Shown one piece after another: positions 1-64,000 of a DNA stretch of 64,000 nt; within the stretch, counting starts at the first letter, position 1; the number at the start of each line of letters is the position of its first letter. The stretch spans positions 186,001-250,000 of the forward strand of contig NZ_JAPYPG010000005.1 of the NCBI RefSeq assembly GCF_029937755.1. The letters run 5' to 3'. The notes beneath the pieces were generated by a model. That model saw nothing but the letters and a program-made list of their open reading frames with translations, was not told the DNA's origin and ran no database searches. This stretch comes from Henriciella sp. (GTDB lineage: Bacteria > Pseudomonadota > Alphaproteobacteria > Caulobacterales > Hyphomonadaceae). Both the position numbers and the translations under genes were made by a program.

Positions 1-1086
1 TCAACGGCCGGACCAAGAGGCGCTCAGTGGGCCTTGGCCGGTGTCGGCGTCGCCGTGTCGATTCCCGTCTTCTTTGATGTTGCGTTCATCATCCTTGCCC
101 CAATGCTGTTCGGTCTGGCGCGACGCTCCGGCCGTCCGGTTCTCTGGTTCGCGATCCCGGCGCTTGCGGGCATGGGGATGGCACATACATTCCTGCCGCC
201 GACGCCAGGGCCGATTGCTGTCGCCGACCTGATCGGCGCCAATCTAGGCTGGGTCTTCCTTACCGGTCTTGCAACGGGCGTCCCGGCCGTCTTGCTGGGC
301 GGCATCCTGTTTGCCCCGATGGCATCGAGACTGGCAGGACCGGTGCTGGATGCTGGACCTGCCTCCTTGCCTGAAGCGCTCGGCGAGGCCGCTCCGGAAA
401 CGGATGGCGCGAAACAGCCATCAGCCCTCTCCGTCCTCCTGATCATTCTCGCTCCGCTTGCGCTGATTGTCCTCGGCGCCTTCGCAGAAATGATGCCTGT
501 TCCAGAGGGGGGTCAGGTTGTCCTGACGTTCATCGGACATCCTTTTGCGGCCCTGCTGATCGCCTGCAGCATCGCCTATGTCGTGCTTGGCCTGAGCCAT
601 GATTTTAAACCGGAAGCCCTGAACAAGGTGATGGCAAAGTCGCTTGAGCCGGCAGGCGTAATCGTTCTCATCACGGGCGCGGGCGGCGCATTCAAGCAAG
701 TTCTGGTCGATTCCCAACTAGGCACCCAGATCGCCGATCTCATGGTGTCCGCCAGTCTCGCACCCATCGTCATGGCCTTCGCTATTGCGGCCATACTGAG
801 GGTCGCCCAAGGGTCTGCCACGGTCGCCATGATCACCAGCGGCACGCTCGTCTCAGCCATGATTGATACGTCGGCGGCATCGCCTGTCGGCCTCGCCCTG
901 ATCGTCTCCAGCATCGCATCCGGTGCAATCGTCTGCAGCCACGTCAACGACTCGGGCTTCTGGCTCGTCAGCCGCTATCTTGGCCTGACCGAGACACAGA
1001 CGCTCAAAACCTGGACGGTGATGACAACCATCATTGGTCTGTCTGGTTTTGTCATCGCCTGCCTGATTGCGCTCGCCGTGACCTGA
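1..1086 (+). CDS. GntP-family aldonate:H+ symporter (5' end missing)
   Basis: The frame is open from the first base of the window, so the gene begins upstream; 361 residues remain of a family usually about 440-450 long. It is almost wholly hydrophobic, with helices separated by short loops. The segment GIPVFFDVAF-like near the start (here VSIPVFFDVAFIILAP) and a late GSATVAMIT stretch resemble gluconate/GntP permeases. Inner-membrane uptake of a sugar acid is inferred. It lies 63 bases before xylX on the same strand, so xylonate or a related aldonate is the most economical substrate. That assignment rests on neighbours, not on a specificity motif. An operator-like site in the 63-base gap suggests xylX also has its own promoter. 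Confidence 0.85.
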   Translation, partial: STAGPRGAQWALAGVGVAVSIPVFFDVAFIILAPMLFGLARRSGRPVLWFAIPALAGMGMAHTFLPPTPGPIAVADLIGANLGWVFLTGLATGVPAVLLGGILFAPMASRLAGPVLDAGPASLPEALGEAAPETDGAKQPSALSVLLIILAPLALIVLGAFAEMMPVPEGGQVVLTFIGHPFAALLIACSIAYVVLGLSHDFKPEALNKVMAKSLEPAGVIVLITGAGGAFKQVLVDSQLGTQIADLMVSASLAPIVMAFAIAAILRVAQGSATVAMITSGTLVSAMIDTSAASPVGLALIVSSIASGAIVCSHVNDSGFWLVSRYLGLTETQTLKTWTVMTTIIGLSGFVIACLIALAVT

Positions 1087-1119
1087 CGGCCAACCATCTT
1101 TGCGACCTCGAACGTTTAA

Positions 1120-1133
1120 TGTTAACGCTATCT
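1120..1133. promoter_or_regulatory. XylR-like operator before xylX
   Basis: TGTTAACGCTATCT is a near-palindrome with a central CG, as in LacI-family operators. It differs from the window consensus TGATAACGCTAACA at three positions. It lies 17 bases before the xylX start codon, where a bound repressor would block initiation. Confidence 0.6.
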
Positions 1134-1149
1134 TTCAGAAAGTAGCCCC

Positions 1150-2310
1150 ATGGATCTGCCACTCCGTTCAGAACAGATTTTGCCAGATGACGCAGACGCC
1201 TTGCTGATTGGCCGGGTCTGGTCGCGTGAAGAGCGGGGGCCCTGCCCCGTGCTTATCAGCAGCGGCCGCGTGATCAACCTGATCTCCATCGCGCCGACTG
1301 TGTCTGCCCTCCTGGAATCAGCCCTGCCCGACCGGACCAATCTGTCCGCACTGCCGGATCTCGGACCACTCGACGCATTCCTGTTGCCGGACGATGATGA
1401 ACGCTGCCGCGGCAGCTTGCTCGCGCCGTGCGACCTTCAGGCCATCAAGGCCGCCGGGGTGACCTTTGCGGCCAGCCTGCTCGAGCGCGTCGTGGAAGAA
1501 CGCGCTGGCGGCGACCCGGCACGCGCAGTACAATTACGGGCTGAACTGTCAGCGACCATCGCGGGCGATTTCGCGTTAATCCGGCCAGGATCTGCAGAAG
1601 CAGACGCGCTGCGTACCCGCCTGAAGGCAGAAGGGCTTTGGTCGCAATACCTGGAAGTCGGCTTCGGCGAGTATGCGGAGATCTTCACAAAGGCCCAGCC
1701 CATGTCGGCGGTGGGCTGCGGCGCCGAGATCGGCGTCCTGTCGGCATCCGACTGGAACAATCCTGAGCCCGAAGTCGCCCTTATCGTCACCTCGCAGGGC
1801 AACATCATCGGTGCGACTCTTGCCAATGACGTGAACCTCCGGGACATGGAAGGCCGCTCGGCATTGCTGCTCGGCAAGGCGAAGGACAACAATGCGTCCT
1901 GCGCAATCGGGCCTTTCATTCGTCTGTTCGATGAGGATTTCAGCCTGGCGCACGTGGCGCACGCCGAGATCAGCCTGGACGTTCTCGGCACGGACGGATT
2001 CCATCTGCAGGGCACGAGCGACATGTCGAAGATTTCCAGAAAGCCGGAAGATATCGTCTCGCAGGCGATCGGCCCTCATCATCAATATCCGGATGGTCTG
2101 GCAGTCCTGCTCGGCACGATGTTCGCCCCGGTGGAGGACAGGCGCGCACCGGGTCAGGGCTTCACGCACGAAGCCGGCGATTGCGTAAAGATATCAACAC
2201 GCTCTCTCGGCACCCTGATCAACTGGACGACCACGTCGGAAACGGCTGCGCCATGGACGTTCGGAATGGGCGCCCTGATGACCAACCTTGCAAGGCGGGG
2301 AGTACTCTAG
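1150..2310 (+). CDS. xylX: 2-keto-3-deoxy-xylonate dehydratase (FAH superfamily)
   Basis: At 386 residues this matches the Caulobacter XylX-type fumarylacetoacetate-hydrolase-fold enzymes. They dehydrate 2-keto-3-deoxy-D-xylonate (or the L-arabonate equivalent) to 2-oxoglutarate semialdehyde. Family signatures visible include NLRDMEGRSALLLGKAKDNN, then HHQYPDGLAVLLGTMFAP, and a C-terminal ALMTNLARRG. The acidic metal ligands typical of the fold are in the ExE-like segment around PEPEVALIV. The start ATG at 1150 has only a weak Shine-Dalgarno (AGAAAG). The stop TAG abuts the xylD start, so the two are translationally coupled. Role in the Weimberg pathway is supported by the following xylD and semialdehyde dehydrogenase. 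Confidence 0.9.
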   Translation: MDLPLRSEQILPDDADALLIGRVWSREERGPCPVLISSGRVINLISIAPTVSALLESALPDRTNLSALPDLGPLDAFLLPDDDERCRGSLLAPCDLQAIKAAGVTFAASLLERVVEERAGGDPARAVQLRAELSATIAGDFALIRPGSAEADALRTRLKAEGLWSQYLEVGFGEYAEIFTKAQPMSAVGCGAEIGVLSASDWNNPEPEVALIVTSQGNIIGATLANDVNLRDMEGRSALLLGKAKDNNASCAIGPFIRLFDEDFSLAHVAHAEISLDVLGTDGFHLQGTSDMSKISRKPEDIVSQAIGPHHQYPDGLAVLLGTMFAPVEDRRAPGQGFTHEAGDCVKISTRSLGTLINWTTTSETAAPWTFGMGALMTNLARRGVL

Positions 2311-4095
2311 ATGACAGGATCGAAGAAACGCGACTTTCGGCTGCGCTCGCAGGACTGGTTCGACAATGTCGAGCATGCTGACATGGCCGCGATCTATCTG
2401 GAACGTTTCACCAATTATGGCCTGACCCTGGAGGAACTGCGCGAGGGCCGGCCGATCATTGGGATTGCGCAGTCCGGCTCCGACCTTGCGCCCTGCAACC
2501 GGATTCATGTCGACCTTGCACGCCGGGTGAAGGACGGCATCCGGGATGCAGGCGGCATCCCCATCGAATTCCCGATGCATCCGATCTTCGAGAACGGACG
2601 ACGCCCTACCGCCGCCCTCGACCGCAATCTCGCCTATCTCGGCCTCGTCGAAATTCTGCACGGTTACCCGCTCGACGGCGTCGTGCTGACTACCGGCTGC
2701 GACAAGACTACACCCTCTGCGCTGATGGCCGCGGCCACTGCGAACCTGCCAGCCATCGTGCTGTCGGGCGGGCCGATGCTGGATGGCTGGTCCAATAGCG
2801 AACGTGTCGGCTCCGGCACGGTGCTGTGGCGCGTGCGCAAGGAATATGCGGCGGGCAAAATCACGCGCGAAACCCTCATCGAACGCGTCGCCGCCTCGAC
2901 GCCGTCGCTCGGTCACTGCAATCCGATGGGCACGGCGTTGACCATGAACGTTCTTGCCGAGGCGCTCGGCATGTCGCTCACCGGTTCGTCTACCATCCCC
3001 GCTCCGTACAAGGAGCGTCCGCAATGTGCCTACCGGACAGGCAAGCGCGCGGTCACCATGGTGGAGGAACAGCTGAAACCGCTCGACGTGATGACGCGCG
3101 CCTCCTTCCTCAATGCCGTCCGCGTAAATGCCGCGATCGGCGGATCGCCCAACGCCTACCCGCACCTCATGGCGATCGCCCGCCATGCCGGAGTCGACCT
3201 GACGGCGGACGACTGGAACGCGCATGGCTATGAGATACCGCTGCTCGCCAATGTGCAGCCTGCGGGCGAGTATCTCGGCGAGCATTTCCACCGGGCGGGC
3301 GGCGTGCCGGCCATTATGAACGAACTCGCAGGCGCCGGGCATCTCGACCTCGATGCGATGACGGTGACCGGCTCGAAACTGGGCCAGAATCTCGAATCCG
3401 TTGGCCCCGCCGACCGCGAGGTAATCTATGCCTACGACACGCCGCTCCGGCGGAATGGCGGCTTCAAGGTGCTAACCGGAAACCTTTTCGACAGCGCCAT
3501 CATGAAGACGAGCGCCATCTCCGACCATTTCCGCAACCGCTACCTGTCCGACCCGGACAGACCCAACACGTTTGAGACCCGCGCGGTCGTGTTCGATGGT
3601 TCGGAGGATTACCGCCGCCGCATCAACGACCCGGCGCTCAAGGTGGACGAGAATTGCATCCTTGTCGTGCGCGGGGCTGGCCCTGTGGCCTGGCCCGGCT
3701 CAGCCGAAGTCGTCAACATGCAGCCGCCGGATGCCCTGATCCGCGAGGGTGTCGACAGTCTGCCGACCATGGGAGACGGCCGCCAGTCTGGCACCTCGGG
3801 CAGCCCCTCCATCCTCAATGCCAGCCCCGAAGCCGCTGAAGGCGGCGGCCTCGCCTGGCTCAAGGATGGCGACATCATCCGGATCGACCTCGATACAGGT
3901 CGCTGCGACGCTCTTGTCAGCGAGGATGAGATCGCCCGCCGCAAGCAGGACCTTGTCTATGCGGTGCGGGACAGCGAGACGCCATGGCAGGCCATGTACC
4001 GGGCCTCCGTCACACAGCTTGGCGATGGCGCCGTCATCAAAGGCGCCGATACGTTCCGCGATGTTACCTCGCGACTGCCGCGCCACAACCACTGA
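2311..4095 (+). CDS. xylD: D-xylonate dehydratase (IlvD/Edd family)
   Basis: This 594-residue protein is a clear IlvD/Edd dehydratase. It removes water from D-xylonate to give 2-keto-3-deoxy-D-xylonate using an Fe-S cluster and Mg2+. It closely resembles Caulobacter XylD as I remember it: RSQDWFDN near the N-terminus, PIIGIAQSGSDLAPCNRIH, VLTTGCDKTTPSALMAA, GHCNPMGTALTMN, GDGRQSGTSGSPSILNASPE, and a C-terminus ending LPRHNH. The cysteines in PCNR, GCDK and GHCN are the expected cluster ligands. ATG follows the xylX stop directly, with GGGGAG eight bases upstream. A related pentonate such as L-arabonate cannot be excluded as substrate. Confidence 0.95.
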   Translation: MTGSKKRDFRLRSQDWFDNVEHADMAAIYLERFTNYGLTLEELREGRPIIGIAQSGSDLAPCNRIHVDLARRVKDGIRDAGGIPIEFPMHPIFENGRRPTAALDRNLAYLGLVEILHGYPLDGVVLTTGCDKTTPSALMAAATANLPAIVLSGGPMLDGWSNSERVGSGTVLWRVRKEYAAGKITRETLIERVAASTPSLGHCNPMGTALTMNVLAEALGMSLTGSSTIPAPYKERPQCAYRTGKRAVTMVEEQLKPLDVMTRASFLNAVRVNAAIGGSPNAYPHLMAIARHAGVDLTADDWNAHGYEIPLLANVQPAGEYLGEHFHRAGGVPAIMNELAGAGHLDLDAMTVTGSKLGQNLESVGPADREVIYAYDTPLRRNGGFKVLTGNLFDSAIMKTSAISDHFRNRYLSDPDRPNTFETRAVVFDGSEDYRRRINDPALKVDENCILVVRGAGPVAWPGSAEVVNMQPPDALIREGVDSLPTMGDGRQSGTSGSPSILNASPEAAEGGGLAWLKDGDIIRIDLDTGRCDALVSEDEIARRKQDLVYAVRDSETPWQAMYRASVTQLGDGAVIKGADTFRDVTSRLPRHNH

Positions 4096-4122
4096 TTTGA
4101 AGCAATATCGAAGGATTATCCC

Positions 4123-5640
4123 ATGAGCGATACATTGTCCGGACACCATCTCATTGCTGGTGAATGGCATGCCTCGGAGCGGCGCTTCAAATCCACCGGC
4201 CTTGATGGAGAGAGCTTTGACGTCTCCAGCGGCGGCGCAGCCGAAGTCGATCGTGCCGCCAAGGCCGCCGACGAGGCCTACCGGACCTATGGCTGGACCT
4301 CGCGCGAAGCACGGGCAGCGTTCCTGGACAGGATTGCAGACTCCATCGAGGCACGCGGCGAGGCGATCACCAAGGCGGGCACGGCCGAAACCGGCCTGCC
4401 AGAAGGCCGCCTCAATGGCGAACGCGGGCGCACCACGGGCCAGCTCCGCCTGTTCGCCGACCATATCAGGAAGGGCGACTATCTCGACCGGCGCCATGCC
4501 GAAGCGCTACCGGACCGCCAGCCCGCACCACGCCCGGACCTGCGGCTCATGCAGCGTCCTATGGGCCCTGTTGCCGTGTTTGGCGCATCAAATTTCCCGC
4601 TCGCCTTCTCGACAGCCGGCGGCGACACGGCCGCAGCGCTCGCCGCCGGTTGTCCCGTTATCGTCAAGGCGCACCCGGCCCATCCGCGCACGGGAGAACT
4701 CGTCGCGCGTGCCATCGCCGAGGCCATAGAGGCATGCGGGATGCCAGCCGGCACATTCGGCTTCATTCAGGGCGAAACCCATGAGCTCGGCCAGGCCATG
4801 GTCGATCATCCGCTGGTCAAGGCGGCTGCTTTTACCGGATCGCTCGGCGCAGGGCGGGCGCTTTATGATCGCTGCGCTGCAAGGCCAGAGCCGATCCCGT
4901 TCTATGGCGAATTCGGCTCGATCAACCCCGTCTTCATTCTTCCCGCCGCCCTGAAGGAAAGGGGCGCACAGATCGGCGAGGGCTGGGCCGGATCGCTGAC
5001 GCTCGGTGCCGGGCAGTTCTGCACCAATCCGGGCGTTGCCTTCGTCCGCGAAGGTGAGGGTCTCGATGCCTTCATGGACGCCGCAAGCAAGGCCATCGCC
5101 GCGTCCTCGTCCCAGACAATGCTGACCGATTCCATCGCGGCCTCTTACCGGAAAGGCGCGTCTACATTCAGAAATAGCGATGGGGTGAAAGAGCTTGCCT
5201 GTTCAGACGCTGATGGCCGCCAGGGTGGGCCTGCAATATTCAGGACATCGCTCGACACATGGCTCACCAACCCCGCCTTGTCGGAAGAAGTGTTCGGCCC
5301 CGCCGGCCTTGTCGTCACGGTGCCCGACGCTGCCGCTTACAGCCACGCGGCCGAAGCGCTTGAAGGCCAGCTGACGGCCACGGTGCAGATGGACGCCAGC
5401 GATCGCGAGACGGCAAGCAACCTGCTTCCGGTGCTCGAACGCAAGGCCGGACGGATCCTGTTCAATGGCTTCCCAACCGGGGTCGAAGTCTCCGACGCCA
5501 TGGTCCATTCGGGCCCTTATCCGGCGACGACCAATTTCGGTGCGACGTCTGTGGGTACGATGGCGATCCGGCGCTTCCTGCGGCCGGTCTGCTATCAGGA
5601 CATGCCTGACGCCCTGCTCCACGGTGATCTGCGCTTCTAG
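4123..5640 (+). CDS. 2-oxoglutarate semialdehyde dehydrogenase (2,5-dioxovalerate dehydrogenase)
   Basis: This 505-residue NAD(P)+-dependent aldehyde dehydrogenase belongs to the KGSADH subgroup and oxidises 2-oxoglutarate semialdehyde to 2-oxoglutarate, the last Weimberg step. Seen: the Rossmann-side segment GPVAVFGASNFPLAFS, the FTGSLGAGRAL nucleotide-binding loop, the general-base Glu in FYGEFGSINPVF, and the catalytic Cys in GAGQFCTNPG. Start ATG has AAGGA at a good distance, 27 bases after xylD. It is the last gene of the plus-strand operon. In Caulobacter the equivalent is called xylA, a name avoided here because a true xylose isomerase is also present. Confidence 0.92.
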   Translation: MSDTLSGHHLIAGEWHASERRFKSTGLDGESFDVSSGGAAEVDRAAKAADEAYRTYGWTSREARAAFLDRIADSIEARGEAITKAGTAETGLPEGRLNGERGRTTGQLRLFADHIRKGDYLDRRHAEALPDRQPAPRPDLRLMQRPMGPVAVFGASNFPLAFSTAGGDTAAALAAGCPVIVKAHPAHPRTGELVARAIAEAIEACGMPAGTFGFIQGETHELGQAMVDHPLVKAAAFTGSLGAGRALYDRCAARPEPIPFYGEFGSINPVFILPAALKERGAQIGEGWAGSLTLGAGQFCTNPGVAFVREGEGLDAFMDAASKAIAASSSQTMLTDSIAASYRKGASTFRNSDGVKELACSDADGRQGGPAIFRTSLDTWLTNPALSEEVFGPAGLVVTVPDAAAYSHAAEALEGQLTATVQMDASDRETASNLLPVLERKAGRILFNGFPTGVEVSDAMVHSGPYPATTNFGATSVGTMAIRRFLRPVCYQDMPDALLHGDLRF

Positions 5641-5659
5641 CCTCACTGCCGTGAGCAAA

Positions 5660-5700
5660 GCTGCCCCGCGCCTCAGGCAAACCCTCGTGGCCGGGGCAGC
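5660..5700. terminator. Bidirectional terminator-like hairpin
   Basis: GCTGCCCC (5660-5667) and GGGGCAGC (5693-5700) form an 8-bp perfect stem with a 25-base loop. It lies exactly between the convergent dehydrogenase and esterase genes. There is no long T run, so termination is inferred from position and symmetry. Confidence 0.45.
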
Positions 5701-5707
5701 CCTTCGG

Positions 5708-7651
5708 TTACCTGACGTCCAGCTTAAACGGTGTGACCGGGATCATGTCGTCTGCGTACAGATTGCAGATCGGCGCATCGCCCCAGCAGTGGCGGATGGT
5801 TGCTGGCTCAAAGCCTTCCGGCACCGTTGCAACCAGTGTGCGGCCATCGAGACGGGCATCAGCCCAGTTGCATCGTCCAGCCTCGTCGCAGACAGAAACA
5901 CTGACCACCCGGTCGCCCGAAATCGAGGTGTAATCACCCTCAGGCAAGTCGATCCGGATGGATCCGCCATCTCTTTCGGCCGTCACCGGTGAGTAGCCTG
6001 TGGTGCTGGCGTCCGACGCCCCTGACAAGCCATCAAGCACATCGACAGCGCGCATCGCGACGGTGAGCTTGTCAGGCGGGTGGATATCCGTGCGGTGGCC
6101 GACATCCATCGTGGTCACCAGACCTGTCAGCGGATCAGCTAGCGCAACGCGGCGCTGGGCGTCCTGCACGCCTGCCCAGCCAGACTCCGAAGGCAGCTCA
6201 GGCATCGCGCCATAGCCCGGCAGCTGGACCACGACGACTGGAAGGTCTGCCCCGAAATTCGAGCGCCAGCCAGCAATCAGCTGGCCCAGCAGGCCTTCAT
6301 AGGCATCCGCCCGCCCCGTATTGCTTTCGCCTTGATACCAGATAGCTGCGCTGACCGCCGTGCCATGCAGCGGCGCAATCATCGCGTTGCCAATCGTGGT
6401 GTAGCCGGTCACGGATTCCCAGGGTGGACGCGGGCCGCCATCATCGGGCTGCATCACCGCCTTGTAGGACCAGCCCGACCCGAGCGGCACAGGCTTGCCG
6501 GATTGCGGCTCAAGCCGCATCACCTCGCCAGGCCCCATCATGCCGCCCGGTCCGTAGTTGTTCAGCACGTTGATGAGGATCGTGTTTTGGCCCGCTTTCA
6601 GGACCCCGGGATCGACAGTGTAGACGCGCTGGTCCGTCCAGCTTGAGGTCGATCCGATGAATTCGCCATTGATCCAGACGGCATCTGAATCATCGAACAG
6701 GCCAAGCGAGATCGTCGCCGGCCCGGTCGCCTGTTCCTCTGTCAGTTCAAAGCGACGAGAAAACCAGAGTCGGCCGAGATGGTTCTCGATCTCGGCGTCA
6801 CCATAGGCTTTCCAGTCGCCGAACTCTTCCGGCGCGCGCTTCCAGGTCGACAGGTCAAGCTCGGCTTTCCAGGGCGCGCTTTCATGCTCGTCCTTCCACC
6901 AGCTCTCCCAGACGGCGCCATAAGCCTTCATCGCCGCTACCGGCTCTTCTCGATAGAGGTCCAGGGTCGCAAGACTTTCGTCGAAGCCACCGGCTGCCTG
7001 AAGGCGTGCCTGCGGTAGCCAGGCCTCGATCTGCGAACCGCCCCATGACGAGTCGATCAGCCCGATGGGCACGCCTCGCTCCGTGCGCAGGCGCTCTCCG
7101 ATGAAATAGCAGACAGCGGAAAAGTCCCGCACGTTTTCAGGGGATGCTGGCGCCCAGCTGGCCCCCGCCAGCAGTTGAGATTGCGGCGAGAGCGCTGTTT
7201 CTTGCGGCACGGTCAGAAGACGCAGGCCCTCGTCAGCACTTTCGGAAATCGCGGAATCCGGATTGAGCGCGCGATAGACCGGGTATTCCATATTCGACTG
7301 TCCCGAACACAGCAGGACATCGCCGACAAGGATATCTTCAGCTGTATACGTCGTGGTGCCGTCGCTCACGGAGAGGTCATATGGCCCGCCTGCCTTCAAA
7401 GGGGCAAAGCTTACCGACCAGCCCCCATCCGAACCGGCTTGCGTCTCAACGGTCTGGCCGGCGAGTGATGCGGTGATCACAGCGCCCGGACCGGCTTCGC
7501 CCGTAATCTCTACATTGGCGCCGCGCTGCACGACAGCATGGTCGGCATAAGCCCCGTCGACAACGAGCTGAGCCGTCGATGGACCGGCCCCCGCCGCCTG
7601 GCAGCCCCCCAGAAACGCGAGTGCGGCGAGTGTCCATGCGGCTTTTTTCAT
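5708..7651 (-). CDS. Secreted SGNH carbohydrate acetylesterase (sialate O-acetylesterase-like)
   Basis: The 647-residue product starts with a lipoprotein signal (MKKAAWTLAALAFLGGC), so it is probably anchored in the outer membrane or periplasm. SGNH-hydrolase blocks are present: CSGQSNMEYPV (nucleophile Ser), SSWGGSQIEAW, IWYQGESN (block III Asn), and DIHPPDK holding the catalytic Asp/His. A jelly-roll-like insertion occupies the middle, as in sialate 9-O-acetylesterase-like proteins. In a xylan locus, removal of acetyl groups from xylo-oligosaccharides is the likely job, but substrate is inferred. ATG at 7651 has GGGAGC seven bases upstream, better than the GTG six bases earlier. It is the last gene of the xylB-xylA-transaldolase operon, 15 bases after the aldolase stop. 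Confidence 0.82.
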   Translation of the reverse strand: MKKAAWTLAALAFLGGCQAAGAGPSTAQLVVDGAYADHAVVQRGANVEITGEAGPGAVITASLAGQTVETQAGSDGGWSVSFAPLKAGGPYDLSVSDGTTTYTAEDILVGDVLLCSGQSNMEYPVYRALNPDSAISESADEGLRLLTVPQETALSPQSQLLAGASWAPASPENVRDFSAVCYFIGERLRTERGVPIGLIDSSWGGSQIEAWLPQARLQAAGGFDESLATLDLYREEPVAAMKAYGAVWESWWKDEHESAPWKAELDLSTWKRAPEEFGDWKAYGDAEIENHLGRLWFSRRFELTEEQATGPATISLGLFDDSDAVWINGEFIGSTSSWTDQRVYTVDPGVLKAGQNTILINVLNNYGPGGMMGPGEVMRLEPQSGKPVPLGSGWSYKAVMQPDDGGPRPPWESVTGYTTIGNAMIAPLHGTAVSAAIWYQGESNTGRADAYEGLLGQLIAGWRSNFGADLPVVVVQLPGYGAMPELPSESGWAGVQDAQRRVALADPLTGLVTTMDVGHRTDIHPPDKLTVAMRAVDVLDGLSGASDASTTGYSPVTAERDGGSIRIDLPEGDYTSISGDRVVSVSVCDEAGRCNWADARLDGRTLVATVPEGFEPATIRHCWGDAPICNLYADDMIPVTPFKLDVR

Positions 7652-7666
7652 TATCACGCTCCCGGG

Positions 7667-8317
7667 TCAGACCTTGATACCGGCCTTCTCTGCGTCGGCG
7701 AGGAAGGCTTTGAGGCCCTTGTCGGTCAGGACATGACTGGCGAGCGAACGGATCACATCCGGTGGCGCCGTCACCACATCTGCGCCGATCAGCGCGCATT
7801 CCTTCACATGGTTGGCACTGCGGATCGAGGCGGCGAGCACCTCGGTCTCGAAACCGTAATTGTCATAGATGGTGCGGATGTCCTGAATAAGGTCCATGCC
7901 ATCAATATTGATATCGTCCAGCCGGCCGATGAAAGGCGAGATATAGCTGGCCCCCGCCTTGGCGGCGAGCAGCGCCTGATTGGCCGAGAAGCAGAGCGTC
8001 ACATTGGTGCGCGTGCCTTCCGACGTCAGCGTCCGGCAGGCCTTCAGCCCGTCGAGCGTGAGCGGCAGCTTCACAACGACATTCGGCGCCAGCCCGGCCA
8101 GCGCCCTGCCCTGCTCCAGCATGCCTGCCTCATCGGTCGCGACGACTTCAGCACTCACCGGACCATCAGTCACCTCGCAGATTTCCACGATGACTTCGCG
8201 GAAATCGCGGCCCGACTTTCCGATCAGGCTGGGATTGGTCGTGACGCCGTCCACGAGACCGGTTACATGCAGGTCGCGGATCGCGGCGACATCGGCAGTA
8301 TCAACGAAAAACTTCAC
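7667..8317 (-). CDS. Transaldolase / fructose-6-phosphate aldolase-like protein
   Basis: The 216-residue length is that of the short TalC/Fsa transaldolase subfamily. It begins [13 protein letters not shown] and has [14 protein letters not shown], the Schiff-base Lys in [26 protein letters not shown], and SPFIGRLDD, all characteristic. It could act as a transaldolase in the pentose phosphate pathway that receives xylulose-5-phosphate from XylB, or as an aldolase cleaving fructose-6-phosphate. The small subfamily contains both activities. It follows xylA by 10 bases in the same operon, which favours pentose phosphate metabolism. Confidence 0.88.
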
Positions 8318-8327
8318 GCTTGGCCTC

Positions 8328-9671
8328 CTATTTCAGGCTACGATTGACGAGGTTTTCCAGATACTCCTGACGGCCTGATGTATGCTCGCCGTCGATGCCT
8401 GCGCTGGCGGCATGGTCGGCAATCGTTTCCAGCGAGGCATCCGGCGATAGCATGCGCTGGCCGAGCTCTCCCTTCCAGCCGGCATAGCGCTCATCCTTGA
8501 AGGCCTGGATCTCGCCGCGCTCGATGATGTCGGCCGCCGACAGAAGCGCCCGCGCAAGCGCGTCAACGCCGCCGACATGGGCGTAGACGAGATCGATTTC
8601 ATCGGAGCTCTGGCGACGCACCTTGGCGTCAAAGTTGAAGCCGCCTGTGTCGAATCCGCTCGTAGGCAGCAGCTCGATCAGCGCCAGCGTGATGTCGCGG
8701 ATGTCGAGGTTGAACTGGTCGGTGTCCCAGCCATTCTGATAGTTCCCGCAATTGATGTCGATCGAGCCCATCATGTCGAGCGACACGGCCGTCGCCACTT
8801 CATGCGAGAAGCTGTGCCCCGACAGGGTCGAGTGGTTCGGCTCGATATTGACGTGGACTTCACCCAGCAGGTCGAAGCGCTTCAGGAAACCGTAGATCGT
8901 CGCCACATCGAAATCGTACTGGTGGTACATCGGCTCATGCGGCTTCGGCTCGATCAGGATTTTCCCGTCGAAACCGATCTTGTGCTTGTGCTCCACGACC
9001 ATGGTGAGGAAGCGGCCGAAATTCTCGAGTTCGCGGGTGAGGTCTGTGTTGAGCAGCGTGTCATAACCTTCACGGCCGCCCCAGAGTACATAGTTCGACC
9101 CGCCGAGTTTGTGGGTCGCCTCAAGGCAGTCGCGGATCTGGCGCACCGCGCAGGCGGCGACTTCCGGATCCGGATTGGTCAGGCCGCCAGCGGCATAGCG
9201 CGGATGGCCGAATAGCTTGGCAGTACCCCAGAGCAGACGCACGCCGGACTCTTCCTGATAGCCGGCAAGACGGTCCGCCTGGCGCTTGAAATTGATCGAC
9301 AGCTCATCCGGTGTGTCGGATGCTTCGGTGATGTCCTCATCATGAAAACAATAGAAAGGCAGGCCGAGCACCTTGAAGAAGTCGAAGGCCGCTTCCATGC
9401 GGGCATCGGCTGCTGCGCGATCATTTCCGCTGCGCTGCCAGGGCCGGTCAAACGTGCCTGCCCCGAAGACGTCAAACCCGTCCCAGCAGAAGGTATGCCA
9501 GTAGCAGACCGCCATGCGCAGATGGTCTTCCATCCGCTTGCCAAGCACCATCTGGTCCTTGTCGTAGAATCGGTAGGCCAGCGGATTATCCGATTGCGGG
9601 CCTTCAAATTTCACCGGCGCCATGCCTTTAAAGCCGGATTGACTGACCATGCTAGCGTTCGTGTCCGCCAT
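8328..9671 (-). CDS. xylA: D-xylose isomerase
   Basis: This converts D-xylose to D-xylulose in the cytoplasm. The 447-residue protein has the family's active-site His in [12 protein letters not shown], the metal-site segment [33 protein letters not shown], and [16 protein letters not shown]. It is the long class II type by length. A frame-compatible ATG overlaps the xylB stop as ATGA at 9677, but AGGAG sits only one base before it. The second ATG, at 9671, has ideal spacing of seven bases, so the shorter MADTN start is chosen. The four-base overlap still implies coupling to xylB. Downstream is the transaldolase gene. Confidence 0.96.
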
Positions 9672-9673
9672 TC

Positions 9674-11128
9674 TCATTCTCCTGTAAATTCGGGTGACAA
9701 CGCCTTGTAAAGACGTTTGAATTTTTCACGCTTCACGCTGAGACGGTCGACATCTGCATCGTGAGGCTCGATCACATTCGTCGCGCGCGGGGCGGCGAAG
9801 GCCTCATCGTAGTGCCCCTTGGTCTTCGCATAGCGCGCAAGACGCGCTGCACCGAGCGCCGGACCAGTGGCCGCACCGTCACGATAGACGAGTGGGCGCT
9901 CCAGAACGGCGGCAAGGATCCGGCCCCAGTGGGCAGACTGTGATCCGCCGCCAATTACCGAGATCGAGTGCACATCGATGCCGGACTGGAGAAGCGCATC
10001 GAAACCGTCCGCCATGCCAAAAGCGACGCCTTCGAGAACGGCCTCGGCGATCCGGCCTTTTGACGTGTCATGGTCAAGCCCGAACAGGACGCCGCTCGCA
10101 TAAGGGTTGTTGTGTGGCGTGCGTTCGCCGGAAAGGTAGGGGAGGAAGACCTCCTTGCAGGCGAGTGCCGCGTCCTGTTCCGCCAAATTGATCATCTGTT
10201 CCGCGGACTCAGTGCCGGTCGCCCGGCAGGCCCAGTCGACACAGCTGGCAGCGCTCAGCATGACAGACATCAGGTGCCACCTGCCCGGCAGGGCATGGCA
10301 GAAAGCGTGGGCGGCAGACTCCGGGTTCGAGCGGAATTCGCTGCCCGCGACGAAGATCACACCAGATGTGCCAAGCGAGAGCAGCGCATCGCCTTCATCG
10401 ACGATCCCTGCCCCGACCGCGCCGGCAGCATTGTCGCCGCCGCCTGCAACAACCGGTACACGGTCCATGCCCCAGGCCTCGGCCGCTTCCTGGCGCAGGA
10501 TACCGGTCTCCTCCACACCTTCATAAAGGATTGGCATATGCTCGACCGTCAGGCCGCACGCTTCGAGCAGAGGCTCGTGCCATTTTCGATTGGCGACATC
10601 CATCCAGAGCGTGCCCGCGGAATCCGACATGTCGGAGGCAAGGTCGCCCGTCATGCGCAGGCGCACATAGTCTTTCGGCAGCAGGACTTTCGCGACCTTT
10701 GCATACGTTTCCGGCTCATGCCGGCGCACCCATTCAAGCTTCGGTGCCGTAAAACCCGGCATGACAAGATTGCCGCCTTTCTCGACGAAATCCGGCTCCC
10801 TCTGCTGAAGCGCGGCCGCCTCAGCGGAGCTGCGGCCATCATTCCAGAGAATGGCAGGCCGGAGCGGGTTCATGGACTTGTCGAGGAGCGTCGCGCCATG
10901 CATCTGGCCAGACAGCCCAATTGCCTTGACGCCATGCCTTTGTTTCACGTTGAGGCCAGCAACAGCCATGTTCGTGGCTGTCCACCAGTCGGACGGCTTC
11001 TGCTCCGACCAGAGCGGCTTCGGGCGAGAGATAGGAAGCTCGGCACTTGCCGTGTCCACGACGCAGCCGGCCTCATCCATCAGGAGAGCCTTTACGCTTG
11101 ATGTTCCGATATCAATTCCCAGAAACAC
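9674..11128 (-). CDS. xylB: D-xylulokinase (FGGY family)
   Basis: This phosphorylates D-xylulose with ATP. The frame is open upstream of 11128, but homologues start directly before the phosphate-1 loop (FLGIDIGTSSVKALL). A GTG at 11128 gives a 484-residue protein, the usual size for xylulokinase. Other FGGY marks are GLSGQMHGATLL, ILWNDGRS, the glycine-rich VVAGGGDNAAGAVG and SVIGGGSQSAHWGRILA. It heads the xylB-xylA-transaldolase-esterase operon. A near-perfect XylR-type operator ends 54 bases before the GTG, on the side expected for its promoter. Confidence 0.94.
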   Translation of the reverse strand: MFLGIDIGTSSVKALLMDEAGCVVDTASAELPISRPKPLWSEQKPSDWWTATNMAVAGLNVKQRHGVKAIGLSGQMHGATLLDKSMNPLRPAILWNDGRSSAEAAALQQREPDFVEKGGNLVMPGFTAPKLEWVRRHEPETYAKVAKVLLPKDYVRLRMTGDLASDMSDSAGTLWMDVANRKWHEPLLEACGLTVEHMPILYEGVEETGILRQEAAEAWGMDRVPVVAGGGDNAAGAVGAGIVDEGDALLSLGTSGVIFVAGSEFRSNPESAAHAFCHALPGRWHLMSVMLSAASCVDWACRATGTESAEQMINLAEQDAALACKEVFLPYLSGERTPHNNPYASGVLFGLDHDTSKGRIAEAVLEGVAFGMADGFDALLQSGIDVHSISVIGGGSQSAHWGRILAAVLERPLVYRDGAATGPALGAARLARYAKTKGHYDEAFAAPRATNVIEPHDADVDRLSVKREKFKRLYKALSPEFTGE

Positions 11129-11397
11129 TTCTCTGGCTGCCTTCCCTCTCGACCTGCTATCTCGCAGGTTCCTGTCATTGCTGATAACGCTAACATCAAC
11201 AATCTGGAAGGACAACTCTAATGGCTGCAGCTTTTTTTGACCGCTTCCCGCAAAGCGAGTTCCGTGGCGTCGGTCCGGTTAAAAGATTTGAGCCAAAAAC
11301 GCCGGACACTCAGAGTGCTGCGATTGTTTCTTCAATTGCCTGGCTGCGCCCGCAGCCCTACTATCAATCGAAGCAGATTAAGCGGGAGGGAGCCGTC
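11129..11397. other. Intergenic region between xylB and kdgK
   Basis: These 269 bases carry the divergent control region for xylB and probably kdgK. Besides the operator at 11182-11195, an ATG at 11221 preceded by GGAAGGA opens a frame that runs to 11463. Its composition is not convincingly protein-like and no family is recognised, so it is not called as a gene. A T7 run lies at 11231-11237. Confidence 0.5.
11182..11195. promoter_or_regulatory. XylR-like operator before xylB
   Basis: TGATAACGCTAACA, identical to the copy at 16506, is the best representative of the recurring motif. It is positioned between divergent xylB and kdgK and ends 54 bases from the xylB start. Confidence 0.72.
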
Positions 11398-11463
11398 ATG
11401 CAGGTCACGAATGCCAGCGCGATGGCCACCGTGACACCATCTCAGACGTCGACCCGGTCATAG
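11398..11463 (+). CDS. Possible 21-residue leader peptide before kdgK
   Basis: ATG at 11398 has a very strong Shine-Dalgarno (GGAGGGAG, five bases away) and opens a 21-codon frame rich in Thr and Ser, ending TAG one base before the kdgK ATG. kdgK itself has no Shine-Dalgarno, so ribosomes may reach it by termination-reinitiation. It might be a coupling leader or the residue of a deleted gene. No homologue is recognised. Confidence 0.3.
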   Translation: MQVTNASAMATVTPSQTSTRS

Positions 11464-11464
11464 T

Positions 11465-12421
11465 ATGGGACTGAACGCCATTTCCGGACGTATCGTCGCA
11501 ATTGGCGAAGTGATGCTGGAACTATCAGGCCCGGACAGTGAGGCTAAGCGTCTGGCCTGGGCAGGCGATACGGCAAACACGGCGGTCTATCTCGCCCGGA
11601 TGGGAGTGCAGACCAGCTATCTGACCGCGCTCGGCCTGGATCCCTATTCCGATACAATAAAGTCTGGCCTCGAGGCGGAAGGGGTCGATACGCGATTCGT
11701 CCTGCGCCATCCTGACCGCCTACCCGGTCTTTATGCTATTTCTACAACGGCAACTGGGGAGCGAACGTTTCATTACTGGCGCAGCCAGTCTGCTGCTCGC
11801 GACTTCTTCAATCTGGATGGTGCCAGTCCCGCCCTGGCCAGTGCAGCATCAACGAGTTTGCTTTACCTGACAGGCATTACACTCTCGATCTTTTCTGCCG
11901 AAGAACGCGCCCGCCTCGTGAAACTTGCTGCCACCGTCAGAGCCAACGGCGGCCATGTCGCCTTTGATCCAAACTACCGAGCAAGAGGATGGAATAGCCC
12001 TTCAGAAGCCCGAACCGCGATCGACAGTCTCGCGCCGCATATTTCCATGGTCCTGCCAAGCCGGGAAGACGAGGATGAACTGTTCGGGGTCGCCACTACC
12101 GAGCAACATATTGAGCGCTGGCAGACTGCGGGGGTGGACGAAATCGTCCTGAAATGCGGAGCTGGAGGCGTTTTCGTCGTGGAGGATACCGGCCGCATGC
12201 AACACGTTCCTGTGGAAAAGCTTGCCCCTGTTATCGATACAACCGGTGCCGGCGACAGTTTCAACGCTGCTTATATTGCCGCTCGTCTCGCGGGAGCATC
12301 CCGAACCGGCGGTGCCGTAGCAGGCAATCGCCTCGCATCAATCGTTGTAGGTCATCGGGGCTCGCTCATTCCCCGCAATGTCATGCGCGAATTCGACAAA
12401 TTCGTGCCAAGGTCCCTTTAA
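11465..12421 (+). CDS. kdgK: PfkB-family sugar kinase, probably 2-keto-3-deoxygluconate kinase
   Basis: The 318-residue ribokinase-fold protein has an N-terminal VAIGEVMLELS, GDTANTAVYLARMG with the substrate-side Gly-rich turn, LPGLYAISTTATGERTFHYWR typical of KDG kinases, and the C-terminal DTTGAGDSFNAAYIA with the catalytic Asp and anion hole. KDG kinases phosphorylate 2-keto-3-deoxygluconate from hexuronates or gluconate. In a glucuronoxylan locus it may serve glucuronic-acid side chains, although no uronate genes are in the window. The start has no visible ribosome-binding site and follows a tiny frame by one base. The gene looks somewhat less GC-rich than its neighbours by eye. Confidence 0.8.
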   Translation: MGLNAISGRIVAIGEVMLELSGPDSEAKRLAWAGDTANTAVYLARMGVQTSYLTALGLDPYSDTIKSGLEAEGVDTRFVLRHPDRLPGLYAISTTATGERTFHYWRSQSAARDFFNLDGASPALASAASTSLLYLTGITLSIFSAEERARLVKLAATVRANGGHVAFDPNYRARGWNSPSEARTAIDSLAPHISMVLPSREDEDELFGVATTEQHIERWQTAGVDEIVLKCGAGGVFVVEDTGRMQHVPVEKLAPVIDTTGAGDSFNAAYIAARLAGASRTGGAVAGNRLASIVVGHRGSLIPRNVMREFDKFVPRSL

Positions 12422-12451
12422 ACTTGCTTCAGCGTGAGCTAGCGTCATTTA

Positions 12452-12465
12452 TGATAGCCCTAACA
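12452..12465. promoter_or_regulatory. XylR-like operator before the sugar transporter
   Basis: TGATAGCCCTAACA matches the consensus at 12 of 14 positions and lies 55 bases before the transporter start, in the gap after kdgK. Confidence 0.6.
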
Positions 12466-12520
12466 TTTGTGCGGGCGAGACAATAATAAGGTCTCCTCAG
12501 GAGGGGATTGGGAGGAAGAA

Positions 12521-13942
12521 ATGAGTGATACGACAGCGGTCTCTGGCCGGTTCGAAGGCGATTTTGCGTTCGTCCTTCTCATCAGCTGCGTCGCCACGAT
12601 TGGCGGCTTTCTTTTCGGATTTGATAGTGGCGTGATCAACGGCACGGTCGAAGGCCTTCAGGTGGCCTTTGACTCCGAAAGCGCTGGCACGGGCTTCAAT
12701 GTGGCGTCCATGCTGCTCGGTTGTGCTGCTGGTGCTGCCCTTGCCGGCCGGCTTTCGGACCTGTTCGGCCGACGCACAATGATGATCGTTGCTGCATCCT
12801 GCTTCATCGTTTCGGCGTGGGGCTCGGGAATCGCCAGCAACTCGGCCGAGTTCGTCTTCTACCGCATTCTCGGGGGTCTTGCTGTTGGCGCGGCGAGCGT
12901 CATGTCGCCTGCCTATATTTCCGAAATCGCACCGGCCCGGTTCCGCGGCCGTCTCTCCTCTATCCAGCAGGTCGCGATCATTACCGGTCTCTTCGTCGCC
13001 TTCCTGTCGAACTACATGATTCAGCAGGCTGCTGGCTCTGCGCTCAATGAGTGGATGCTCGGTTATGAGGCCTGGCGCTGGATGTTCTGGGTCGAACTTC
13101 TGCCCGCGACCTTTTTCCTGGTCGCCTTGCTCTTCATCCCGGAAAGCCCGCGTTTCCTCGTTGTGCAAGGCAAGCAGGAGCAGGCCCAGGGTGTGCTCAC
13201 CCGTATCAGCGGCGAACGGAAAGCCGAAGCGCAGGTCGGCGAAATCGAGCGTTCGCTTGCCGCTGACCACAAGCCGCGCATGTCTGATGTTGTCGCCAAG
13301 GGCACCCTTCTTCGCCCGATCGTCTGGATCGGCATCGGCCTTGCCACCTTCCAGCAGCTGGTCGGCATCAACGTAGTCTTCTATTACGGCGCTGTACTCT
13401 GGCAGGCAGTCGGCTTCTCCGAAGGCGACGCGCTCCTGATCAATGTGATCTCCGGTCTGGTTTCCATCATTGCCGTGATCGTCGCGCTCACCCTTATCGA
13501 CCGGATCGGCCGTAAACCACTGCTTCTTGTCGGCTCCATCGGCATGGCGGTGACGCTTGGCATTCTCGTTGTCTGCTTCTCGCAGGCTGTGAGGGTCGAC
13601 GGGTCCGTGTCCCTACCGGGGGCCTATGGCCTGATCGCCCTTCTTGCCGCGAATGGCTATGTCATGTTCTTCAACGGCTCCTGGGGGCCTGTCATGTGGG
13701 TCAGCCTCGGCGAGATGTTCCCGAACCAGATCCGCGGCTCAGGCCTTGCGGTGTCTGGCTTCTTCCAGTGGATCTCAAACTTCCTCATCACGCTGACCTT
13801 CCCGCTGATGCTGGCCTCCGCCGCCATCGGCCTCACCGGGGCTTACGGGTTCTATGCGGTCTTCGCATTCATCTCGATCTTCTTTGTGTGGAAGGCGGTC
13901 CGCGAAACCAAGGGCATGGAACTGGAGGAGATGACCAACTAA
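12521..13942 (+). CDS. MFS sugar porter, probable D-xylose:H+ symporter
   Basis: The 473-residue protein has twelve predicted membrane segments and the sugar-porter signatures. They are GFLFGFDSGVINGTV in helix 1, GRLSDLFGRRTMM in the 2-3 loop, the PESPRFLV motif after helix 6, QQLVGINVVFYYG in helix 7, DRIGRKPLL in the 8-9 loop, and a C-terminal ETKGMELEEM. These place it with XylE/GLUT-like transporters. Xylose is the likely substrate from the operator upstream and the surrounding genes. ATG at 12521 has GGAGG five bases upstream; an in-frame upstream start has no such site. Confidence 0.9.
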   Translation: MSDTTAVSGRFEGDFAFVLLISCVATIGGFLFGFDSGVINGTVEGLQVAFDSESAGTGFNVASMLLGCAAGAALAGRLSDLFGRRTMMIVAASCFIVSAWGSGIASNSAEFVFYRILGGLAVGAASVMSPAYISEIAPARFRGRLSSIQQVAIITGLFVAFLSNYMIQQAAGSALNEWMLGYEAWRWMFWVELLPATFFLVALLFIPESPRFLVVQGKQEQAQGVLTRISGERKAEAQVGEIERSLAADHKPRMSDVVAKGTLLRPIVWIGIGLATFQQLVGINVVFYYGAVLWQAVGFSEGDALLINVISGLVSIIAVIVALTLIDRIGRKPLLLVGSIGMAVTLGILVVCFSQAVRVDGSVSLPGAYGLIALLAANGYVMFFNGSWGPVMWVSLGEMFPNQIRGSGLAVSGFFQWISNFLITLTFPLMLASAAIGLTGAYGFYAVFAFISIFFVWKAVRETKGMELEEMTN

Positions 13943-13966
13943 AAGCTCCCTCCCAAGCGAAAAAGA

Positions 13967-13992
13967 GCGGCGGGCTTTTCAGGGCCCGCCGC
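13967..13992 (-). terminator. Intrinsic terminator for the minus strand
   Basis: GCGGCGGGC and GCCCGCCGC form a 9-bp perfect stem with an 8-base loop. On the minus strand the stem is followed by TCTTTTTCG, so it terminates transcripts coming from xylR and the GH3 remnant. It may also stop the transporter transcript from the other side. Confidence 0.65.
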
Positions 13993-14004
13993 GCCGCCGG
14001 ACCG

Positions 14005-14118
14005 CTACTCGACCCTCAGTGTGACGCTTTGCGTGTCGGTCGAGCTTGAGCCCGCCATGATTTCGAACTCACCGGGTTCGACGATCCGGTCCATATCCTT
14101 GTTCCAGAAGCGAAAGTC
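14005..14118 (-). pseudogene. C-terminal remnant of a GH3 glycoside hydrolase
   Basis: Thirty-seven sense codons, in the same frame as xylR and directly after its TGA, read FRFWNKDMDRIVEPGEFEIM and then AGSSSTDTQSVTLRVE before TAG. This is the closing fibronectin-III-like strand pair of GH3 beta-glucosidases/xylosidases (usual pattern WN.DM...VEPGEFE.MVG.SS). There is no start codon or catalytic domain. The intact GH3 gene in the window (18517-20991) does not end this way, so the piece derives from another GH3 gene lost by deletion up to the end of xylR. Its original terminator at 13967-13992 survives. Confidence 0.72.
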
Positions 14119-15180
14119 TCAGGCGGGAGGCCCAAGGCTTTCACGCTCGATAATGTGGATGCTGTCATTGACCATGCGTACAGGCTGGCCGTTCCAGCCC
14201 TCCGCGGTCACGTTGGAGATAATATCCACCGATGCTTGCGCCATCTCGGCGATCGGTTGGCGAACTGTCGTGAGACGTGGCCAGATCGCGGCCGCAATTG
14301 CTGTATCGTCGAACCCGACGACCGACAGCTCCTTTGGAATCTGGATCGCACGGCGTTGCGCGGCCGCGATTACACCGGCGGCCATGTCATCGTTGCTTGC
14401 GAAGATTGCGGTGGGCCGGTCCTGGATACCGAGCAAGGCATCCCCGCCATGCATGCCGCTCCTGAATGTGAAATCACCTTCCACAATGAGTGCTTTGTCG
14501 ATCTCGATGCCGTTATCAACAAGCGCCTTTTCGTATCCCTCCTGGCGCATGCGGCTCCAGGGCAGCTCGTGTGGCCCGCGAATGAAGCCAATCCGAGTGT
14601 GACCCAGTTCGATTAGGTGGCCTGTCATCGTGTATGCAGCCGCCGCGTCGTCAAATACAACACTCGACTGCTTGAACCGACTGTCGGTGCTGCCAAGCAG
14701 GACAGTCGGAATGCCAATATCCTGAATCAACTCTAGAAGCTTGGAGTTCCCACTCAGAGGTGGAGCAAGAATGAGACCGTCCAGCTGGATGGAACTCAGT
14801 CGCTTGAGGATAATGGCCGTATCAAGACCATCTTCAATATCAGAGAGGTCTTCGATGACGAGATGATGCCCGAGATCGCGGCAGTGTTTCAGCGCGCTGA
14901 CCACCAGGGCGCTAAGATAACTCGGACTGGGGTTGTAGTAAGCAAGACCGAGCAGTTTTGATCTGCCGCCAGCAAGCCCGCGCGCCATCAAATTCGGTCT
15001 GTAGTTCAGCGCTGTTATGGCGGCTTCGACTTTTTCGCGCGTCGATTCCTTTACAAGGTTTTGCTTGTTCAAAACCCTCGACACAGTCATCTGGGAGACG
15101 CCGGCCTTTTCGGCAACTTCCTTGATCGTAATCGGCTGACGCTTGTTCAATTTTCTTTCGTCCAGTCCATTTGAATGCAT
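14119..15180 (-). CDS. xylR: LacI-family transcriptional repressor of the xylose regulon
   Basis: The 353-residue protein has an N-terminal LacI helix-turn-helix (TIKEVAEKAGVSQMTVSRVL, residues about 17-36), a hinge helix NYRPNLMARGLAGG, and a periplasmic-binding-protein-like effector domain ending ESLGPPA. It is expected to bind a CG-centred palindrome and release on binding a pentose or derivative. The window contains six such palindromes before xylose and xylan genes, so autologous control of this island is a strong inference. The gene looks less GC-rich than its neighbours by eye. It lies downstream of the GH10 gene on the same strand, 132 bases apart. Confidence 0.85.
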   Translation of the reverse strand: MHSNGLDERKLNKRQPITIKEVAEKAGVSQMTVSRVLNKQNLVKESTREKVEAAITALNYRPNLMARGLAGGRSKLLGLAYYNPSPSYLSALVVSALKHCRDLGHHLVIEDLSDIEDGLDTAIILKRLSSIQLDGLILAPPLSGNSKLLELIQDIGIPTVLLGSTDSRFKQSSVVFDDAAAAYTMTGHLIELGHTRIGFIRGPHELPWSRMRQEGYEKALVDNGIEIDKALIVEGDFTFRSGMHGGDALLGIQDRPTAIFASNDDMAAGVIAAAQRRAIQIPKELSVVGFDDTAIAAAIWPRLTTVRQPIAEMAQASVDIISNVTAEGWNGQPVRMVNDSIHIIERESLGPPA

Positions 15181-15312
15181 GCTGCGTCAGTATCGCCCCA
15201 CATACTGCAATGGCAAGGAGCTTCACCGTTGGCGTGAACAAGTCGCGACTGTCACCCCTGTTTTGTCAGTGCCGGACAGGCCCTGCACGCAATCGGATCA
15301 GACGTGATGGTA

Positions 15313-16446
15313 TCAGAGCGGCTGTCGATACTTGGCCGCACGGAACGCCGCAGCAATTGCACCGCGCATGGACTTGGCCTTGTAGTTTTCATCATAAATC
15401 GTCGGGCGTTTCAGGACCCCGTCGGTCCTTGGAAGAAAGCCCTGCAGCCAGTTCTGGTCATCCACCATCCCCCATATCAGGACTTCCTTGAGCTCTGGAT
15501 AGGTCAGCATCAGGTCGAAATACTCGCGTGTATAGTCCGCGATCAGGCGGTCGCGATAGGCGATGTCGGGACGAAGATCGGTGTCGTTGACGTCGAATTC
15601 AGTGATGTAGAGCTCAAGCCCCATACCCACGATCTCGTCACAGAACGCGATCCAGTTCTTCTGCTTCTGGCGAGTAAACTCGTCCGGCATCTCGTAATTC
15701 GAATGGCTCTGAAGGCCGACGCCATCAATCGGCACGCCCCGCTTGAGCATGCCTTCAAGCAGGCGCAGCACCCCTGCCCGATGCAGCGTGCTGGTATCCT
15801 CCCAGCTCATGAAATCATTGTAGACCAGCTTGGCGTCCGGCGCATTTTCCTTGGCGACCGCGAAGCAGAAATCCATCAGCCGTTCACCCATCTTCTTCGA
15901 TAGCGAGGTCTGCCGGAACTCGCCTGTCTCATCGCTGACGGCTTCGTTCACGACATCCCAGGAATAGATGAAGGGGTGATAGCGCGCGGCCATCTGCGCG
16001 ATACGCGGCCCGACGAATCTTTCCGTTTCGGCAGCACTCGCGAATTCCAGCTCGTTGACCCAGTCCGGCGACCAGATGCTGCGATGCCAGAGCAGCGTAT
16101 GGCCACGCATGGTGAGGCCGTTTTCTTTCGCGAAAGCCGCCAGCCGGTCGGCCGGTTCAAAATTCACGACATCTGGCTCAGGATAGATCGTGTACCACTT
16201 GTGTGCATTCTCAGCGACAATGGTCGCGCATTCGCGGCGGATAATTTCGAGGTACCGAGGATCATCGAGCTGATGCGCCGCCATCGCAGATCCAAAGCGG
16301 ATCCCTTTTTCAGCGGCGAGTTCGTGCAGGCCTAGGCCTTTTGCAATCTCGGCGCCCTCTCCGGATGCGACGCATCCGCCGAGACCGGCCCAGGCAGAGG
16401 CGCCGGCGCCCAGTTTCATCCAGTCGCGCCGTGAAAGTCTGCTCAT
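15313..16446 (-). CDS. GH10 endo-beta-1,4-xylanase with Tat/lipoprotein signal
   Basis: The 377-residue enzyme cleaves internal xylan bonds with retention. The acid/base Glu is E168 in DVVNEAVSD and the nucleophile is E283 in YITEFDVND; MRGHTLLWHRS and the Trp-rich VLIWGMVDDQNWL are other GH10 marks. ATG at 16446 has GGGAGA six bases upstream. The N-terminus SRRDWMKLGAG is a twin-arginine signal and is followed by LGGC (Cys25), a lipobox. Export folded and anchoring in a membrane is therefore predicted. A single catalytic domain with no binding module suggests action on oligosaccharides near the cell. The promoter is shared with divergent GH43 and contains a XylR-like operator. Confidence 0.93.
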   Translation of the reverse strand: MSRLSRRDWMKLGAGASAWAGLGGCVASGEGAEIAKGLGLHELAAEKGIRFGSAMAAHQLDDPRYLEIIRRECATIVAENAHKWYTIYPEPDVVNFEPADRLAAFAKENGLTMRGHTLLWHRSIWSPDWVNELEFASAAETERFVGPRIAQMAARYHPFIYSWDVVNEAVSDETGEFRQTSLSKKMGERLMDFCFAVAKENAPDAKLVYNDFMSWEDTSTLHRAGVLRLLEGMLKRGVPIDGVGLQSHSNYEMPDEFTRQKQKNWIAFCDEIVGMGLELYITEFDVNDTDLRPDIAYRDRLIADYTREYFDLMLTYPELKEVLIWGMVDDQNWLQGFLPRTDGVLKRPTIYDENYKAKSMRGAIAAAFRAAKYRQPL

Positions 16447-16505
16447 TTCGATTCTCCCTCGATCAGGTCTCCGGCCAGGTCTTGTCTTGGCTCTCTGAAA
16501 TATTA

Positions 16506-16519
16506 TGATAACGCTAACA
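16506..16519. promoter_or_regulatory. XylR-like operator between GH10 and GH43 genes
   Basis: TGATAACGCTAACA, identical to the site before xylB, lies in the 138-base divergent gap. It is 59 bases from the GH10 start and 65 bases from the GH43 start, so one site may control both. Confidence 0.72.
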
Positions 16520-16584
16520 ACATATCGCGCCTGGGGTCTAGCCCAGGTCAAAACATGCATCGGCCTCAGGGAGGGGCTTTCTCA

Positions 16585-18300
16585 ATGTCCAAACAACTGA
16601 TTCTGTCAGCCATATCCCTGCTCGCGCTTTCGGCGTGTTCGACCGCGCCCGCAAACGAGGAAACCGCAGACGCGCCCACCACGCTCAAAGCCTCGTTCGA
16701 TTGGTTCGAATATACAGGAAGCGACCCGGCCTTCGCCAACCCGCCCAGTCCTGACGGATACCTGAACCCGGTTCTCGCCGGCTTCTACCCAGACCCGAGC
16801 GTGACCCGAGGCCCGGACGGCTATTACCTTGTGCATTCGACGTTTTCCTATTTCCCAGGCATCCCGGTCTTCCACAGCAAGGACCTCGCCCACTGGGAGC
16901 AGATCGGCAATGTCATCGACCGGCCGGGCATGCTGGATTTCGATGGCCTCGGCCTGTCACGCGGCGTCTTCGCGCCAACGATCGAATATCATGAGGGCGT
17001 CTTCTACGTCGCCAACACCTGTGTCGATTGCGGCGGCAATTTCATCGTGACGGCGACTGACCCGGCAGGGCCGTGGTCCGACCCGGTCTGGCTGCCCGAG
17101 GTCGGCGGTATCGATCCATCGCTTTTCTTCGAAGAGGACGGCTCAGTCTGGATCATGAACAATGACGAGCCGCCGGGCGGCTCGACCTATCCCGGACACC
17201 GCGCCATCTGGTTCCGCCAGATCGACCCCGACACCTTCCAGTCCATCTCCGAACCGATCGTGCTGATCGATGGCGGCGTTCGCCCCGAGGACAAGCCGAT
17301 CTGGATCGAAGGCCCGCACATCTATCATGTCGGTGACTGGTATTATCTGAGCGCGGCAGAAGGCGGCACGGCCGTGGACCATTCGCAGGTCGTGCTCCGC
17401 TCAAAAGAGCTGACCGGCCCTTACGAGCCATATGAGAACAACCCGATTCTGACCCAGCGCCATTTGCCCGCGGACCGGCCCGACCCGATCACCTCCGTTG
17501 GGCATGCAGACCTTGTCCAGGATGGCGATGGCAGGTGGTGGGCGACCTTCCTGGGCGTTCGTCCCTATGAAGGCAACCTCTACAATACGGGGCGCGAAAC
17601 CTTCCTGATGCCCGTCGATTGGAAGGATGGCTGGCCCGTCATCCTCGAAGGCGAGGAAGAGGTGCACTACAACGTGGACACCCGCCCTGCCCGGCTCGGC
17701 ACAATCGGCGAGCACGTGCCAATGTCCGGCAATTTTACTGTGCGAGAAGACTTTGATGGTGAGGCGCTTCCGTTCCATTGGATGACATTGCGCGTGCCCC
17801 AGTCGGACTGGTGGACGCTGGAAGACAGTGCCCTCGTGCTCGATGCCCGGCCTGTCGACCTCGGCTCCGGGATGCAGCCCTCCTATCTCGGCCGGCGCCA
17901 GCAGCACCAGAACGCTGTCGCCACGACCAAGGTCACCTTCAGCCCCGAAACCCCTGGCGATGAAGCCGGGCTCGCCGTGCTGCAAAGCGATGAATATTTC
18001 TATGCGCTCGGTCTGACCGTTTCGGATGCGGGCGAGCCTGAAATCGTCCTGCGCCAGCGCGCAGGCGCCGACCAGTCCCTCGAGGGAACAGTTGTTGCGA
18101 CCGCGCCATCTTCCGGCGCTGCGGCTGAACTCAGGATCACGGCTCGCAAGAATGCGTACGATTTTGCTTTCCGCAATTCAGGCAGCGACCAATGGACTAA
18201 CATTGCCGCGGGACTCGATGGCACGATTCTGTCGACGCAGGTCGCAGGCGGCTTTGTCGGTGCAACGTTCGGCCTCTATGCCGAGGTTGAACCACGCTGA
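16585..18300 (+). CDS. GH43 beta-xylosidase / arabinofuranosidase lipoprotein
   Basis: The 571-residue protein starts at ATG 16585, giving a lipoprotein signal ending LALSACS. The five-bladed propeller carries the GH43 triad: base D70 in GFYPDPSVT, D177 in GGIDPSLFF, and acid E242 in WIEGPHIYH. From about residue 380 a beta-sandwich (FTVREDFDGEALPFHWMTLR onward) is the C-terminal concanavalin-like domain found in beta-xylosidases. It likely releases xylose, or arabinose side chains, from xylo-oligosaccharides in the periplasm. An upstream in-frame ATG at 16555 would remove the signal peptide from the N-terminus and is rejected. Confidence 0.92.
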   Translation: MSKQLILSAISLLALSACSTAPANEETADAPTTLKASFDWFEYTGSDPAFANPPSPDGYLNPVLAGFYPDPSVTRGPDGYYLVHSTFSYFPGIPVFHSKDLAHWEQIGNVIDRPGMLDFDGLGLSRGVFAPTIEYHEGVFYVANTCVDCGGNFIVTATDPAGPWSDPVWLPEVGGIDPSLFFEEDGSVWIMNNDEPPGGSTYPGHRAIWFRQIDPDTFQSISEPIVLIDGGVRPEDKPIWIEGPHIYHVGDWYYLSAAEGGTAVDHSQVVLRSKELTGPYEPYENNPILTQRHLPADRPDPITSVGHADLVQDGDGRWWATFLGVRPYEGNLYNTGRETFLMPVDWKDGWPVILEGEEEVHYNVDTRPARLGTIGEHVPMSGNFTVREDFDGEALPFHWMTLRVPQSDWWTLEDSALVLDARPVDLGSGMQPSYLGRRQQHQNAVATTKVTFSPETPGDEAGLAVLQSDEYFYALGLTVSDAGEPEIVLRQRAGADQSLEGTVVATAPSSGAAAELRITARKNAYDFAFRNSGSDQWTNIAAGLDGTILSTQVAGGFVGATFGLYAEVEPR

Positions 18301-18413
18301 TCACACCGCGTCGAAGTTACCAGCGCGAAGCGGCGAAGACGGACTTCAGCAAGGCCTCTTCCTTGCGCAGGGGCTTTTTCGTTGCACTCGAAGTCGATTT
18401 CGTCTAGCGAAAA

Positions 18414-18427
18414 TGTTAACGCCAACA
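18414..18427. promoter_or_regulatory. XylR-like operator before the GH3 gene
   Basis: TGTTAACGCCAACA is a 12-of-14 match to the motif and lies 89 bases before the GH3 ATG, in the 216-base gap after GH43. Confidence 0.6.
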
Positions 18428-18516
18428 TTCTCCGGTTGCGTCCGAGCGCTTCGACTCAAAGCCGTCCTCCAGAGACGTGTGGAGAACGAGATTGGCGAAC
18501 AGGGAGACATAAAATC

Positions 18517-20991
18517 ATGCGCTATAAATCCTCATGGTACGCTCTCGCGGCGGCGGGACTTCTGCTTTCAGCTTGTTCGAGCACCGAACCCGTCGAAGGA
18601 CCTTCGCCGGTTTCAACCGACGCGGCCGAACCCGCCACCGAACCATCTGTGTGGCCCGCCGTAGAGAGCAATCTCATCGATCCGTCCATCGAAGCGCGCA
18701 TTGACGAGATCATGGCCAAGATGACGCTGGAACAGAAAGTCGGCCAGGTCATCCAGGCCGACAATGGCTCGGTGACGCCCGAAGAGGTCAGGCAATACCG
18801 GCTCGGCTCGGTGCTCAGCGGCGGCAACTCGGCGCCCAATGGCAAGCCCTACGCCAGCGTCGAGGAATGGGTGGCCGCCACGGATGCTTTCTACGCCGCA
18901 TCTGTCGATCCCGAAGGTGTCGAGATCGCGATCCCGATCATCTGGGGCATCGATGCGGTCCACGGCCATAACAACGTTATCGGCGGCACCGTCTTCCCGC
19001 ACAATATCGGCCTCGGCGCCATGCGAAATCCGGCGCTGATCGAGAGGATCGCGGAAGTGACCGCCACCGAGCTTCGCGTCACCGGCCATGACTGGACCTT
19101 CGCGCCAACCGTCGCCGTCCCGCGCGATGACCGCTGGGGCCGCACCTATGAAGGCTTTGCCGAGGATCCCGAGGTCGTCGCCTCCTATTCCGCCGCGATC
19201 GTTGAAGGCCTGCAGGGCGTTTTCGGCGCGGATGACTTCCTCGACGAGACACACGTCATCTCCACCGCCAAACACTATCTCGGCGATGGCGGCACCGAGG
19301 GTGGCACCGACCAGGGCGACACGAAGGTGTCGGAAGCAGACCTCGCGCGCATTCATGGCGCCGGCTACCCGCCCGCCATCGAAGCGGGCGCGCTCTCCAT
19401 CATGGCGACCTTCTCAAGCTGGAATGGCACCAAGACGACGGGAGACAAACACCTGCTGACCGACGTCCTGAAGGGCCGGATGGGCTTTGACGGTTTCATT
19501 GTCAGCGACTGGAATGCGCACGGCCAGATCGATGGCTGCACCAATGAAGACTGCCCGGAAGCCCTGATCGCCGGCATAGACATGTACATGGCGCCAGACA
19601 GCTGGAAGGCCCTCTACGAGAACACGCTCGCCCAGGCGAGAAGTGGCGAGATCCCGATGGCGCGCCTCGACGATGCCGTCCGCCGGATTCTGCGCGCCAA
19701 GCTCCATTACGGCCTGTTCGATGAAGGGCGTCCATCAGAGCGCCCACTGGCCGGGCGCACGGACCTGCTCGGCTCTCCTGAGCACCGCGCTGTTGCCCGT
19801 CAGGCCGTGCGCGAATCTCTAGTCCTGCTCAAGAATGACGGCGTCCTGCCAATCGCCCCGACCGCGAACATTCTGGTCGCAGGCGACGGTGCTGACAGCA
19901 TCTCCAAACAGTCCGGCGGCTGGACGCTGACCTGGCAAGGCGGCGGCCTCGACAATGATGAGTTCCCGAACGGCGCTTCCATCCTGGATGGTCTTGCCGA
20001 AGCCGCAAGCAACGTCACTCACAGCCCCGACGGCAGCTATGACGAGAAGCCCGACGTCGCCATCGTCGTCTTCGGCGAGGATCCCTATGCCGAGTTCCGC
20101 GGCGATGTTGCCCATCTCGCCTATGATGTCGACGGCTCGAAGGAAATCGACCTTCTCCGCAAGCTGCAGGCAGATGGCATTCCGACGGTCAGCGTCTTCC
20201 TGTCTGGCCGCCCGATGTGGGTGAACCCGGAACTCAATGCGTCTGATGCCTTCGTTGCCGCCTGGCTCCCCGGGAGCGAGGGAACAGGCGTTGCAGATGT
20301 TCTGGTCGCCGCCGCAGACGGCACGCCCCGCCATGATTTCACGGGCAAACTCTCCTATTCCTGGCCGAAGAGCCCCGACCAGGGCCCGCTCAATGTCGGC
20401 GATGAGACCTACGATCCCCTGTTCGCTTATGGCTATGGCCTCTCCTATGCCGAGCCAGGCGAGGTGGCCACGCTGGACGAAACCGTACCCGACACCCTGC
20501 AGGCGAGCGGCAACACCAACGTCTACTTCAGCGACGGCAGCTACAGCGCCAATATTCGCGTCTTCAAGTCTGGCGCCGTCAGCGAGAGCCGCGTCGACCA
20601 TCGCGCGCAGGAAGACGCCGTCTCCTTCAGCTTCGGCGGAACCGGTGGATGGGTGTCCTTCTCAGACGGCGGGGCGAGCGACTATGTCCGTGAATCCAAT
20701 GCTGACATCGAGCTGCTGCTGACATTGCGCTCGACGCTCACAGCGCCCGTTTCGATCGGCATGGCCTGTGAGGGCGATGACTGCCGCAGTACGCGGGAGC
20801 TGTCGGCCGACGACCTTGGCAATGGCGACTGGACGGATGTCCGCATCTCGCTGAGCTGTTTTAACGATATCGACCTCTCCTCCATCATTGCGCCCGTCTA
20901 CATTGAGGCGAGGGGGCCGGGCGAAATCGCCATCTCCGAGGCAAGACTCGTCGAGGACGCAGACGCCGCAGAGACCTGTCCTGGTGATTGA
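18517..20991 (+). CDS. GH3 exo-acting beta-glycosidase lipoprotein
   Basis: At 824 residues from ATG 18517, it begins with a lipoprotein signal (AAAGLLLSACSS). The TIM barrel carries MTLEQKVGQVIQAD, GIDAVHGHNNVIGGTVFPHN, TAKHYLGDGGTEGGTDQGD, and the nucleophile D331 in GFIVSDWNAHG. The second domain includes GDGADSISKQSGGWT and DVAIVVFGEDPYAEF. About 170 C-terminal residues after FAYGYGLSYAEPGE form an extra beta-rich region, as in ExoP-type exo-1,3/1,4-beta-glucanases. The enzyme probably removes terminal xylose or glucose in the periplasm. A longer in-frame start would precede the signal with a hydrophilic tail and is not used. Confidence 0.9.
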   Translation: MRYKSSWYALAAAGLLLSACSSTEPVEGPSPVSTDAAEPATEPSVWPAVESNLIDPSIEARIDEIMAKMTLEQKVGQVIQADNGSVTPEEVRQYRLGSVLSGGNSAPNGKPYASVEEWVAATDAFYAASVDPEGVEIAIPIIWGIDAVHGHNNVIGGTVFPHNIGLGAMRNPALIERIAEVTATELRVTGHDWTFAPTVAVPRDDRWGRTYEGFAEDPEVVASYSAAIVEGLQGVFGADDFLDETHVISTAKHYLGDGGTEGGTDQGDTKVSEADLARIHGAGYPPAIEAGALSIMATFSSWNGTKTTGDKHLLTDVLKGRMGFDGFIVSDWNAHGQIDGCTNEDCPEALIAGIDMYMAPDSWKALYENTLAQARSGEIPMARLDDAVRRILRAKLHYGLFDEGRPSERPLAGRTDLLGSPEHRAVARQAVRESLVLLKNDGVLPIAPTANILVAGDGADSISKQSGGWTLTWQGGGLDNDEFPNGASILDGLAEAASNVTHSPDGSYDEKPDVAIVVFGEDPYAEFRGDVAHLAYDVDGSKEIDLLRKLQADGIPTVSVFLSGRPMWVNPELNASDAFVAAWLPGSEGTGVADVLVAAADGTPRHDFTGKLSYSWPKSPDQGPLNVGDETYDPLFAYGYGLSYAEPGEVATLDETVPDTLQASGNTNVYFSDGSYSANIRVFKSGAVSESRVDHRAQEDAVSFSFGGTGGWVSFSDGGASDYVRESNADIELLLTLRSTLTAPVSIGMACEGDDCRSTRELSADDLGNGDWTDVRISLSCFNDIDLSSIIAPVYIEARGPGEIAISEARLVEDADAAETCPGD

Positions 20992-20998
20992 TCCAGGG

Positions 20999-21916
20999 AT
21001 GCCCGGGACGACTGAACTAACGGACAAGGCGGCGCTTAGCCACCTGTCGGCTTATGGCTTTGAGATGGCCGTCCAGCCCGGCGTGGGCGGACGCATCGTC
21101 TCGCTCACATTCGGGGGGCGGGATGTGTTCCAGCCCGATGCGCGGCCAGAGGCCATGAGGGTCTTTGACGCCGGCTGCTTCCCCTTGGTGCCGTTCTCCA
21201 ACCGGATACGAGGCGGCACGTTCGCATTTGCGGGCCGCTCTCACACGCTGAAGCGAAACTGGGACGGCGATGAGCACGTCATCCACGGCGAGGGCTGGAC
21301 AAGCGCCTGGACGGTGACCCATCAGGACGACGCTTCGATCCGCATGTGGATGGCCGGCGCGGACTGGTGGCCCTGGGCCTATGAGTGCAGCCAGCTCATC
21401 AGGCTGACGCCGGGCCGGGTCAGCCTGTCACTCAATGTGACGAACCTCGACACCAGCGCCATGCCTGTCGGCCTCGGATTTCACCCCTATTTTCCAAGGA
21501 ACGAGCGAACAGAACTGCAGTTTAACGCGGCCGGCATGATCAGGCCGATGAACCATGGTCCGCTGCAAATCGAACCGCTGACCGCGAGCACTGCCTTTTC
21601 GCATGCTACCGTCGTCAGCACGCGCAATCTGGACCATGGCTATGCCGGATGGGACGGCCTTGCGAGAATCCGCCAGCCGGATGGGGGTCTGGAAATAGCC
21701 GTCAGGGCAAATGCTTCACCTGCCGGTGCAGTGGTCTATATCCCATCAGACGGGCCCTTTTTCTGTTTCGAGCCCGTGTCCCAGATCAATGGCGCGTTCG
21801 AAATGGGCCAGACCGCCGAGACGGGGCTGCACGCACTGAAACCCGGCGAAACTCTCGATTTTTCCGTCGCGATCGACGTTGAGAGACGTCCAGACGCGCC
21901 AGACAGAAAGGACTGA
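20999..21916 (+). CDS. galM: Aldose 1-epimerase (mutarotase) family protein
   Basis: Start ATG at 20999, seven bases after the GH3 stop, gives 305 residues without an obvious signal peptide. GalM-fold features include GGRIVSLTFGGRDVF, PFSNRIRGGTFAFAG with the Arg that binds sugar, HGEGWTSAWTV with the catalytic His, VGLGFHPYFPR with the second His, and FCFEPVSQINGAF with the base Glu. It would equilibrate alpha and beta anomers of sugars released by the glycosidases, which suits both the isomerase and an anomer-specific oxidoreductase downstream. Specificity is not readable from sequence; it belongs to the broader Aldose_epim family rather than strictly to galactose mutarotase. Confidence 0.85.
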   Translation: MPGTTELTDKAALSHLSAYGFEMAVQPGVGGRIVSLTFGGRDVFQPDARPEAMRVFDAGCFPLVPFSNRIRGGTFAFAGRSHTLKRNWDGDEHVIHGEGWTSAWTVTHQDDASIRMWMAGADWWPWAYECSQLIRLTPGRVSLSLNVTNLDTSAMPVGLGFHPYFPRNERTELQFNAAGMIRPMNHGPLQIEPLTASTAFSHATVVSTRNLDHGYAGWDGLARIRQPDGGLEIAVRANASPAGAVVYIPSDGPFFCFEPVSQINGAFEMGQTAETGLHALKPGETLDFSVAIDVERRPDAPDRKD

Positions 21917-21921
21917 TCCGG

Positions 21922-23139
21922 ATGACCCGCTTTGATCAAGACCGCAGACGTCTCCTCCAACTTGCCGGCGTGACGGCCGCGGTGCCGCTCTTTGGTTGCG
22001 CTGGCGCCCAGACATCCGGCGGATCCGGTGTTCGAGCCATCGGCCAGCCCATGCCGGGCAATGTTCGCCTGCCTGAGACCCCGCCGGAGAAAGGGACCGC
22101 CAACAGCGTCGGCATTGCGGTCATCGGCCTTGGCGGCTTCGCACTTCATCAGATGATGCCCAATTTCGTGAACGCCCGGCGCGCCCATATCGCAGCGGTC
22201 GTCTCCGGCAATGCCGACAAGGCGAACCGGGTCGGCGAAGCCTATGGCGTGGCACCGGATGCGCGCTACTCTTACGACAACTTCGAAGAGATCGCGTCCG
22301 ATGACCGGGTCGACGCGGTCTATATCGTTCTGCCGAGCGGACTGCATGCCGAATGGGCCGAGAAAGCCTTTGCGGCCGGCAAGCACGTCCTTTGCGAGAA
22401 ACCGATGGCGCTCAACAGCGGCGAGTGCGAACGCATGATCGCTGCTGCCGGTGCCGCCAATCGCAAGCTGATGATCGCCTATCGCTGCCACTTCGAGCCG
22501 TTCAACATGCGCGCGATGGAGCTGATGGACGAAGGCGCTGTCGGAGACATCAGGCTGATCCGCACAGACCAGCATTACAGGATGGGGCCAACCACGCCGG
22601 CGGAAAACTGGCGTGCCAATCGCGCCCTCGCCGGTGGCGGCCCGCTTGAGGATTACGGGCTCTACGGCCTTCAGTCTGCGCTTTATCTCTCGAATGAAAT
22701 GCCAAGCACGATCAGCGCGCGGACCTTCCAGCCGGAAGGCGACCCGCGCTTTGCCGAGATCTTCGCTTCAGTACAGACCCAGATGCAGTTTCCGTCCGGC
22801 GCCGTTGCCCAACTGTCGACCTCCTATGATGCCGTCGGCTCGAACCGCGCCCTCGTCCGCGGCACACAGGGCTTGCTCGACATGGATCCGGCGACGAATT
22901 ATGGCGGCCTGCGCATGACGCTGCGCCGCGGTGGGAGCTCGGAAGACCTCAATCCGGGCGATCCCTCGACACAGTTCGCCGCCCAGCTCGACCACTTCGC
23001 CGACGCCATCCGTGACGATATCGAGATCCGCACGCCGGGCGCCATGGGCCTGCGAGACATCCGCCTTATCGAAGCGATCTATCGATCCGCCGAGACAGGC
23101 CAGGCTGTATTTCTGAAGCCAGATGGCAGGATGAACTAG
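21922..23139 (+). CDS. Exported Gfo/Idh/MocA oxidoreductase (aldose oxidoreductase-like)
   Basis: The 405-residue protein has a Tat signal (DRRRLLQLAGVTAA) followed by LFGC, a lipobox at Cys26. The mature part has a Rossmann GIAVIGLGGFALHQM, the catalytic Lys in CEKP (K160), and GGGPLEDYGLYGLQSAL in the substrate domain. Tat export with an NADP-binding fold is the hallmark of glucose-fructose oxidoreductase and of the Caulobacter aldose-aldose oxidoreductase, which carry tightly bound NADP(H) and need no free cofactor. Here it sits last in the GH3-epimerase operon of a xylose island. Periplasmic oxidation of xylose to xylonolactone, with another sugar reduced, is a reasonable hypothesis. The exact reaction is unproven. 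Confidence 0.85.
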   Translation: MTRFDQDRRRLLQLAGVTAAVPLFGCAGAQTSGGSGVRAIGQPMPGNVRLPETPPEKGTANSVGIAVIGLGGFALHQMMPNFVNARRAHIAAVVSGNADKANRVGEAYGVAPDARYSYDNFEEIASDDRVDAVYIVLPSGLHAEWAEKAFAAGKHVLCEKPMALNSGECERMIAAAGAANRKLMIAYRCHFEPFNMRAMELMDEGAVGDIRLIRTDQHYRMGPTTPAENWRANRALAGGGPLEDYGLYGLQSALYLSNEMPSTISARTFQPEGDPRFAEIFASVQTQMQFPSGAVAQLSTSYDAVGSNRALVRGTQGLLDMDPATNYGGLRMTLRRGGSSEDLNPGDPSTQFAAQLDHFADAIRDDIEIRTPGAMGLRDIRLIEAIYRSAETGQAVFLKPDGRMN

Positions 23140-23278
23140 CGATTTGCATTGACTGAACACAATGCGCCCGAAGAATCTGCAACATTCATAACCGCTGCGG
23201 GGTTTTCAAGGTACCGGCAGAAGGTGGATGCATCATCCATTCTGAGTGCGGGCGTTCCGATCCCAAACGGCGGGAGGC

Positions 23279-23449
23279 TCAGCGTTCGTCCGGCTTGTCC
23301 GGTAGCGGTTTGTCTTCGTCGATCAGGATGCGGTAGCGCGCGCCTTCCGGATCGTCGAACTGGCCGGACTTTGTCGCCCAGATGAAGGCACCGAGCCCCA
23401 GCAGGCCGAGCAGCAGCGCAACGGGGATCAGATAGATGAGACCGGTCAT
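23279..23449 (-). CDS. ccoS: cbb3 oxidase maturation protein CcoS
   Basis: This 56-residue gene starts with ATG overlapping the ccoI stop as ATGA. The product is one N-terminal membrane helix (MTGLIYLIPVALLLGLLG) followed by AFIWATKSGQFDDPEGARYR, the CcoS signature, and a short acidic tail. CcoS is needed for cofactor insertion into cbb3 oxidase, together with the CcoI copper pump upstream. Length matches the family. Between it and the Gfo gene (23140-23278) nothing else is recognised. Confidence 0.92.
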   Translation of the reverse strand: MTGLIYLIPVALLLGLLGLGAFIWATKSGQFDDPEGARYRILIDEDKPLPDKPDER

Positions 23450-25671
23450 GCAGCAGCCTCCTTCCTTCTCGACGGACGGATTGCGTTCAGCGTCACGATA
23501 AGCGAGGAGGCCGACATGGCAATGGCGGCGACAAGCGGGGTCGCAAAACCGGCGACCGCCACAGGCACCGCGATCATGTTGTAGAGCGCGGCAAGACTGA
23601 AATTCTGCAGCATGCGCAGACGTGCGCCACGTGCGGTGTCGAGAATGGAGAGGATCGCCTCAAGCCCTGCCCCGGTATAGACCGCATCACTGGCCGACTG
23701 GCTGACATCCATGGCCCCGCCCGGCGCGAGCGAGGCGTGCGCCAGCGCAAGCGATCCGGCGTCGTTGAGGCCGTCACCGATCATCAGCACCTTGCGGCCT
23801 TCGGCCCTCAACGCCTCAAGGCGGGCCGCCTTATCGGCAGGGCTCGCGGCGGCTTGCCAGTGTTCGATGCCGAGGCGGCTGGCGACGTCGGCCACTGCAG
23901 AAGCCCGGTCGCCTGACAGGATTTCGAGGTCCATGCCGCGTGCCTGCAGCTCAGCGGCCATCTCTTCCGAACCGGGACGCAGGGCATCCTCGAAGTCGAA
24001 CCGATACACCTGGCCATCAGCCTCGCTGTACCAGATGTGCAGCTTGCCATCGTAGGTCACGTCATCAGCGCCGACCCAGTCAGCCGAGCCGAGCCGGACG
24101 GTCCGGCCGTCGATCTCTGCCTCAAGGCCGAGTCCGGGATGCTCGCGAACATGCTCGGCAACAGGGCCCGGTCCGGCGGCGGCAACAAGCGCGCGCGACA
24201 GCGGATGACGGGAAGCGCGGGCAAGCCGGGCCGCCTTCACCACAAGCTCCTGCGGCGCACTGCCGGGAACGAGTTCTGCATCGCCAAGGGTCAGCGTACC
24301 GGTCTTGTCGAAGACAACGTGATCGCAAGTCGCCAGCCGCTCCAGCGCATCCCCGGACTTGAGATAGACACCCTTGCGGAACAGCCGCCCGGCGGTCACG
24401 ACCTGAACCACAGGCGCCGCCAGTGCCAGCGCACAGGGACAGGTGATGATCAGGGTGGAGACGGCGATGAGCAGTGCATCGCGCACGCCAATACCCGCCA
24501 GCATCCAGCCAATGAAGGTGAGCGCGGCCGTCGTATGGACGAGCGGCACGTAAAGAGAAACCGCCTTGTCGGCGATACGGCGATAGGTGGAGCGGCGCTG
24601 CTCGCCAGCCTCCAGCATGCGGGCGATATCCGCCAGCAGGGAGTCGCTTGCCGGTGAGATGGCACGTCCCCGGATCGACTGTCCGAGATTGACCGACCCG
24701 GCGAAGACACGCGCCCCCGGCGCAATCGCGCGCGGCAGGCTCTCGCCGCTGACAAGGCTTTCATCCACCTCGCCTGCCCCGTCGATGATATCCATGTCGA
24801 CCGCAAGGCGTTCGCCCGGCGCGACAAGGATCAGGTCCCCGGCCGCAACGTCGCTGGCCCTGACAGACTTTGCCAGGCCGGTCGTGTCGAGACGCGTCAC
24901 CGTGTGAGACTGGAGGGCGGCGAGATCATGCGCGGCAGCATGCGTGCGACGGCGCAGGCGCGCATCCAGAAACCGCCCGACCAACAGGAAGAAGAGCAGC
25001 ATGACGGACGCGTCGAAATAGGCGTGCTCACCGCCGCGGATGGTTTCGGCAACGCTGACGCCGAGCGCCAGCAGGACAGCCAGAGAAATCGGCACGTCCA
25101 TGTTGGCGTGGCCACGCTTCAACACATTCCAGGCGGACTTGAAGAAGACACGTCCGGAGAACAGTGCCGCCGGAATAGCGATCGCACCGGAAATGGCGTG
25201 CATGGCGCGCCGGGTCGTTTCGCCCATTTCGCCATGGCCAGCCCAGACCGACACCGAGAGCAGCATCACATTGGCAGCCGCGAAGGCGGCAACGCCCATG
25301 GCGATCAGAAGGTCGCGCTCTTCCTTCTTCGCGGCAGCGTCGCCCTTGTCCGGGTCGAAGGCGGAAACGCCATAGCCGAGATCGGAGACCGTGCCCGCAA
25401 TGGTATTGGCATCGACCCCTCCCGACCATCGCACATCCAGCCGGCCATTCGACAGGTTCAGCCGCGCTGTGCTAACGCCAGGCAGCGCGCCAACGGCGCC
25501 TTCGATCTTCGACAGACAACCGGCACATTTCGCGCCACGCACGGACAGGCTGAGCGTTTTGGCTCCGCCCTTCTCGATAACGAAAGCGGAGACGTCCGTG
25601 CCGCCCCCGCTGCTGGCCGGAGCGAGCCCGCTCGGGCAGCCAGCCGCCTCGATGTCCGTCATCGCATTCAT
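23446..25671 (-). CDS. ccoI: Copper-transporting P1B-ATPase CcoI (FixI)
   Basis: The 741-residue copper pump supplies Cu to the cbb3 catalytic subunit. It has an N-terminal heavy-metal domain with CAGC in RGAKCAGCLSKIEGAV, the actuator loop LVSGESLP, the membrane metal site TCPCALALA, the phosphorylation site FDKTGTLTLGD, and the hinge GDGLNDAGSLALAHAS. The short Cys-containing leader before the metal domain is usual for CcoI. It overlaps ccoH at its start (ATGA) and ccoS at its end, so translation of the three is coupled. Confidence 0.95.
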   Translation of the reverse strand: MNAMTDIEAAGCPSGLAPASSGGGTDVSAFVIEKGGAKTLSLSVRGAKCAGCLSKIEGAVGALPGVSTARLNLSNGRLDVRWSGGVDANTIAGTVSDLGYGVSAFDPDKGDAAAKKEERDLLIAMGVAAFAAANVMLLSVSVWAGHGEMGETTRRAMHAISGAIAIPAALFSGRVFFKSAWNVLKRGHANMDVPISLAVLLALGVSVAETIRGGEHAYFDASVMLLFFLLVGRFLDARLRRRTHAAAHDLAALQSHTVTRLDTTGLAKSVRASDVAAGDLILVAPGERLAVDMDIIDGAGEVDESLVSGESLPRAIAPGARVFAGSVNLGQSIRGRAISPASDSLLADIARMLEAGEQRRSTYRRIADKAVSLYVPLVHTTAALTFIGWMLAGIGVRDALLIAVSTLIITCPCALALAAPVVQVVTAGRLFRKGVYLKSGDALERLATCDHVVFDKTGTLTLGDAELVPGSAPQELVVKAARLARASRHPLSRALVAAAGPGPVAEHVREHPGLGLEAEIDGRTVRLGSADWVGADDVTYDGKLHIWYSEADGQVYRFDFEDALRPGSEEMAAELQARGMDLEILSGDRASAVADVASRLGIEHWQAAASPADKAARLEALRAEGRKVLMIGDGLNDAGSLALAHASLAPGGAMDVSQSASDAVYTGAGLEAILSILDTARGARLRMLQNFSLAALYNMIAVPVAVAGFATPLVAAIAMSASSLIVTLNAIRPSRRKEAAA

Positions 25672-26174
25672 GGTACAGAGACCGATTTCACCGCATTGAA
25701 GACGTCATCACCATGGGCTGAGCGGGCCTCGATATCGACTTCCCACATCCCCTTGCTCAGCGGCGGCAGGTCAACCTCGTAGGCCCCTCGCAGGACAGGA
25801 TCGAGCGAAAGGGTGATATCCTCCGCGGTCGTCGCCTGCCGGCGCAGCGTTGCCGTGACGGTAAGCGTCGAGAGCGGCTCGCCATCCTGGTCGCTCGCTT
25901 CGATGCGCAGACGCGACGCCCCCTCGACCAGGCCGGCCCGCAAAGTCCAGCCAAGAGCGGCCTGTTCGCGGCGCTGCTCGAGCGTGTCATTGTAGTTCAG
26001 ACCCTGCAGGTAGGACTTCTCGACATCCTCACCCGGGAAGCTGGTAATCGCCGAATACAGGAAAACCCCGTTCACCGCGAACATCACGCCAAAGAAGCCG
26101 AGCATGATGAGCAGGACATGCCAGCCTTTGAGCTTTGCGTCCGGGCCTTGCTTGTATTCAGGGGCGGCCATCAT
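25668..26174 (-). CDS. ccoH: cbb3 oxidase assembly protein CcoH (FixH)
   Basis: The 168-residue FixH-family protein has one membrane helix (VLLIMLGFFGVMFAVNGVFL, residues about 20-39) and a periplasmic beta-rich domain opening SFPGEDVEKSYLQGLNYND. CcoH is required for stable cbb3 assembly and links the pump and oxidase. Two adjacent ATG codons are possible; the first has AGGAG at suitable distance. Two bases separate it from ccoG. Confidence 0.93.
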   Translation of the reverse strand: MMAAPEYKQGPDAKLKGWHVLLIMLGFFGVMFAVNGVFLYSAITSFPGEDVEKSYLQGLNYNDTLEQRREQAALGWTLRAGLVEGASRLRIEASDQDGEPLSTLTVTATLRRQATTAEDITLSLDPVLRGAYEVDLPPLSKGMWEVDIEARSAHGDDVFNAVKSVSVP

Positions 26175-26176
26175 CG

Positions 26177-27634
26177 TCAGTCTCCTGCAGCCATGAAGCT
26201 TGTGCGGTTGATGCTGACCTCCCCGGTCTTCGCATCGGTCAGGACGAGGTTAAAGTATTTCCGCCCATCGACGGCCTCTTCGGGGATAGTGACCAGCATC
26301 CGGTAGCGATCGACACCATTTGCGGCAACTGGCAGGACAAGGCTTCCGTCACTGTCAGATTCCAGCCCGACAATCTCGATCTCCATGTCGTCCATACCTG
26401 TTGCAGTCAGGGCCATGTTACGGGCATCGCCAGCCTTGTTGACGAGTTTCAGTGTATAGCCATTCCGGATATCACCATTGGAAAGTTGCACGAAAGGCGG
26501 CGACCGGTCCTTGAGGACGTTCACTTCGAAGGTACCGCGATTGAACAGACCGAAGGCCATGAGGCTGGCGATGCCGATGATCAGCAGCGAATAGAGCACG
26601 GTGCGCGGGCGTATCAGCCGGTACTTGGTCGGCTGGCCGACAGCGCGGGCGGCAACAGCAGTATCGGTGTCATAGGCGATGAGGCCAGTTGGCCGGCCAA
26701 CCGTCTTCATTATCTGGTCGCATGCATCGATGCAGAGGGCACAGTGGATGCATTCCAGCTGTGGTCCGTCGCGGATGTCGATGCCCATCGGGCACACCTG
26801 GACGCATTGCTTGCAGTCGATGCAATCGCCCCGGCCTTCCCAGCTCTCACCCTTGCGGTGCGGCCCGCGCGGTTCTCCACGGTCATAACGATAGGTGACG
26901 TTGAGCGCGTCCTCATCGGTGAGCGCGGCCTGGATGCGCGGCCACGGGCAAAGATAGGTACAGACCTGTTCGCGCATCGTCCCGGCCAGCGCATAGGTCG
27001 TGAAGGTCAGGATACCCGCGAACCAATAGGCCGCCAGCGGTGCCTCACCGATAAAGAATGTCTGGGCGATCATCCTGGCATCGTGGAAGTAGAGGATGAA
27101 AGCCCCGCCGGTGAAGAAGGCAATGACCAGCCAGACAATGTGCTTGCCGATCTTGCGCCACGCCTTGTTGAAGCTCCAAGGCGCGCGGTCGAGCCGCATC
27201 CGCTTGGCGCGGTCGCCCTCGAAGGCGCGTTCGACCCAGATATAGAGGTCGGTCCACACCGTCTGCGGGCAGGCATAACCGCACCAGACCCGGCCAAAGA
27301 GCGACGTCACCAGGAACAGGCCCAGCGCGGCGAGGATCATCAGGCCGGCGAGGTAGTAAGCCTCCTGCGGCCAGATCTCGATGCCGAAGAAGAAAAACCG
27401 CTCACCGCCAAAATCAGCGAGCACGGCCTGGTCAGGCACACCCTCACCCCGGTCCCAGCGCAGCCACGGCACAAGATAGTAGATGCCGAGGAGCACGGCC
27501 ATCGCGGCCCACTTGACCGTCCGGAACTTGCCGTGGGCAAGCTTCGGATAGATCTGCTTCCGCTTGGAATACAGATCCTGCGGCGGCGGGACCGGCGGTG
27601 GCGACTTGGACGAAATGAGGGTGACCTGGTTCAT
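26177..27634 (-). CDS. ccoG: CcoG (FixG/RdxA) polyferredoxin membrane protein
   Basis: The 485-residue protein has about five membrane segments and two ferredoxin-type 4Fe-4S motifs (GDCIDCKQCVQVCPMGIDIR and LECIHCALCIDACDQIM). A membrane-facing WCGYACPQTVW Cys motif and an Ig-like C-terminal domain (from about residue 360) complete the CcoG layout. CcoG is a cupric reductase in cbb3 biogenesis. It begins 12 bases after ccoP. Confidence 0.95.
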   Translation of the reverse strand: MNQVTLISSKSPPPVPPPQDLYSKRKQIYPKLAHGKFRTVKWAAMAVLLGIYYLVPWLRWDRGEGVPDQAVLADFGGERFFFFGIEIWPQEAYYLAGLMILAALGLFLVTSLFGRVWCGYACPQTVWTDLYIWVERAFEGDRAKRMRLDRAPWSFNKAWRKIGKHIVWLVIAFFTGGAFILYFHDARMIAQTFFIGEAPLAAYWFAGILTFTTYALAGTMREQVCTYLCPWPRIQAALTDEDALNVTYRYDRGEPRGPHRKGESWEGRGDCIDCKQCVQVCPMGIDIRDGPQLECIHCALCIDACDQIMKTVGRPTGLIAYDTDTAVAARAVGQPTKYRLIRPRTVLYSLLIIGIASLMAFGLFNRGTFEVNVLKDRSPPFVQLSNGDIRNGYTLKLVNKAGDARNMALTATGMDDMEIEIVGLESDSDGSLVLPVAANGVDRYRMLVTIPEEAVDGRKYFNLVLTDAKTGEVSINRTSFMAAGD

Positions 27635-27646
27635 GGCGTTCGGGCC

Positions 27647-28534
27647 TTACTCCCCACCACCCAGCGAGTGCACATAGACGGCCAGGGACTTGATGGTCGC
27701 ATCGTCGAGACGCTCACCCCAGGCTGGCATATGCGCATTCCGGGCATTGTAGATTGTGTTGTAGACCTCACGATATTCGCCTCCGAAGAGCCATTCCTGA
27801 TCGGTCAGGTTCGGTGCGCCGACCTTGCGGTCGCCCGTCCCGTTCTCACCGTGGCAGACGGCACATTGTGCGGCAAAAATCTCCTGTCCACGCTCAACCG
27901 CCTCGTCATCGCCAACGTCACGGCCGGAGATATCGAAGACGTAGCTGGCGACATCATCGATCTGGGCGCGTGTGAGAAGACCATCGCGGCCAAAAGCCGG
28001 CATGATGGAAAAGCGGGTTTCCGGGTCTTCCTCATGGCGGATGCCGTGACGCAGCGTGTACTCGATGCCATCGAGCGTGCCCGACCAGAGCCAGATATCG
28101 TCTGCCAGGGTCGGATAGCCCTTGGCGCCACGCCCGCCTGCCCCGTGGCAGGTCGCGCAATTGTCACCGAAGGCACTTTCACCGGCTGCCATGGCGAACT
28201 GCTGCAGCGAGCGGTCGGTCTCGATTTCCTCGAGGCTGGCATCGAGAAGAGCGGTGCCGGCCACTGTGCGTTCAGACCGCAGCTGATCGACCTGCCGGGC
28301 CACATTCACCCGGTCGGATTCGCCAAGCACGCCGCGCGTGTTGGTGCCAAGCCCCGGCAGGGCGGGCAGCGCCGGCATGGCAATCATGTAGACGATCGAG
28401 AAGGCGATCGTGGCGTACCAGATATACAGCCACCAGCGCGGGAGCGGATTGTTCAGCTCCTTGATACCGTCCCATTCATGGCCGGTCGTCTCGACGCCTG
28501 TCGGCTGGTCGATATCCTTGGTGTGATCACTCAT
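27647..28534 (-). CDS. ccoP: cbb3 oxidase subunit III, dihaem cytochrome c
   Basis: From ATG 28534 the protein has 295 residues: a cytoplasmic leader (DGIKELNNPLPRWWLY), one membrane helix, and two cytochrome c domains with CATCHG and CAVCHG haem sites plus Met ligands further on. It transfers electrons to CcoO. The start overlaps the ccoQ gene by eight bases; a longer upstream frame is ignored because it lies within ccoQ. Confidence 0.95.
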   Translation of the reverse strand: MSDHTKDIDQPTGVETTGHEWDGIKELNNPLPRWWLYIWYATIAFSIVYMIAMPALPALPGLGTNTRGVLGESDRVNVARQVDQLRSERTVAGTALLDASLEEIETDRSLQQFAMAAGESAFGDNCATCHGAGGRGAKGYPTLADDIWLWSGTLDGIEYTLRHGIRHEEDPETRFSIMPAFGRDGLLTRAQIDDVASYVFDISGRDVGDDEAVERGQEIFAAQCAVCHGENGTGDRKVGAPNLTDQEWLFGGEYREVYNTIYNARNAHMPAWGERLDDATIKSLAVYVHSLGGGE

Positions 28535-28688
28535 CTCCGGGCTCCCGGTCTTGAAGAGGTAGTTGGGCGGCCTCATCGAAGCGCTTCTGATTGCGCGGCC
28601 AGAGGGCGTAGGCGAGAACGGCAGCGAAGATGACGAAGAAGTAGATCAGGCCACCTGTCTGCGCGAAGCTGGACAGTTTTTCGTACAT
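28527..28688 (-). CDS. ccoQ: cbb3 oxidase small subunit CcoQ
   Basis: The 53-residue protein begins MYEKLSSFAQTGGLIYFFVI and continues with one hydrophobic helix, then LWPRNQKRFDEAAQLPL, the classic CcoQ pattern. CcoQ stabilises the CcoNOP complex, notably against oxygen. The ATG lies nine bases after the ccoO stop with AGGAGG upstream, and the gene overlaps ccoP. Confidence 0.93.
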   Translation of the reverse strand: MYEKLSSFAQTGGLIYFFVIFAAVLAYALWPRNQKRFDEAAQLPLQDREPGDE

Positions 28689-28697
28689 CAGGTCCTC

Positions 28698-29465
28698 CTA
28701 GCGCCGGTTCATCAGGTCTTCGGCTTCGTAGGTGGAGAAATCCACCAGCGTGCCGGTCATCTGAAGGTAAGCCACGAGCGCATCCATTTCGGTGATGCGG
28801 TCGGGGTCGAGGTCGAAATCGCGGATCTGGACCGTGCCGTCACGGCCGGCGGCTTCGGTGTAGCGGGCCACAAGCGCGTCCTGCTCATCGAAATAGATGT
28901 CCGGATCGACCTGTGCCCGGAGATCGATCTCGGCGTTCTCGATCATCTCTTCAGTGTAGGGCACGCCCACCATCTTCAGCGCCTTCAGGTCATGCTCGAT
29001 ATTCTCATAGTCGAGCGACTTCTCGGCCAGGAAGGCATAGGGCGGCATGACCGATTCCGGCACCAGGGCGCGCGGGTCGATCAGGTGGTCGACATGCCAT
29101 TCGTCGGAATACTTGCCGCCAACGCGGGCAAGGTCCGGCCCGGTCCGCTTCGAGCCCCACTGGAAGGGGTGGTCGTACATGGACTCGGCGGCCAGCGAGT
29201 AGTGACCATACCGCTCCACCTCGTCACGCAGCGGACGCACCATCTGTGAGTGGCAGACATAGCAGCCCTCACGGATATAGATGTTGCGGCCAGCCACTTC
29301 GAGCGGGGTGTAGGGGCGCATGCCTTCCACCTTCTCGATGGTGTTCTCCATGTAGAACAGCGGAGCCATCTGGATGATCCCGCCGATCGACACCGTGATA
29401 AGGATGGCGATGGTGAGAATGAGCGAATGGCGTTCAAGAATGCCGTGATTATTCAGAAGTCCCAT
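28698..29465 (-). CDS. ccoO: cbb3 oxidase subunit II, monohaem cytochrome c
   Basis: The 255-residue subunit has an N-terminal membrane anchor ([20 protein letters not shown]) and a single [10 protein letters not shown] haem site. [11 protein letters not shown] supplies the Met ligand region. It passes electrons between CcoP and the haem b of CcoN. Eleven bases separate it from ccoN. Confidence 0.96.
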
Positions 29466-29476
29466 GTCTCAGGCCC

Positions 29477-31126
29477 CTATTCGGCAGGTTGGAGTGAGGC
29501 AGCCGCCGGCGGATTACTCACCGCGGGGGCATCAGCCGGCTGGTTGATCCGCTCATGACCAATGGCTGTGCGGACCAGGTTGTAGGCCATGATCAGCGCG
29601 CCGCTGAAGTAGAGCAGACCGCCCGACATGCGGATGATGTAGCTGATATGCTTGGCTTCGACGGTTTCCACGAAGGAGTATTCGAGGAAGCCGAACTCGT
29701 TATAGGCACGCCACATCAGGCCTTCGGTGATCCCGGCGAACCACATCGAGACCATGTAGAAGACGATCCCGATGGTCGCGAGCCAGAAGTGCCACTCGAC
29801 CAGCGCGAGGGAGTACAGGCTTTTACGCTTCCAGAGCCATTGCGTCAGGCAGTAGAGCGCCCCGAAGGAGATAAAGCCAACCCAGCCGAGTGCGCCGGAG
29901 TGCACGTGGCCGATGCCCCATTCGGTGTAGTGGCTGAGCGAGTTCACCGCCCGCACGGACATCAGCGGACCTTCGAAGGTCGACATGCCGTAGAAGGCCA
30001 GCGAGACGACCATCATGCGGACCACCGGATCGGTGCGCAGCTTGTCCCAGGCGCCCGACAGGGTCATCACGCCGTTGATCATGCCGCCCCAGGAAGGCAT
30101 CCACAGCATGATCGAGAAGGTCATGCCCAGCGTCTGCGCCCACTGCGGAAGGGCTGTGTAGTGCAGGTGGTGCGGACCGGCCCAGATATAGATGAAGATC
30201 AGCGACCAGAAGTGGACGATGGAGAGCCGGTATGAATAGACCGGACGCTCGACGCGCTTCGGGATGTAATAATACATGATCGCCAGGAAGCCGGTCGTCA
30301 GGAAGAAGCCGACGGCGTTGTGGCCATACCACCACTGGGTCAGCGCATCCTGAACCCCTGCAAACAGGGCGTAGCTCTTTGCCGAGCCTATAGCGACCGG
30401 CACAGCGAGATTGTTCACGATGTGCAGCATTGCAATCGTCACGATGAAGGACAGATAGAACCAGTTGGCCACATAGATGTGCGGCTCTTTGCGTTTCCAC
30501 AACGTGCCGAGGAAAACCAGCAAATAGGCGACCCAGACGACTGTCAGCCATAGATCGGCATACCATTCCGGCTCAGCATATTCTCTCGATTGGGTGATGC
30601 CCATCAGGTAACCGGTGGCGGCGAGCACGATGAAGAGCTGATAGCCCCAGAAGACGAACCAGGGGAGCATACCGCCGAACAGACGCGCACGGGTCGTGCG
30701 CTGAACGACATGGAAGCTGGTCGCCAGAAGGACGTTACCGCCAAACGCAAAAATCACCGCCGATGTGTGCAGCGGGCGCAGGCGGCCGAAATTGGTGAAG
30801 CCCCATTGCTCGAAATAGAAAAGGTTCGGCCAGGTCAGCTGAAGCGCGATCACGATGCCGACAAGGAAGCCGGCAACACCCCAGAACATGGAGGTAAACA
30901 CGCCGAATTTGACCAGCGTGTCTTCATACTTGGTTTCATCGAAGGGGTCGCGATCCCCCAGTTTCCCGGCCCACAGGCCGATCCCGACCAGCCATGCGGC
31001 GACGGCAAAGAAGAACAAGGTCGCATGGATGCCCATCAGGCGATCCATGGCGTTGCCGGCAATGAAGACGGCAAGTATGGCGAAGACCGCGAGCATGCCG
31101 GCGACAGATGCCGTGCTCGTGTCCAT
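29477..31126 (-). CDS. ccoN: cbb3 cytochrome c oxidase catalytic subunit I
   Basis: The catalytic subunit reduces oxygen at a haem b3-CuB site. The roughly 550-residue protein has some twelve helices; visible metal-ligand regions are [13 protein letters not shown] (haem b His), [21 protein letters not shown] (CuB His and cross-linked Tyr region), [17 protein letters not shown] (CuB His pair), and [12 protein letters not shown] (haem His). ATG 31126 starts just before the first helix; a TTG at 31156 with GGGGAG upstream is a credible alternative adding ten residues. It heads the eight-gene operon. Confidence 0.95.
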
Positions 31127-31320
31127 GCCACCCTTTCGAAGTGTCGTTGCGCTCAATTTCTGCTCCCCAGCTTAATTGCCCTCCGGCCAACAAACCTTCG
31201 GACGGGACTGTGATCAAGGGGGGGATTAAGACAGTTGCGAATTTACGGTTATACGGGCTCTTACGTATGGGCCAGCCTGTCGCAGCGTGGCTTATTCCGC
31301 CTCATCAGGAGGCATCGTCA

Positions 31321-31580
31321 TGTACCGCAAACTCTTCTTCGTTCTGGGCTTTGCCATTGCTGCATTCGCATTACCGCAGGTGCTTGAGCATCATGCCCGC
31401 GCCGAACTCATGCAGCTGGCCTGGTGCTCTTCAAGCGGGAATGCAGCCCCTCAGTCGGGACTGTTTGCCTTCCACTGCATCGCCTGCCCGATTCTGGTTG
31501 CCGGTGTCAGCGCGATGCTGATCAGTCTGGTGATGCCGGTGCGCCGGTTCGGTCTGCGTGTGAAGGAAGCCCGCCTGTAA
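31321..31580 (+). CDS. Small two-helix membrane protein of unknown function
   Basis: ATG at 31321 has GGAGG at a good distance and encodes 86 residues. There is a hydrophobic helix near residues 5-20 (signal or anchor), a short extracytoplasmic loop with Cys (LAWCSSSGNAA), a second helix containing FHCIACPILVAG, then a basic cytoplasmic tail. The CxxCP element in a helix could bind metal or haem, but no family is recognised. It is divergent from ccoN and precedes fixL by 114 bases, so a respiratory link is possible. Confidence 0.6.
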
Positions 31581-31694
31581 TGAGACCGCTCTTCGCCCTC
31601 ATCTGCAGCTTGACCTCCTGCCCCTGCATGGCGCATTGCCGTGCGGGTGAAGTTGGAGGTCTGCGCACTGAGCCGTCAGGAACTCATATACGAT

Positions 31695-32822
31695 ATGGCG
31701 GAGATGGACGTTGACGCGCTCCATCAGCACTTCCGGTCCATCCTTAACTCGGTACCGGATGCCATGGTCGTCATCAATGACGCCGGGATCATCACGGCGT
31801 TCAGCAAGGCGGCTGAGACGCTGTTTGGCTATGGTGCCAACGAGCTTCTGGGCCAGAATGTCAGCATCCTCATGGCGCCAGCCGACAAGGTGCAGCACGA
31901 CAACTACATCAATCGCTACCTGCGCACGGGCGAGCGCCAAATCATCGGCATCGGCCGCACCGTCACCGCGCGCCGCAAGGATGGCTCACTCTTCCCGATC
32001 GACCTCAAGATCGGGGAAGCCAAGATCGGCGAACACTTTCTTTTCACGGCTTTCATGCGCGACCTGACTGAACAGCGGCGCAACGAATCGCGCATGAAGG
32101 CCCTGCAGGCCGAGCTCGTCCACTTTTCGAGGCTGAGTTCTGTCGGCACCATGGCCTCTGCGCTGGCGCATGAGCTGAACCAGCCGCTGACCGTCGTCAC
32201 CAATTATCTCGAAGCCGCGCGTGACCTGCTCGATTCTCCGGATCCGGAGACGCTCGCCATGGTCCAGGAAGCGCTCGCCGAAGCTGCCAAGCAATCGGTG
32301 CGCGCCGGCCAGATCGTACGAAAGCTGCGCGACTATGTCTCCCGGGGCGAGATCGAGAAACGCCCCACCCCGCTCGTTCCCTTGCTCGGGGACGCCGTCG
32401 CCCTTCTGCAGGCGGAGATGGGCAAGCCAGCCAACCGTGTCGAGGTCAGTGTCGGCGAAACCATAACCGACATCATGGCCGACCCGATCCAGATCCAGCA
32501 GGTGGTGATAAACATCGCCCGCAATGCGCTGGAGGCCATGGACGGCCAAGCCGACCCGTGTGTCAGGATAACTGCCGCCCCGGCCAGCGGCGGCTATGTC
32601 ATGATCGCCATTGAGGACAATGGGCCCGGCATCGACAAGGATGTCGCCGATCAGCTCTTCAAGCCGCTCGCCAGTTCCAAGACGACTGGCATGGGCCTCG
32701 GCCTGTCGATATGCAAGACTATTGTGGAAGCCCATGGCGGCACGATCGAAGCCATGCCCGGCGAGGATGGCGGAACCCGTTTCGTATTCACAGTAGAAGG
32801 CCCTGACGATAGCGATGAATGA
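31695..32822 (+). CDS. fixL: Oxygen-sensing histidine kinase FixL
   Basis: The 375-residue sensor has one PAS domain (residues about 10-125) resembling haem-PAS of FixL. A proximal-ligand candidate His68 lies in VQHDNYINRYL, and the following GERQIIGIGRTV carries the Arg that contacts bound oxygen. The kinase part has the H-box SALAHELNQPLT with phospho-acceptor His159, then N-, G1- and G2-boxes (IARNALEAM, EDNGPGI, GMGLGLSI). No membrane segment is present, so it is a soluble FixL. When oxygen falls it should phosphorylate FixJ. The start is uncertain: ATG 31695 lacks a clear Shine-Dalgarno and a GTG at 31641 is in frame. Confidence 0.88.
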   Translation: MAEMDVDALHQHFRSILNSVPDAMVVINDAGIITAFSKAAETLFGYGANELLGQNVSILMAPADKVQHDNYINRYLRTGERQIIGIGRTVTARRKDGSLFPIDLKIGEAKIGEHFLFTAFMRDLTEQRRNESRMKALQAELVHFSRLSSVGTMASALAHELNQPLTVVTNYLEAARDLLDSPDPETLAMVQEALAEAAKQSVRAGQIVRKLRDYVSRGEIEKRPTPLVPLLGDAVALLQAEMGKPANRVEVSVGETITDIMADPIQIQQVVINIARNALEAMDGQADPCVRITAAPASGGYVMIAIEDNGPGIDKDVADQLFKPLASSKTTGMGLGLSICKTIVEAHGGTIEAMPGEDGGTRFVFTVEGPDDSDE

Positions 32823-33435
32823 AGCCGAGAAGCCCCTGATCCATCTCGTCGATGATGATGAGGCCGTACGACATTCCGCCAGCTTCATGCTGCGCCTCTC
32901 CGGCTTTCGCGTGCAGACGCACAAGGATGGCGTGAGCTTTCTCGATGAGCTGAAAACGCTTGAAGACGGCTGCATCCTGCTCGACGTCCAGATGCCGAAA
33001 ATGAACGGCCTCCAGGTCCAGAAGGAACTGAATGTACGCGGCTGCGAAATGCCGGTCGTGGTCCTGACCGGCCATGGCGACGTGTCGGTCGCCGTCCAGG
33101 CCATGAAATCCGGCGCCATCAATTTCGTCGAGAAACCGTACGAAAAGCAGGTCCTGCTGAAGGCTCTCGAAGAAGCGTGTGAGGAAATGCGCAACCGCTC
33201 GCACGGTGCGCTTCAGAAGGCCGACGCTGAAAAGCGCCTCGCTCACCTGACACCGCGCGAAACGGAAGTGCTGGAAGGCCTCGTGGACGGGCTCACCAAC
33301 AAGGCGATTGCCAATACGCTCGACATCTCCCCGCGCACGGTCGAGATTCACCGCGCCAATCTCATGGAGAAGCTCGGCGTCGACAATCTCTCCGGCGCCC
33401 TGCGTCTCGCCTTCGCCGCGGGCCACGGCCAGTAG
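32815..33435 (+). CDS. fixJ: Response regulator FixJ
   Basis: The 206-residue regulator has a receiver domain (acidic pocket VDDDE, phospho-acceptor Asp57 in LLDVQMPKMNGL, Lys in VEKPY) and a LuxR-type helix-turn-helix (LTPRETEVLEGLVDGLTNKA and ISPRTVEIHRANLMEKL). It overlaps fixL by eight bases. FixJ usually activates fixK and thereby the cbb3 operon, which lies divergently beside it. No fixK is in this window. Confidence 0.92.
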   Translation: MNEAEKPLIHLVDDDEAVRHSASFMLRLSGFRVQTHKDGVSFLDELKTLEDGCILLDVQMPKMNGLQVQKELNVRGCEMPVVVLTGHGDVSVAVQAMKSGAINFVEKPYEKQVLLKALEEACEEMRNRSHGALQKADAEKRLAHLTPRETEVLEGLVDGLTNKAIANTLDISPRTVEIHRANLMEKLGVDNLSGALRLAFAAGHGQ

Positions 33436-33538
33436 ACAATTCGCCAGCCTGTGACGCCCCTGCCCTTGCGGGACGGGCTGTCAGCACCACGCCAAACCGC
33501 TATCCAGTCTGAAACACAAAAGACCTGGAGGATCGGAC

Positions 33539-34276
33539 ATGGCTCAGGATACGGATTTCACGGGCAAGACCGTGCTCGTCGTTGGCGGCTCGAGCGGCAT
33601 CGGCAACGGGATCGCGCATGCCTTCATGGAGCGCGGCGCGAAAGTCCATGTCTGGGGAACGCGGCCAAGCGCTGAAGACTATAGCGCCGAGGATGGCAGC
33701 GACCTCACAGGTCTCACCTACACGCAGGTCGATGTCGGCGATCCCGACCAGATCGAAGCGGCCAAACCCAGTTTCGACACGCTTGATGTGCTTGTCCTCT
33801 GCCAGGGGATCGTTGCCTACAAGCGTGCGGAGTTCGACCGACCCGGCTGGGACAAGGTGATGTCCGTCAATCTCGACAGCCTGATGCACTGCTCACGCAA
33901 ATTCAAAACGATGCTTCAGGACACCAAGGGCTCGATCATCATCGTCAGTTCGATCTCCGGCCTGAAAGCGAACATCGGCAACCCGGCCTATGCCGCCTCG
34001 AAGGCCGGCGCGATCAACCTGACGAAGACCCTCGGCCAGGCCTGGGCGCGCGATGGCATCCACGTGAACGGGCTGGCCCCTGGCCTTGTCGACACCAAAC
34101 TTACAAAGGTGACGACCGACAACCCGAAGCGGATGGAGGGCGCGCTTGCCGCCATCCCGGCGGGTCGTGCAGGAGAGCCCTCAGACATGGCCGGCGCGGC
34201 GATCTTCCTCGCCTCGCCGCTCGCCTCCTATGTCTGCGGGCACACGCTTATCGTCGATGGCGGCCTGTCGCTTTAG
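33539..34276 (+). CDS. Short-chain dehydrogenase/reductase
   Basis: This 245-residue classical SDR has an N-terminal cofactor motif VVGGSSGIGNGIA, an NAG-like CQG, the catalytic Ser in IIIVSSISG, and YAASKAG with the Tyr/Lys pair. The C-terminus YVCGHTLIVDGGLSL is like FabG-type enzymes. NADP or NAD preference and substrate are not evident. It stands alone after fixLJ and precedes a palindromic repeat. TGGAGG at -10 supports the ATG at 33539. Confidence 0.88.
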   Translation: MAQDTDFTGKTVLVVGGSSGIGNGIAHAFMERGAKVHVWGTRPSAEDYSAEDGSDLTGLTYTQVDVGDPDQIEAAKPSFDTLDVLVLCQGIVAYKRAEFDRPGWDKVMSVNLDSLMHCSRKFKTMLQDTKGSIIIVSSISGLKANIGNPAYAASKAGAINLTKTLGQAWARDGIHVNGLAPGLVDTKLTKVTTDNPKRMEGALAAIPAGRAGEPSDMAGAAIFLASPLASYVCGHTLIVDGGLSL

Positions 34277-34315
34277 GGGCGCTCGTAGAAAACCGATCCA
34301 CTTCCCTTACGCCGC

Positions 34316-34402
34316 TTTCCCAGCGCAAGCTGGGCCCCATGGCGGTTGAGAGCACACCTGCCAGCCGCCATGGACCCTGACTTTTGTCAGGGAGACGGGA
34401 AA
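34316..34402. repeat. REP-like cluster of nested palindromes
   Basis: Three perfect hairpins lie within 87 bases: CCCAGC-GCAA-GCTGGG (34319-34334), CCATGGCGG (34337-34345) with CCGCCATGG (34365-34373), and CCCTGAC-TTTT-GTCAGGG (34375-34392). TTTCCC and GGGAAA flank the set as an outer stem. It lies between the convergent SDR and mmsB genes. It looks like an intergenic palindromic element and could also terminate both transcripts. Confidence 0.65.
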
Positions 34403-34428
34403 AAGAGCGTTTCAGCCCAATTTCAGAG

Positions 34429-35319
34429 TTAGATCTCGCCCCGGATCCGTTTCATCACGCCGGAGAAGTCGAGTCCGGCATGGCCGTCCTCGTCCAGCTT
34501 CGCATAGATCTCCTCGGCGTGGTGCCCAAGTGGCGTCTCGGCGCCAGCACCTTCGGCTGATGCCAGTGCGAGCTTCAGGTCCTTCAGCATCATCGCGACT
34601 GCGAAGCCCGGCTTGTAGTCGCGGTTCGACGGCGCGGCAGGCACAGGCCCTGGCGCCGGGCAATAGCTTGTCATCGACCAGCACTGGCCGGAGGCGGTCG
34701 ACGAAATGTCGAAGAAGGTCTGCGCATCTAGGCCCAGCTTTTCAGCCAGGTTGAACGCTTCGCAGGTGCCGATCATCGAAATGCCGAGCAGCATGTTGTT
34801 GGCGATCTTGGCGACCTGACCGTTGCCGGCCGCACCCGCATGGAAGACATTCTTCGCCATCTTCTCAAGCACCGGCTTCGCGCGCTCATAGCCCTCTTCC
34901 GGCCCGCCGACCATGAAGGTCAGCGTACCGCCTTCGGCTGCGGCCACGCCGCCCGAGACTGGGGCATCCATATAGGCAAAGCCAGCCTCGTCAGCTTTCT
35001 TCGCCGCCTCGCGGGCCTCTTCGACGGCAATGGTCGAGCAGTCGAGAAAGAGCGTCCCCGGCTTCGCGCTTGCCGCCACGCCATCATCACCGAAGTAGAC
35101 CTGGTGGACGTGCTTGCCGGCGGGCAGCATGGTCACGACGACATCCACATCGGACACCGCATCCTTGATGGACCCCGCTTTCGTCGCGCCAGCGCTGACA
35201 GCCTGCTTCACCGCTTCCTCATTGAGGTCGAAAGCCGTTACCTCAAAGCCGCCCTTGGCGAGGTTGGCGCACATGCCGGAGCCCATATTCCCGAGCCCGA
35301 TGAATGCGAGTTTGGTCAT
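34429..35319 (-). CDS. mmsB: 3-hydroxyisobutyrate dehydrogenase
   Basis: The 296-residue protein oxidises 3-hydroxyisobutyrate to methylmalonate semialdehyde with NAD+ in valine breakdown. The cofactor motif LAFIGLGNMGSGMCANL, DAPVSGGVAAAEGGTLTFMVGG, the catalytic Lys in GNGQVAKIANNMLLG, and the C-terminal KDLKLAL helix are typical. The ATG shares its first base with the end of the preceding hydrolase stop (TGATG), and GGAGA is six bases upstream. It is the last gene of the mmsA unit. Confidence 0.93.
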   Translation of the reverse strand: MTKLAFIGLGNMGSGMCANLAKGGFEVTAFDLNEEAVKQAVSAGATKAGSIKDAVSDVDVVVTMLPAGKHVHQVYFGDDGVAASAKPGTLFLDCSTIAVEEAREAAKKADEAGFAYMDAPVSGGVAAAEGGTLTFMVGGPEEGYERAKPVLEKMAKNVFHAGAAGNGQVAKIANNMLLGISMIGTCEAFNLAEKLGLDAQTFFDISSTASGQCWSMTSYCPAPGPVPAAPSNRDYKPGFAVAMMLKDLKLALASAEGAGAETPLGHHAEEIYAKLDEDGHAGLDFSGVMKRIRGEI

Positions 35320-36353
35320 CACTTGTCTCCGATAAATGTGAGTTCGTCCTCGCCCAGCGACTCGAAGAAGGTGTCGAGGATGATCGGGCGAACCTCGTCG
35401 AGGCTCCCCGGTGTCCAGTCCGGCTTGTTATCCTTGTCGATCAGGACCGCGCGCACACCTTCATGGAAGCTCTTGGTGAGCACCAGCCGTGAGGCGATGC
35501 GGAATTCCATGCGCATGTTCTCGCGGAAATCCTTGCACTTGGCGCCCTCATGCAGCTGGCGATGGGCGATCTTGAGCGTCAGCGGGGACTTCTTCTTCAG
35601 GCCTGCTGCCTGTGCCTTCGCCCAGTCGCTACCGTCTTGCAGGCATTCCATGATGCTTTCGACACTGTCCTTGGCGAAGCAGGCATCGATTTCGGGAATA
35701 TGATCGGTGAAGCTGGCGGAGGCCTCGGTCTTGAGGCCTTCCAGCGCCGAAACGCCGTGTTCGCAGAGCGTGTCGGCGAGGCCTTCCGGCTGCTCGGTAA
35801 AGTGCGTCGCCACACCGACTGCCAGAACGTCCTCCCCCTTGAGCCGCTCACCGGTCAGCGCCAGCCACATGCCAAGCTCACCCGGAAGGCGGGGCAGGAA
35901 CCAGCCGCCGCCGACATCCGGGAACAGGCCGATCCCGCTTTCGGGCATGGCGAACAGCGTGTTCGGGGTCGCGACCCGGTAATCGCCATGCACCGAAATC
36001 CCGACGCCTCCGCCCATGGTCACCCCGTCGATAATTGCGACATAGGGCTTGGGATATTCCTCGATCAGCGTGTTGAGGCGGTATTCGGCAGCGAAGAATT
36101 CGCGCGCTTCCTTGCCATCCTTGGCGCCCGATTCCGCCAGCATGCGGACATCGCCGCCCGCGCAGAAGCCGCGTGTGCCCTCGGCATGATCGACGACGAT
36201 CAGCTCGACACCGTCATCGTCGGCCCACTTGTCGAGCGCATCAATCATACGCTTGCACATGTCGAGATTCAGCGAGTGCAGTGCCTTCGGCCGGTTCAGC
36301 GTGATCCGCCCCGCCTTGCCTTGCTTGCGCGCGATGACTGAAGCTTCCTGCAT
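35319..36353 (-). CDS. 3-hydroxyisobutyryl-CoA hydrolase (crotonase fold)
   Basis: ATG at 36353 with AGGAGA six bases upstream gives 344 residues. Crotonase-fold marks are FCAGGDVRMLAESG (oxyanion hole), DGVTMGGGVGISVHG, and FAMPESGIGLFPDVGGGWFLPRL with the catalytic Glu/Asp of the HIBYL-CoA hydrolase branch. The long C-terminal extension typical of that branch is present. The reaction frees 3-hydroxyisobutyrate for the next enzyme, MmsB. The gene is flanked by mmsA and mmsB. Confidence 0.9.
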   Translation of the reverse strand: MQEASVIARKQGKAGRITLNRPKALHSLNLDMCKRMIDALDKWADDDGVELIVVDHAEGTRGFCAGGDVRMLAESGAKDGKEAREFFAAEYRLNTLIEEYPKPYVAIIDGVTMGGGVGISVHGDYRVATPNTLFAMPESGIGLFPDVGGGWFLPRLPGELGMWLALTGERLKGEDVLAVGVATHFTEQPEGLADTLCEHGVSALEGLKTEASASFTDHIPEIDACFAKDSVESIMECLQDGSDWAKAQAAGLKKKSPLTLKIAHRQLHEGAKCKDFRENMRMEFRIASRLVLTKSFHEGVRAVLIDKDNKPDWTPGSLDEVRPIILDTFFESLGEDELTFIGDK

Positions 36354-36363
36354 GAACTGTCTC

Positions 36364-37860
<1,497 letters not shown>

Positions 37861-37971
37861 GGCTTGCCTCTCCTGGATGTCTGATTGAGCCTGACACTAG
37901 GGGCTGGACCAATGCGGGTCCACAATAAGGTTTGCAGCTGACACCTGCGTTTTTGCAGGCTAACAACAGGC

Positions 37972-38841
37972 ATGAACTGGGACGACCTCAAGATTTTCCT
38001 CGATGTGACGCGCCAATCCAAGCTGGATGAAGCCGCAGCCCACCTGCATCTCGATGCGACCACAGTCAGTCGGCGCATCAAGCGGCTGGAGCAGGAGCTT
38101 GGACTCACCCTGTTCGAACGCACACGGCGCGGGCACATCCTCACACCATCCGGCGAGCGCCTGGCCGCACGCGTCGAGGCGATGGAGTCGCTCTCGCTCG
38201 ATATCCAGTCGGAAAGCGCATCGGAACAGAGCGCGGCCGGGCGTATCCGGCTCGGCGTCACAGAAGGCCTTGGCTCTGCCGTCATCGCCCCGGCGCTCGG
38301 CAGCTTCAAGCGCCAGCACCCGAAGATCGATGTCGATCTGATCGCGCTGTCCGGCTTTGTCAGTGTACCGAAGCGCCAGGCCGACATGTCCATCCTGCTG
38401 ACGCGACCATCGGCGGGCCGGCTGAAGGTCAAGAAGCTCGCCGACTATTCGCTGAAACTCTATGGCGCCACGGGCTATATCGACCGGCATCCGCCGATCA
38501 CCTCACGCTCTGACCTGCAGCGCCACACGCTGATCGGCTATGTCGACGACCTCATCTACTCCTCACAGCTGCGCTATTTTGACGAACTCCTGCCGGGCCT
38601 CACGCCGCAGCTGTGCAGTCCCAGCATCGTGGCGCAGGTCGAGATGGTCTCAGCCGGCGCCGGGCTTGGCATCCTGCCGGTCTTCATGGCCGAGCGCCTG
38701 CCCCATCTGAAGCCGCTCCTGCCTGCCGACATCCATGTGACAAGGTCCTTCTGGCTATCGCTGCATGAGGATGTTGCCGGCCTCACACGCAACCGGCTGA
38801 TGGCCGATTTCCTCGGCCAGCTCCTGCACGACCTGCACTGA
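37972..38841 (+). CDS. LysR-family transcriptional regulator
   Basis: The 289-residue protein has a winged HTH at residues about 3-62 (LDEAAAHLHLDATTVSRRIK, then LERGLTLFERTRRG-like) and an effector-binding domain with AGAGLGILPVFMAERL. It is divergent from mmsA across 111 bases, the usual arrangement for LysR control of its neighbour, so regulation of valine degradation is inferred. Its leader holds CCTGC-GTTTTT-GCAGG, a small hairpin just before the start. Confidence 0.88.
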   Translation: MNWDDLKIFLDVTRQSKLDEAAAHLHLDATTVSRRIKRLEQELGLTLFERTRRGHILTPSGERLAARVEAMESLSLDIQSESASEQSAAGRIRLGVTEGLGSAVIAPALGSFKRQHPKIDVDLIALSGFVSVPKRQADMSILLTRPSAGRLKVKKLADYSLKLYGATGYIDRHPPITSRSDLQRHTLIGYVDDLIYSSQLRYFDELLPGLTPQLCSPSIVAQVEMVSAGAGLGILPVFMAERLPHLKPLLPADIHVTRSFWLSLHEDVAGLTRNRLMADFLGQLLHDLH

Positions 38842-38845
38842 AGCC

Positions 38846-39385
38846 TCAGGCCTCGGCGCCCGTCTTTTCGGCCTTGTGGACCTGCATGTGCGCAGGGGGC
38901 TTGGAGAAATTCGGCTCCTTTGCCTCAAGCGCGGCAAGCGCTTCCTTGCGGTCTTCCTCATTGAAGCTGCCAGTGGTCAGGCAGAATTCGACGAGATTGT
39001 CGTTCGGGTCCTTGGTGTAGATCGACTTGCACCAGTTGTGGTCGATCTCCATCACGTCGAGCCCGGCATCCAGCCACTGTTCCTTGCGGCGCTCGAAATC
39101 AGCCTCATCTGCAACATCGAAGGAGATGTGGTTGATGTGCTCCGGCACACCCGCAGCCTTGGAGAGGTTGGTCTCGAAGTTTTCCGTTCCAGGCATGTCG
39201 TGCATTTCCCAGAAGGCGATGAACTTGTTGTCGTCTTCCATGCGGTAGAAAAAGTGCTTCGCCCAGCCGCCGCCCGGCGACGGACCGACCTCGACCTTCA
39301 CCAGGTCGAACCCCAGAACACCCTCGTAAAAGGCGTGAATCTTGTTCATGTCGCGCGCGGCGAGCGCCAGGTGGTGGTAGCCCAT
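38846..39385 (-). CDS. VOC-family (glyoxalase/dioxygenase-like) protein
   Basis: The 179-residue protein has the vicinal-oxygen-chelate repeat: YHHLALAARDMNKIHAFYEGVLGF at the start, then EHINHISFDVADEADFERRK, and KDPNDNLVEFCL at the end. The His, His and Glu positions expected to chelate metal are present (HHLAL, INHISF, VEFC). A 35-residue charged tail follows. Substrate is unknown. Two bases separate it from the upstream peroxidase-like gene, so the pair is an operon. Confidence 0.83.
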   Translation of the reverse strand: MGYHHLALAARDMNKIHAFYEGVLGFDLVKVEVGPSPGGGWAKHFFYRMEDDNKFIAFWEMHDMPGTENFETNLSKAAGVPEHINHISFDVADEADFERRKEQWLDAGLDVMEIDHNWCKSIYTKDPNDNLVEFCLTTGSFNEEDRKEALAALEAKEPNFSKPPAHMQVHKAEKTGAEA

Positions 39386-39387
39386 GC

Positions 39388-40038
39388 TCAGTCCTCCCTC
39401 TTCTTCTTGTCGTCGACCATGCTCATGACGTCATCGCTTGAGCCATCCGGTGCAGCGACTTCCACGACCCGTTCGTCGACATCGTCATATTCGAGCCGCA
39501 GCGCCCGGCTCATCGTCGCATGCATATCATAAGTCGCGGTGACATAGGTCAGCTCGAGGATTTCCTCGTCAGACAGGTGTGCCTTCAGCGCCTCGAATAT
39601 ACCATCCGGTACACGCCCGCCCTGCAGGACCAGGCAATCGGTATAGGCGAGCACCGCACGCTCAATCGGTGACCAGCAGTCGGCAACAGGCCAGTGAGGG
39701 ATCGCCTCGATCTGCTCCTCCGAAAGGCCAACATCGCGGCAAGCCTTGCAGTGCTGGGAGAAAACGAATTGCGAGCCCCGCGCCCAGCCGGCCCGGATCT
39801 GGCCGAGTTCACGCAGCTTCGGATCGATCTTGCGGTTCTTCGATCGATAGAACTGGAACCCCTCGGTCGTGTGCTTGAAGGCGTCCGGGACCAGAGCGAA
39901 AACGGTCCACCAGTTGCCGGGCGTGCCCGTTGCCGTCCCCGGCTGCTCGACCGGGTCGCGGTCACCAAACAGCATCTCATAAAGCTTCAGCGCAAAGGGA
40001 TCGGCATCCTTGCGCGGCACCTGCCTCAGTCTCGGCAT
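39388..40038 (-). CDS. Carboxymuconolactone decarboxylase/AhpD-like protein
   Basis: The 216-residue all-alpha protein fits the CMD/AhpD family: RELGQIRAGWARGSQFVFSQ followed by HCKACRDVGLSEEQI, a CxxC-containing helix that in AhpD-type members is redox-active. ERAVLAYTDCLVLQGG is another family segment. Annotated functions in this family range from decarboxylases to alkylhydroperoxidases. The CxxC favours a redox role. It is co-transcribed with the VOC gene and begins 93 bases from the XylR-like operator at 40131, on the far side from the PEPC-like gene. Confidence 0.8.
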   Translation of the reverse strand: MPRLRQVPRKDADPFALKLYEMLFGDRDPVEQPGTATGTPGNWWTVFALVPDAFKHTTEGFQFYRSKNRKIDPKLRELGQIRAGWARGSQFVFSQHCKACRDVGLSEEQIEAIPHWPVADCWSPIERAVLAYTDCLVLQGGRVPDGIFEALKAHLSDEEILELTYVTATYDMHATMSRALRLEYDDVDERVVEVAAPDGSSDDVMSMVDDKKKRED

Positions 40039-40130
40039 CGCATCCTCCCATGGTCTGATGGCCTCTACCGGGCCTTGCCGCTACATAAAGCCACGGATCG
40101 TGCCCTTGCGCCACGCTGACACCGCGTCAA

Positions 40131-40144
40131 TGATAACGCTAACT
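40131..40144. promoter_or_regulatory. XylR-like operator before the PEPC-like gene
   Basis: TGATAACGCTAACT matches the best operator at 13 of 14 positions. It lies in the 243-base divergent gap, 138 bases before the PEPC-like ATG and 93 bases before the CMD-family ATG, far from the xylose island. Confidence 0.6.
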
Positions 40145-40281
40145 GACTGGCTGTTTGGCGTGGCCGAACTTTCCGGCAAGCTGGGGGAGCGGTTGCTTGA
40201 CACCAGCGTTGTGCTCACAACACAGATTTTGAGGAAGGTGGTGATTGTCACGTCACCGCATAAGGAGAGAATGGAGAGAGG

Positions 40282-43119
40282 ATGGCAGACGCGCAGCCCC
40301 GAAGGACATCCCCCCTGCCGCTCGACCGGGACGCCATACTCGACCGTCTGCGCTTTCATGCCTCCGAGATCGAAAACGACCCTCTGACCAATTCCGTCTT
40401 TGCGCTGGCGCTCGAACTCTTCCAGGACCTCGACAGTGAACAGACCTCACTCACGGATCTGACAAGCCTCATCGACACGTTCCACTTCGACCTGCTGTGC
40501 GACCGGGCCACACGGTTTAGGGAGCAGCACGTAGCTGTGGTTAATGGATCTCCCTGGAGCGGGGTGAGAGCCACGCTGGAAAGAGCCGCCGAAGAAGGCT
40601 TCGACGCCTTCAGCCACAGCATCGGCACGGCTCGCGGTGGTATCGTTTTCACTGCACACCCGACCTTCGCCCTCTCGCAATCCCTCCGCAAAGCCTTTGC
40701 TGAGTATGTGTCCGGAGATGACGAGACGAGCAGGGAAACGCTGCGAGCCGAGGCCAACAAGCCGAACCGCGACTGGCCTGACCAGATCACCCTGCTCAGC
40801 GAGCACGAAGAAGCTCAGGAGGCCATTGCCAATGCGCGTGATGCCGCACGCACCTATGGCGAGCTGATCGTCGGGATCGCGCAGAACGCCTTCCCGGATG
40901 ACTGGCGTGACTTCCGCCCGGTCCTCCCGACCATCGCCAGCTGGGTCGGCTATGATCTCGACGGGCGCACCGACATCCACTGGTCGCAATCCATTGCGCT
41001 GCGCCTGCGCGAGAAGGAAGCCCAGCTCGGCTATTACTCAGAGCGGCTGGCCGGTCTCGATGCGAACGGCAAACTGGACGCGCTGCAGGACAGGCTGGAA
41101 AAGGCAAGGATCCATACCGGCGAGGCCGCCGCCCTGTTCGAGGGCGACCTGTTTGACCCCGATACGCTGATTGAAGCCGCAAACTTTCTCACAGCAGACG
41201 CCACCGACAAGCTGACGGACGCCTGTGAAATCATTGCGCCACTCACGGCACTGATCGAAGACGAGGCGACGGACGCCGCCTTTGCCGGCAAGCTGCAGGT
41301 CCTGCGGGCCGAGGTCGAAGCCCTGCAGCTTGGCACGGCGCGCATCCATCTGCGCGTCAACGCTGCCCAGGTCCGCACCGTCCTGTCGCGGGACCTCAAT
41401 CTCGAAACCGAAGACAATGAACTTGGCCGCGTGGCGCTAAGCCAGCTCTCTGACATGGCGGACTCCAATGAGGTCCGCCCGGTCAATTTCGCCGATCTGT
41501 TCATCGAACAGTCGACCGCGCGCCGCCAGTTCATGATGTGCGCGCAGATCCTGAAGCATATCGATGCCGGCTCGCCGATCCGCTTCCTGATCGCGGAAAG
41601 CGAGAACCCGGCCACCGTGATGGGCGCGCTGCATCTCGCCCGGCAATACGGCGTCGATCATGCCCTCGACATCTCGCCGCTCTTCGAAACACCGGAAGCG
41701 CTGGAGACTGGCGGGCGGTTCGTCGAACGTCTGCTGGAGGAGCCTGCCTTCGTCGATTATGTCCGCCATCGCGGCTATCTCTCCATCCAGCTCGGTTTCT
41801 CCGATTCCGGCCGCTTCATTGGCCAGGTCGCTGGGAATATGGCGATCGAGCGGATCCACAATCTCATCGGCCGGGCGCTGGGCGACAAGGTGCCGGGCGT
41901 CGGCCTGCTCTTCTTCAATACGCACGGCGAATCCATGGGCCGCGGTGCCTATCCCGGCAGCTTCGAGCAGCGCTTCGACCATCTGCTCACCCGCTGGACA
42001 CGGGCCGGCCTCGTGCGCCGGAACATCCAGCCCCTGCACGAGGTGAGCTTCCAGGGGGGTGATGGCTTCCTGCACTTCGGGACGCCTGCCCTTTCCGAAG
42101 CGACCTATGCCGCCTTCTGCGAACACATCCTCTCGCCGACGGATACCGCGCTGGATGATCCTTTCTATAAGCAGACCGACTTTGTCTGGGATGCCTACCG
42201 GGCGCTTCGCGGCTGGCATGAAGCGCTTTTCCACGATGGCGACTATGCCCGGCTGCTTGGTGGCTTCACGTCCGGCTTCCTGGTCAAGGCCGGCTCGCGC
42301 CCGGTCAAACGGGCCGGCAGTATTTCCGGGCCGTCCGCCATCCGCGCCATCTCGCATAATGCAATGCTGCAACAGCTTGGCGTGCCGCTGAACTCCGCCT
42401 GCGGCATTGGCTCCTCGATGCCGCGTGAGACGGAGACGCTGAAGGATCTGATCAACGCCTCGCCACGCATGCATGCGCTCGTCATGCTCGCCGTGCAGGC
42501 CCGGATGCTGACCAGCCTTCCAACGCTGCGCGGCTATGCGAGCGTCTACGATCCGGAAGTCTGGCTGGCCCTCGCCAAGCACCGGGACGTAAAGAACGAG
42601 GAGGCGCTACGCCGCGTCGCGAACTCTGTCACCGACTATACGACAACCACCAGCCTCAAGCGCATCAACAATATTCTTGCCGTCGACCTGATCAAGTTCG
42701 ACCGCCTGCTTGCCACGCTCGATGATGCCCCTTCGGTCGAGGCCCGCCACGAAGCACGGCTGGAAATGCATGCCCTGCATGCGCTTCGCCAAGCGATCAT
42801 GATGTATGCGCTCAGCCTTGTCGGCCGGCTGCGCACGCTCTCGGCCCGGCACGATACGAGCCTTGAAGACATCATCGGCCTGTTACTCGACCTGCGCCTG
42901 GAAGACGCCGCCGACATGCTGGAGAAAATCTATCCGGCGTCCCGGAACGATACGGATCTGATCAAGGGTGTTTCAGAACAGGGCTTCGAAGGCGCGTCGA
43001 CAAGCGCGGCCGGCTATGACCAGCTCCACCGGGACATCATTCAGCCCCTCCGTCTGACCGGCGAACTGGTACGGCGTATTTCAGTTTCCAATTGTCATGC
43101 CTTTGGCGCCTGGGGCTAG
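40282..43119 (+). CDS. Phosphoenolpyruvate carboxylase-like protein with altered active site
   Basis: The 945-residue protein has the PEPC architecture and several family landmarks: VFTAHPTFAL (His126, equivalent to E. coli His138), RIHLR (Arg358, near Arg396), a GFSDSGR box, GRGAYPG, and GSRPVKR followed by SAIRAISHNAML. The catalytic loop is changed. The Lys of GYSDSxKD is Arg511, and the FHGRGG loop reads FNTHGE, so His579 and Arg581 (E. coli) become Asn546 and His548; only Arg554 (Arg587) remains. The usual C-terminal NTG is absent; it ends HAFGAWG. Carboxylation of PEP is therefore doubtful. GGAGAGAGG precedes the ATG. It stands 186 bases before pfaD and may belong to that locus. Confidence 0.8.
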   Translation: MADAQPRRTSPLPLDRDAILDRLRFHASEIENDPLTNSVFALALELFQDLDSEQTSLTDLTSLIDTFHFDLLCDRATRFREQHVAVVNGSPWSGVRATLERAAEEGFDAFSHSIGTARGGIVFTAHPTFALSQSLRKAFAEYVSGDDETSRETLRAEANKPNRDWPDQITLLSEHEEAQEAIANARDAARTYGELIVGIAQNAFPDDWRDFRPVLPTIASWVGYDLDGRTDIHWSQSIALRLREKEAQLGYYSERLAGLDANGKLDALQDRLEKARIHTGEAAALFEGDLFDPDTLIEAANFLTADATDKLTDACEIIAPLTALIEDEATDAAFAGKLQVLRAEVEALQLGTARIHLRVNAAQVRTVLSRDLNLETEDNELGRVALSQLSDMADSNEVRPVNFADLFIEQSTARRQFMMCAQILKHIDAGSPIRFLIAESENPATVMGALHLARQYGVDHALDISPLFETPEALETGGRFVERLLEEPAFVDYVRHRGYLSIQLGFSDSGRFIGQVAGNMAIERIHNLIGRALGDKVPGVGLLFFNTHGESMGRGAYPGSFEQRFDHLLTRWTRAGLVRRNIQPLHEVSFQGGDGFLHFGTPALSEATYAAFCEHILSPTDTALDDPFYKQTDFVWDAYRALRGWHEALFHDGDYARLLGGFTSGFLVKAGSRPVKRAGSISGPSAIRAISHNAMLQQLGVPLNSACGIGSSMPRETETLKDLINASPRMHALVMLAVQARMLTSLPTLRGYASVYDPEVWLALAKHRDVKNEEALRRVANSVTDYTTTTSLKRINNILAVDLIKFDRLLATLDDAPSVEARHEARLEMHALHALRQAIMMYALSLVGRLRTLSARHDTSLEDIIGLLLDLRLEDAADMLEKIYPASRNDTDLIKGVSEQGFEGASTSAAGYDQLHRDIIQPLRLTGELVRRISVSNCHAFGAWG

Positions 43120-43232
43120 GAATAACGGGCATGGCAAAGATTAAGGCCGCCCGGCCCGCATACTGCTGAAAACACTACAGATTGCATTTGAAACTATTTG
43201 CTGTCGTCCGGTTTCGGCCTGTCACGCGAATC

Positions 43233-43248
43233 TGGTGCAAATGGTGCA
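43233..43248. repeat. Direct repeat in the pfaD leader
   Basis: TGGTGCA occurs at 43233-43239 and 43242-43248, a nine-base period, in the 186-base gap before pfaD. It could be a binding site for a regulator; the evidence is spacing only. Confidence 0.25.
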
Positions 43249-43305
43249 TTGCGAAAAAGCACGATTCGCGAGTACGGTTACAACCAGAAGGGGAATGGAA
43301 GCATC

Positions 43306-44811
43306 GTGTTGACCTCATCACCGCTTCATTCGGAATCATCCGCCTCAACCGGCCCGGTTGAAGCCCGCCGCGCATTCCCGTCTCAGCAGACTGCAGGCAC
43401 CGCTCTGGACATCTATCCCGAATGGCTGGGCGACCAGCGCTTCAGTCATCAGCATGGCAGCCGCTTCTGTTACGTCGTGGGGGAAATGGCCCGCGGTATC
43501 GCGACCCCGCTTATGGTTATTGAGGCCGTAAAGGCCGGTCTGGTCGGCTTCTATGGCAGCGCTGGCCTGCGGCCTGAAACGATTGCCGCCGGCATTGACG
43601 AAATCGAGGCCGGTCTCGGCAAGAACGCGCCAGCCTGGGGGGCCAACCTCATCCACTCTCCACAGCAGCCGGGCTATGAACGCGCCGTGGTGGACCTCTT
43701 CCTGGCGCGTGGCGTCGCCCGCGTCTCGGCCTCTGCCTTCATGGCGCTGTCCAAGGAGATCGTGCGCTACAGTGCCAGAGGCCTGTCGCGTGCCGAAGAT
43801 GGCAGCATTGCCCGCTCCACCCATGTCTTTGCCAAGGTCTCCCGCGCTGAGGTGGCGCGTCACTTCATGGCGCCGGCACCCGACAAGCTTCTTGCTGGCC
43901 TTGTGTCCGCAGGCGATATCAGCGCCGAACAGGCAGAGCTTGCGAAGCTCGTTCCCGTGGCTGCCGACATCACGGCCGAATCCGACAGTGGCGGCCACAC
44001 AGACAATCGCCCGGCCGGCCCGCTTTTCTCCTCGCTTTTACGCACGCGTGAAGATGTCTGCGCAGAGTACGGCCTCTCGCCAGACATGATCAGGATCGGC
44101 CTGGCCGGAGGGATCGGTACGCCCTGGGCAGCTGCCGCCGCCTACCAGATGGGCGCGGCCTATATCCTCACTGGCTCGATCAACCAGGCCGCCATCGAAT
44201 CCGGCCTGTCGCCCGAAGGCCGAAAGCTGCTCGCAGAGGCTGGTCCGGCGGACGTCGCAATGGCACCTGCCGCCGACATGTTCGAGCAGGGTGTCGAAGT
44301 CCAGGTACTCAAACGCGGCACGCTGTTCGCGATGCGCGGCAAGCGGATGTGGGAGATCTACAAGGCCCGCTCCGGTTTCGAAGACTGCACGCCTGACGAG
44401 CAGAAATTCATCGAGACCGCGCTTGGCGAACCCTTCGCTGCCGCCTGGGAGCGGACGCGTGCCTATATGCAGGGCGCCAATCCGAAGGAACTTGCGCTCG
44501 CCGAAGCCGAGCCGCGCCGCAAGCTCGCGCTTGTTTTCCGCCGCTATCTCTTTTTCGGAGCACAGTGGGCCCGCGATGGCGAGGCGGCCCGGCTGCGCGA
44601 CTTCCAGATCTGGTGCGGGCCGGCCATGGGCGCGTTCAACGAATGGGCAAAGGGAAGCCCGCTCGAAGCGCTTGAAAACCGGACCGTGCGCCAGATCGCG
44701 TGGAACCTGCTGGACGGGGCAGCGCACATCACCCGCATGCAGGCCATGAGAGCCACCGGCCACGACGTGCCCGGTTCAGCCTTTGGTTACCAACCGGGGC
44801 TATTTCAGTAA
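43306..44811 (+). CDS. pfaD: Trans-acting enoyl reductase PfaD
   Basis: The FMN-dependent enoyl reductase reduces double bonds on acyl-ACP of the Pfa synthase. The protein (501 residues from GTG 43306) shows the PfaD pattern: YVVGEMARGIATPLMVIEAV, GFYGSAGLRPETI, WGANLIHSPQQPGYERAVVD, DITAESDSGGHTDNRP, IGLAGGIGTPWAAAAAYQMG, and a C-terminal helical half with FQIWCGPAMGAFNEW. The start is uncertain: no ATG is in frame, and GTG 43306 has GAAGGGG some 12 bases upstream. It precedes pfaA by 28 bases. Confidence 0.93.
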   Translation: MLTSSPLHSESSASTGPVEARRAFPSQQTAGTALDIYPEWLGDQRFSHQHGSRFCYVVGEMARGIATPLMVIEAVKAGLVGFYGSAGLRPETIAAGIDEIEAGLGKNAPAWGANLIHSPQQPGYERAVVDLFLARGVARVSASAFMALSKEIVRYSARGLSRAEDGSIARSTHVFAKVSRAEVARHFMAPAPDKLLAGLVSAGDISAEQAELAKLVPVAADITAESDSGGHTDNRPAGPLFSSLLRTREDVCAEYGLSPDMIRIGLAGGIGTPWAAAAAYQMGAAYILTGSINQAAIESGLSPEGRKLLAEAGPADVAMAPAADMFEQGVEVQVLKRGTLFAMRGKRMWEIYKARSGFEDCTPDEQKFIETALGEPFAAAWERTRAYMQGANPKELALAEAEPRRKLALVFRRYLFFGAQWARDGEAARLRDFQIWCGPAMGAFNEWAKGSPLEALENRTVRQIAWNLLDGAAHITRMQAMRATGHDVPGSAFGYQPGLFQ

Positions 44812-44839
44812 CGTTTGATTAGCGGAGGGGCTGATCAGA

Positions 44840-47800
44840 ATGACCAGTAAGACCACTCATCCAGCCGATATCGCCGTTGTAGGCCTCGGCGCCATGTTTC
44901 CGGGACGCGGCAACACTGCAGGCTTCTGGCGCGACATCGCCGAAGGCGTCGATACGCTCGGCCCGGTGCCAGAGACCCACTGGCTGATCGAGGACTATTA
45001 CGACGCCGACCCGCGCGCGAAGGACAAGACCTATGGACGCCGGGGCGGTTTCCTCTCACCGCAAGGCTTCGATCCCCTCGCATTCGGCATCCCGCCCAAC
45101 CAGATCGAGGCGACCGACACCGCCCAGCTTCTGGCCCTGATCGTGGCCCAGCAGGCCCTCGATGAGGCCGAAGCCGCGACCAATGGTGTGATCGACCGCA
45201 AGCGCACGAGCTGCGTCCTCGGTGTCGCGTCGGCCACCGAACTGGTTGGCCATATGTCCGGGCGCCTGCAGCGTCCGGCCTGGGTAAAAGGCCTTCGCGA
45301 AGCCGGCCTGCCGGAAACCCAGGTGCAGGAGATCGCCGACCGGATTTCCTCGAATTTCTCTGAATGGAAGGAAAGCACCTTCCCTGGCCTGCTCGGCAAT
45401 GTCGTCGCCGGGCGTATCGCCAACCGGATGGACCTTGGCGGCTCGAATTTCGTCACCGATGCAGCGTGCGCGTCTTCGCTCTCTGCCGTGCAGGTCGCAC
45501 TGCACGAGCTCAACTCCGGCGACAGCGACATGGTGCTCGCCGGGGGTGTCGACACGCTGAACGACATCCTGATGTATATGTGCTTCTCGAAGACGCCGGC
45601 ACTTTCCCCGACTGAGGATTGCCGCCCCTTCTCGGACAAGGCCGACGGCACCATGCTCGGCGAAGGCATTGGCATTGTCGCGCTACGCCGCCTCGAAGAT
45701 GCCGAGCGTGATGGCAACCGCATCCATGCGGTGATCAAGGGTATCGGCGCGGGGTCTGATGGCCGGGCCACCGCAATCTATGCGCCCCTGCCTGACGGTC
45801 AGGCCCGTGCGCTGAAACGCGCTTACGAACAGGCTGGGTACGATCCTCGCACTGTGGAGCTGATCGAGGCCCATGGCACGGGCACGAAAGCCGGCGACGC
45901 CGCGGAGCTCGGTGGACTGAAGCTGGTCTTCTCGCCAGACGGTGAGCCGGTCGATGAGCCGTGGTGCGCCATCGGGTCGGTAAAATCCCAGATCGGTCAC
46001 ACCAAGGCGGCTGCAGGCTCAGCCAGCCTCATCAAGACTGTGATGGCCCTGTCCCGCAAGGCCTATCCGCCAACGATCAAGGTCGACCAGCGCGCGCCAG
46101 CGCTCACCGGTTCGCCCTTCTATCCCAACCGGGAACTGCGACCCTGGGTTCGCAAATCAGACCATGCTCGCCGCGCGGCTGTCAGCAGCTTCGGTTTTGG
46201 CGGTTCGAATTTTCACCTGACACTGGAAGAATATACCGGACCCAACGCCGCCCAGCCCGAGCGCACCCTGTCAGCCGAACTCTTCATGATCTCTGCCGAC
46301 ACCCCCGAGCGCCTGGAAAAGATCCTCGAAGCGCTCGCCGCCCGGCTGGAGCATGAGGAAGACCTCGCCATCGTTGCGTCGGAAACCCACAGCGCCTTCG
46401 ACATCACCGCGCCCTGCCGCGCCTCGATCGTCGCTACCGACAATGAGGACTATGCCGAGAAAGCCGGCAAGCTCGCCTGGCTGCTCAGCTCAGCTCAGGC
46501 CGAAGCCGCGCCGCGCCCGAAAGGTGTCAGCGTCTCACTGTCACCGGCCAGCCCCGGCAAGCTTGCCTTCCTGATGCCCGGCCAGGGCAGCCAGTATGTT
46601 GGCATGGGCCGCGACCTGGCTCTCGCCTTCCCCGAAGCGCGCACGGCCTGGGATCTCGCCGCCAGCCACAAGAAGACCGGCAAGCAGGCGTTGCACAATC
46701 TCGCCTTTCCGCCCTCGGCCTATACGCCCGAGGAGGCTGTCGAGCAGGCCGACCGGCTGACTGCGATGGAGAATGCCCAACCCGCACTCGCCGCCGCCTC
46801 GCTCGCCGTTCTCGCCGTGCTCGACAAGGCCGGGCTGTCGCCTGAAATGGCTGCCGGCCACAGCTTCGGCGAGATCATGGCGCTGCAAGCCGCTGGTGCC
46901 CTGAGCGCGGATGACGCGCTCACCGTGGCCCACAAGCGGGCAAAGCTGATGGCCAAGGCCGCCGCATCGAATGAAGGCGCCATGCTGGCCACGCAGGCCG
47001 CCGCAGAAGCCCTCGCACCGATCCTGGAAGACCATCCGGATGTCGTCATCGCTAATGACAATGCTCCAACGCAGACGGTGCTATCCGGCCCGGTCGAAGC
47101 GATTGAGGCCGCCCGCGCCGCCATCGAAGCGGCCGGTATCAAGGCCCGGCGGCTGCCCGTGGCCTCGGCATTCCATTCGCCGATCGTTGCTGGCGCCGTC
47201 GATCCGTTCCGCAAGGCGCTGGAGAAGGTGGACTTCGCCAAGGCCCGCTTCCCGGTCTTCGCCAATGTCTCGGCGAAACGCTATCCGCTTGCCTATGCAA
47301 GACAGCGCGACCTGCTGGCCACGCAGATCGAAAGCCCGGTCAAGTTCCGCTCCATCATCGAGGCGATGGCCGAAGACGGCGTCACCACCTTTGTCGAGGC
47401 AGGCCCCGGTACGGTGCTGACCGCCCTTGTCGGCCAGATCCTGCCCGGCAAGGCAAACGCCGTCGCGCTCGACGACAAGAAGGGTGACGGTCTCGCCGCT
47501 TTCCTCTCCGGCCTCGGCAAGCTTGCCGTGCTCGGCCACGCAGTCGATTTCAAGGCACTCTTCGCCAACATGCCCGCGCCGCAACCACGCAAGCCGCGCT
47601 CGAAACATGCGATCGACCTGAACGGCGCGAATTACCACAAGCCCTATCCGCCCAAAGGCGGCGCCGCGTCCCTGCCGCCGCCCAATCCTGAGCGGAGCGC
47701 GCCAGCGCAGCCAGCCGCCGCCGCGACCCGCCCGGAGCCGCGCACCGTGGCGCCGCCATCACCCACGCCCAAGCCCGACCAGACGCCGGAACCACCGGCG

Positions 47801-48838
47801 CGGCCCGCACCGCAAAGCGCCGCCACACCCCCAACACCTACGCCCGCAGGAGCCCAGTCCGTGACCCAGTACAGCCGCCCGGCCAGTGACGCCAACGAAC
47901 GCATCCACGCAAACATGACAGCCGCCCATGCCGACTATATCGAGGCGCTGCGTGCCGCTCATGCGCACTATCTCCAGGCCTCTTCCAGCCTGCTCGGGTC
48001 GGCCTCCAGCCATGTAATCGATCACGAACCGCAACAGCGCCGCCAGCTTGCCCCGCCGCCGGCCCCCGCCGATGCTCCGCAAGCCGAGGCGCCAGCCGCA
48101 CCAGAGCCTGCCCCGCAACCGGCTGCAGCGACCGCCCCCGAGCCTCAGGCCGCCCCGGCTCCGGCAGCACCTGCACCAGCAGCGCCGGCACCGGCACCCG
48201 CCACACAGACGGCTCCGGCCGCTCCCCCTGCAGCCCCATCACAAGACTTCAGCGGCCTCGTTGCCGCCCTCGTTGCAGAGAAGACTGGCTACCCGGTCGA
48301 TATGCTCGAGCCCGACATGGACCTTGAGGGCGAGCTTGGCGTCGACTCCATCAAGCAGGTCGAAATCCTGTCGGCCCTGCGCGAAAGCATGCCGGAGCTG
48401 CCGGAAGTCGAGCCCGAACAGATCGCCGAACTGCGCACCATCCGCAAGATCGCAGACTTCCTCGCCCCTGCCGGCTCATCTGCCCCGGCGCCTGCGAAGA
48501 ATGGGAATGGCAATGGGCACACGAATGGAAACGGCAACGGCCATCACGCGCCTGCGACTGAAGTACCCGCCGCGACAGCACCAGCCCCTGCCGCGTCGGC
48601 TCCCGCCGGCGATGACATGGCCGAGCTTGTCCGTGGCCTGATCGCCGAAAAGACCGGTTATCCGCCAGAAATGCTCGAGGACGATATGGACCTCGAAGGC
48701 GAACTTGGCGTCGACTCCATCAAGCAGGTCGAAATCCTCTCGGCCTTGCGCGAGCAGATGCCCAACCTGCCAGAAGTCGAACCGGAGCAGATCGCCGAGC
48801 TTCGCTCGATCCGGAAGATCGCCGATTTTTTTGGCTAG
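44840..48838 (+). CDS. pfaA: PfaA-type polyketide/PUFA synthase: KS-AT-ACP-ACP
   Basis: The 1332-residue iterative synthase subunit has a ketosynthase (residues about 8-470; Cys210 in DAACASSLS, HGTGT near 350, GHTKAAAG near 387) and an acyltransferase (about 570-880; GQGSQYVGMG, Ser675 in GHSFGE). A Pro/Ala-rich linker of some 200 residues follows, then two near-identical acyl carrier domains with ELGVDSIKQVEIL (Ser near 1168 and 1291). PfaA proteins usually have 4-9 ACPs and end with a ketoreductase. Here there are two, and the frame stops at TAG after ACP2 while the ketoreductase continues in the -1 frame. ATG has GGAGGGG upstream. Confidence 0.94.
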   Translation: MTSKTTHPADIAVVGLGAMFPGRGNTAGFWRDIAEGVDTLGPVPETHWLIEDYYDADPRAKDKTYGRRGGFLSPQGFDPLAFGIPPNQIEATDTAQLLALIVAQQALDEAEAATNGVIDRKRTSCVLGVASATELVGHMSGRLQRPAWVKGLREAGLPETQVQEIADRISSNFSEWKESTFPGLLGNVVAGRIANRMDLGGSNFVTDAACASSLSAVQVALHELNSGDSDMVLAGGVDTLNDILMYMCFSKTPALSPTEDCRPFSDKADGTMLGEGIGIVALRRLEDAERDGNRIHAVIKGIGAGSDGRATAIYAPLPDGQARALKRAYEQAGYDPRTVELIEAHGTGTKAGDAAELGGLKLVFSPDGEPVDEPWCAIGSVKSQIGHTKAAAGSASLIKTVMALSRKAYPPTIKVDQRAPALTGSPFYPNRELRPWVRKSDHARRAAVSSFGFGGSNFHLTLEEYTGPNAAQPERTLSAELFMISADTPERLEKILEALAARLEHEEDLAIVASETHSAFDITAPCRASIVATDNEDYAEKAGKLAWLLSSAQAEAAPRPKGVSVSLSPASPGKLAFLMPGQGSQYVGMGRDLALAFPEARTAWDLAASHKKTGKQALHNLAFPPSAYTPEEAVEQADRLTAMENAQPALAAASLAVLAVLDKAGLSPEMAAGHSFGEIMALQAAGALSADDALTVAHKRAKLMAKAAASNEGAMLATQAAAEALAPILEDHPDVVIANDNAPTQTVLSGPVEAIEAARAAIEAAGIKARRLPVASAFHSPIVAGAVDPFRKALEKVDFAKARFPVFANVSAKRYPLAYARQRDLLATQIESPVKFRSIIEAMAEDGVTTFVEAGPGTVLTALVGQILPGKANAVALDDKKGDGLAAFLSGLGKLAVLGHAVDFKALFANMPAPQPRKPRSKHAIDLNGANYHKPYPPKGGAASLPPPNPERSAPAQPAAAATRPEPRTVAPPSPTPKPDQTPEPPARPAPQSAATPPTPTPAGAQSVTQYSRPASDANERIHANMTAAHADYIEALRAAHAHYLQASSSLLGSASSHVIDHEPQQRRQLAPPPAPADAPQAEAPAAPEPAPQPAAATAPEPQAAPAPAAPAPAAPAPAPATQTAPAAPPAAPSQDFSGLVAALVAEKTGYPVDMLEPDMDLEGELGVDSIKQVEILSALRESMPELPEVEPEQIAELRTIRKIADFLAPAGSSAPAPAKNGNGNGHTNGNGNGHHAPATEVPAATAPAPAASAPAGDDMAELVRGLIAEKTGYPPEMLEDDMDLEGELGVDSIKQVEILSALREQMPNLPEVEPEQIAELRSIRKIADFFG

Positions 48839-48873
48839 GGGGCGCGCCGGCGCCTGAGCGCGCCGCCCGCCCC
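48826..48873 (+). other. Candidate -1 ribosomal frameshift signal joining ACP and KR
   Basis: In the pfaA frame the codons are GAT TTT TTT GGC TAG, so T TTT TTT (48826-48832) is in exact X XXY YYZ register. Six bases later a GC-rich stem-loop begins: GGGGCG (48839-48844) with CGCCCC (48868-48873), enclosing CGGCGC (48848-48853) with GCGCCG (48860-48865). A -1 slip continues as WLGGAPAPERAA into a Pro/Ala linker and the ketoreductase. A single-base sequencing or natural indel is the main alternative. Confidence 0.5.
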
Positions 48874-48903
48874 GCGCCTGATCCGGCACCGCCTGCTGAA
48901 ACG

Positions 48904-50328
48904 TTGGCGGTGCGTGCGGTCACATACCAGCCGCAGATCCCCGTCGGCAGGGTCACGCCCGGCCTGCGTGAGGCCGCGCTGATAGAATTCATCGGCAGCG
49001 ATCCGGCACACGGACAGGCCATCGTTCAGGCCATGCTGGAAGCGGGCTTTGTCATCCGCGAAGTCGCCCAGCCCTCCGGTCAGGCCGATGCGCTGATCCT
49101 CGCCCATGGCCTTACCGGCACGACGCTCGACGCCCATTGCGGCGCGCTGGAAGCCATCTCGGCTCAGGCGAAACGTTTCGAGGAACGCGGTGGAACGCTG
49201 ATCCTGCTTCAGGACACCGGCGGGCGCTTCCAGCCAACCGACCATCGCGCCTGGCGCGGCGGCCTGACCGGGCTGGCCCGCACAGCCGCCCGTGAATTCC
49301 CCAAGGCGACCGTGCGCGCTATCGACATGGACATTGCCGATCTCGGTCTGCAGGGCGCGACCGACCGCCTGGTCGAGGAGCTATTGAGCGGTGGCACTGC
49401 CCCGTGTGTTGGCCTGTCGGCACAAGGCCGGCTCGTTCCAGCCGATGGCCTTGCTGCGCTGCCCGGCAACCGGCCGGGCCTGATCGGCTCACAGGATGTG
49501 ATCCTTGTCACGGGCGGTGCGCGTGGGGTCACCGCTGATTGTATCATCGAACTCGCCCGGCGCACGCAGGCGCGGTTTGCCCTGCTCGGCCGCTCCGCAA
49601 TCACACCGTGGCCCGACGACCTTGCCCCTGTCACAGATGAGAAGGCCCTGCGCGGCGCCCTTGCCGCCCGCGCCAAGGCGAAAGGCGAGAAAGTCTCGCC
49701 CGCAGCCCTCAACAAGGAGGCGCGCGCCCTGCTGTCGGGTGCCGAAATCCGCAGTACGCTGGGCGCCATCGAACAGGCTGGCGGCAAGGCGCTTTACGTA
49801 CCGACCGATGTCGCCGACCCGGCTGCTTTGGTTGACGCGCTGTCACGCATTGAGGCCGGCCTTGGTCCGGTCACCGGTCTTGTCCATGGCGCAGGCGTTC
49901 TGGCCGACAAGCTGATCCGCGAGAAGACCCGTGACCAGGTGGAAAAGGTCTTTGCGCCAAAAATTTCCGGCCTTGAAGCGATCCTTGCACTGATCAACCC
50001 CAACCAGCTGAAAACAATTGCCTTTTTCTCATCTGTCGCAGCCCGGTACGGCAATGCCGGGCAGGCTGATTATGCGATGGCGAACGAGATCCTGAACCGC
50101 ATGGCACACTGGCTGAAAGCCGCAAATCCTGACGCCGCGATTACCTCACTTGGCTGGGGCCCATGGGATGGCGGCATGGTGGATGAGAGCCTGAAAGCGA
50201 AATTTGCCGAAATGGGCGTTTCCCTCATCCCGCGTATGGCGGGGGCCAACCTTTTTGCGGACGCGGTGCTTGCTGGCGATGCCTGCCCTGTGGAACTCGT
50301 GATCGGCTCCGAGATTGCCCATGGCTGA
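48904..50328 (+). CDS. Ketoreductase domain of PfaA (separate frame)
   Basis: The 474 residues from TTG 48904 match the PfaA C-terminal ketoreductase: a degenerate N-terminal Rossmann half (ALILAHGLTGTTLDAHCGAL, LTGLARTAAREFP), then the NADPH site ILVTGGARGVTADCI, VHGAGVLADKLI, and FFSSVAARYGNAGQADYAMA with catalytic Ser and Tyr. It reduces 3-ketoacyl-ACP. No Shine-Dalgarno precedes any start codon, and the frame is open and linker-like (APAPERAARPAPDPAPPAE) right back to the pfaA stop. Expression as an extension of PfaA by frameshifting therefore fits better than independent initiation. It overlaps the next gene by eight bases. Confidence 0.85.
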   Translation: MAVRAVTYQPQIPVGRVTPGLREAALIEFIGSDPAHGQAIVQAMLEAGFVIREVAQPSGQADALILAHGLTGTTLDAHCGALEAISAQAKRFEERGGTLILLQDTGGRFQPTDHRAWRGGLTGLARTAAREFPKATVRAIDMDIADLGLQGATDRLVEELLSGGTAPCVGLSAQGRLVPADGLAALPGNRPGLIGSQDVILVTGGARGVTADCIIELARRTQARFALLGRSAITPWPDDLAPVTDEKALRGALAARAKAKGEKVSPAALNKEARALLSGAEIRSTLGAIEQAGGKALYVPTDVADPAALVDALSRIEAGLGPVTGLVHGAGVLADKLIREKTRDQVEKVFAPKISGLEAILALINPNQLKTIAFFSSVAARYGNAGQADYAMANEILNRMAHWLKAANPDAAITSLGWGPWDGGMVDESLKAKFAEMGVSLIPRMAGANLFADAVLAGDACPVELVIGSEIAHG

Positions 50329-53300
50329 CGGCGGGTTTGAGCCGATTGCCATTGTCGGACGCGGCTGCGTCCTGCCCGGCGCGCTAACGCCAGCCGCGCT
50401 ATGGCAAGCCGTGCTCGAGGATCGCGACCTGCTGAGCCAGGCGCCTGCGGGAAAGTGGGGCGTCACCGATAGCGAACAGGCCGCCATGAGCTATCGCGGC
50501 GGCTTCGTCACCGGCTTTGACGACGTCTTCGACCCGTCCGCATACGATCTTGGCGAGATCGGCGTGCTCAGCCTCGACCCGCTTTTCCAGTGGCTGCTGC
50601 ATGCGGGGCGTGAGGCCTGGCAAGAGGCCGGTAGCCCGAAGGTGAAGCGCAAGAAGCTCGGTGTCATCGCCGGAAATCTCGGCTATCCGAGCCGTACGCT
50701 CTGTGACTTTGCCGGTGATATCTGGGACAGCGGCCAGTCCGAAATCGAGCCCTTTAACCGCTTCAATACCGGTGGCCCCGCCCGCCTGCTCGCACAGGCG
50801 CTTGGCGCAAAAGGCCCGGCCTTTGCGCTGGATGCCGCCTGCGCATCCTCGCTGTATGCCGTGAAACTCGCCTGTGACCGGCTGCAGGACGGCTCGCTCG
50901 ATGTGGCGGTCGCGGCAGCGGTGAACGGGGCCGATAACCTTATCCTGCATCAGGGCTTCTCGGCGCTGAACGCGCTCAGCCCCACAGGCCGGTCGCGTCC
51001 CTTCGTGAAAGGCGCTGACGGGCTTGTCCCGGCTGAAGGCGCAGCAGCCATCGTGCTGAAACGGCTGGCCGACTGCACCAGCGATGACACGGTGTACGGT
51101 GTCATTCGCGGCATTGGCCTTTCCAATGATGGCCGGCGCAAATCGCTATTGGCGCCGGATGAAGGCGGACAGGCCGAAGCCATGGCGGCAGCCTGGGCCA
51201 TGTCCGGGCTTGATCCGTCTGCGGACATTGGCCTCGTTGAAGCGCACGCCACAGGCACACCCACCGGTGACAAGGTCGAACTGATGGCGACCGCGCAGCA
51301 TTTCGCCGGTGTTGACGGCCTGCCTGTTGGCTCGCTCAAGGGCAATCTTGGCCACCTGATAACCGCAGCAGGTCTGGCCAGCCTCATCAAGATGAGCTTC
51401 GCCATCAATGAGGGCATCATACCGCCGACCCGGCTCGACGGCGCGGCGCTGGATAGTTTTTCCACCTCCACCCTCATCCCTGCCCGCAAGGCTGATTGGC
51501 CGGCAGACCGACAGCGCGTCGCCGCGATCAGCAATTTCGGCTTTGGCGGCAATAATGCCCACTTGATCCTGACAGCTGATGAGGGTGAGCGCCCGAAACC
51601 GCCGAAGCGCAAGCGCTCGAAACCCGAAGCGGTGATCTGCTCGACAGGACTGTCCATGGGCCCTGACCGGGGCGTGGCAGCAGTGCTGCAGCGCCTCTCG
51701 CGTCCGCCACAACAGGCACGCGGTGCGATGGCAGAGGTCGCTTCCCAGCCTAAATTGTTGCGCACCCCGCCATCCGAGCTGCGATCGGCTCAAGGTCAGC
51801 AGCTCGCCCTTTATGATGCGGTCGATGAGGCTCTGAACCGCCACCCGCTCGAGGACGGCGCACGCGTCGGCGTGTTCACCGGCTTTTCCTGTTCGCCTGA
51901 GGCAGCCCGCTGGATGCTCCGTGCCCGGATTGCCGAGCGACTGGGTCTTGATCCACAGGCGCCGGAAACTGATGCGATCCGGAATGACATCGCGCCGCCG
52001 CTCAAGGCTGGTGATGTGCTCGGTGCGATGCCGAACGTCTCGGCCAACCGCATCAATGTCCGGGGCGACTGGCGCGCGCTTGGCTTCGCCGTGATGGAAG
52101 AAGAGGTGTCGGGCCTGCGCGCACTGGAGCTCGCCATGCGCGCGCTTGAGGCCGGCGAAATCGACGCCGCCATCGTTGCTGCCGCCGACCTCTCTTCCGA
52201 CCCTGTTCACGAAACCGCTACCCGCGAAACAGGCGGCGATGCCGCTGTGGCGTTTGTCCTGAAGCGGGCCGGCGAAGCCGATGGCCCGCTTCTGAAATCG
52301 CTGAAGCTCGACGGTGCGCGGGCTAAGCCAACGCTGTTTGAACACCTCTATGGCCGCTCACATGCCGCTGGCAGCCTCGCCCGGCTCGCGGTGCAGGCCG
52401 AACTGACCGCGCGCGGCCTGATGCTGGAAGACACAGGGCTCGCCCCCTCGCTGGACCGCAAGGCCCTGAAGCTCGCACTCCCTGGGGGAACAGCAAAGCT
52501 GAAGGCGACCCCACGCCCGGCACCCGATTTGCTGCGCCAGGCACCGCTGCTCGAAACCTATGCCGCCGACACGCCCGAAGCGCTCGCCAAAGCAATAAGT
52601 ATTGGCCAACAGGGCGGATCGGGGCTTTCCCGCCTCGCCTTCGTCGCGAGCGATGAAACCTCGCTTGCGGCTAAACGGGATGTCGCCCTCGCTGCGCTCA
52701 AATCAGGCCACGCGCCAGCAGGCGACGGCATTCATTATGGCGCCGGTCCAGCGGCAGGCGATCTCGCCTTCGTCTTTACCGGCGCCGCCGCGGCCTATCC
52801 CGGCATGGGACTCGGGCTGTTTGCCGCTTTCCCAGAGCTCGGCCCGTTGATGACGCAGAAATTCCCGGCGGCCCAGGATGTCGCCCGGCTGCTCGCCACG
52901 GGTCTTGCACCGGCCTATGATCAGCTGCGGGCCACCACGCTTATCACGCAAGCCCAACATATCCTCCTGACGCGGCTGCTCGGTCTCAAGCCGAGCGTGG
53001 CCATGGGGCTTTCCTCCGGTGAAACCAATTCGCTTATTGCGTTCGGCGCCTGGGTCGATGCCGACGGTCTCATGGCGACGATCGGTGAAAGCGGGATGTA
53101 TACGGAAGACCTGGCCGGCGCCTTCCGGACCGCGCAGGCCGCCTGGAAGGATGATGCCCCCGTCGAGTGGCAGACATGGCGCGTGCGGGCGGAGGAAGCC
53201 CGCATCCGTACAGCGCTTGAAGACGAACCGCGCTGCGACCTCACCATTCTTTACAGCCCGACCGACGGTGTCATCTCAGGAGACGCGGCTGCCTGCCAGC

Positions 53301-56300
53301 GCGCACTGAAACAGCTTGGTGGGTCGGCGATCCGTGTGCCGCATGACCTTGTCGTCCATACACCCATGATGGCGCCCTATGAAAAGACCTGGCACCAGCT
53401 CCATCACCGCAAGACAAAAGCGCCCAAGGGCGTCCGCTTCTACGCCAATGCCGTGAATGGCGCATACACGCCGAATGCGGATACGATTGCTGACATGCTC
53501 ACGGGGCAGGCCGTTTCGGAGATCCACTTTCCGAAGACGCTCGCCCAAGCCCATGCCGATGGCGTGCGGACCTTTGTGGAGATCGGCCCGCGCGACACGC
53601 TGACCGGCGCAGTCCGTGAGACGCTGGGCGAGACTGTTCAGGCTGTCGCGGCAGACCGGTTCGGGCAGCCTGCCCTGATGGACATTGCAACGCTCAGTGC
53701 GACAGTCTTCGCGGCCGGGCACACCATCGACACAGGCTGGATAAAGACCCGCCTCGCCGAAGCCCGCAACAACGCCATACCGTTACGCACAAAGGCTCCC
53801 GGCGAGATGGTCTTCCCCGCCCACGCCCCGCTGCCCCGCCTGCCGAAGCGGCACCCGAAGAGACACGTTTCAAGACCGGAGGCGAAAGCCCTGAAACCCT
53901 TTACTCCGCCCCCGCCAAAACCGGCCACCGGACGCACACTCCACCTCCCGCCCGGGTCGACGTGGACAGCGCCATCCGGTCCCGGCACTAAGGCCACGGC
54001 GCTCCTCGAACGGCCTCAGACGACACCGACGGCTCGCCGCGCTACGCCGAAGCTGGCCACGGCGGCGAAACCGCATGTCCGCCCGCTGGAGCGCTGGGAG
54101 CCGACCGGCCCGAGCTTTACGCGCGCCGAGCTGGAGCAGGCGGCCGCTGGAAGGATTTCCGATGTGTTCGGCCCGCAATTTTCCGCGCAGGATAAATTCC
54201 GTCGACAGGTCCGCATGCCACGTCCTCCGCTGCTGCTGTGCGACCGGATCACCGGCATCGACGCGGAAGCGCTGGTTCAGGGCAAGGGCACGATCTGGAC
54301 GGAAACCGATGTCACCGATGGCCATTGGGCCGTCAGCGACGGCGTTCTGCGCCCCGGCCCGCTGATCGAGGCTGGTCAGGCCGATCTTGCGCTCATCTCC
54401 TGGATGGGCGCCGACATGCTGAACTGTTCTGATCGCGTCTACCGCCTGCTCGGTTGTGAGCTGACCTTCCATGAAGGCGGCCTGCCGCGCGTGGGCGAAA
54501 CCGTCCGTTTCCAGATTTCCATCAAGGGCCATGCGGAGCTGTCCGGCGTGCGCATGTTCTTCTTCGAATATGACGGCTATGCCGATGACCGGCTGGTTCT
54601 GTCGGTGCGCAACGGACAGGCAGGCTTCTTCACCGATGAAGAACTTGCCAACTCCAAGGGCGTCCTCTGGGACGCCGAAACGGACAGCGCGCCAACCGCC
54701 GATGCCGTGCTGGACAAAATGGCGCCGACGGCGAAGCGCAGCTTCAGTGCTGCCGAGGTCGCCGCCTTCCGCGCGGGCGATACGTTCCGCTGCTTCGGCG
54801 AGGGCTTCGAGCGCGCTGCGCCGCAGACCAGACCTGCCCGACTGCCGTCCGGACGGCTCGCCTTGTTCGATGATATCGAGAGCTTCGATCCAGCAGGCGG
54901 GCCATGGGGGCGCGGCTATCTGAAAGCCCGCCAGCATGTGCCGAAAGACGCCTGGTTCTATGATGGCCACTTCCACGAAGACCCCTGCATGCCGGGCACG
55001 CTGATGGCCGAGGCCGCCGTGCAGGCGCTGGAATTCACCGCCGCCGCCATGGGCCTCACCGTGGACCGCGACAGCCATGTCTTCGAGCCTATGCCGGGCG
55101 AGGCCGCGACCTTCTATTGCCGTGGCCAGGTCATTCCGGACGCCGATCATGACGTCACCTATGAGGTCTTCGTGGACGAGGTGATCGATGGCGAAGAGCC
55201 GGTCGTCTTCGCGAGCCTTCTTGCACGCTCGGATGGCCGCAAGGTCTTCTACTGCCCCCGCTTCGGCGTACGCCTGCGCCGCCAGTGGCCGGAAATGAAG
55301 AAGGCGGCCAACGTCCCGCATTACGTCAATGATGAGTGCGATGTGCGCGGTGACGAGGCCGCCATGATCGAATGCGGCTCGGGTGCCCCAAGCAATGCGT
55401 TTGGCTCCATGTATGCGCCCTTCGACACGCGTGGCGCCGTCCCGCGCCTGCCGCAGCCGCCTTACCATATGGTGAGCCGCGTCCTGTCCGTGAGTGGACC
55501 ATCCGGCCAGCAGAAGGCCGGGCTCACCGCCGTCGCCGAATACGACATCCCACCGGATGCCTGGTACTTCCTCGATGGCGGCACAGGCACCATGCCTTTC
55601 TCGGTGCTGACCGAAGTCATCCTGCAGCCCTGCGGCTGGCTCGCCTCCTATTCGGGCTTTGCCCTGTCCGGCGAGACGCGTTTCCGCAATCTTGACGGCA
55701 AGGGCACGACCGCGCGCCAGATCCGCCCTGAAGACGGCACGATCCGCACACGGACAACCCTTACCCGCTGCTCTCGCGTCGGCCCGATGACCATTGTCTT
55801 CTTCGAACTCGAAGCGACCCTCGCAGACGGGACACCTGTCGTGACGCTGGAGACGAGCTTCGGCTTCTTCACGAAGGCGTCGCTGGCCGCACAGGCTGGC
55901 CTGAAAGCCAGCGACGAGGCGCGTGCCTTCATCAATGCACCCGCCGATCCGCCAAGCGAGGCCGAAACCGTCCTGCCGGCTTCCACTGGCAGGCTTGGCC
56001 TTCTTGATTTGATCGACCGATATGAGCCGGACGGCGGCGAAAACGGCCTTGGCCGCATCCGCGCGCGCCAAAGCGTCGATCCCTATGCCTGGTATTTCCG
56101 CGCGCACTTTTTCTCCGACCCGGTCCAGCCCGGCTCGCTCGGCCTCGACATGCTGGTCCAGCTGCTCGCCCGCGCCGCTGATCTGAAGGGAGCCGGCGCC
56201 GGCTTCGACGATCCGGTCTGGGAACCGGTCGCCCCCGGCAATGAGGTGGCCTGGACCTATCGCGGTCAGGTCACGCCAACAGCGAAACAGGTCACGGCAA

Positions 56301-57580
56301 CCGTCGAGATCGACCACATCGAAACCGGGGAAGACGGGAAAACCGTCCTCGGGACGGGATCGCTCTGGGTCGATGGTTTGCGAATTTACGAGATGCGCGG
56401 CGTGAGCATCCGGGTGCGTGAAAAAACCGGACTGGAATCGGACTGTCACCGGACTGTTTTCGGACCCTCATTTCCGGCCTGGGTCGGCGCGCACCGGCCC
56501 ACCCACACCCTTCCGGCGCTGCCGCTCCTCTCGCAGGCCGGGATGCTGTTGCGACAGGCACAGAACACCGGGATTTCCGGATACCCAATTGAAATAAAGG
56601 CGTTTTCCCCAAAGCAGTGGGCGAACATTCCAGAGGACAGCCTACGGCTCGAGACCCGTGTCAGACCCGACGGCCGGGCGACCCTGCGCGCACGAAAGAC
56701 CGCTGACCCTGACGCCCCCTTCCACATACTGTCCGCTGGAGAGATCGTCTCTCGCCCCCGTCCACCCGCGCCGCGCCTGAAACCGCGAGACCATGGTGTG
56801 CCACTGCCCGATCCTTATGAAACAGCCGACCTCTTCCACGGCCCCGGGCTGCGCCCCGTTACCGAAATGCGCCGTGATGCAAGCGGCTTTGAGGCGACGG
56901 TCGATCTTGAACAAGCCGCCCATCCGGGGGACGCGTTCGACGCGGTCATCCTGGATGCGCTGGTGCACGGCCCTCCGCACGAGCGCCCGGAAGAGTGGTT
57001 CGACGGTGTCGAGGATTGCGCGATCTATCCCGTTCGTATCGACCGGCTGGTGATCTGTTCCGACCTTCCCGAGACCGGCCACCTTACCATTCGGGGCGTG
57101 CCCGGCCAGCGCGATCCGGCAACCGGCGACCTACCCGTCACCATTGAGGCCTTCCTCGGGACGAAACTGTGGGCGCGCCTGGACCTGATCGAGAAAGCCT
57201 ATCCGAAAGGTCCGCTTGCCGCGCTGGAGCCCCTGGAAAGACGCGATTTTCTGACGGGCGCCAGCGATGCCCATCCGTCACCGCTCAGCCGCTGCGACGG
57301 GACACGCACGCTCCTGTCCCCCGCCGATGTTATCGCGTGTGACTGGTTGCCAGGCACGGTTGCCGCCGCCTGGGGCTGCGACGGGCTGACGGGCAGTGCG
57401 CTGGTCAAAGCTGTCGCAGTGAAGGAGCATTTTGCGCGCAAGTGGGGGATCCACCCGCGGAAAGTCCAGTTCGATCCGCCATTCGTCATTGGACCGCATG
57501 GCCGTCACCGCTACGAATTGACGTTCGAGTCGAAGGCCCGGGCATGGGCCGTTGCGGATGATGTGTATGAGCAAGATTGA
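50321..57580 (+). CDS. pfaC: PfaC-like megasynthase: KS-CLF-AT-DH-DH with dehydratase-like C-terminus
   Basis: At 2419 residues this joins what are PfaB and PfaC elsewhere. Order: active KS (1-415; Cys174 in DAACASSLY, HATGT, GNLGHLITAAG), a chain-length-factor KS lacking the Cys (about 430-720), an AT (about 800-1145; Ser898 in GLSSGE), and a Pro-rich linker. Two FabA-like double-hotdog dehydratases follow (about 1250-1670 with His1550 in GHFHEDPCMPG; about 1700-2040 with His1929 in AHFFSDPVQPG). The last 370 residues contain a PKS-type dehydratase-like region (LFHGPGLRP) and a VKEHFARKW segment resembling the WxxKE helix of phosphopantetheinyl transferases. ATG 50321 lies in the ketoreductase stop overlap. 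It probably works with PfaA, KR and PfaD to elongate and desaturate acyl chains. Confidence 0.88.
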   Translation: MADGGFEPIAIVGRGCVLPGALTPAALWQAVLEDRDLLSQAPAGKWGVTDSEQAAMSYRGGFVTGFDDVFDPSAYDLGEIGVLSLDPLFQWLLHAGREAWQEAGSPKVKRKKLGVIAGNLGYPSRTLCDFAGDIWDSGQSEIEPFNRFNTGGPARLLAQALGAKGPAFALDAACASSLYAVKLACDRLQDGSLDVAVAAAVNGADNLILHQGFSALNALSPTGRSRPFVKGADGLVPAEGAAAIVLKRLADCTSDDTVYGVIRGIGLSNDGRRKSLLAPDEGGQAEAMAAAWAMSGLDPSADIGLVEAHATGTPTGDKVELMATAQHFAGVDGLPVGSLKGNLGHLITAAGLASLIKMSFAINEGIIPPTRLDGAALDSFSTSTLIPARKADWPADRQRVAAISNFGFGGNNAHLILTADEGERPKPPKRKRSKPEAVICSTGLSMGPDRGVAAVLQRLSRPPQQARGAMAEVASQPKLLRTPPSELRSAQGQQLALYDAVDEALNRHPLEDGARVGVFTGFSCSPEAARWMLRARIAERLGLDPQAPETDAIRNDIAPPLKAGDVLGAMPNVSANRINVRGDWRALGFAVMEEEVSGLRALELAMRALEAGEIDAAIVAAADLSSDPVHETATRETGGDAAVAFVLKRAGEADGPLLKSLKLDGARAKPTLFEHLYGRSHAAGSLARLAVQAELTARGLMLEDTGLAPSLDRKALKLALPGGTAKLKATPRPAPDLLRQAPLLETYAADTPEALAKAISIGQQGGSGLSRLAFVASDETSLAAKRDVALAALKSGHAPAGDGIHYGAGPAAGDLAFVFTGAAAAYPGMGLGLFAAFPELGPLMTQKFPAAQDVARLLATGLAPAYDQLRATTLITQAQHILLTRLLGLKPSVAMGLSSGETNSLIAFGAWVDADGLMATIGESGMYTEDLAGAFRTAQAAWKDDAPVEWQTWRVRAEEARIRTALEDEPRCDLTILYSPTDGVISGDAAACQRALKQLGGSAIRVPHDLVVHTPMMAPYEKTWHQLHHRKTKAPKGVRFYANAVNGAYTPNADTIADMLTGQAVSEIHFPKTLAQAHADGVRTFVEIGPRDTLTGAVRETLGETVQAVAADRFGQPALMDIATLSATVFAAGHTIDTGWIKTRLAEARNNAIPLRTKAPGEMVFPAHAPLPRLPKRHPKRHVSRPEAKALKPFTPPPPKPATGRTLHLPPGSTWTAPSGPGTKATALLERPQTTPTARRATPKLATAAKPHVRPLERWEPTGPSFTRAELEQAAAGRISDVFGPQFSAQDKFRRQVRMPRPPLLLCDRITGIDAEALVQGKGTIWTETDVTDGHWAVSDGVLRPGPLIEAGQADLALISWMGADMLNCSDRVYRLLGCELTFHEGGLPRVGETVRFQISIKGHAELSGVRMFFFEYDGYADDRLVLSVRNGQAGFFTDEELANSKGVLWDAETDSAPTADAVLDKMAPTAKRSFSAAEVAAFRAGDTFRCFGEGFERAAPQTRPARLPSGRLALFDDIESFDPAGGPWGRGYLKARQHVPKDAWFYDGHFHEDPCMPGTLMAEAAVQALEFTAAAMGLTVDRDSHVFEPMPGEAATFYCRGQVIPDADHDVTYEVFVDEVIDGEEPVVFASLLARSDGRKVFYCPRFGVRLRRQWPEMKKAANVPHYVNDECDVRGDEAAMIECGSGAPSNAFGSMYAPFDTRGAVPRLPQPPYHMVSRVLSVSGPSGQQKAGLTAVAEYDIPPDAWYFLDGGTGTMPFSVLTEVILQPCGWLASYSGFALSGETRFRNLDGKGTTARQIRPEDGTIRTRTTLTRCSRVGPMTIVFFELEATLADGTPVVTLETSFGFFTKASLAAQAGLKASDEARAFINAPADPPSEAETVLPASTGRLGLLDLIDRYEPDGGENGLGRIRARQSVDPYAWYFRAHFFSDPVQPGSLGLDMLVQLLARAADLKGAGAGFDDPVWEPVAPGNEVAWTYRGQVTPTAKQVTATVEIDHIETGEDGKTVLGTGSLWVDGLRIYEMRGVSIRVREKTGLESDCHRTVFGPSFPAWVGAHRPTHTLPALPLLSQAGMLLRQAQNTGISGYPIEIKAFSPKQWANIPEDSLRLETRVRPDGRATLRARKTADPDAPFHILSAGEIVSRPRPPAPRLKPRDHGVPLPDPYETADLFHGPGLRPVTEMRRDASGFEATVDLEQAAHPGDAFDAVILDALVHGPPHERPEEWFDGVEDCAIYPVRIDRLVICSDLPETGHLTIRGVPGQRDPATGDLPVTIEAFLGTKLWARLDLIEKAYPKGPLAALEPLERRDFLTGASDAHPSPLSRCDGTRTLLSPADVIACDWLPGTVAAAWGCDGLTGSALVKAVAVKEHFARKWGIHPRKVQFDPPFVIGPHGRHRYELTFESKARAWAVADDVYEQD

Positions 57581-58151
57581 GTTGATTGTGGTGGATGAGC
57601 GCACGCTGCCGCTGGTCCAGCACCTGCGCTACCGGGTCTATTGCGCCGAGAAACAGTTCGCCATGCCGGGCGCCGATCATGAAGCCCGCATGTTGTTCGA
57701 CGAGGCGGACTCACTGGGCGTAACCTTCGCTCTTTTCGACGGTGCCGATCTTGTCTCAAGCGCGCAGGTGATCCCGGTCGATCCGCTCAAGGCCCCTGAT
57801 AAGTTTGCGGTTTTTGATCTTCGAAATGCCTTGCCCCGGCCCGACCATGGCGCCGTAATCGTCTCGAAACTGGTGACCGCACCGGACCGCCGCGGCTCCA
57901 AAACGCTCGGCCCGGTGATGCGCGCGGTGCTCGATTTCGTCGCGCAGGAAAAGCGCCGCTACATCGCCATCCTGGCAGAACCCTCAATGCGGGACTTCTA
58001 TGTCTCCATGGGCTTCGACATCATGAAGGAAGACATTGATGCCGCGCCCTTTGGAAAGGTCGCGCTCATGGTCTTCGACATGCGCGATGAGCGTCATACG
58101 AGCGGCAAGTCGCTCGCCGGGTGGATGTTCAAATCGGTCTTTACCGGCTGA
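57567..58151 (+). CDS. GNAT-fold acyltransferase, autoinducer-synthase/FeeM-like
   Basis: The 194-residue protein has an early LRYRVYCAEKQFAMPGADHE segment like the Arg/Tyr-rich N-terminus of LuxI and FeeM-type N-acyl amino acid synthases. It continues with ALFDGADLVSSAQVIP, a cofactor-loop region VIVSKLVTAPDRRGSKTLGPV, and FYVSMGFDIMKE typical of GNAT ends. Such enzymes take the acyl group from acyl-ACP to an amine. Its start lies inside the end of the PfaC-like gene (14-base overlap), which argues for a role in releasing the synthase product. Acceptor and product are unknown; a protein or lipid acetyltransferase is the alternative. Confidence 0.7.
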   Translation: MSKIELIVVDERTLPLVQHLRYRVYCAEKQFAMPGADHEARMLFDEADSLGVTFALFDGADLVSSAQVIPVDPLKAPDKFAVFDLRNALPRPDHGAVIVSKLVTAPDRRGSKTLGPVMRAVLDFVAQEKRRYIAILAEPSMRDFYVSMGFDIMKEDIDAAPFGKVALMVFDMRDERHTSGKSLAGWMFKSVFTG

Positions 58152-58776
58152 AGGCCAAGACGGCGAGCCAGTCCTCAGACGGATGGATGGCCTTGAGGTG
58201 AACGATCGTACCGCCCTCGTCCAGTTCGACATCGTCAATGCCGCCAGAGATGAAAGGCACTGGAATGTCTATGGTTTTCGCGCCACCGCGAAACCCGTTG
58301 CCCCGCCATTTCAGCACAGCTTCCTTGGCACACCAAAGGCGGTAGAAACCGTGGAGCGCGTCCGGCCCATCCCCCAGTCCCGCCATGACCGCGCGTTCGG
58401 TCTGCGTGGCGATCATGTCGAGCATCGGCGCAACACGACGCGGCAGCACCTGTTCCACATCTGCCCCCAGTCGTCCGTCACGAAGCAGCGCGGCAAAAGC
58501 GTGTGGGCCGGAGCGGGACCAGGAAACCGAGACGCTATCATCCCCCTCCACGCCGGGCGGCGCATCATCATGGATCTCAAGCCTGACCGCATCTTCCGCT
58601 AGCCGCAGTTCACGCGCCGCCAGGAGGCGCATCAGGTGACGGGCATGCAGGAAGTTCTGGGCGTGGGCAGGATCAATCAGTCGTCCGGCCCGGTCGGCTT
58701 CACGCTGGTCTCGAGGACTGAGCGGAGGCGCGGCGGCCTGCCGGCAGGCATGGGTCCAGACCGGTGTATCCTGCAT
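58141..58776 (-). CDS. Sfp-type 4'-phosphopantetheinyl transferase
   Basis: The 211-residue enzyme has the Mg-binding LGADVEQVLP and the FYRLWCAKEAVLKWRGNG motif (WxxKExxxK) of the Sfp family, plus a basic N-terminal CoA-binding part (ARHLMRLLAA). It should attach phosphopantetheine to the tandem ACPs of PfaA, activating the synthase. It is convergent with the GNAT gene, and their 3' ends overlap by 11 bases. Confidence 0.9.
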   Translation of the reverse strand: MQDTPVWTHACRQAAAPPLSPRDQREADRAGRLIDPAHAQNFLHARHLMRLLAARELRLAEDAVRLEIHDDAPPGVEGDDSVSVSWSRSGPHAFAALLRDGRLGADVEQVLPRRVAPMLDMIATQTERAVMAGLGDGPDALHGFYRLWCAKEAVLKWRGNGFRGGAKTIDIPVPFISGGIDDVELDEGGTIVHLKAIHPSEDWLAVLAFSR

Positions 58777-59123
58777 TCGGTATCTGCTCCCCGTCCGGCG
58801 TGACCGTCACAACTGGCTGCTAAGACGGTGCATTGAATTTTGCATGTCTTTCAAGACTTTCCACACGGCTTTGTGCCTACTCTTGCCGATGATGCCGACA
58901 CTCAATCAACAGACCTTTCCGCCGCATGAAGACGGTCGCAAAGCGGCCGGGCGGCGCCACGCCGCCGCCTGTAAACGCAGCCCCGCATGGCAACATCACA
59001 AAAAGTCCTGCGTTTATTCATTTCCGGTTTGGTTCGGTCATGTGAATAAGAGCCAGCGCCCCAGCCCTTGTCGTGCAGGTTTTGCATAACAGGTTGATGG
59101 TGTGCCAGCTCGGCTCAAAGTAG
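58777..59123. other. Intergenic region before tamA
   Basis: This 347-base gap between divergent PPTase and tamA has no convincing gene; a frame at 58844-59089 lacks a ribosome-binding site and any protein-like pattern. Two hairpins are visible: GTCTT-TC-AAGAC (58846-58857) and GGCGGCG-CCA-CGCCGCC (58950-58966). The second could form a structured leader for tamA. Confidence 0.5.
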
Positions 59124-60890
59124 ATGAAGATACACGCAACAGTCCTGATTACCGCTGTGACGTTGATGGCACTGCCAGCAGCGGCCGCACCGGTGAGCGT
59201 TGACTTCACCGGAGACAATGTCACCGACGAGGTCGAAGAGGACGTTCGCGGTGCTCTGCCAGATGAAAGTCGAGCCAAAACCGTTCTGGAAGCCCGCCGG
59301 CAGGGCCGCCGTGCCGTCAGCGCTGCTCGCAAGATGCTCAACAGCCTTGGCCACTACGATCCACAGATTGACCTCGGCATTGAGAGTACCGAGCCGCCAG
59401 CCGCCCGGCTTCGCATCGATCCCGGCCCGAGATTCGCGCTGGGGCCGGTCACGGTCGACTTCAACGGCACCCCGCCGACCAGCGCTGTCGCAGAGGAAAT
59501 CCGCGACGCCCTGCCCGTCAGCCAAGGCCGGCCGGCCATTCCGTCCGAAGTCCTGGAAGCTGAACGCTGGATCGTCACGCAGCTGCGCGAGAAGGGCTAT
59601 CCCTTTGCCGAAGTAAGCGACAAGCGCCTGCTGGGAGACCGCGACGCCGAAACGATCGAGGTCACATATCTTGTTCAGGCCGGTCCGCGCGTCCGGTTTG
59701 GCGAGACCCATTTTCCGGAAGACGAAATCGTGACGAAGGCTTCTTATCTGGAGCGCCTCGTCCCCTACGAGCAGGGCGGTTTATACGATCCCGAGAAACT
59801 GTCAGCCTTCAACCGCCGGCTTGCAGAGACGCGGCTGTTCCGCGTTGCGCGCGCCTCACTGGCAGAAGAGCCAAGCGGCATAGCCGAAGACGGCACCGAG
59901 ATTCGCGACATCGTCATCACCATGAACGAACGCGAGCGCAACACCATTGCCGCCGGCGCCAGCTACTCGACCTCTGAGGGCTATGGCCTCAATTTGGAGT
60001 ACACGCGGCGTAATCTCAGCCGCCGCGGCGATACGCTGACCAGCGAGATAACCGTCGCCGAACTGGAGCAGTCTCTCACTGTTGTCTGGCGCCGCCCGAA
60101 CGAGCTTGGTTATGGCCGAGGCCTCGTCCTGAATGCGGGGGCAACAACCGAACAGACCGATGCCTATGACCGTCAGGCTCTTGAAGTCGGGGCTGCCTTC
60201 GAAGTCGTCAAAAGTCCTGAATTCACCTATTCTTACGGCGTCACTGGCGAGATCGTGCGCGAAGAAGACGATCTCGGCGAGCGCGACCTGCAAATCCTCT
60301 CCGTCTTCGCCGATGCGCGTCTCGACAAAACCGACAGCGTGCTCGATCCCCGCAAGGGCTGGCGCGCCAATGGGCGTGTTTCGCCGGCCTATTCATTCGG
60401 CGATGAAAGCAACCCTTATGTCCGTTCGGTCGGCCAGGTCAGCGGATACATCCCCTTTGACGAGGACCGCCGCTTCGTGCTGGCGGGCCGGCTGAAGGCA
60501 GGCGCGGCTCTTGGCGCCAACGCCGCCGACCTGCCGGTCGATGACCGCTTCTATTCCGGTGGTGGCGGCAGCGTGCGCGGCTATGCCTATCAGGCGATCG
60601 GTCCGCGCGCCGATGACGGGACGCCCCTCGGTGGCAAGTCGGTCGTCGAAGCCTCTCTGGAAGCGCGCTACCAGATCCGGCCAAAGATTGGCGTCGTTGC
60701 CTTTATCGATGCCGGCAGCGTGTCGATTGACGAATTCTCGAACTTCAATGACGCGCGCTATGGCGCCGGTATCGGTGTCCGCTATTCAACGCCCGTCGGA
60801 CCGATCCGCCTGGATGTTGCCGCGCCGCTGAACCCGACCGATTTCGACGATCCGGTCCAGATCTATATTTCTATCGGGCAGGCCTTCTGA
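59124..60890 (+). CDS. tamA: Outer-membrane translocation/assembly protein TamA (Omp85)
   Basis: The 588-residue protein has a signal peptide (MKIHATVLITAVTLMALPAA), POTRA-like domains to about residue 265 (GPRFALGPVTVDF and GPRVRFGETHFP are POTRA starts), and a C-terminal barrel with the conserved loop GGGGSVRGYAYQAIGP and a closing strand IYISIGQAF ending in Phe. TamA works with TamB in assembling outer-membrane proteins and moving lipids between membranes. Its stop overlaps the tamB ATG (TGATG). Confidence 0.93.
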   Translation: MKIHATVLITAVTLMALPAAAAPVSVDFTGDNVTDEVEEDVRGALPDESRAKTVLEARRQGRRAVSAARKMLNSLGHYDPQIDLGIESTEPPAARLRIDPGPRFALGPVTVDFNGTPPTSAVAEEIRDALPVSQGRPAIPSEVLEAERWIVTQLREKGYPFAEVSDKRLLGDRDAETIEVTYLVQAGPRVRFGETHFPEDEIVTKASYLERLVPYEQGGLYDPEKLSAFNRRLAETRLFRVARASLAEEPSGIAEDGTEIRDIVITMNERERNTIAAGASYSTSEGYGLNLEYTRRNLSRRGDTLTSEITVAELEQSLTVVWRRPNELGYGRGLVLNAGATTEQTDAYDRQALEVGAAFEVVKSPEFTYSYGVTGEIVREEDDLGERDLQILSVFADARLDKTDSVLDPRKGWRANGRVSPAYSFGDESNPYVRSVGQVSGYIPFDEDRRFVLAGRLKAGAALGANAADLPVDDRFYSGGGGSVRGYAYQAIGPRADDGTPLGGKSVVEASLEARYQIRPKIGVVAFIDAGSVSIDEFSNFNDARYGAGIGVRYSTPVGPIRLDVAAPLNPTDFDDPVQIYISIGQAF

Positions 60891-63800
60891 TGAGCAGTGA
60901 GACGGCCACTCCCGAAGGCGAAAAGAAGCGCCGCCCCATTCTGAAATGGAGCCTCATCGTGCTTGGCGTACTGGCCGGGCTCGTCCTCATCCTGCTGCTG
61001 ACCCTGCGCTTTGCTGCGCAGTCGGAATTCGGCCGGCAGTTCGTTGAAAAGCGGATCGAGGCGGCGGATCCGTCCGGCCAGGATATCGAGATTGAAGGCC
61101 TGTCCGGCGACTTGCTGGGCACCTTTCGGATCGAGCGACTGACCATTGCCGATGATCAGGGCGTGTGGCTCGTGGCGGAAGATGTTCTCGCTGACTGGAA
61201 GCCGCTGGCCTTGCGCAAGCGGGCCCTGCTGGTTGATGCCTTCGAGGCTGATCTTATCCATATGCTGCGCCGGCCCAATCTCGTTTCGAACGCTTCTTCC
61301 GGCGGGGGCTCGATGCCACTGCGCGCCGGCGAACTGGACAGGCTGCGCATCTCCGAATTACGCACCGAAAAGGGCGTGTTGCCCCGCGCCCTCAGCCTCG
61401 AGATAAATGGTCAGGGCCGAATTGCAGGCGATGGCGGACGCACACAACTCTCTGTCCTGCCACTCGAAGGCGAAGGCGATGAACTGCTCGCCGACCTTAC
61501 CTGGTCTGACGATGTTCGCCTGCGCGGAACGCTTGATCTCAATGGCCCGGCCGGCGGCCTGTTTGCCGCTCTGGCCCGTCTCGAGCCTGGCCAGTCGCTT
61601 TCGGCCTCGCTTGATGCCGACGGCACTCTGGATGACTGGGCGGGCGAAGCGACCATTGCTGTCGATGGCGAAACGGCCGTCGAGGCCGAAGCCGGGACCG
61701 AAGATGGTGTCATTGGCTTCGATCTAACAGCCTTCCCGCGCCGCCATCCGCTGTCGCGCCAGGTTGCCGATACGCTGGGCGAAACGATCACGGTGGAAGG
61801 CCGGCTGTTGAGCAATGATGACAGGCAGCGTCTGCTGGAGCTGACGGCCAATGCCGAGGGCCTGGAACTGGACGCTCAGGCCGGACGACCGCAATCGGGT
61901 ACCTATAGCGCAGATATCCGCCTCGCGATTGACGAGCCATCTCGCTATGCGGACAGAGACAACATCTCCGTATCCAGCGCCCTTCTCGACGGCACCCTTG
62001 TCTATGATCAGGGCGCGGCACGTTTTGAGGGTACGCTGGAGGCGAGCGATGTCGATGTCCCCTCCTTCACCGCCGAGACCGTCTCCGGCCCGCTCAACGT
62101 GGTCTATGACAGCCCATCCATCCTCGTGCGCACCACGCTGACAGGTGAGCGCGCAACTCTGCCGGGCATGACCGGCAAGATTGCCGGGGGCCAGCCAGTC
62201 CTCAAACTCAACGGGCAATACGCCCTCGGCAGCAGAACGCTCTCCCTTCGTGAAACTCTCCTGACCGGGAAGGCCGGGCGTGTCAGCGCAGCCGGAACGA
62301 TGAGTTTCAGCCCGTCTTTCAATGCCGATATGGCAGGCAGCTTCACAGTGGATGGCGCAGCGGCCGATCTGCAGCGCCCGGTCAAGCTGAATGGCCAATT
62401 CCAGGCCAATCGTGCAGGGGCAGGCCGGACGACCTTCACCCTCTCCACCCGGGCCAGCAATTTCGGCAGTCTCCCCTCCCCGCTCAGCCAATGGAGCGAT
62501 GGCCAGGCGCGTCTCGATGCACGTGGCGAAATACAGGGCGGCGGTGCCGTGCGGCTTTCCTCCTTCTCCCTGCAATCGGGGACGCTTCAACTCGATGGGT
62601 CCGGGCGCATGACATCCGAGCAGCGCCTCATGGCCGAGGCCGACCTCACCGCAGGTGAAGCCCGGCTGGCCGGCATGGCGCTGGACAGCCTGAACGGACG
62701 TGTCTCCATCACTGGCCCTGTCTCCGATCTCAATTTTGAAACCCGGCTCAATGCACCCTCGCTCGGCAATGACAGCATCAGCTTTTCCAATATCAACCTG
62801 ATCGCCGACGGCAGATATGGAGATGGCACGCTGAACACGGCGGCCGAGCTCACTTCCGAGACCTCGAACAATGGGCCGATAACCGTCAGGACAGGCCTGA
62901 TTGTGAACGGTCGGCAGTGGTCGGTCAGCGACTTTCAGGCGGAGTGGGGCTCACTGACTGCCGAAGCTGGCCTTCGAGGCGATGGCGGCAAACTGAGCAC
63001 GATACGCGGCGAGCTGAGCGTAAATGGCAACCTGCCGGAAGGCTTGCCGGCAGAGCGCATCGTCGCGGACGCCAATATCCAGGGAGAAAGGCTCGCTATA
63101 GATGCAACGCTGGAATCCTTCGCGGTAGGGCCGACAGAAGCTGATGCGCTTGTCTTCCGCGCCAGTGGCACCCCTGAGAACGTAGACTTCCTGATTGAGA
63201 TGAGGGGCAGCACGGAACTGAATGAGCTCAGTTACGAAACCGTACTGGACATGGACGGCCACGTGGAAGGCCTGACCACTGGCCGGATCGACCTGACCAC
63301 ATCGCTGTCTGCCCTGCTTGGCGATATCGGCCTGAATACCGAAGAACCGCTCCGCTACACTCAGTATGAAGACGGCTTTGAAGCCTCTGCCCGGTTTGCG
63401 GCCCTCGGCGGGACCTTCTCTCCTTCGGTCACAACGCGTGGGCAAACCGCACTACGGCTTGAAGGAGAAGGCTTGCGGATCGCGCCGGTTCTCCTGATTG
63501 CAGGCCGGCCGGCGCTGGAAGGCGTCCTGTCGATTGACGTCGACTTCACTGAAACCGAAGGCGGTCTGTCCGGCCCGTTCAACGCCGAACTGGCGGGCAT
63601 TTCCCAGCCGGGATCCGAACTCGGTCCGGTTGATCTCATCATTTCGGGAGACCTGCAGACCGACCAGCTCGTGACCAATATTCGTGCCGATGACAATGAG
63701 GCGCTGGAAGCCCGGGTCGATATTACTGTGCCTGTGCGCACGATGGAGGCCCCGCCCTTCATCCTTCGCCAACCGGATACGGAGATGCCGTTCCAGGCGC

Positions 63801-64000
63801 GTGTGGATGGTCCGATCGATGCGGTCTCTGCGCTGCTTGTGCCGCCTCAAATGGTGCTGCGAGGCCTCATCGACCTGGAAATGTCGGGGAGCTTGCCAAC
63901 CCTCAATGAAAGCTTTTCCGGCGAGCTTCGCTTCGCCGAGGGCGAGTTTGAGCATGGCGATCTCGGCATGGTGCTGAACCAGATCAATGCGGCAGCCACG
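60890..64000 (+). CDS. tamB: Translocation and assembly module protein TamB (3' end missing)
   Basis: From ATG 60890, overlapping the tamA stop by one base, 1037 codons run open to the window end. After a basic leader there is one membrane helix (residues about 21-41), then FAAQSEFGRQFVEKRIEAAD and DIEIEGLSGDLLGTFRIERL, the usual TamB/YtfN opening. A long repetitive beta-rich stretch follows, suited to a periplasm-spanning hydrophobic groove. The DUF490 end expected at the C-terminus is outside the window. Confidence 0.93.
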   Translation, partial: MSSETATPEGEKKRRPILKWSLIVLGVLAGLVLILLLTLRFAAQSEFGRQFVEKRIEAADPSGQDIEIEGLSGDLLGTFRIERLTIADDQGVWLVAEDVLADWKPLALRKRALLVDAFEADLIHMLRRPNLVSNASSGGGSMPLRAGELDRLRISELRTEKGVLPRALSLEINGQGRIAGDGGRTQLSVLPLEGEGDELLADLTWSDDVRLRGTLDLNGPAGGLFAALARLEPGQSLSASLDADGTLDDWAGEATIAVDGETAVEAEAGTEDGVIGFDLTAFPRRHPLSRQVADTLGETITVEGRLLSNDDRQRLLELTANAEGLELDAQAGRPQSGTYSADIRLAIDEPSRYADRDNISVSSALLDGTLVYDQGAARFEGTLEASDVDVPSFTAETVSGPLNVVYDSPSILVRTTLTGERATLPGMTGKIAGGQPVLKLNGQYALGSRTLSLRETLLTGKAGRVSAAGTMSFSPSFNADMAGSFTVDGAAADLQRPVKLNGQFQANRAGAGRTTFTLSTRASNFGSLPSPLSQWSDGQARLDARGEIQGGGAVRLSSFSLQSGTLQLDGSGRMTSEQRLMAEADLTAGEARLAGMALDSLNGRVSITGPVSDLNFETRLNAPSLGNDSISFSNINLIADGRYGDGTLNTAAELTSETSNNGPITVRTGLIVNGRQWSVSDFQAEWGSLTAEAGLRGDGGKLSTIRGELSVNGNLPEGLPAERIVADANIQGERLAIDATLESFAVGPTEADALVFRASGTPENVDFLIEMRGSTELNELSYETVLDMDGHVEGLTTGRIDLTTSLSALLGDIGLNTEEPLRYTQYEDGFEASARFAALGGTFSPSVTTRGQTALRLEGEGLRIAPVLLIAGRPALEGVLSIDVDFTETEGGLSGPFNAELAGISQPGSELGPVDLIISGDLQTDQLVTNIRADDNEALEARVDITVPVRTMEAPPFILRQPDTEMPFQARVDGPIDAVSALLVPPQMVLRGLIDLEMSGSLPTLNESFSGELRFAEGEFEHGDLGMVLNQINAAAT

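Follow-up and report, generated by a model that had tools for sequence, protein, structure and literature searches.

A Pfa-type synthase locus of Henriciella with a FeeM-like GNAT gene: a possible route to N-acyl lipids

There is no settled account of how the finished chain leaves a PUFA synthase. In the available parts of the respective papers, a role in release is proposed for the PfaB-type AT (PMC12895367), and the myxobacterial AGPAT presumably acylates 1-acylglycerol-3-phosphate (PMC6731297). In this study, we asked how the chain may leave a Pfa-type synthase of marine Henriciella, whose locus includes a small GNAT acyltransferase gene. This small enzyme resembles those that join fatty chains to amino acids, so this group of Henriciella may make an unusual fatty amide and not an ordinary omega-3 fat. 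We analysed a stretch of 64,000 nucleotides of Henriciella DNA (the window), whose host groups with that genus, and its relatives; the analysis establishes which domains and conserved motifs are present, along with synteny, distribution, predicted folds and purifying selection.

Gene and domain content of the locus

The window holds a compact six-gene Pfa locus at 43306-58776. The PfaD, PfaA, KR, PfaBC, GNAT and Sfp-type PPTase named in the preliminary description were all found there, with the following features:

43306..44811, + strand: pfaD, PfaD-family enoyl reductase (TIGR02814, 529.8 bits against a cut-off of 449.25)
44840..48838, + strand: pfaA (A1 part), KS, malonyl-type AT and two ACPs (Pfam and motifs)
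48904..50328, + strand: pfaA2, ketoreductase protein (PF08659, E 4e-34)
50321..57580, + strand: pfaBC, KS, CLF, AT, FabA-type DH1, FabA-type DH2 and PKS-type DH (Pfam, NCBIfam, alignment and motifs)
56426..57577, + strand: PKS-type (PS-DH) double-hotdog extension of pfaBC, then a short C-terminal subdomain
57567..58151, + strand: FeeM-like GNAT acyltransferase (PF21926 FeeM, AF2 model, FeeM 2g0b fold)
58141..58776, - strand: Sfp-type 4'-phosphopantetheinyl transferase (PF01648, 46.5 bits against a cut-off of 25)

All 13 of the further Henriciella loci that we read (10 complete, 3 ending at contig ends) had the same gene order, with the PPTase gene in the position that it has in the window, where it converges on the GNAT gene. 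In a Henriciella subclade, the neighbours of the locus are tamA and a gene that occupies the tamB position.

The pfaD gene starts with GTG at 43306; its reading frame is open from a TTG at 43198, and relatives align starting at residues 7 to 54 of the frame opened by that TTG. Pfam analysis of PfaA identified a KS, an Acyl_transf_1 domain and two PP-binding stretches, with the motifs DAACASS, GHSFGE and GVDSI (twice) at 45458, 46856, 48338 and 48707. PfaA scored 999.3 with TIGR02813, slightly below the cut-off of 1010.1, because the KR sits on a separate protein. This protein, pfaA2, covers the TIGR02813 model solely at positions 1912-2268 of 2582 and has 0 aa beyond its KR domain. The locus has three hallmarks of a Pfa-type synthase: a PfaD enoyl reductase, a PfaA-type KS-AT with tandem ACPs, and a KS-CLF with tandem FabA-type DHs. 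The two ACPs had been taken to point away from EPA or DHA, an argument that falls away, since the part of PMC5067506 available reports that PUFA synthase productivity climbs with ACP number and that the product profile is unaltered. The two-ACP count is no argument against an EPA/DHA product.

In PfaBC, the KS carries DAACASS and the AT carries GLSSGE. The CLF region is without the DAACASS motif, its sole Cys being residues 440 and 524. DH1 (GHFHEDPCMPG) and DH2 (AHFFSDPVQPG) are both FabA-like and keep their His-containing motifs. PfaBC reached 61 bits with the PfaB-family model TIGR02816, against a cut-off of 144.3; judged by sequence, its AT is present yet divergent from PfaB.

At its C-terminus, PfaBC has an extension of about 380 aa that forms a PKS-type double-hotdog domain of its own. 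Residues 2058 (His) and 2212 (Asp) of PfaBC correspond to His23 and Asp177 of an alignment of 17 sequences, in which both are invariant. The AF2 model of the extension had a pLDDT of 87.1, and the top PDB folds were PKS DH domains (E 4e-14); the Pfam PS-DH match to this end was below the family cut-off (E 0.013). The extension is missing from both Hyphomonadaceae sister-genus PfaBC proteins aligned. The dehydratase-like end pointed out earlier is a distinct PKS-type DH domain, but it is not simply "extra", since the KR here is without a trailing DH; in canonical PfaA, a DH lies downstream of the KR (PMC13291983, in the part available). PKS-type DH placement varies among loci, which have it after the KR, at the PfaBC end, in both places or in neither. 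These placements offer a ready series for asking how the PKS-type DH affects the product. A strict tie between the PKS-type DH and the GNAT was ruled out, as loci of Bauldia, Denitrobaculum and Tepidamorphus, among others, have the domain but no GNAT.

Family, distribution and position of the GNAT

The GNAT matched Pfam FeeM (PF21926) with an E of about 7.4e-8 to 7.8e-8 and 32.7 bits against a cut-off of 27. In an alignment of 14 members searched at E up to 1, FeeM matched 12 (best 1.2e-12). A six-frame FeeM search of the genus genomes passed the cut-off in 6 of 29; the window genome failed, though the window protein itself passes. The single Acetyltransf_5 match in the window genome at E 0.01 was the locus GNAT, itself below the family cut-off. 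dN/dS was 0.07-0.15 in five pairs, and the GNAT is under purifying selection.

The AF2 model of the GNAT (pLDDT 90.5) aligned to FeeM 2g0b with a TMq of 0.75, at 13-14% identity in the structural alignment. Among the 50 PDB matches listed by Foldseek, five of six FeeM chains had the top TMq (0.70-0.75); the sixth, at 0.68, equalled BjaI, and LasI, BjaI, RpaI and TofI were near the top. When PDB sequences were searched with the GNAT profile, four weak matches emerged up to E 10, none of them FeeM. According to the part of PMC11631085 available, N-acyl amino acid synthases, AHL synthases and ornithine-lipid synthesis draw on acyl-ACP. Among the matched AHL synthases, however, BjaI, RpaI and MesI are CoA-dependent by their PDB titles, and small acetyltransferases also match, so the GNAT fold is no proof of acyl-ACP use.

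The GNAT was present in 14 of 29 genus genomes, and its close relatives (66-88% identity) were found nowhere except beside a Pfa locus. These genomes are exactly the set with a TamA at least 66% identical to that of the window. PfaD was also found in 13 of the 14; the exception is G005, where the contig stops within pfaBC. In all 13 fetched loci besides the window, the GNAT lies between pfaBC and the PPTase gene. Across 398 phylum genomes, the GNAT matched at E 1e-6 in three only, all within the genus. A search started from the window GNAT did bring up distant relatives outside the family: seven genomes of one other family in the order had them, three below E 1e-6. These proteins (L015, L029-L034) were 22-27% identical to the window GNAT, and no Pfa domains were found in their 3.2-3.5 kb loci; of the four such loci scanned, L029 alone gave weak exosortase-acyltransferase and OlsB matches. 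A plasmid search for a GNAT homologue gave zero matches at E 1e-3. Four tamA regions of locus-free relatives (L193-L196) were read for an unoccupied site flanked by tamA and PEP carboxylase; none was found, because PEP carboxylase is absent near tamA there.

In five loci of other lineages (L104, L123, L161, L169 and L232), PfaBC bears an AGPAT domain, indicating that the C-terminal part of PfaBC is one place for a terminal acyltransferase. An HMM built from these five AGPAT segments gave no match at E 0.01 in the frames of the window, and PF01553 gave none in the six proteins of the locus. A separate GNAT had been suggested to replace the Pfa3 AGPAT. A GNAT does stand where other lineages bear an AGPAT, but a direct swap is not borne out, as neither an AGPAT nor a GNAT match was obtained in L092, L095, L105 and L112, the tail-bearing loci closest to Henriciella in the PfaBC-KS tree. 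Hyphomonas loci also matched neither, indicating that such an enzyme is not obligatory.

Proposed release of the chain and its alternatives

We lean slightly towards a Pfa-type synthase that off-loads its chain onto an amino group and so makes an N-acyl amino acid or amine lipid. PfaA, the KR, PfaBC and PfaD would assemble a long acyl chain iteratively on the two PfaA ACPs, which the local PPTase would charge. Cis double bonds could come from the FabA-type DHs, and the dehydration usually performed by a DH after the KR would fall to the PKS-type DH at the PfaBC end. The FeeM-like GNAT, probably translationally coupled with PfaBC, would lift the chain off the ACP and attach it to an amino acid or amine through the amino group. 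The resulting N-acyl compound, either free or serving as the first half of an aminolipid, would take the place of a glycerolipid-bound PUFA. We infer that every domain is active, that translation is coupled and that acyl-ACP is used, and likewise the acceptor, chain length and unsaturation.

If this is true, a stand-alone enzyme would connect PUFA-type synthases with N-acyl amino acid lipids, and a FeeM-type GNAT variant would be another solution to chain release. Hybrids of PUFA-type synthases with nonribosomal peptide synthetases have already been reported (PMC12964715 and PMC13291983, in the parts available). A further reading, less likely than not, is that the operon is dedicated to making a polyunsaturated chain out of malonyl units, which a FeeM-type GNAT would link to an amino acid or amine; polyunsaturated N-acyl amides of an endocannabinoid-like kind would then be a core trait of a single Henriciella clade. 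In the open-licence PMC literature, we found no report of a PUFA synthase with a GNAT, nor of a polyunsaturated fatty acid synthase with an N-acyl amino acid; among the papers listed for Henriciella, none appeared to concern its lipids.

An ordinary Pfa synthase, whose PfaBC AT passes the chain to housekeeping lipid synthesis, is an unlikely reading; the GNAT would then be an accessory, for example a protein or small-amine acetyltransferase, and not off-loading. The intact GLSSGE of the AT, the proposed or reported role of PfaB as terminal acyltransferase (PMC12895367) and Hyphomonas, which manages without a GNAT, are consistent with it. So are the small acetyltransferases, which had the best Foldseek E-values among the matches listed, and Acetyltransf_9, which matched 14 of 14 members (best 3.3e-7), more than FeeM did. 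For the window GNAT, however, Acetyltransf_9 (E 0.0015) lies far behind FeeM (7.4e-8), the family best also favours FeeM, and FeeM has the highest TMq among the matches listed. The gene position argues in the same direction, being constant across the clade and overlapping pfaBC: the GNAT ATG at 57567 is inside the pfaBC 3' end, with a 14-nt overlap to the pfaBC stop. By the nearest-Met rule, the overlap was 4-8 nt in six of eight named loci, with none in the other two.

It is rather improbable that the GNAT is an OlsB-like first half, which would place the Pfa chain on an amino acid before a remote PlsC-type enzyme adds a second chain to form a membrane aminolipid. In the 14-member alignment, Acetyltransf_5 matched 13 members and the OlsB model 13, weakly, and the location of the subclade locus, next to tamA and a gene in the tamB position, would suit such a product. 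The OlsB equivalog model NF052554, however, gave the window GNAT 15.1 bits against a cut-off of 350, the conserved six genes are without an O-acyltransferase, and aminolipids often require a 3-hydroxy acyl chain (PMC11631085). A chain that is mainly saturated or hydroxylated, as in heterocyst glycolipids or phenolic lipids, is very improbable: Pfa-like synthases with such products are known, but Type F, which makes heterocyst glycolipid chains, is described in the available part of PMC3098273 as without these DH domains, and the His-containing motifs of both FabA-type DHs are intact here.

Comparison with known systems

The preliminary description regarded the gene split of the locus as unusual. 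We rejected this as a novelty because a split pfaA and fused pfaBC are described as Type D (PMC3098273, Shulse & Allen 2011) and Hyphomonas shares the gene order. Type D, from Psychroflexus and Ulvibacter, consists of pfaA1 [KS-AT-ACP5], pfaA2 [KR] and pfaBC [KS-CLF-AT-DH2]; by its description, it shares the split pfaA1/pfaA2 and the fused pfaBC. It differs from Henriciella, with its two ACPs and a GNAT, in that it has five ACPs and that the part of that paper available names no GNAT for it. Hyphomonas shares the pfaD-pfaA (2 ACP)-KR-pfaBC order with its separate KR gene, and in named Hyphomonas-type loci the PPTase gene is convergent with pfaBC in 25 of 37, several others ending at contig ends. 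The PKS-type DH was absent in 7 of 7 Hyphomonas loci measured and there was no GNAT match, whereas Henriciella has both. Two KS trees were built as the phylogenetic basis; Hyphomonas was the sister clade of Henriciella in both, and five pfaA-B-C-D-type loci fell apart from Henriciella in both. Compared with EPA/DHA Types A and B, the Henriciella AT is fused, the KR is separate and the KS groups elsewhere.

The likeness to myxobacterial Pfa3 was upheld. By description (PMC6731297, in the part available), Pfa3 of the AA/DTA-type Minicystis rosea Pfa1-Pfa3 system shares KS-CLF-AT and two FabA-like DHs with a PKS-type DH4 behind them; a product shift has been reported for altered Minicystis DH4. 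Minicystis also bears an AGPAT on Pfa3, at the C-terminus, and a PKS-type DH1 on Pfa2, whereas Henriciella has no AGPAT match, a FeeM-like GNAT gene and a stand-alone KR without a trailing DH. The Pfa cluster of Azospirillum lipoferum 4B plasmid AZO_p1 (L232) shares the order PfaD, PfaA, KR and PfaBC, with KS-CLF-AT-DH-DH-PKS-type DH in PfaBC (43.7% identity over 94% of the query). Unlike Henriciella, it carries an AGPAT (PF01553) behind the PKS-type DH, and tblastn at E 1e-4 gave no GNAT match within the 31 kb read. FeeM, an N-acyl amino acid synthase (2g0b), shares its fold and the Pfam FeeM domain with the Henriciella GNAT. These comparisons indicate that the Henriciella locus is set apart by its 3' end, which combines a PKS-type DH on PfaBC and no AGPAT match with a FeeM-like GNAT.

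Gene content, surroundings and distribution

The preliminary description had recognised a six-gene Pfa locus, and both its domain content and its active-site motifs confirmed this. The locus and its neighbours are arranged as follows.

40282-43119: divergent PEP carboxylase-like protein of 945 aa (partial PF00311 match), directly upstream of the Pfa locus
43306-58776: pfaD, pfaA, KR protein, pfaBC, GNAT and an Sfp-type PPTase gene, the last convergent with the rest
59124-64000: tamA (Omp85), followed directly by a long gene in the tamB position, beside the Pfa locus

PfaA reads KS-AT-ACP-ACP and PfaBC reads KS-CLF-AT-DH-DH plus a C-terminal end of ~380 aa. Each pair of KSs, ATs, ACPs and FabA-type DHs, as well as the KR, had intact motifs, and the KS cysteine motif was absent from the CLF region. 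Against NCBIfam profiles, PfaA fell slightly below the TIGR02813 cut-off and the PfaBC AT well below that of the PfaB family. An 859-aa open frame runs antisense to pfaBC (53870-56449, minus strand) and is probably an incidental effect of high G+C codon usage. The long gene in the tamB position gave no Pfam match at E 1e-5.

Among named relatives the window groups with Henriciella, its PfaA KS being 91% identical to that of H. mobilis. In a set of 29 genus genomes, GNAT and PfaD were each present in 14, and 13 had both. One genome (G005) carries GNAT with no PfaD match, and its contig stops inside pfaBC; in another (G013, Henriciella sp. OFTM158; L116/L160), PfaD lies within a Hyphomonas-type cluster without the extension or GNAT. 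The latter genome, although filed under Henriciella, clusters with Hyphomonas in both KS trees. TamA was at least 66% identical to the window's in exactly the 14 GNAT genomes and 41-45% identical in eight others, and seven had no match at E 1e-60. Because these sets coincide, the Pfa locus appears to be a stable feature of a single Henriciella subclade. In the other Henriciella loci read, tamA flanks one side in all 13 and PEP carboxylase the opposite side in the ten that are whole; the four tamA regions read that lack GNAT had no PEP carboxylase nearby.

The PKS-type dehydratase and the KS trees

The extra dehydratase-like end reported for PfaBC was borne out as a predicted PKS-type DH (PS-DH) fold. 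The AlphaFold model of this end was confident (pLDDT 87.1), and the 50 PDB matches listed were PKS dehydratase domains, larger PKS chains or fold relatives (best E 4e-14); by sequence, the PS-DH match was below the Pfam threshold (E 0.013). His23 and Asp177 (alignment numbering) were invariant across 17 sequences, of which eight shared no more than 22-33% identity with the window's. The last 384 residues of PfaBC were missing from both Hyphomonadaceae sister-genus proteins aligned.

We counted the residues after KR and after DH2 in 37 loci.

Residues (aa) after KR; after DH2
Five pfaA-B-C-D-order, six mycobacterial and three Gemmatimonadota loci: 262-359; 0-5
Four Henriciella loci: 0-1; 370-383
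Seven Hyphomonas-type loci: at most 6; at most 4
L092, L095, L105, L112: 6-26; 380-406
Two Bauldia loci and L169: ends after both
L104: 8; 594
L065, L058: end present after KR
L061: sequence stops after DH2
L115: KR not detected

These lengths suggest that the PKS-type DH may have changed position, been swapped, or disappeared at one site and been acquired at another. Reading the stretch after KR as a DH rests on its length and on published PfaA anatomy, which places a DH there (PMC13291983). Its matches to the Henriciella-end profile were weak or absent, so it may or may not share ancestry with the PfaBC end. The Bauldia loci L103 and L096 combine a PKS-type DH in PfaBC with a KR frame that continues ~270 aa past KR, where the same profile matches weakly; L103 has an additional end without a Pfam match.

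The preliminary description had proposed a KS phylogeny. Trees from 52 loci and the window, midpoint-rooted, held 48 PfaA-KS and 50 PfaBC-KS rows, since usable KSs were missing in five and three, respectively. In both, Henriciella was joined with the Hyphomonas group (100/99), and five pfaA-B-C-D-order loci, EPA/DHA type by architecture only, stood apart from the two. The next group comprised tail-bearing rows, four in the PfaBC-KS tree (94/90) and three in the PfaA-KS tree (92/88). The PS-DH may have been lost in Hyphomonas or gained in Henriciella. It is present in L104 and in L169, from the same genome as L064; the no_tail labels of L064 and L104 in the PfaBC-KS tree are wrong, as are label-change counts resting on them, but neither the branching nor the placing of Henriciella in a single group relies on those labels.

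The GNAT as candidate releasing enzyme

The best-supported account, which we regard as somewhat probable, pairs a Pfa-type synthase with a releasing step by a FeeM-type N-acyltransferase: the synthase would build the chain, and the acyltransferase would release it onto a putative acceptor. Pfam assigned the window GNAT to FeeM. Across 14 aligned members (E up to 1), FeeM matched 12, Acetyltransf_5, OlsB and exosortase-acyltransferase models 13 each, and Acetyltransf_9 all 14. In PDB comparison of the GNAT model (pLDDT 90.5), FeeM gave the highest TMq (0.75) among the matches listed; AHL synthases such as LasI and BjaI, some of them CoA-dependent, also ranked near the top, and small acetyltransferases took the best E-values. 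The GNAT profile against PDB sequences gave four weak matches, FeeM not among them. The GNAT start codon lies within pfaBC, and dN/dS was 0.07-0.15 (five pairs), rough values because dS was 0.95-1.7.

At E 1e-6 the profile matched 3 of 398 sampled phylum genomes, all Henriciella. Across 299 genomes of the order, E 1e-3 recovered distant relatives in seven genomes of another family (three below 1e-6), with no Pfa domain within the surrounding 3.2-3.5 kb stretches. GNAT was found in 8 of 80 named Pfa loci, all Henriciella; the HMM at E 1 found nothing in the remaining 72, some cut short. L063, a pfaA-B-C-D-type locus in the same genome as L041, matched weakly (E 0.11).

An AGPAT-type O-acyltransferase domain had been described as apparently replaced by the separate GNAT. 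Such a domain occurs within PfaBC of L104 (before PS-DH) and of L123, L161, L169 and L232 (after PS-DH), by Pfam PF01553 in four and by a home-made HMM in all five. That HMM was built from L104, L115, L161, L169 and L232, so matches there are by construction and L123 is the independent one. L115 has a separate PlsC-like gene 3' of pfaBC that aligns poorly with the other segments. At E 0.01 nothing matched in the window or in the Henriciella and Hyphomonas loci scanned, and mycobacterial, Gemmatimonadota, L092, L095, L105 and L112 loci were likewise negative. A direct swap of AGPAT for GNAT is therefore an interpretation rather than a proven event.

Gene order and known systems

A genome scan retained the 80 named loci, many ending at contig ends. 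The order PfaD, PfaA, KR, PfaBC recurs among them in Hyphomonas, Mycobacterium, Mycolicibacterium, Gemmatimonadota and other alphaproteobacteria. KR is a separate gene, as in the window, in Hyphomonas, L061, L065 and L104. Where measured, the loci of mycobacteria and Gemmatimonadota, and L092, L105 and L112, have KR in one open frame with the rest of PfaA. Many Mycobacterium/Mycolicibacterium genomes carry Pfa-type clusters with fused pfaBC (L099, L100, L102, L122, L124-L126, L129-L137, L139, L141-L145), with pfaD wherever the locus extends to it; in the six measured, KR is followed by a DH-sized stretch of 262-280 aa. A relation to phleic acids is possible.

The gene order is thus not new, and the split once called unusual was already known: Type D of Shulse and Allen shares the pfaA split and fused pfaBC (PMC3098273). 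In the Azospirillum lipoferum plasmid locus (L232), PfaBC carries AGPAT after PS-DH, whereas the window PfaBC has no AGPAT match. Minicystis has a PKS-type DH of this kind, DH4, which is reported to alter the product, an effect reversed by a His-to-Ala change (PMC6731297).
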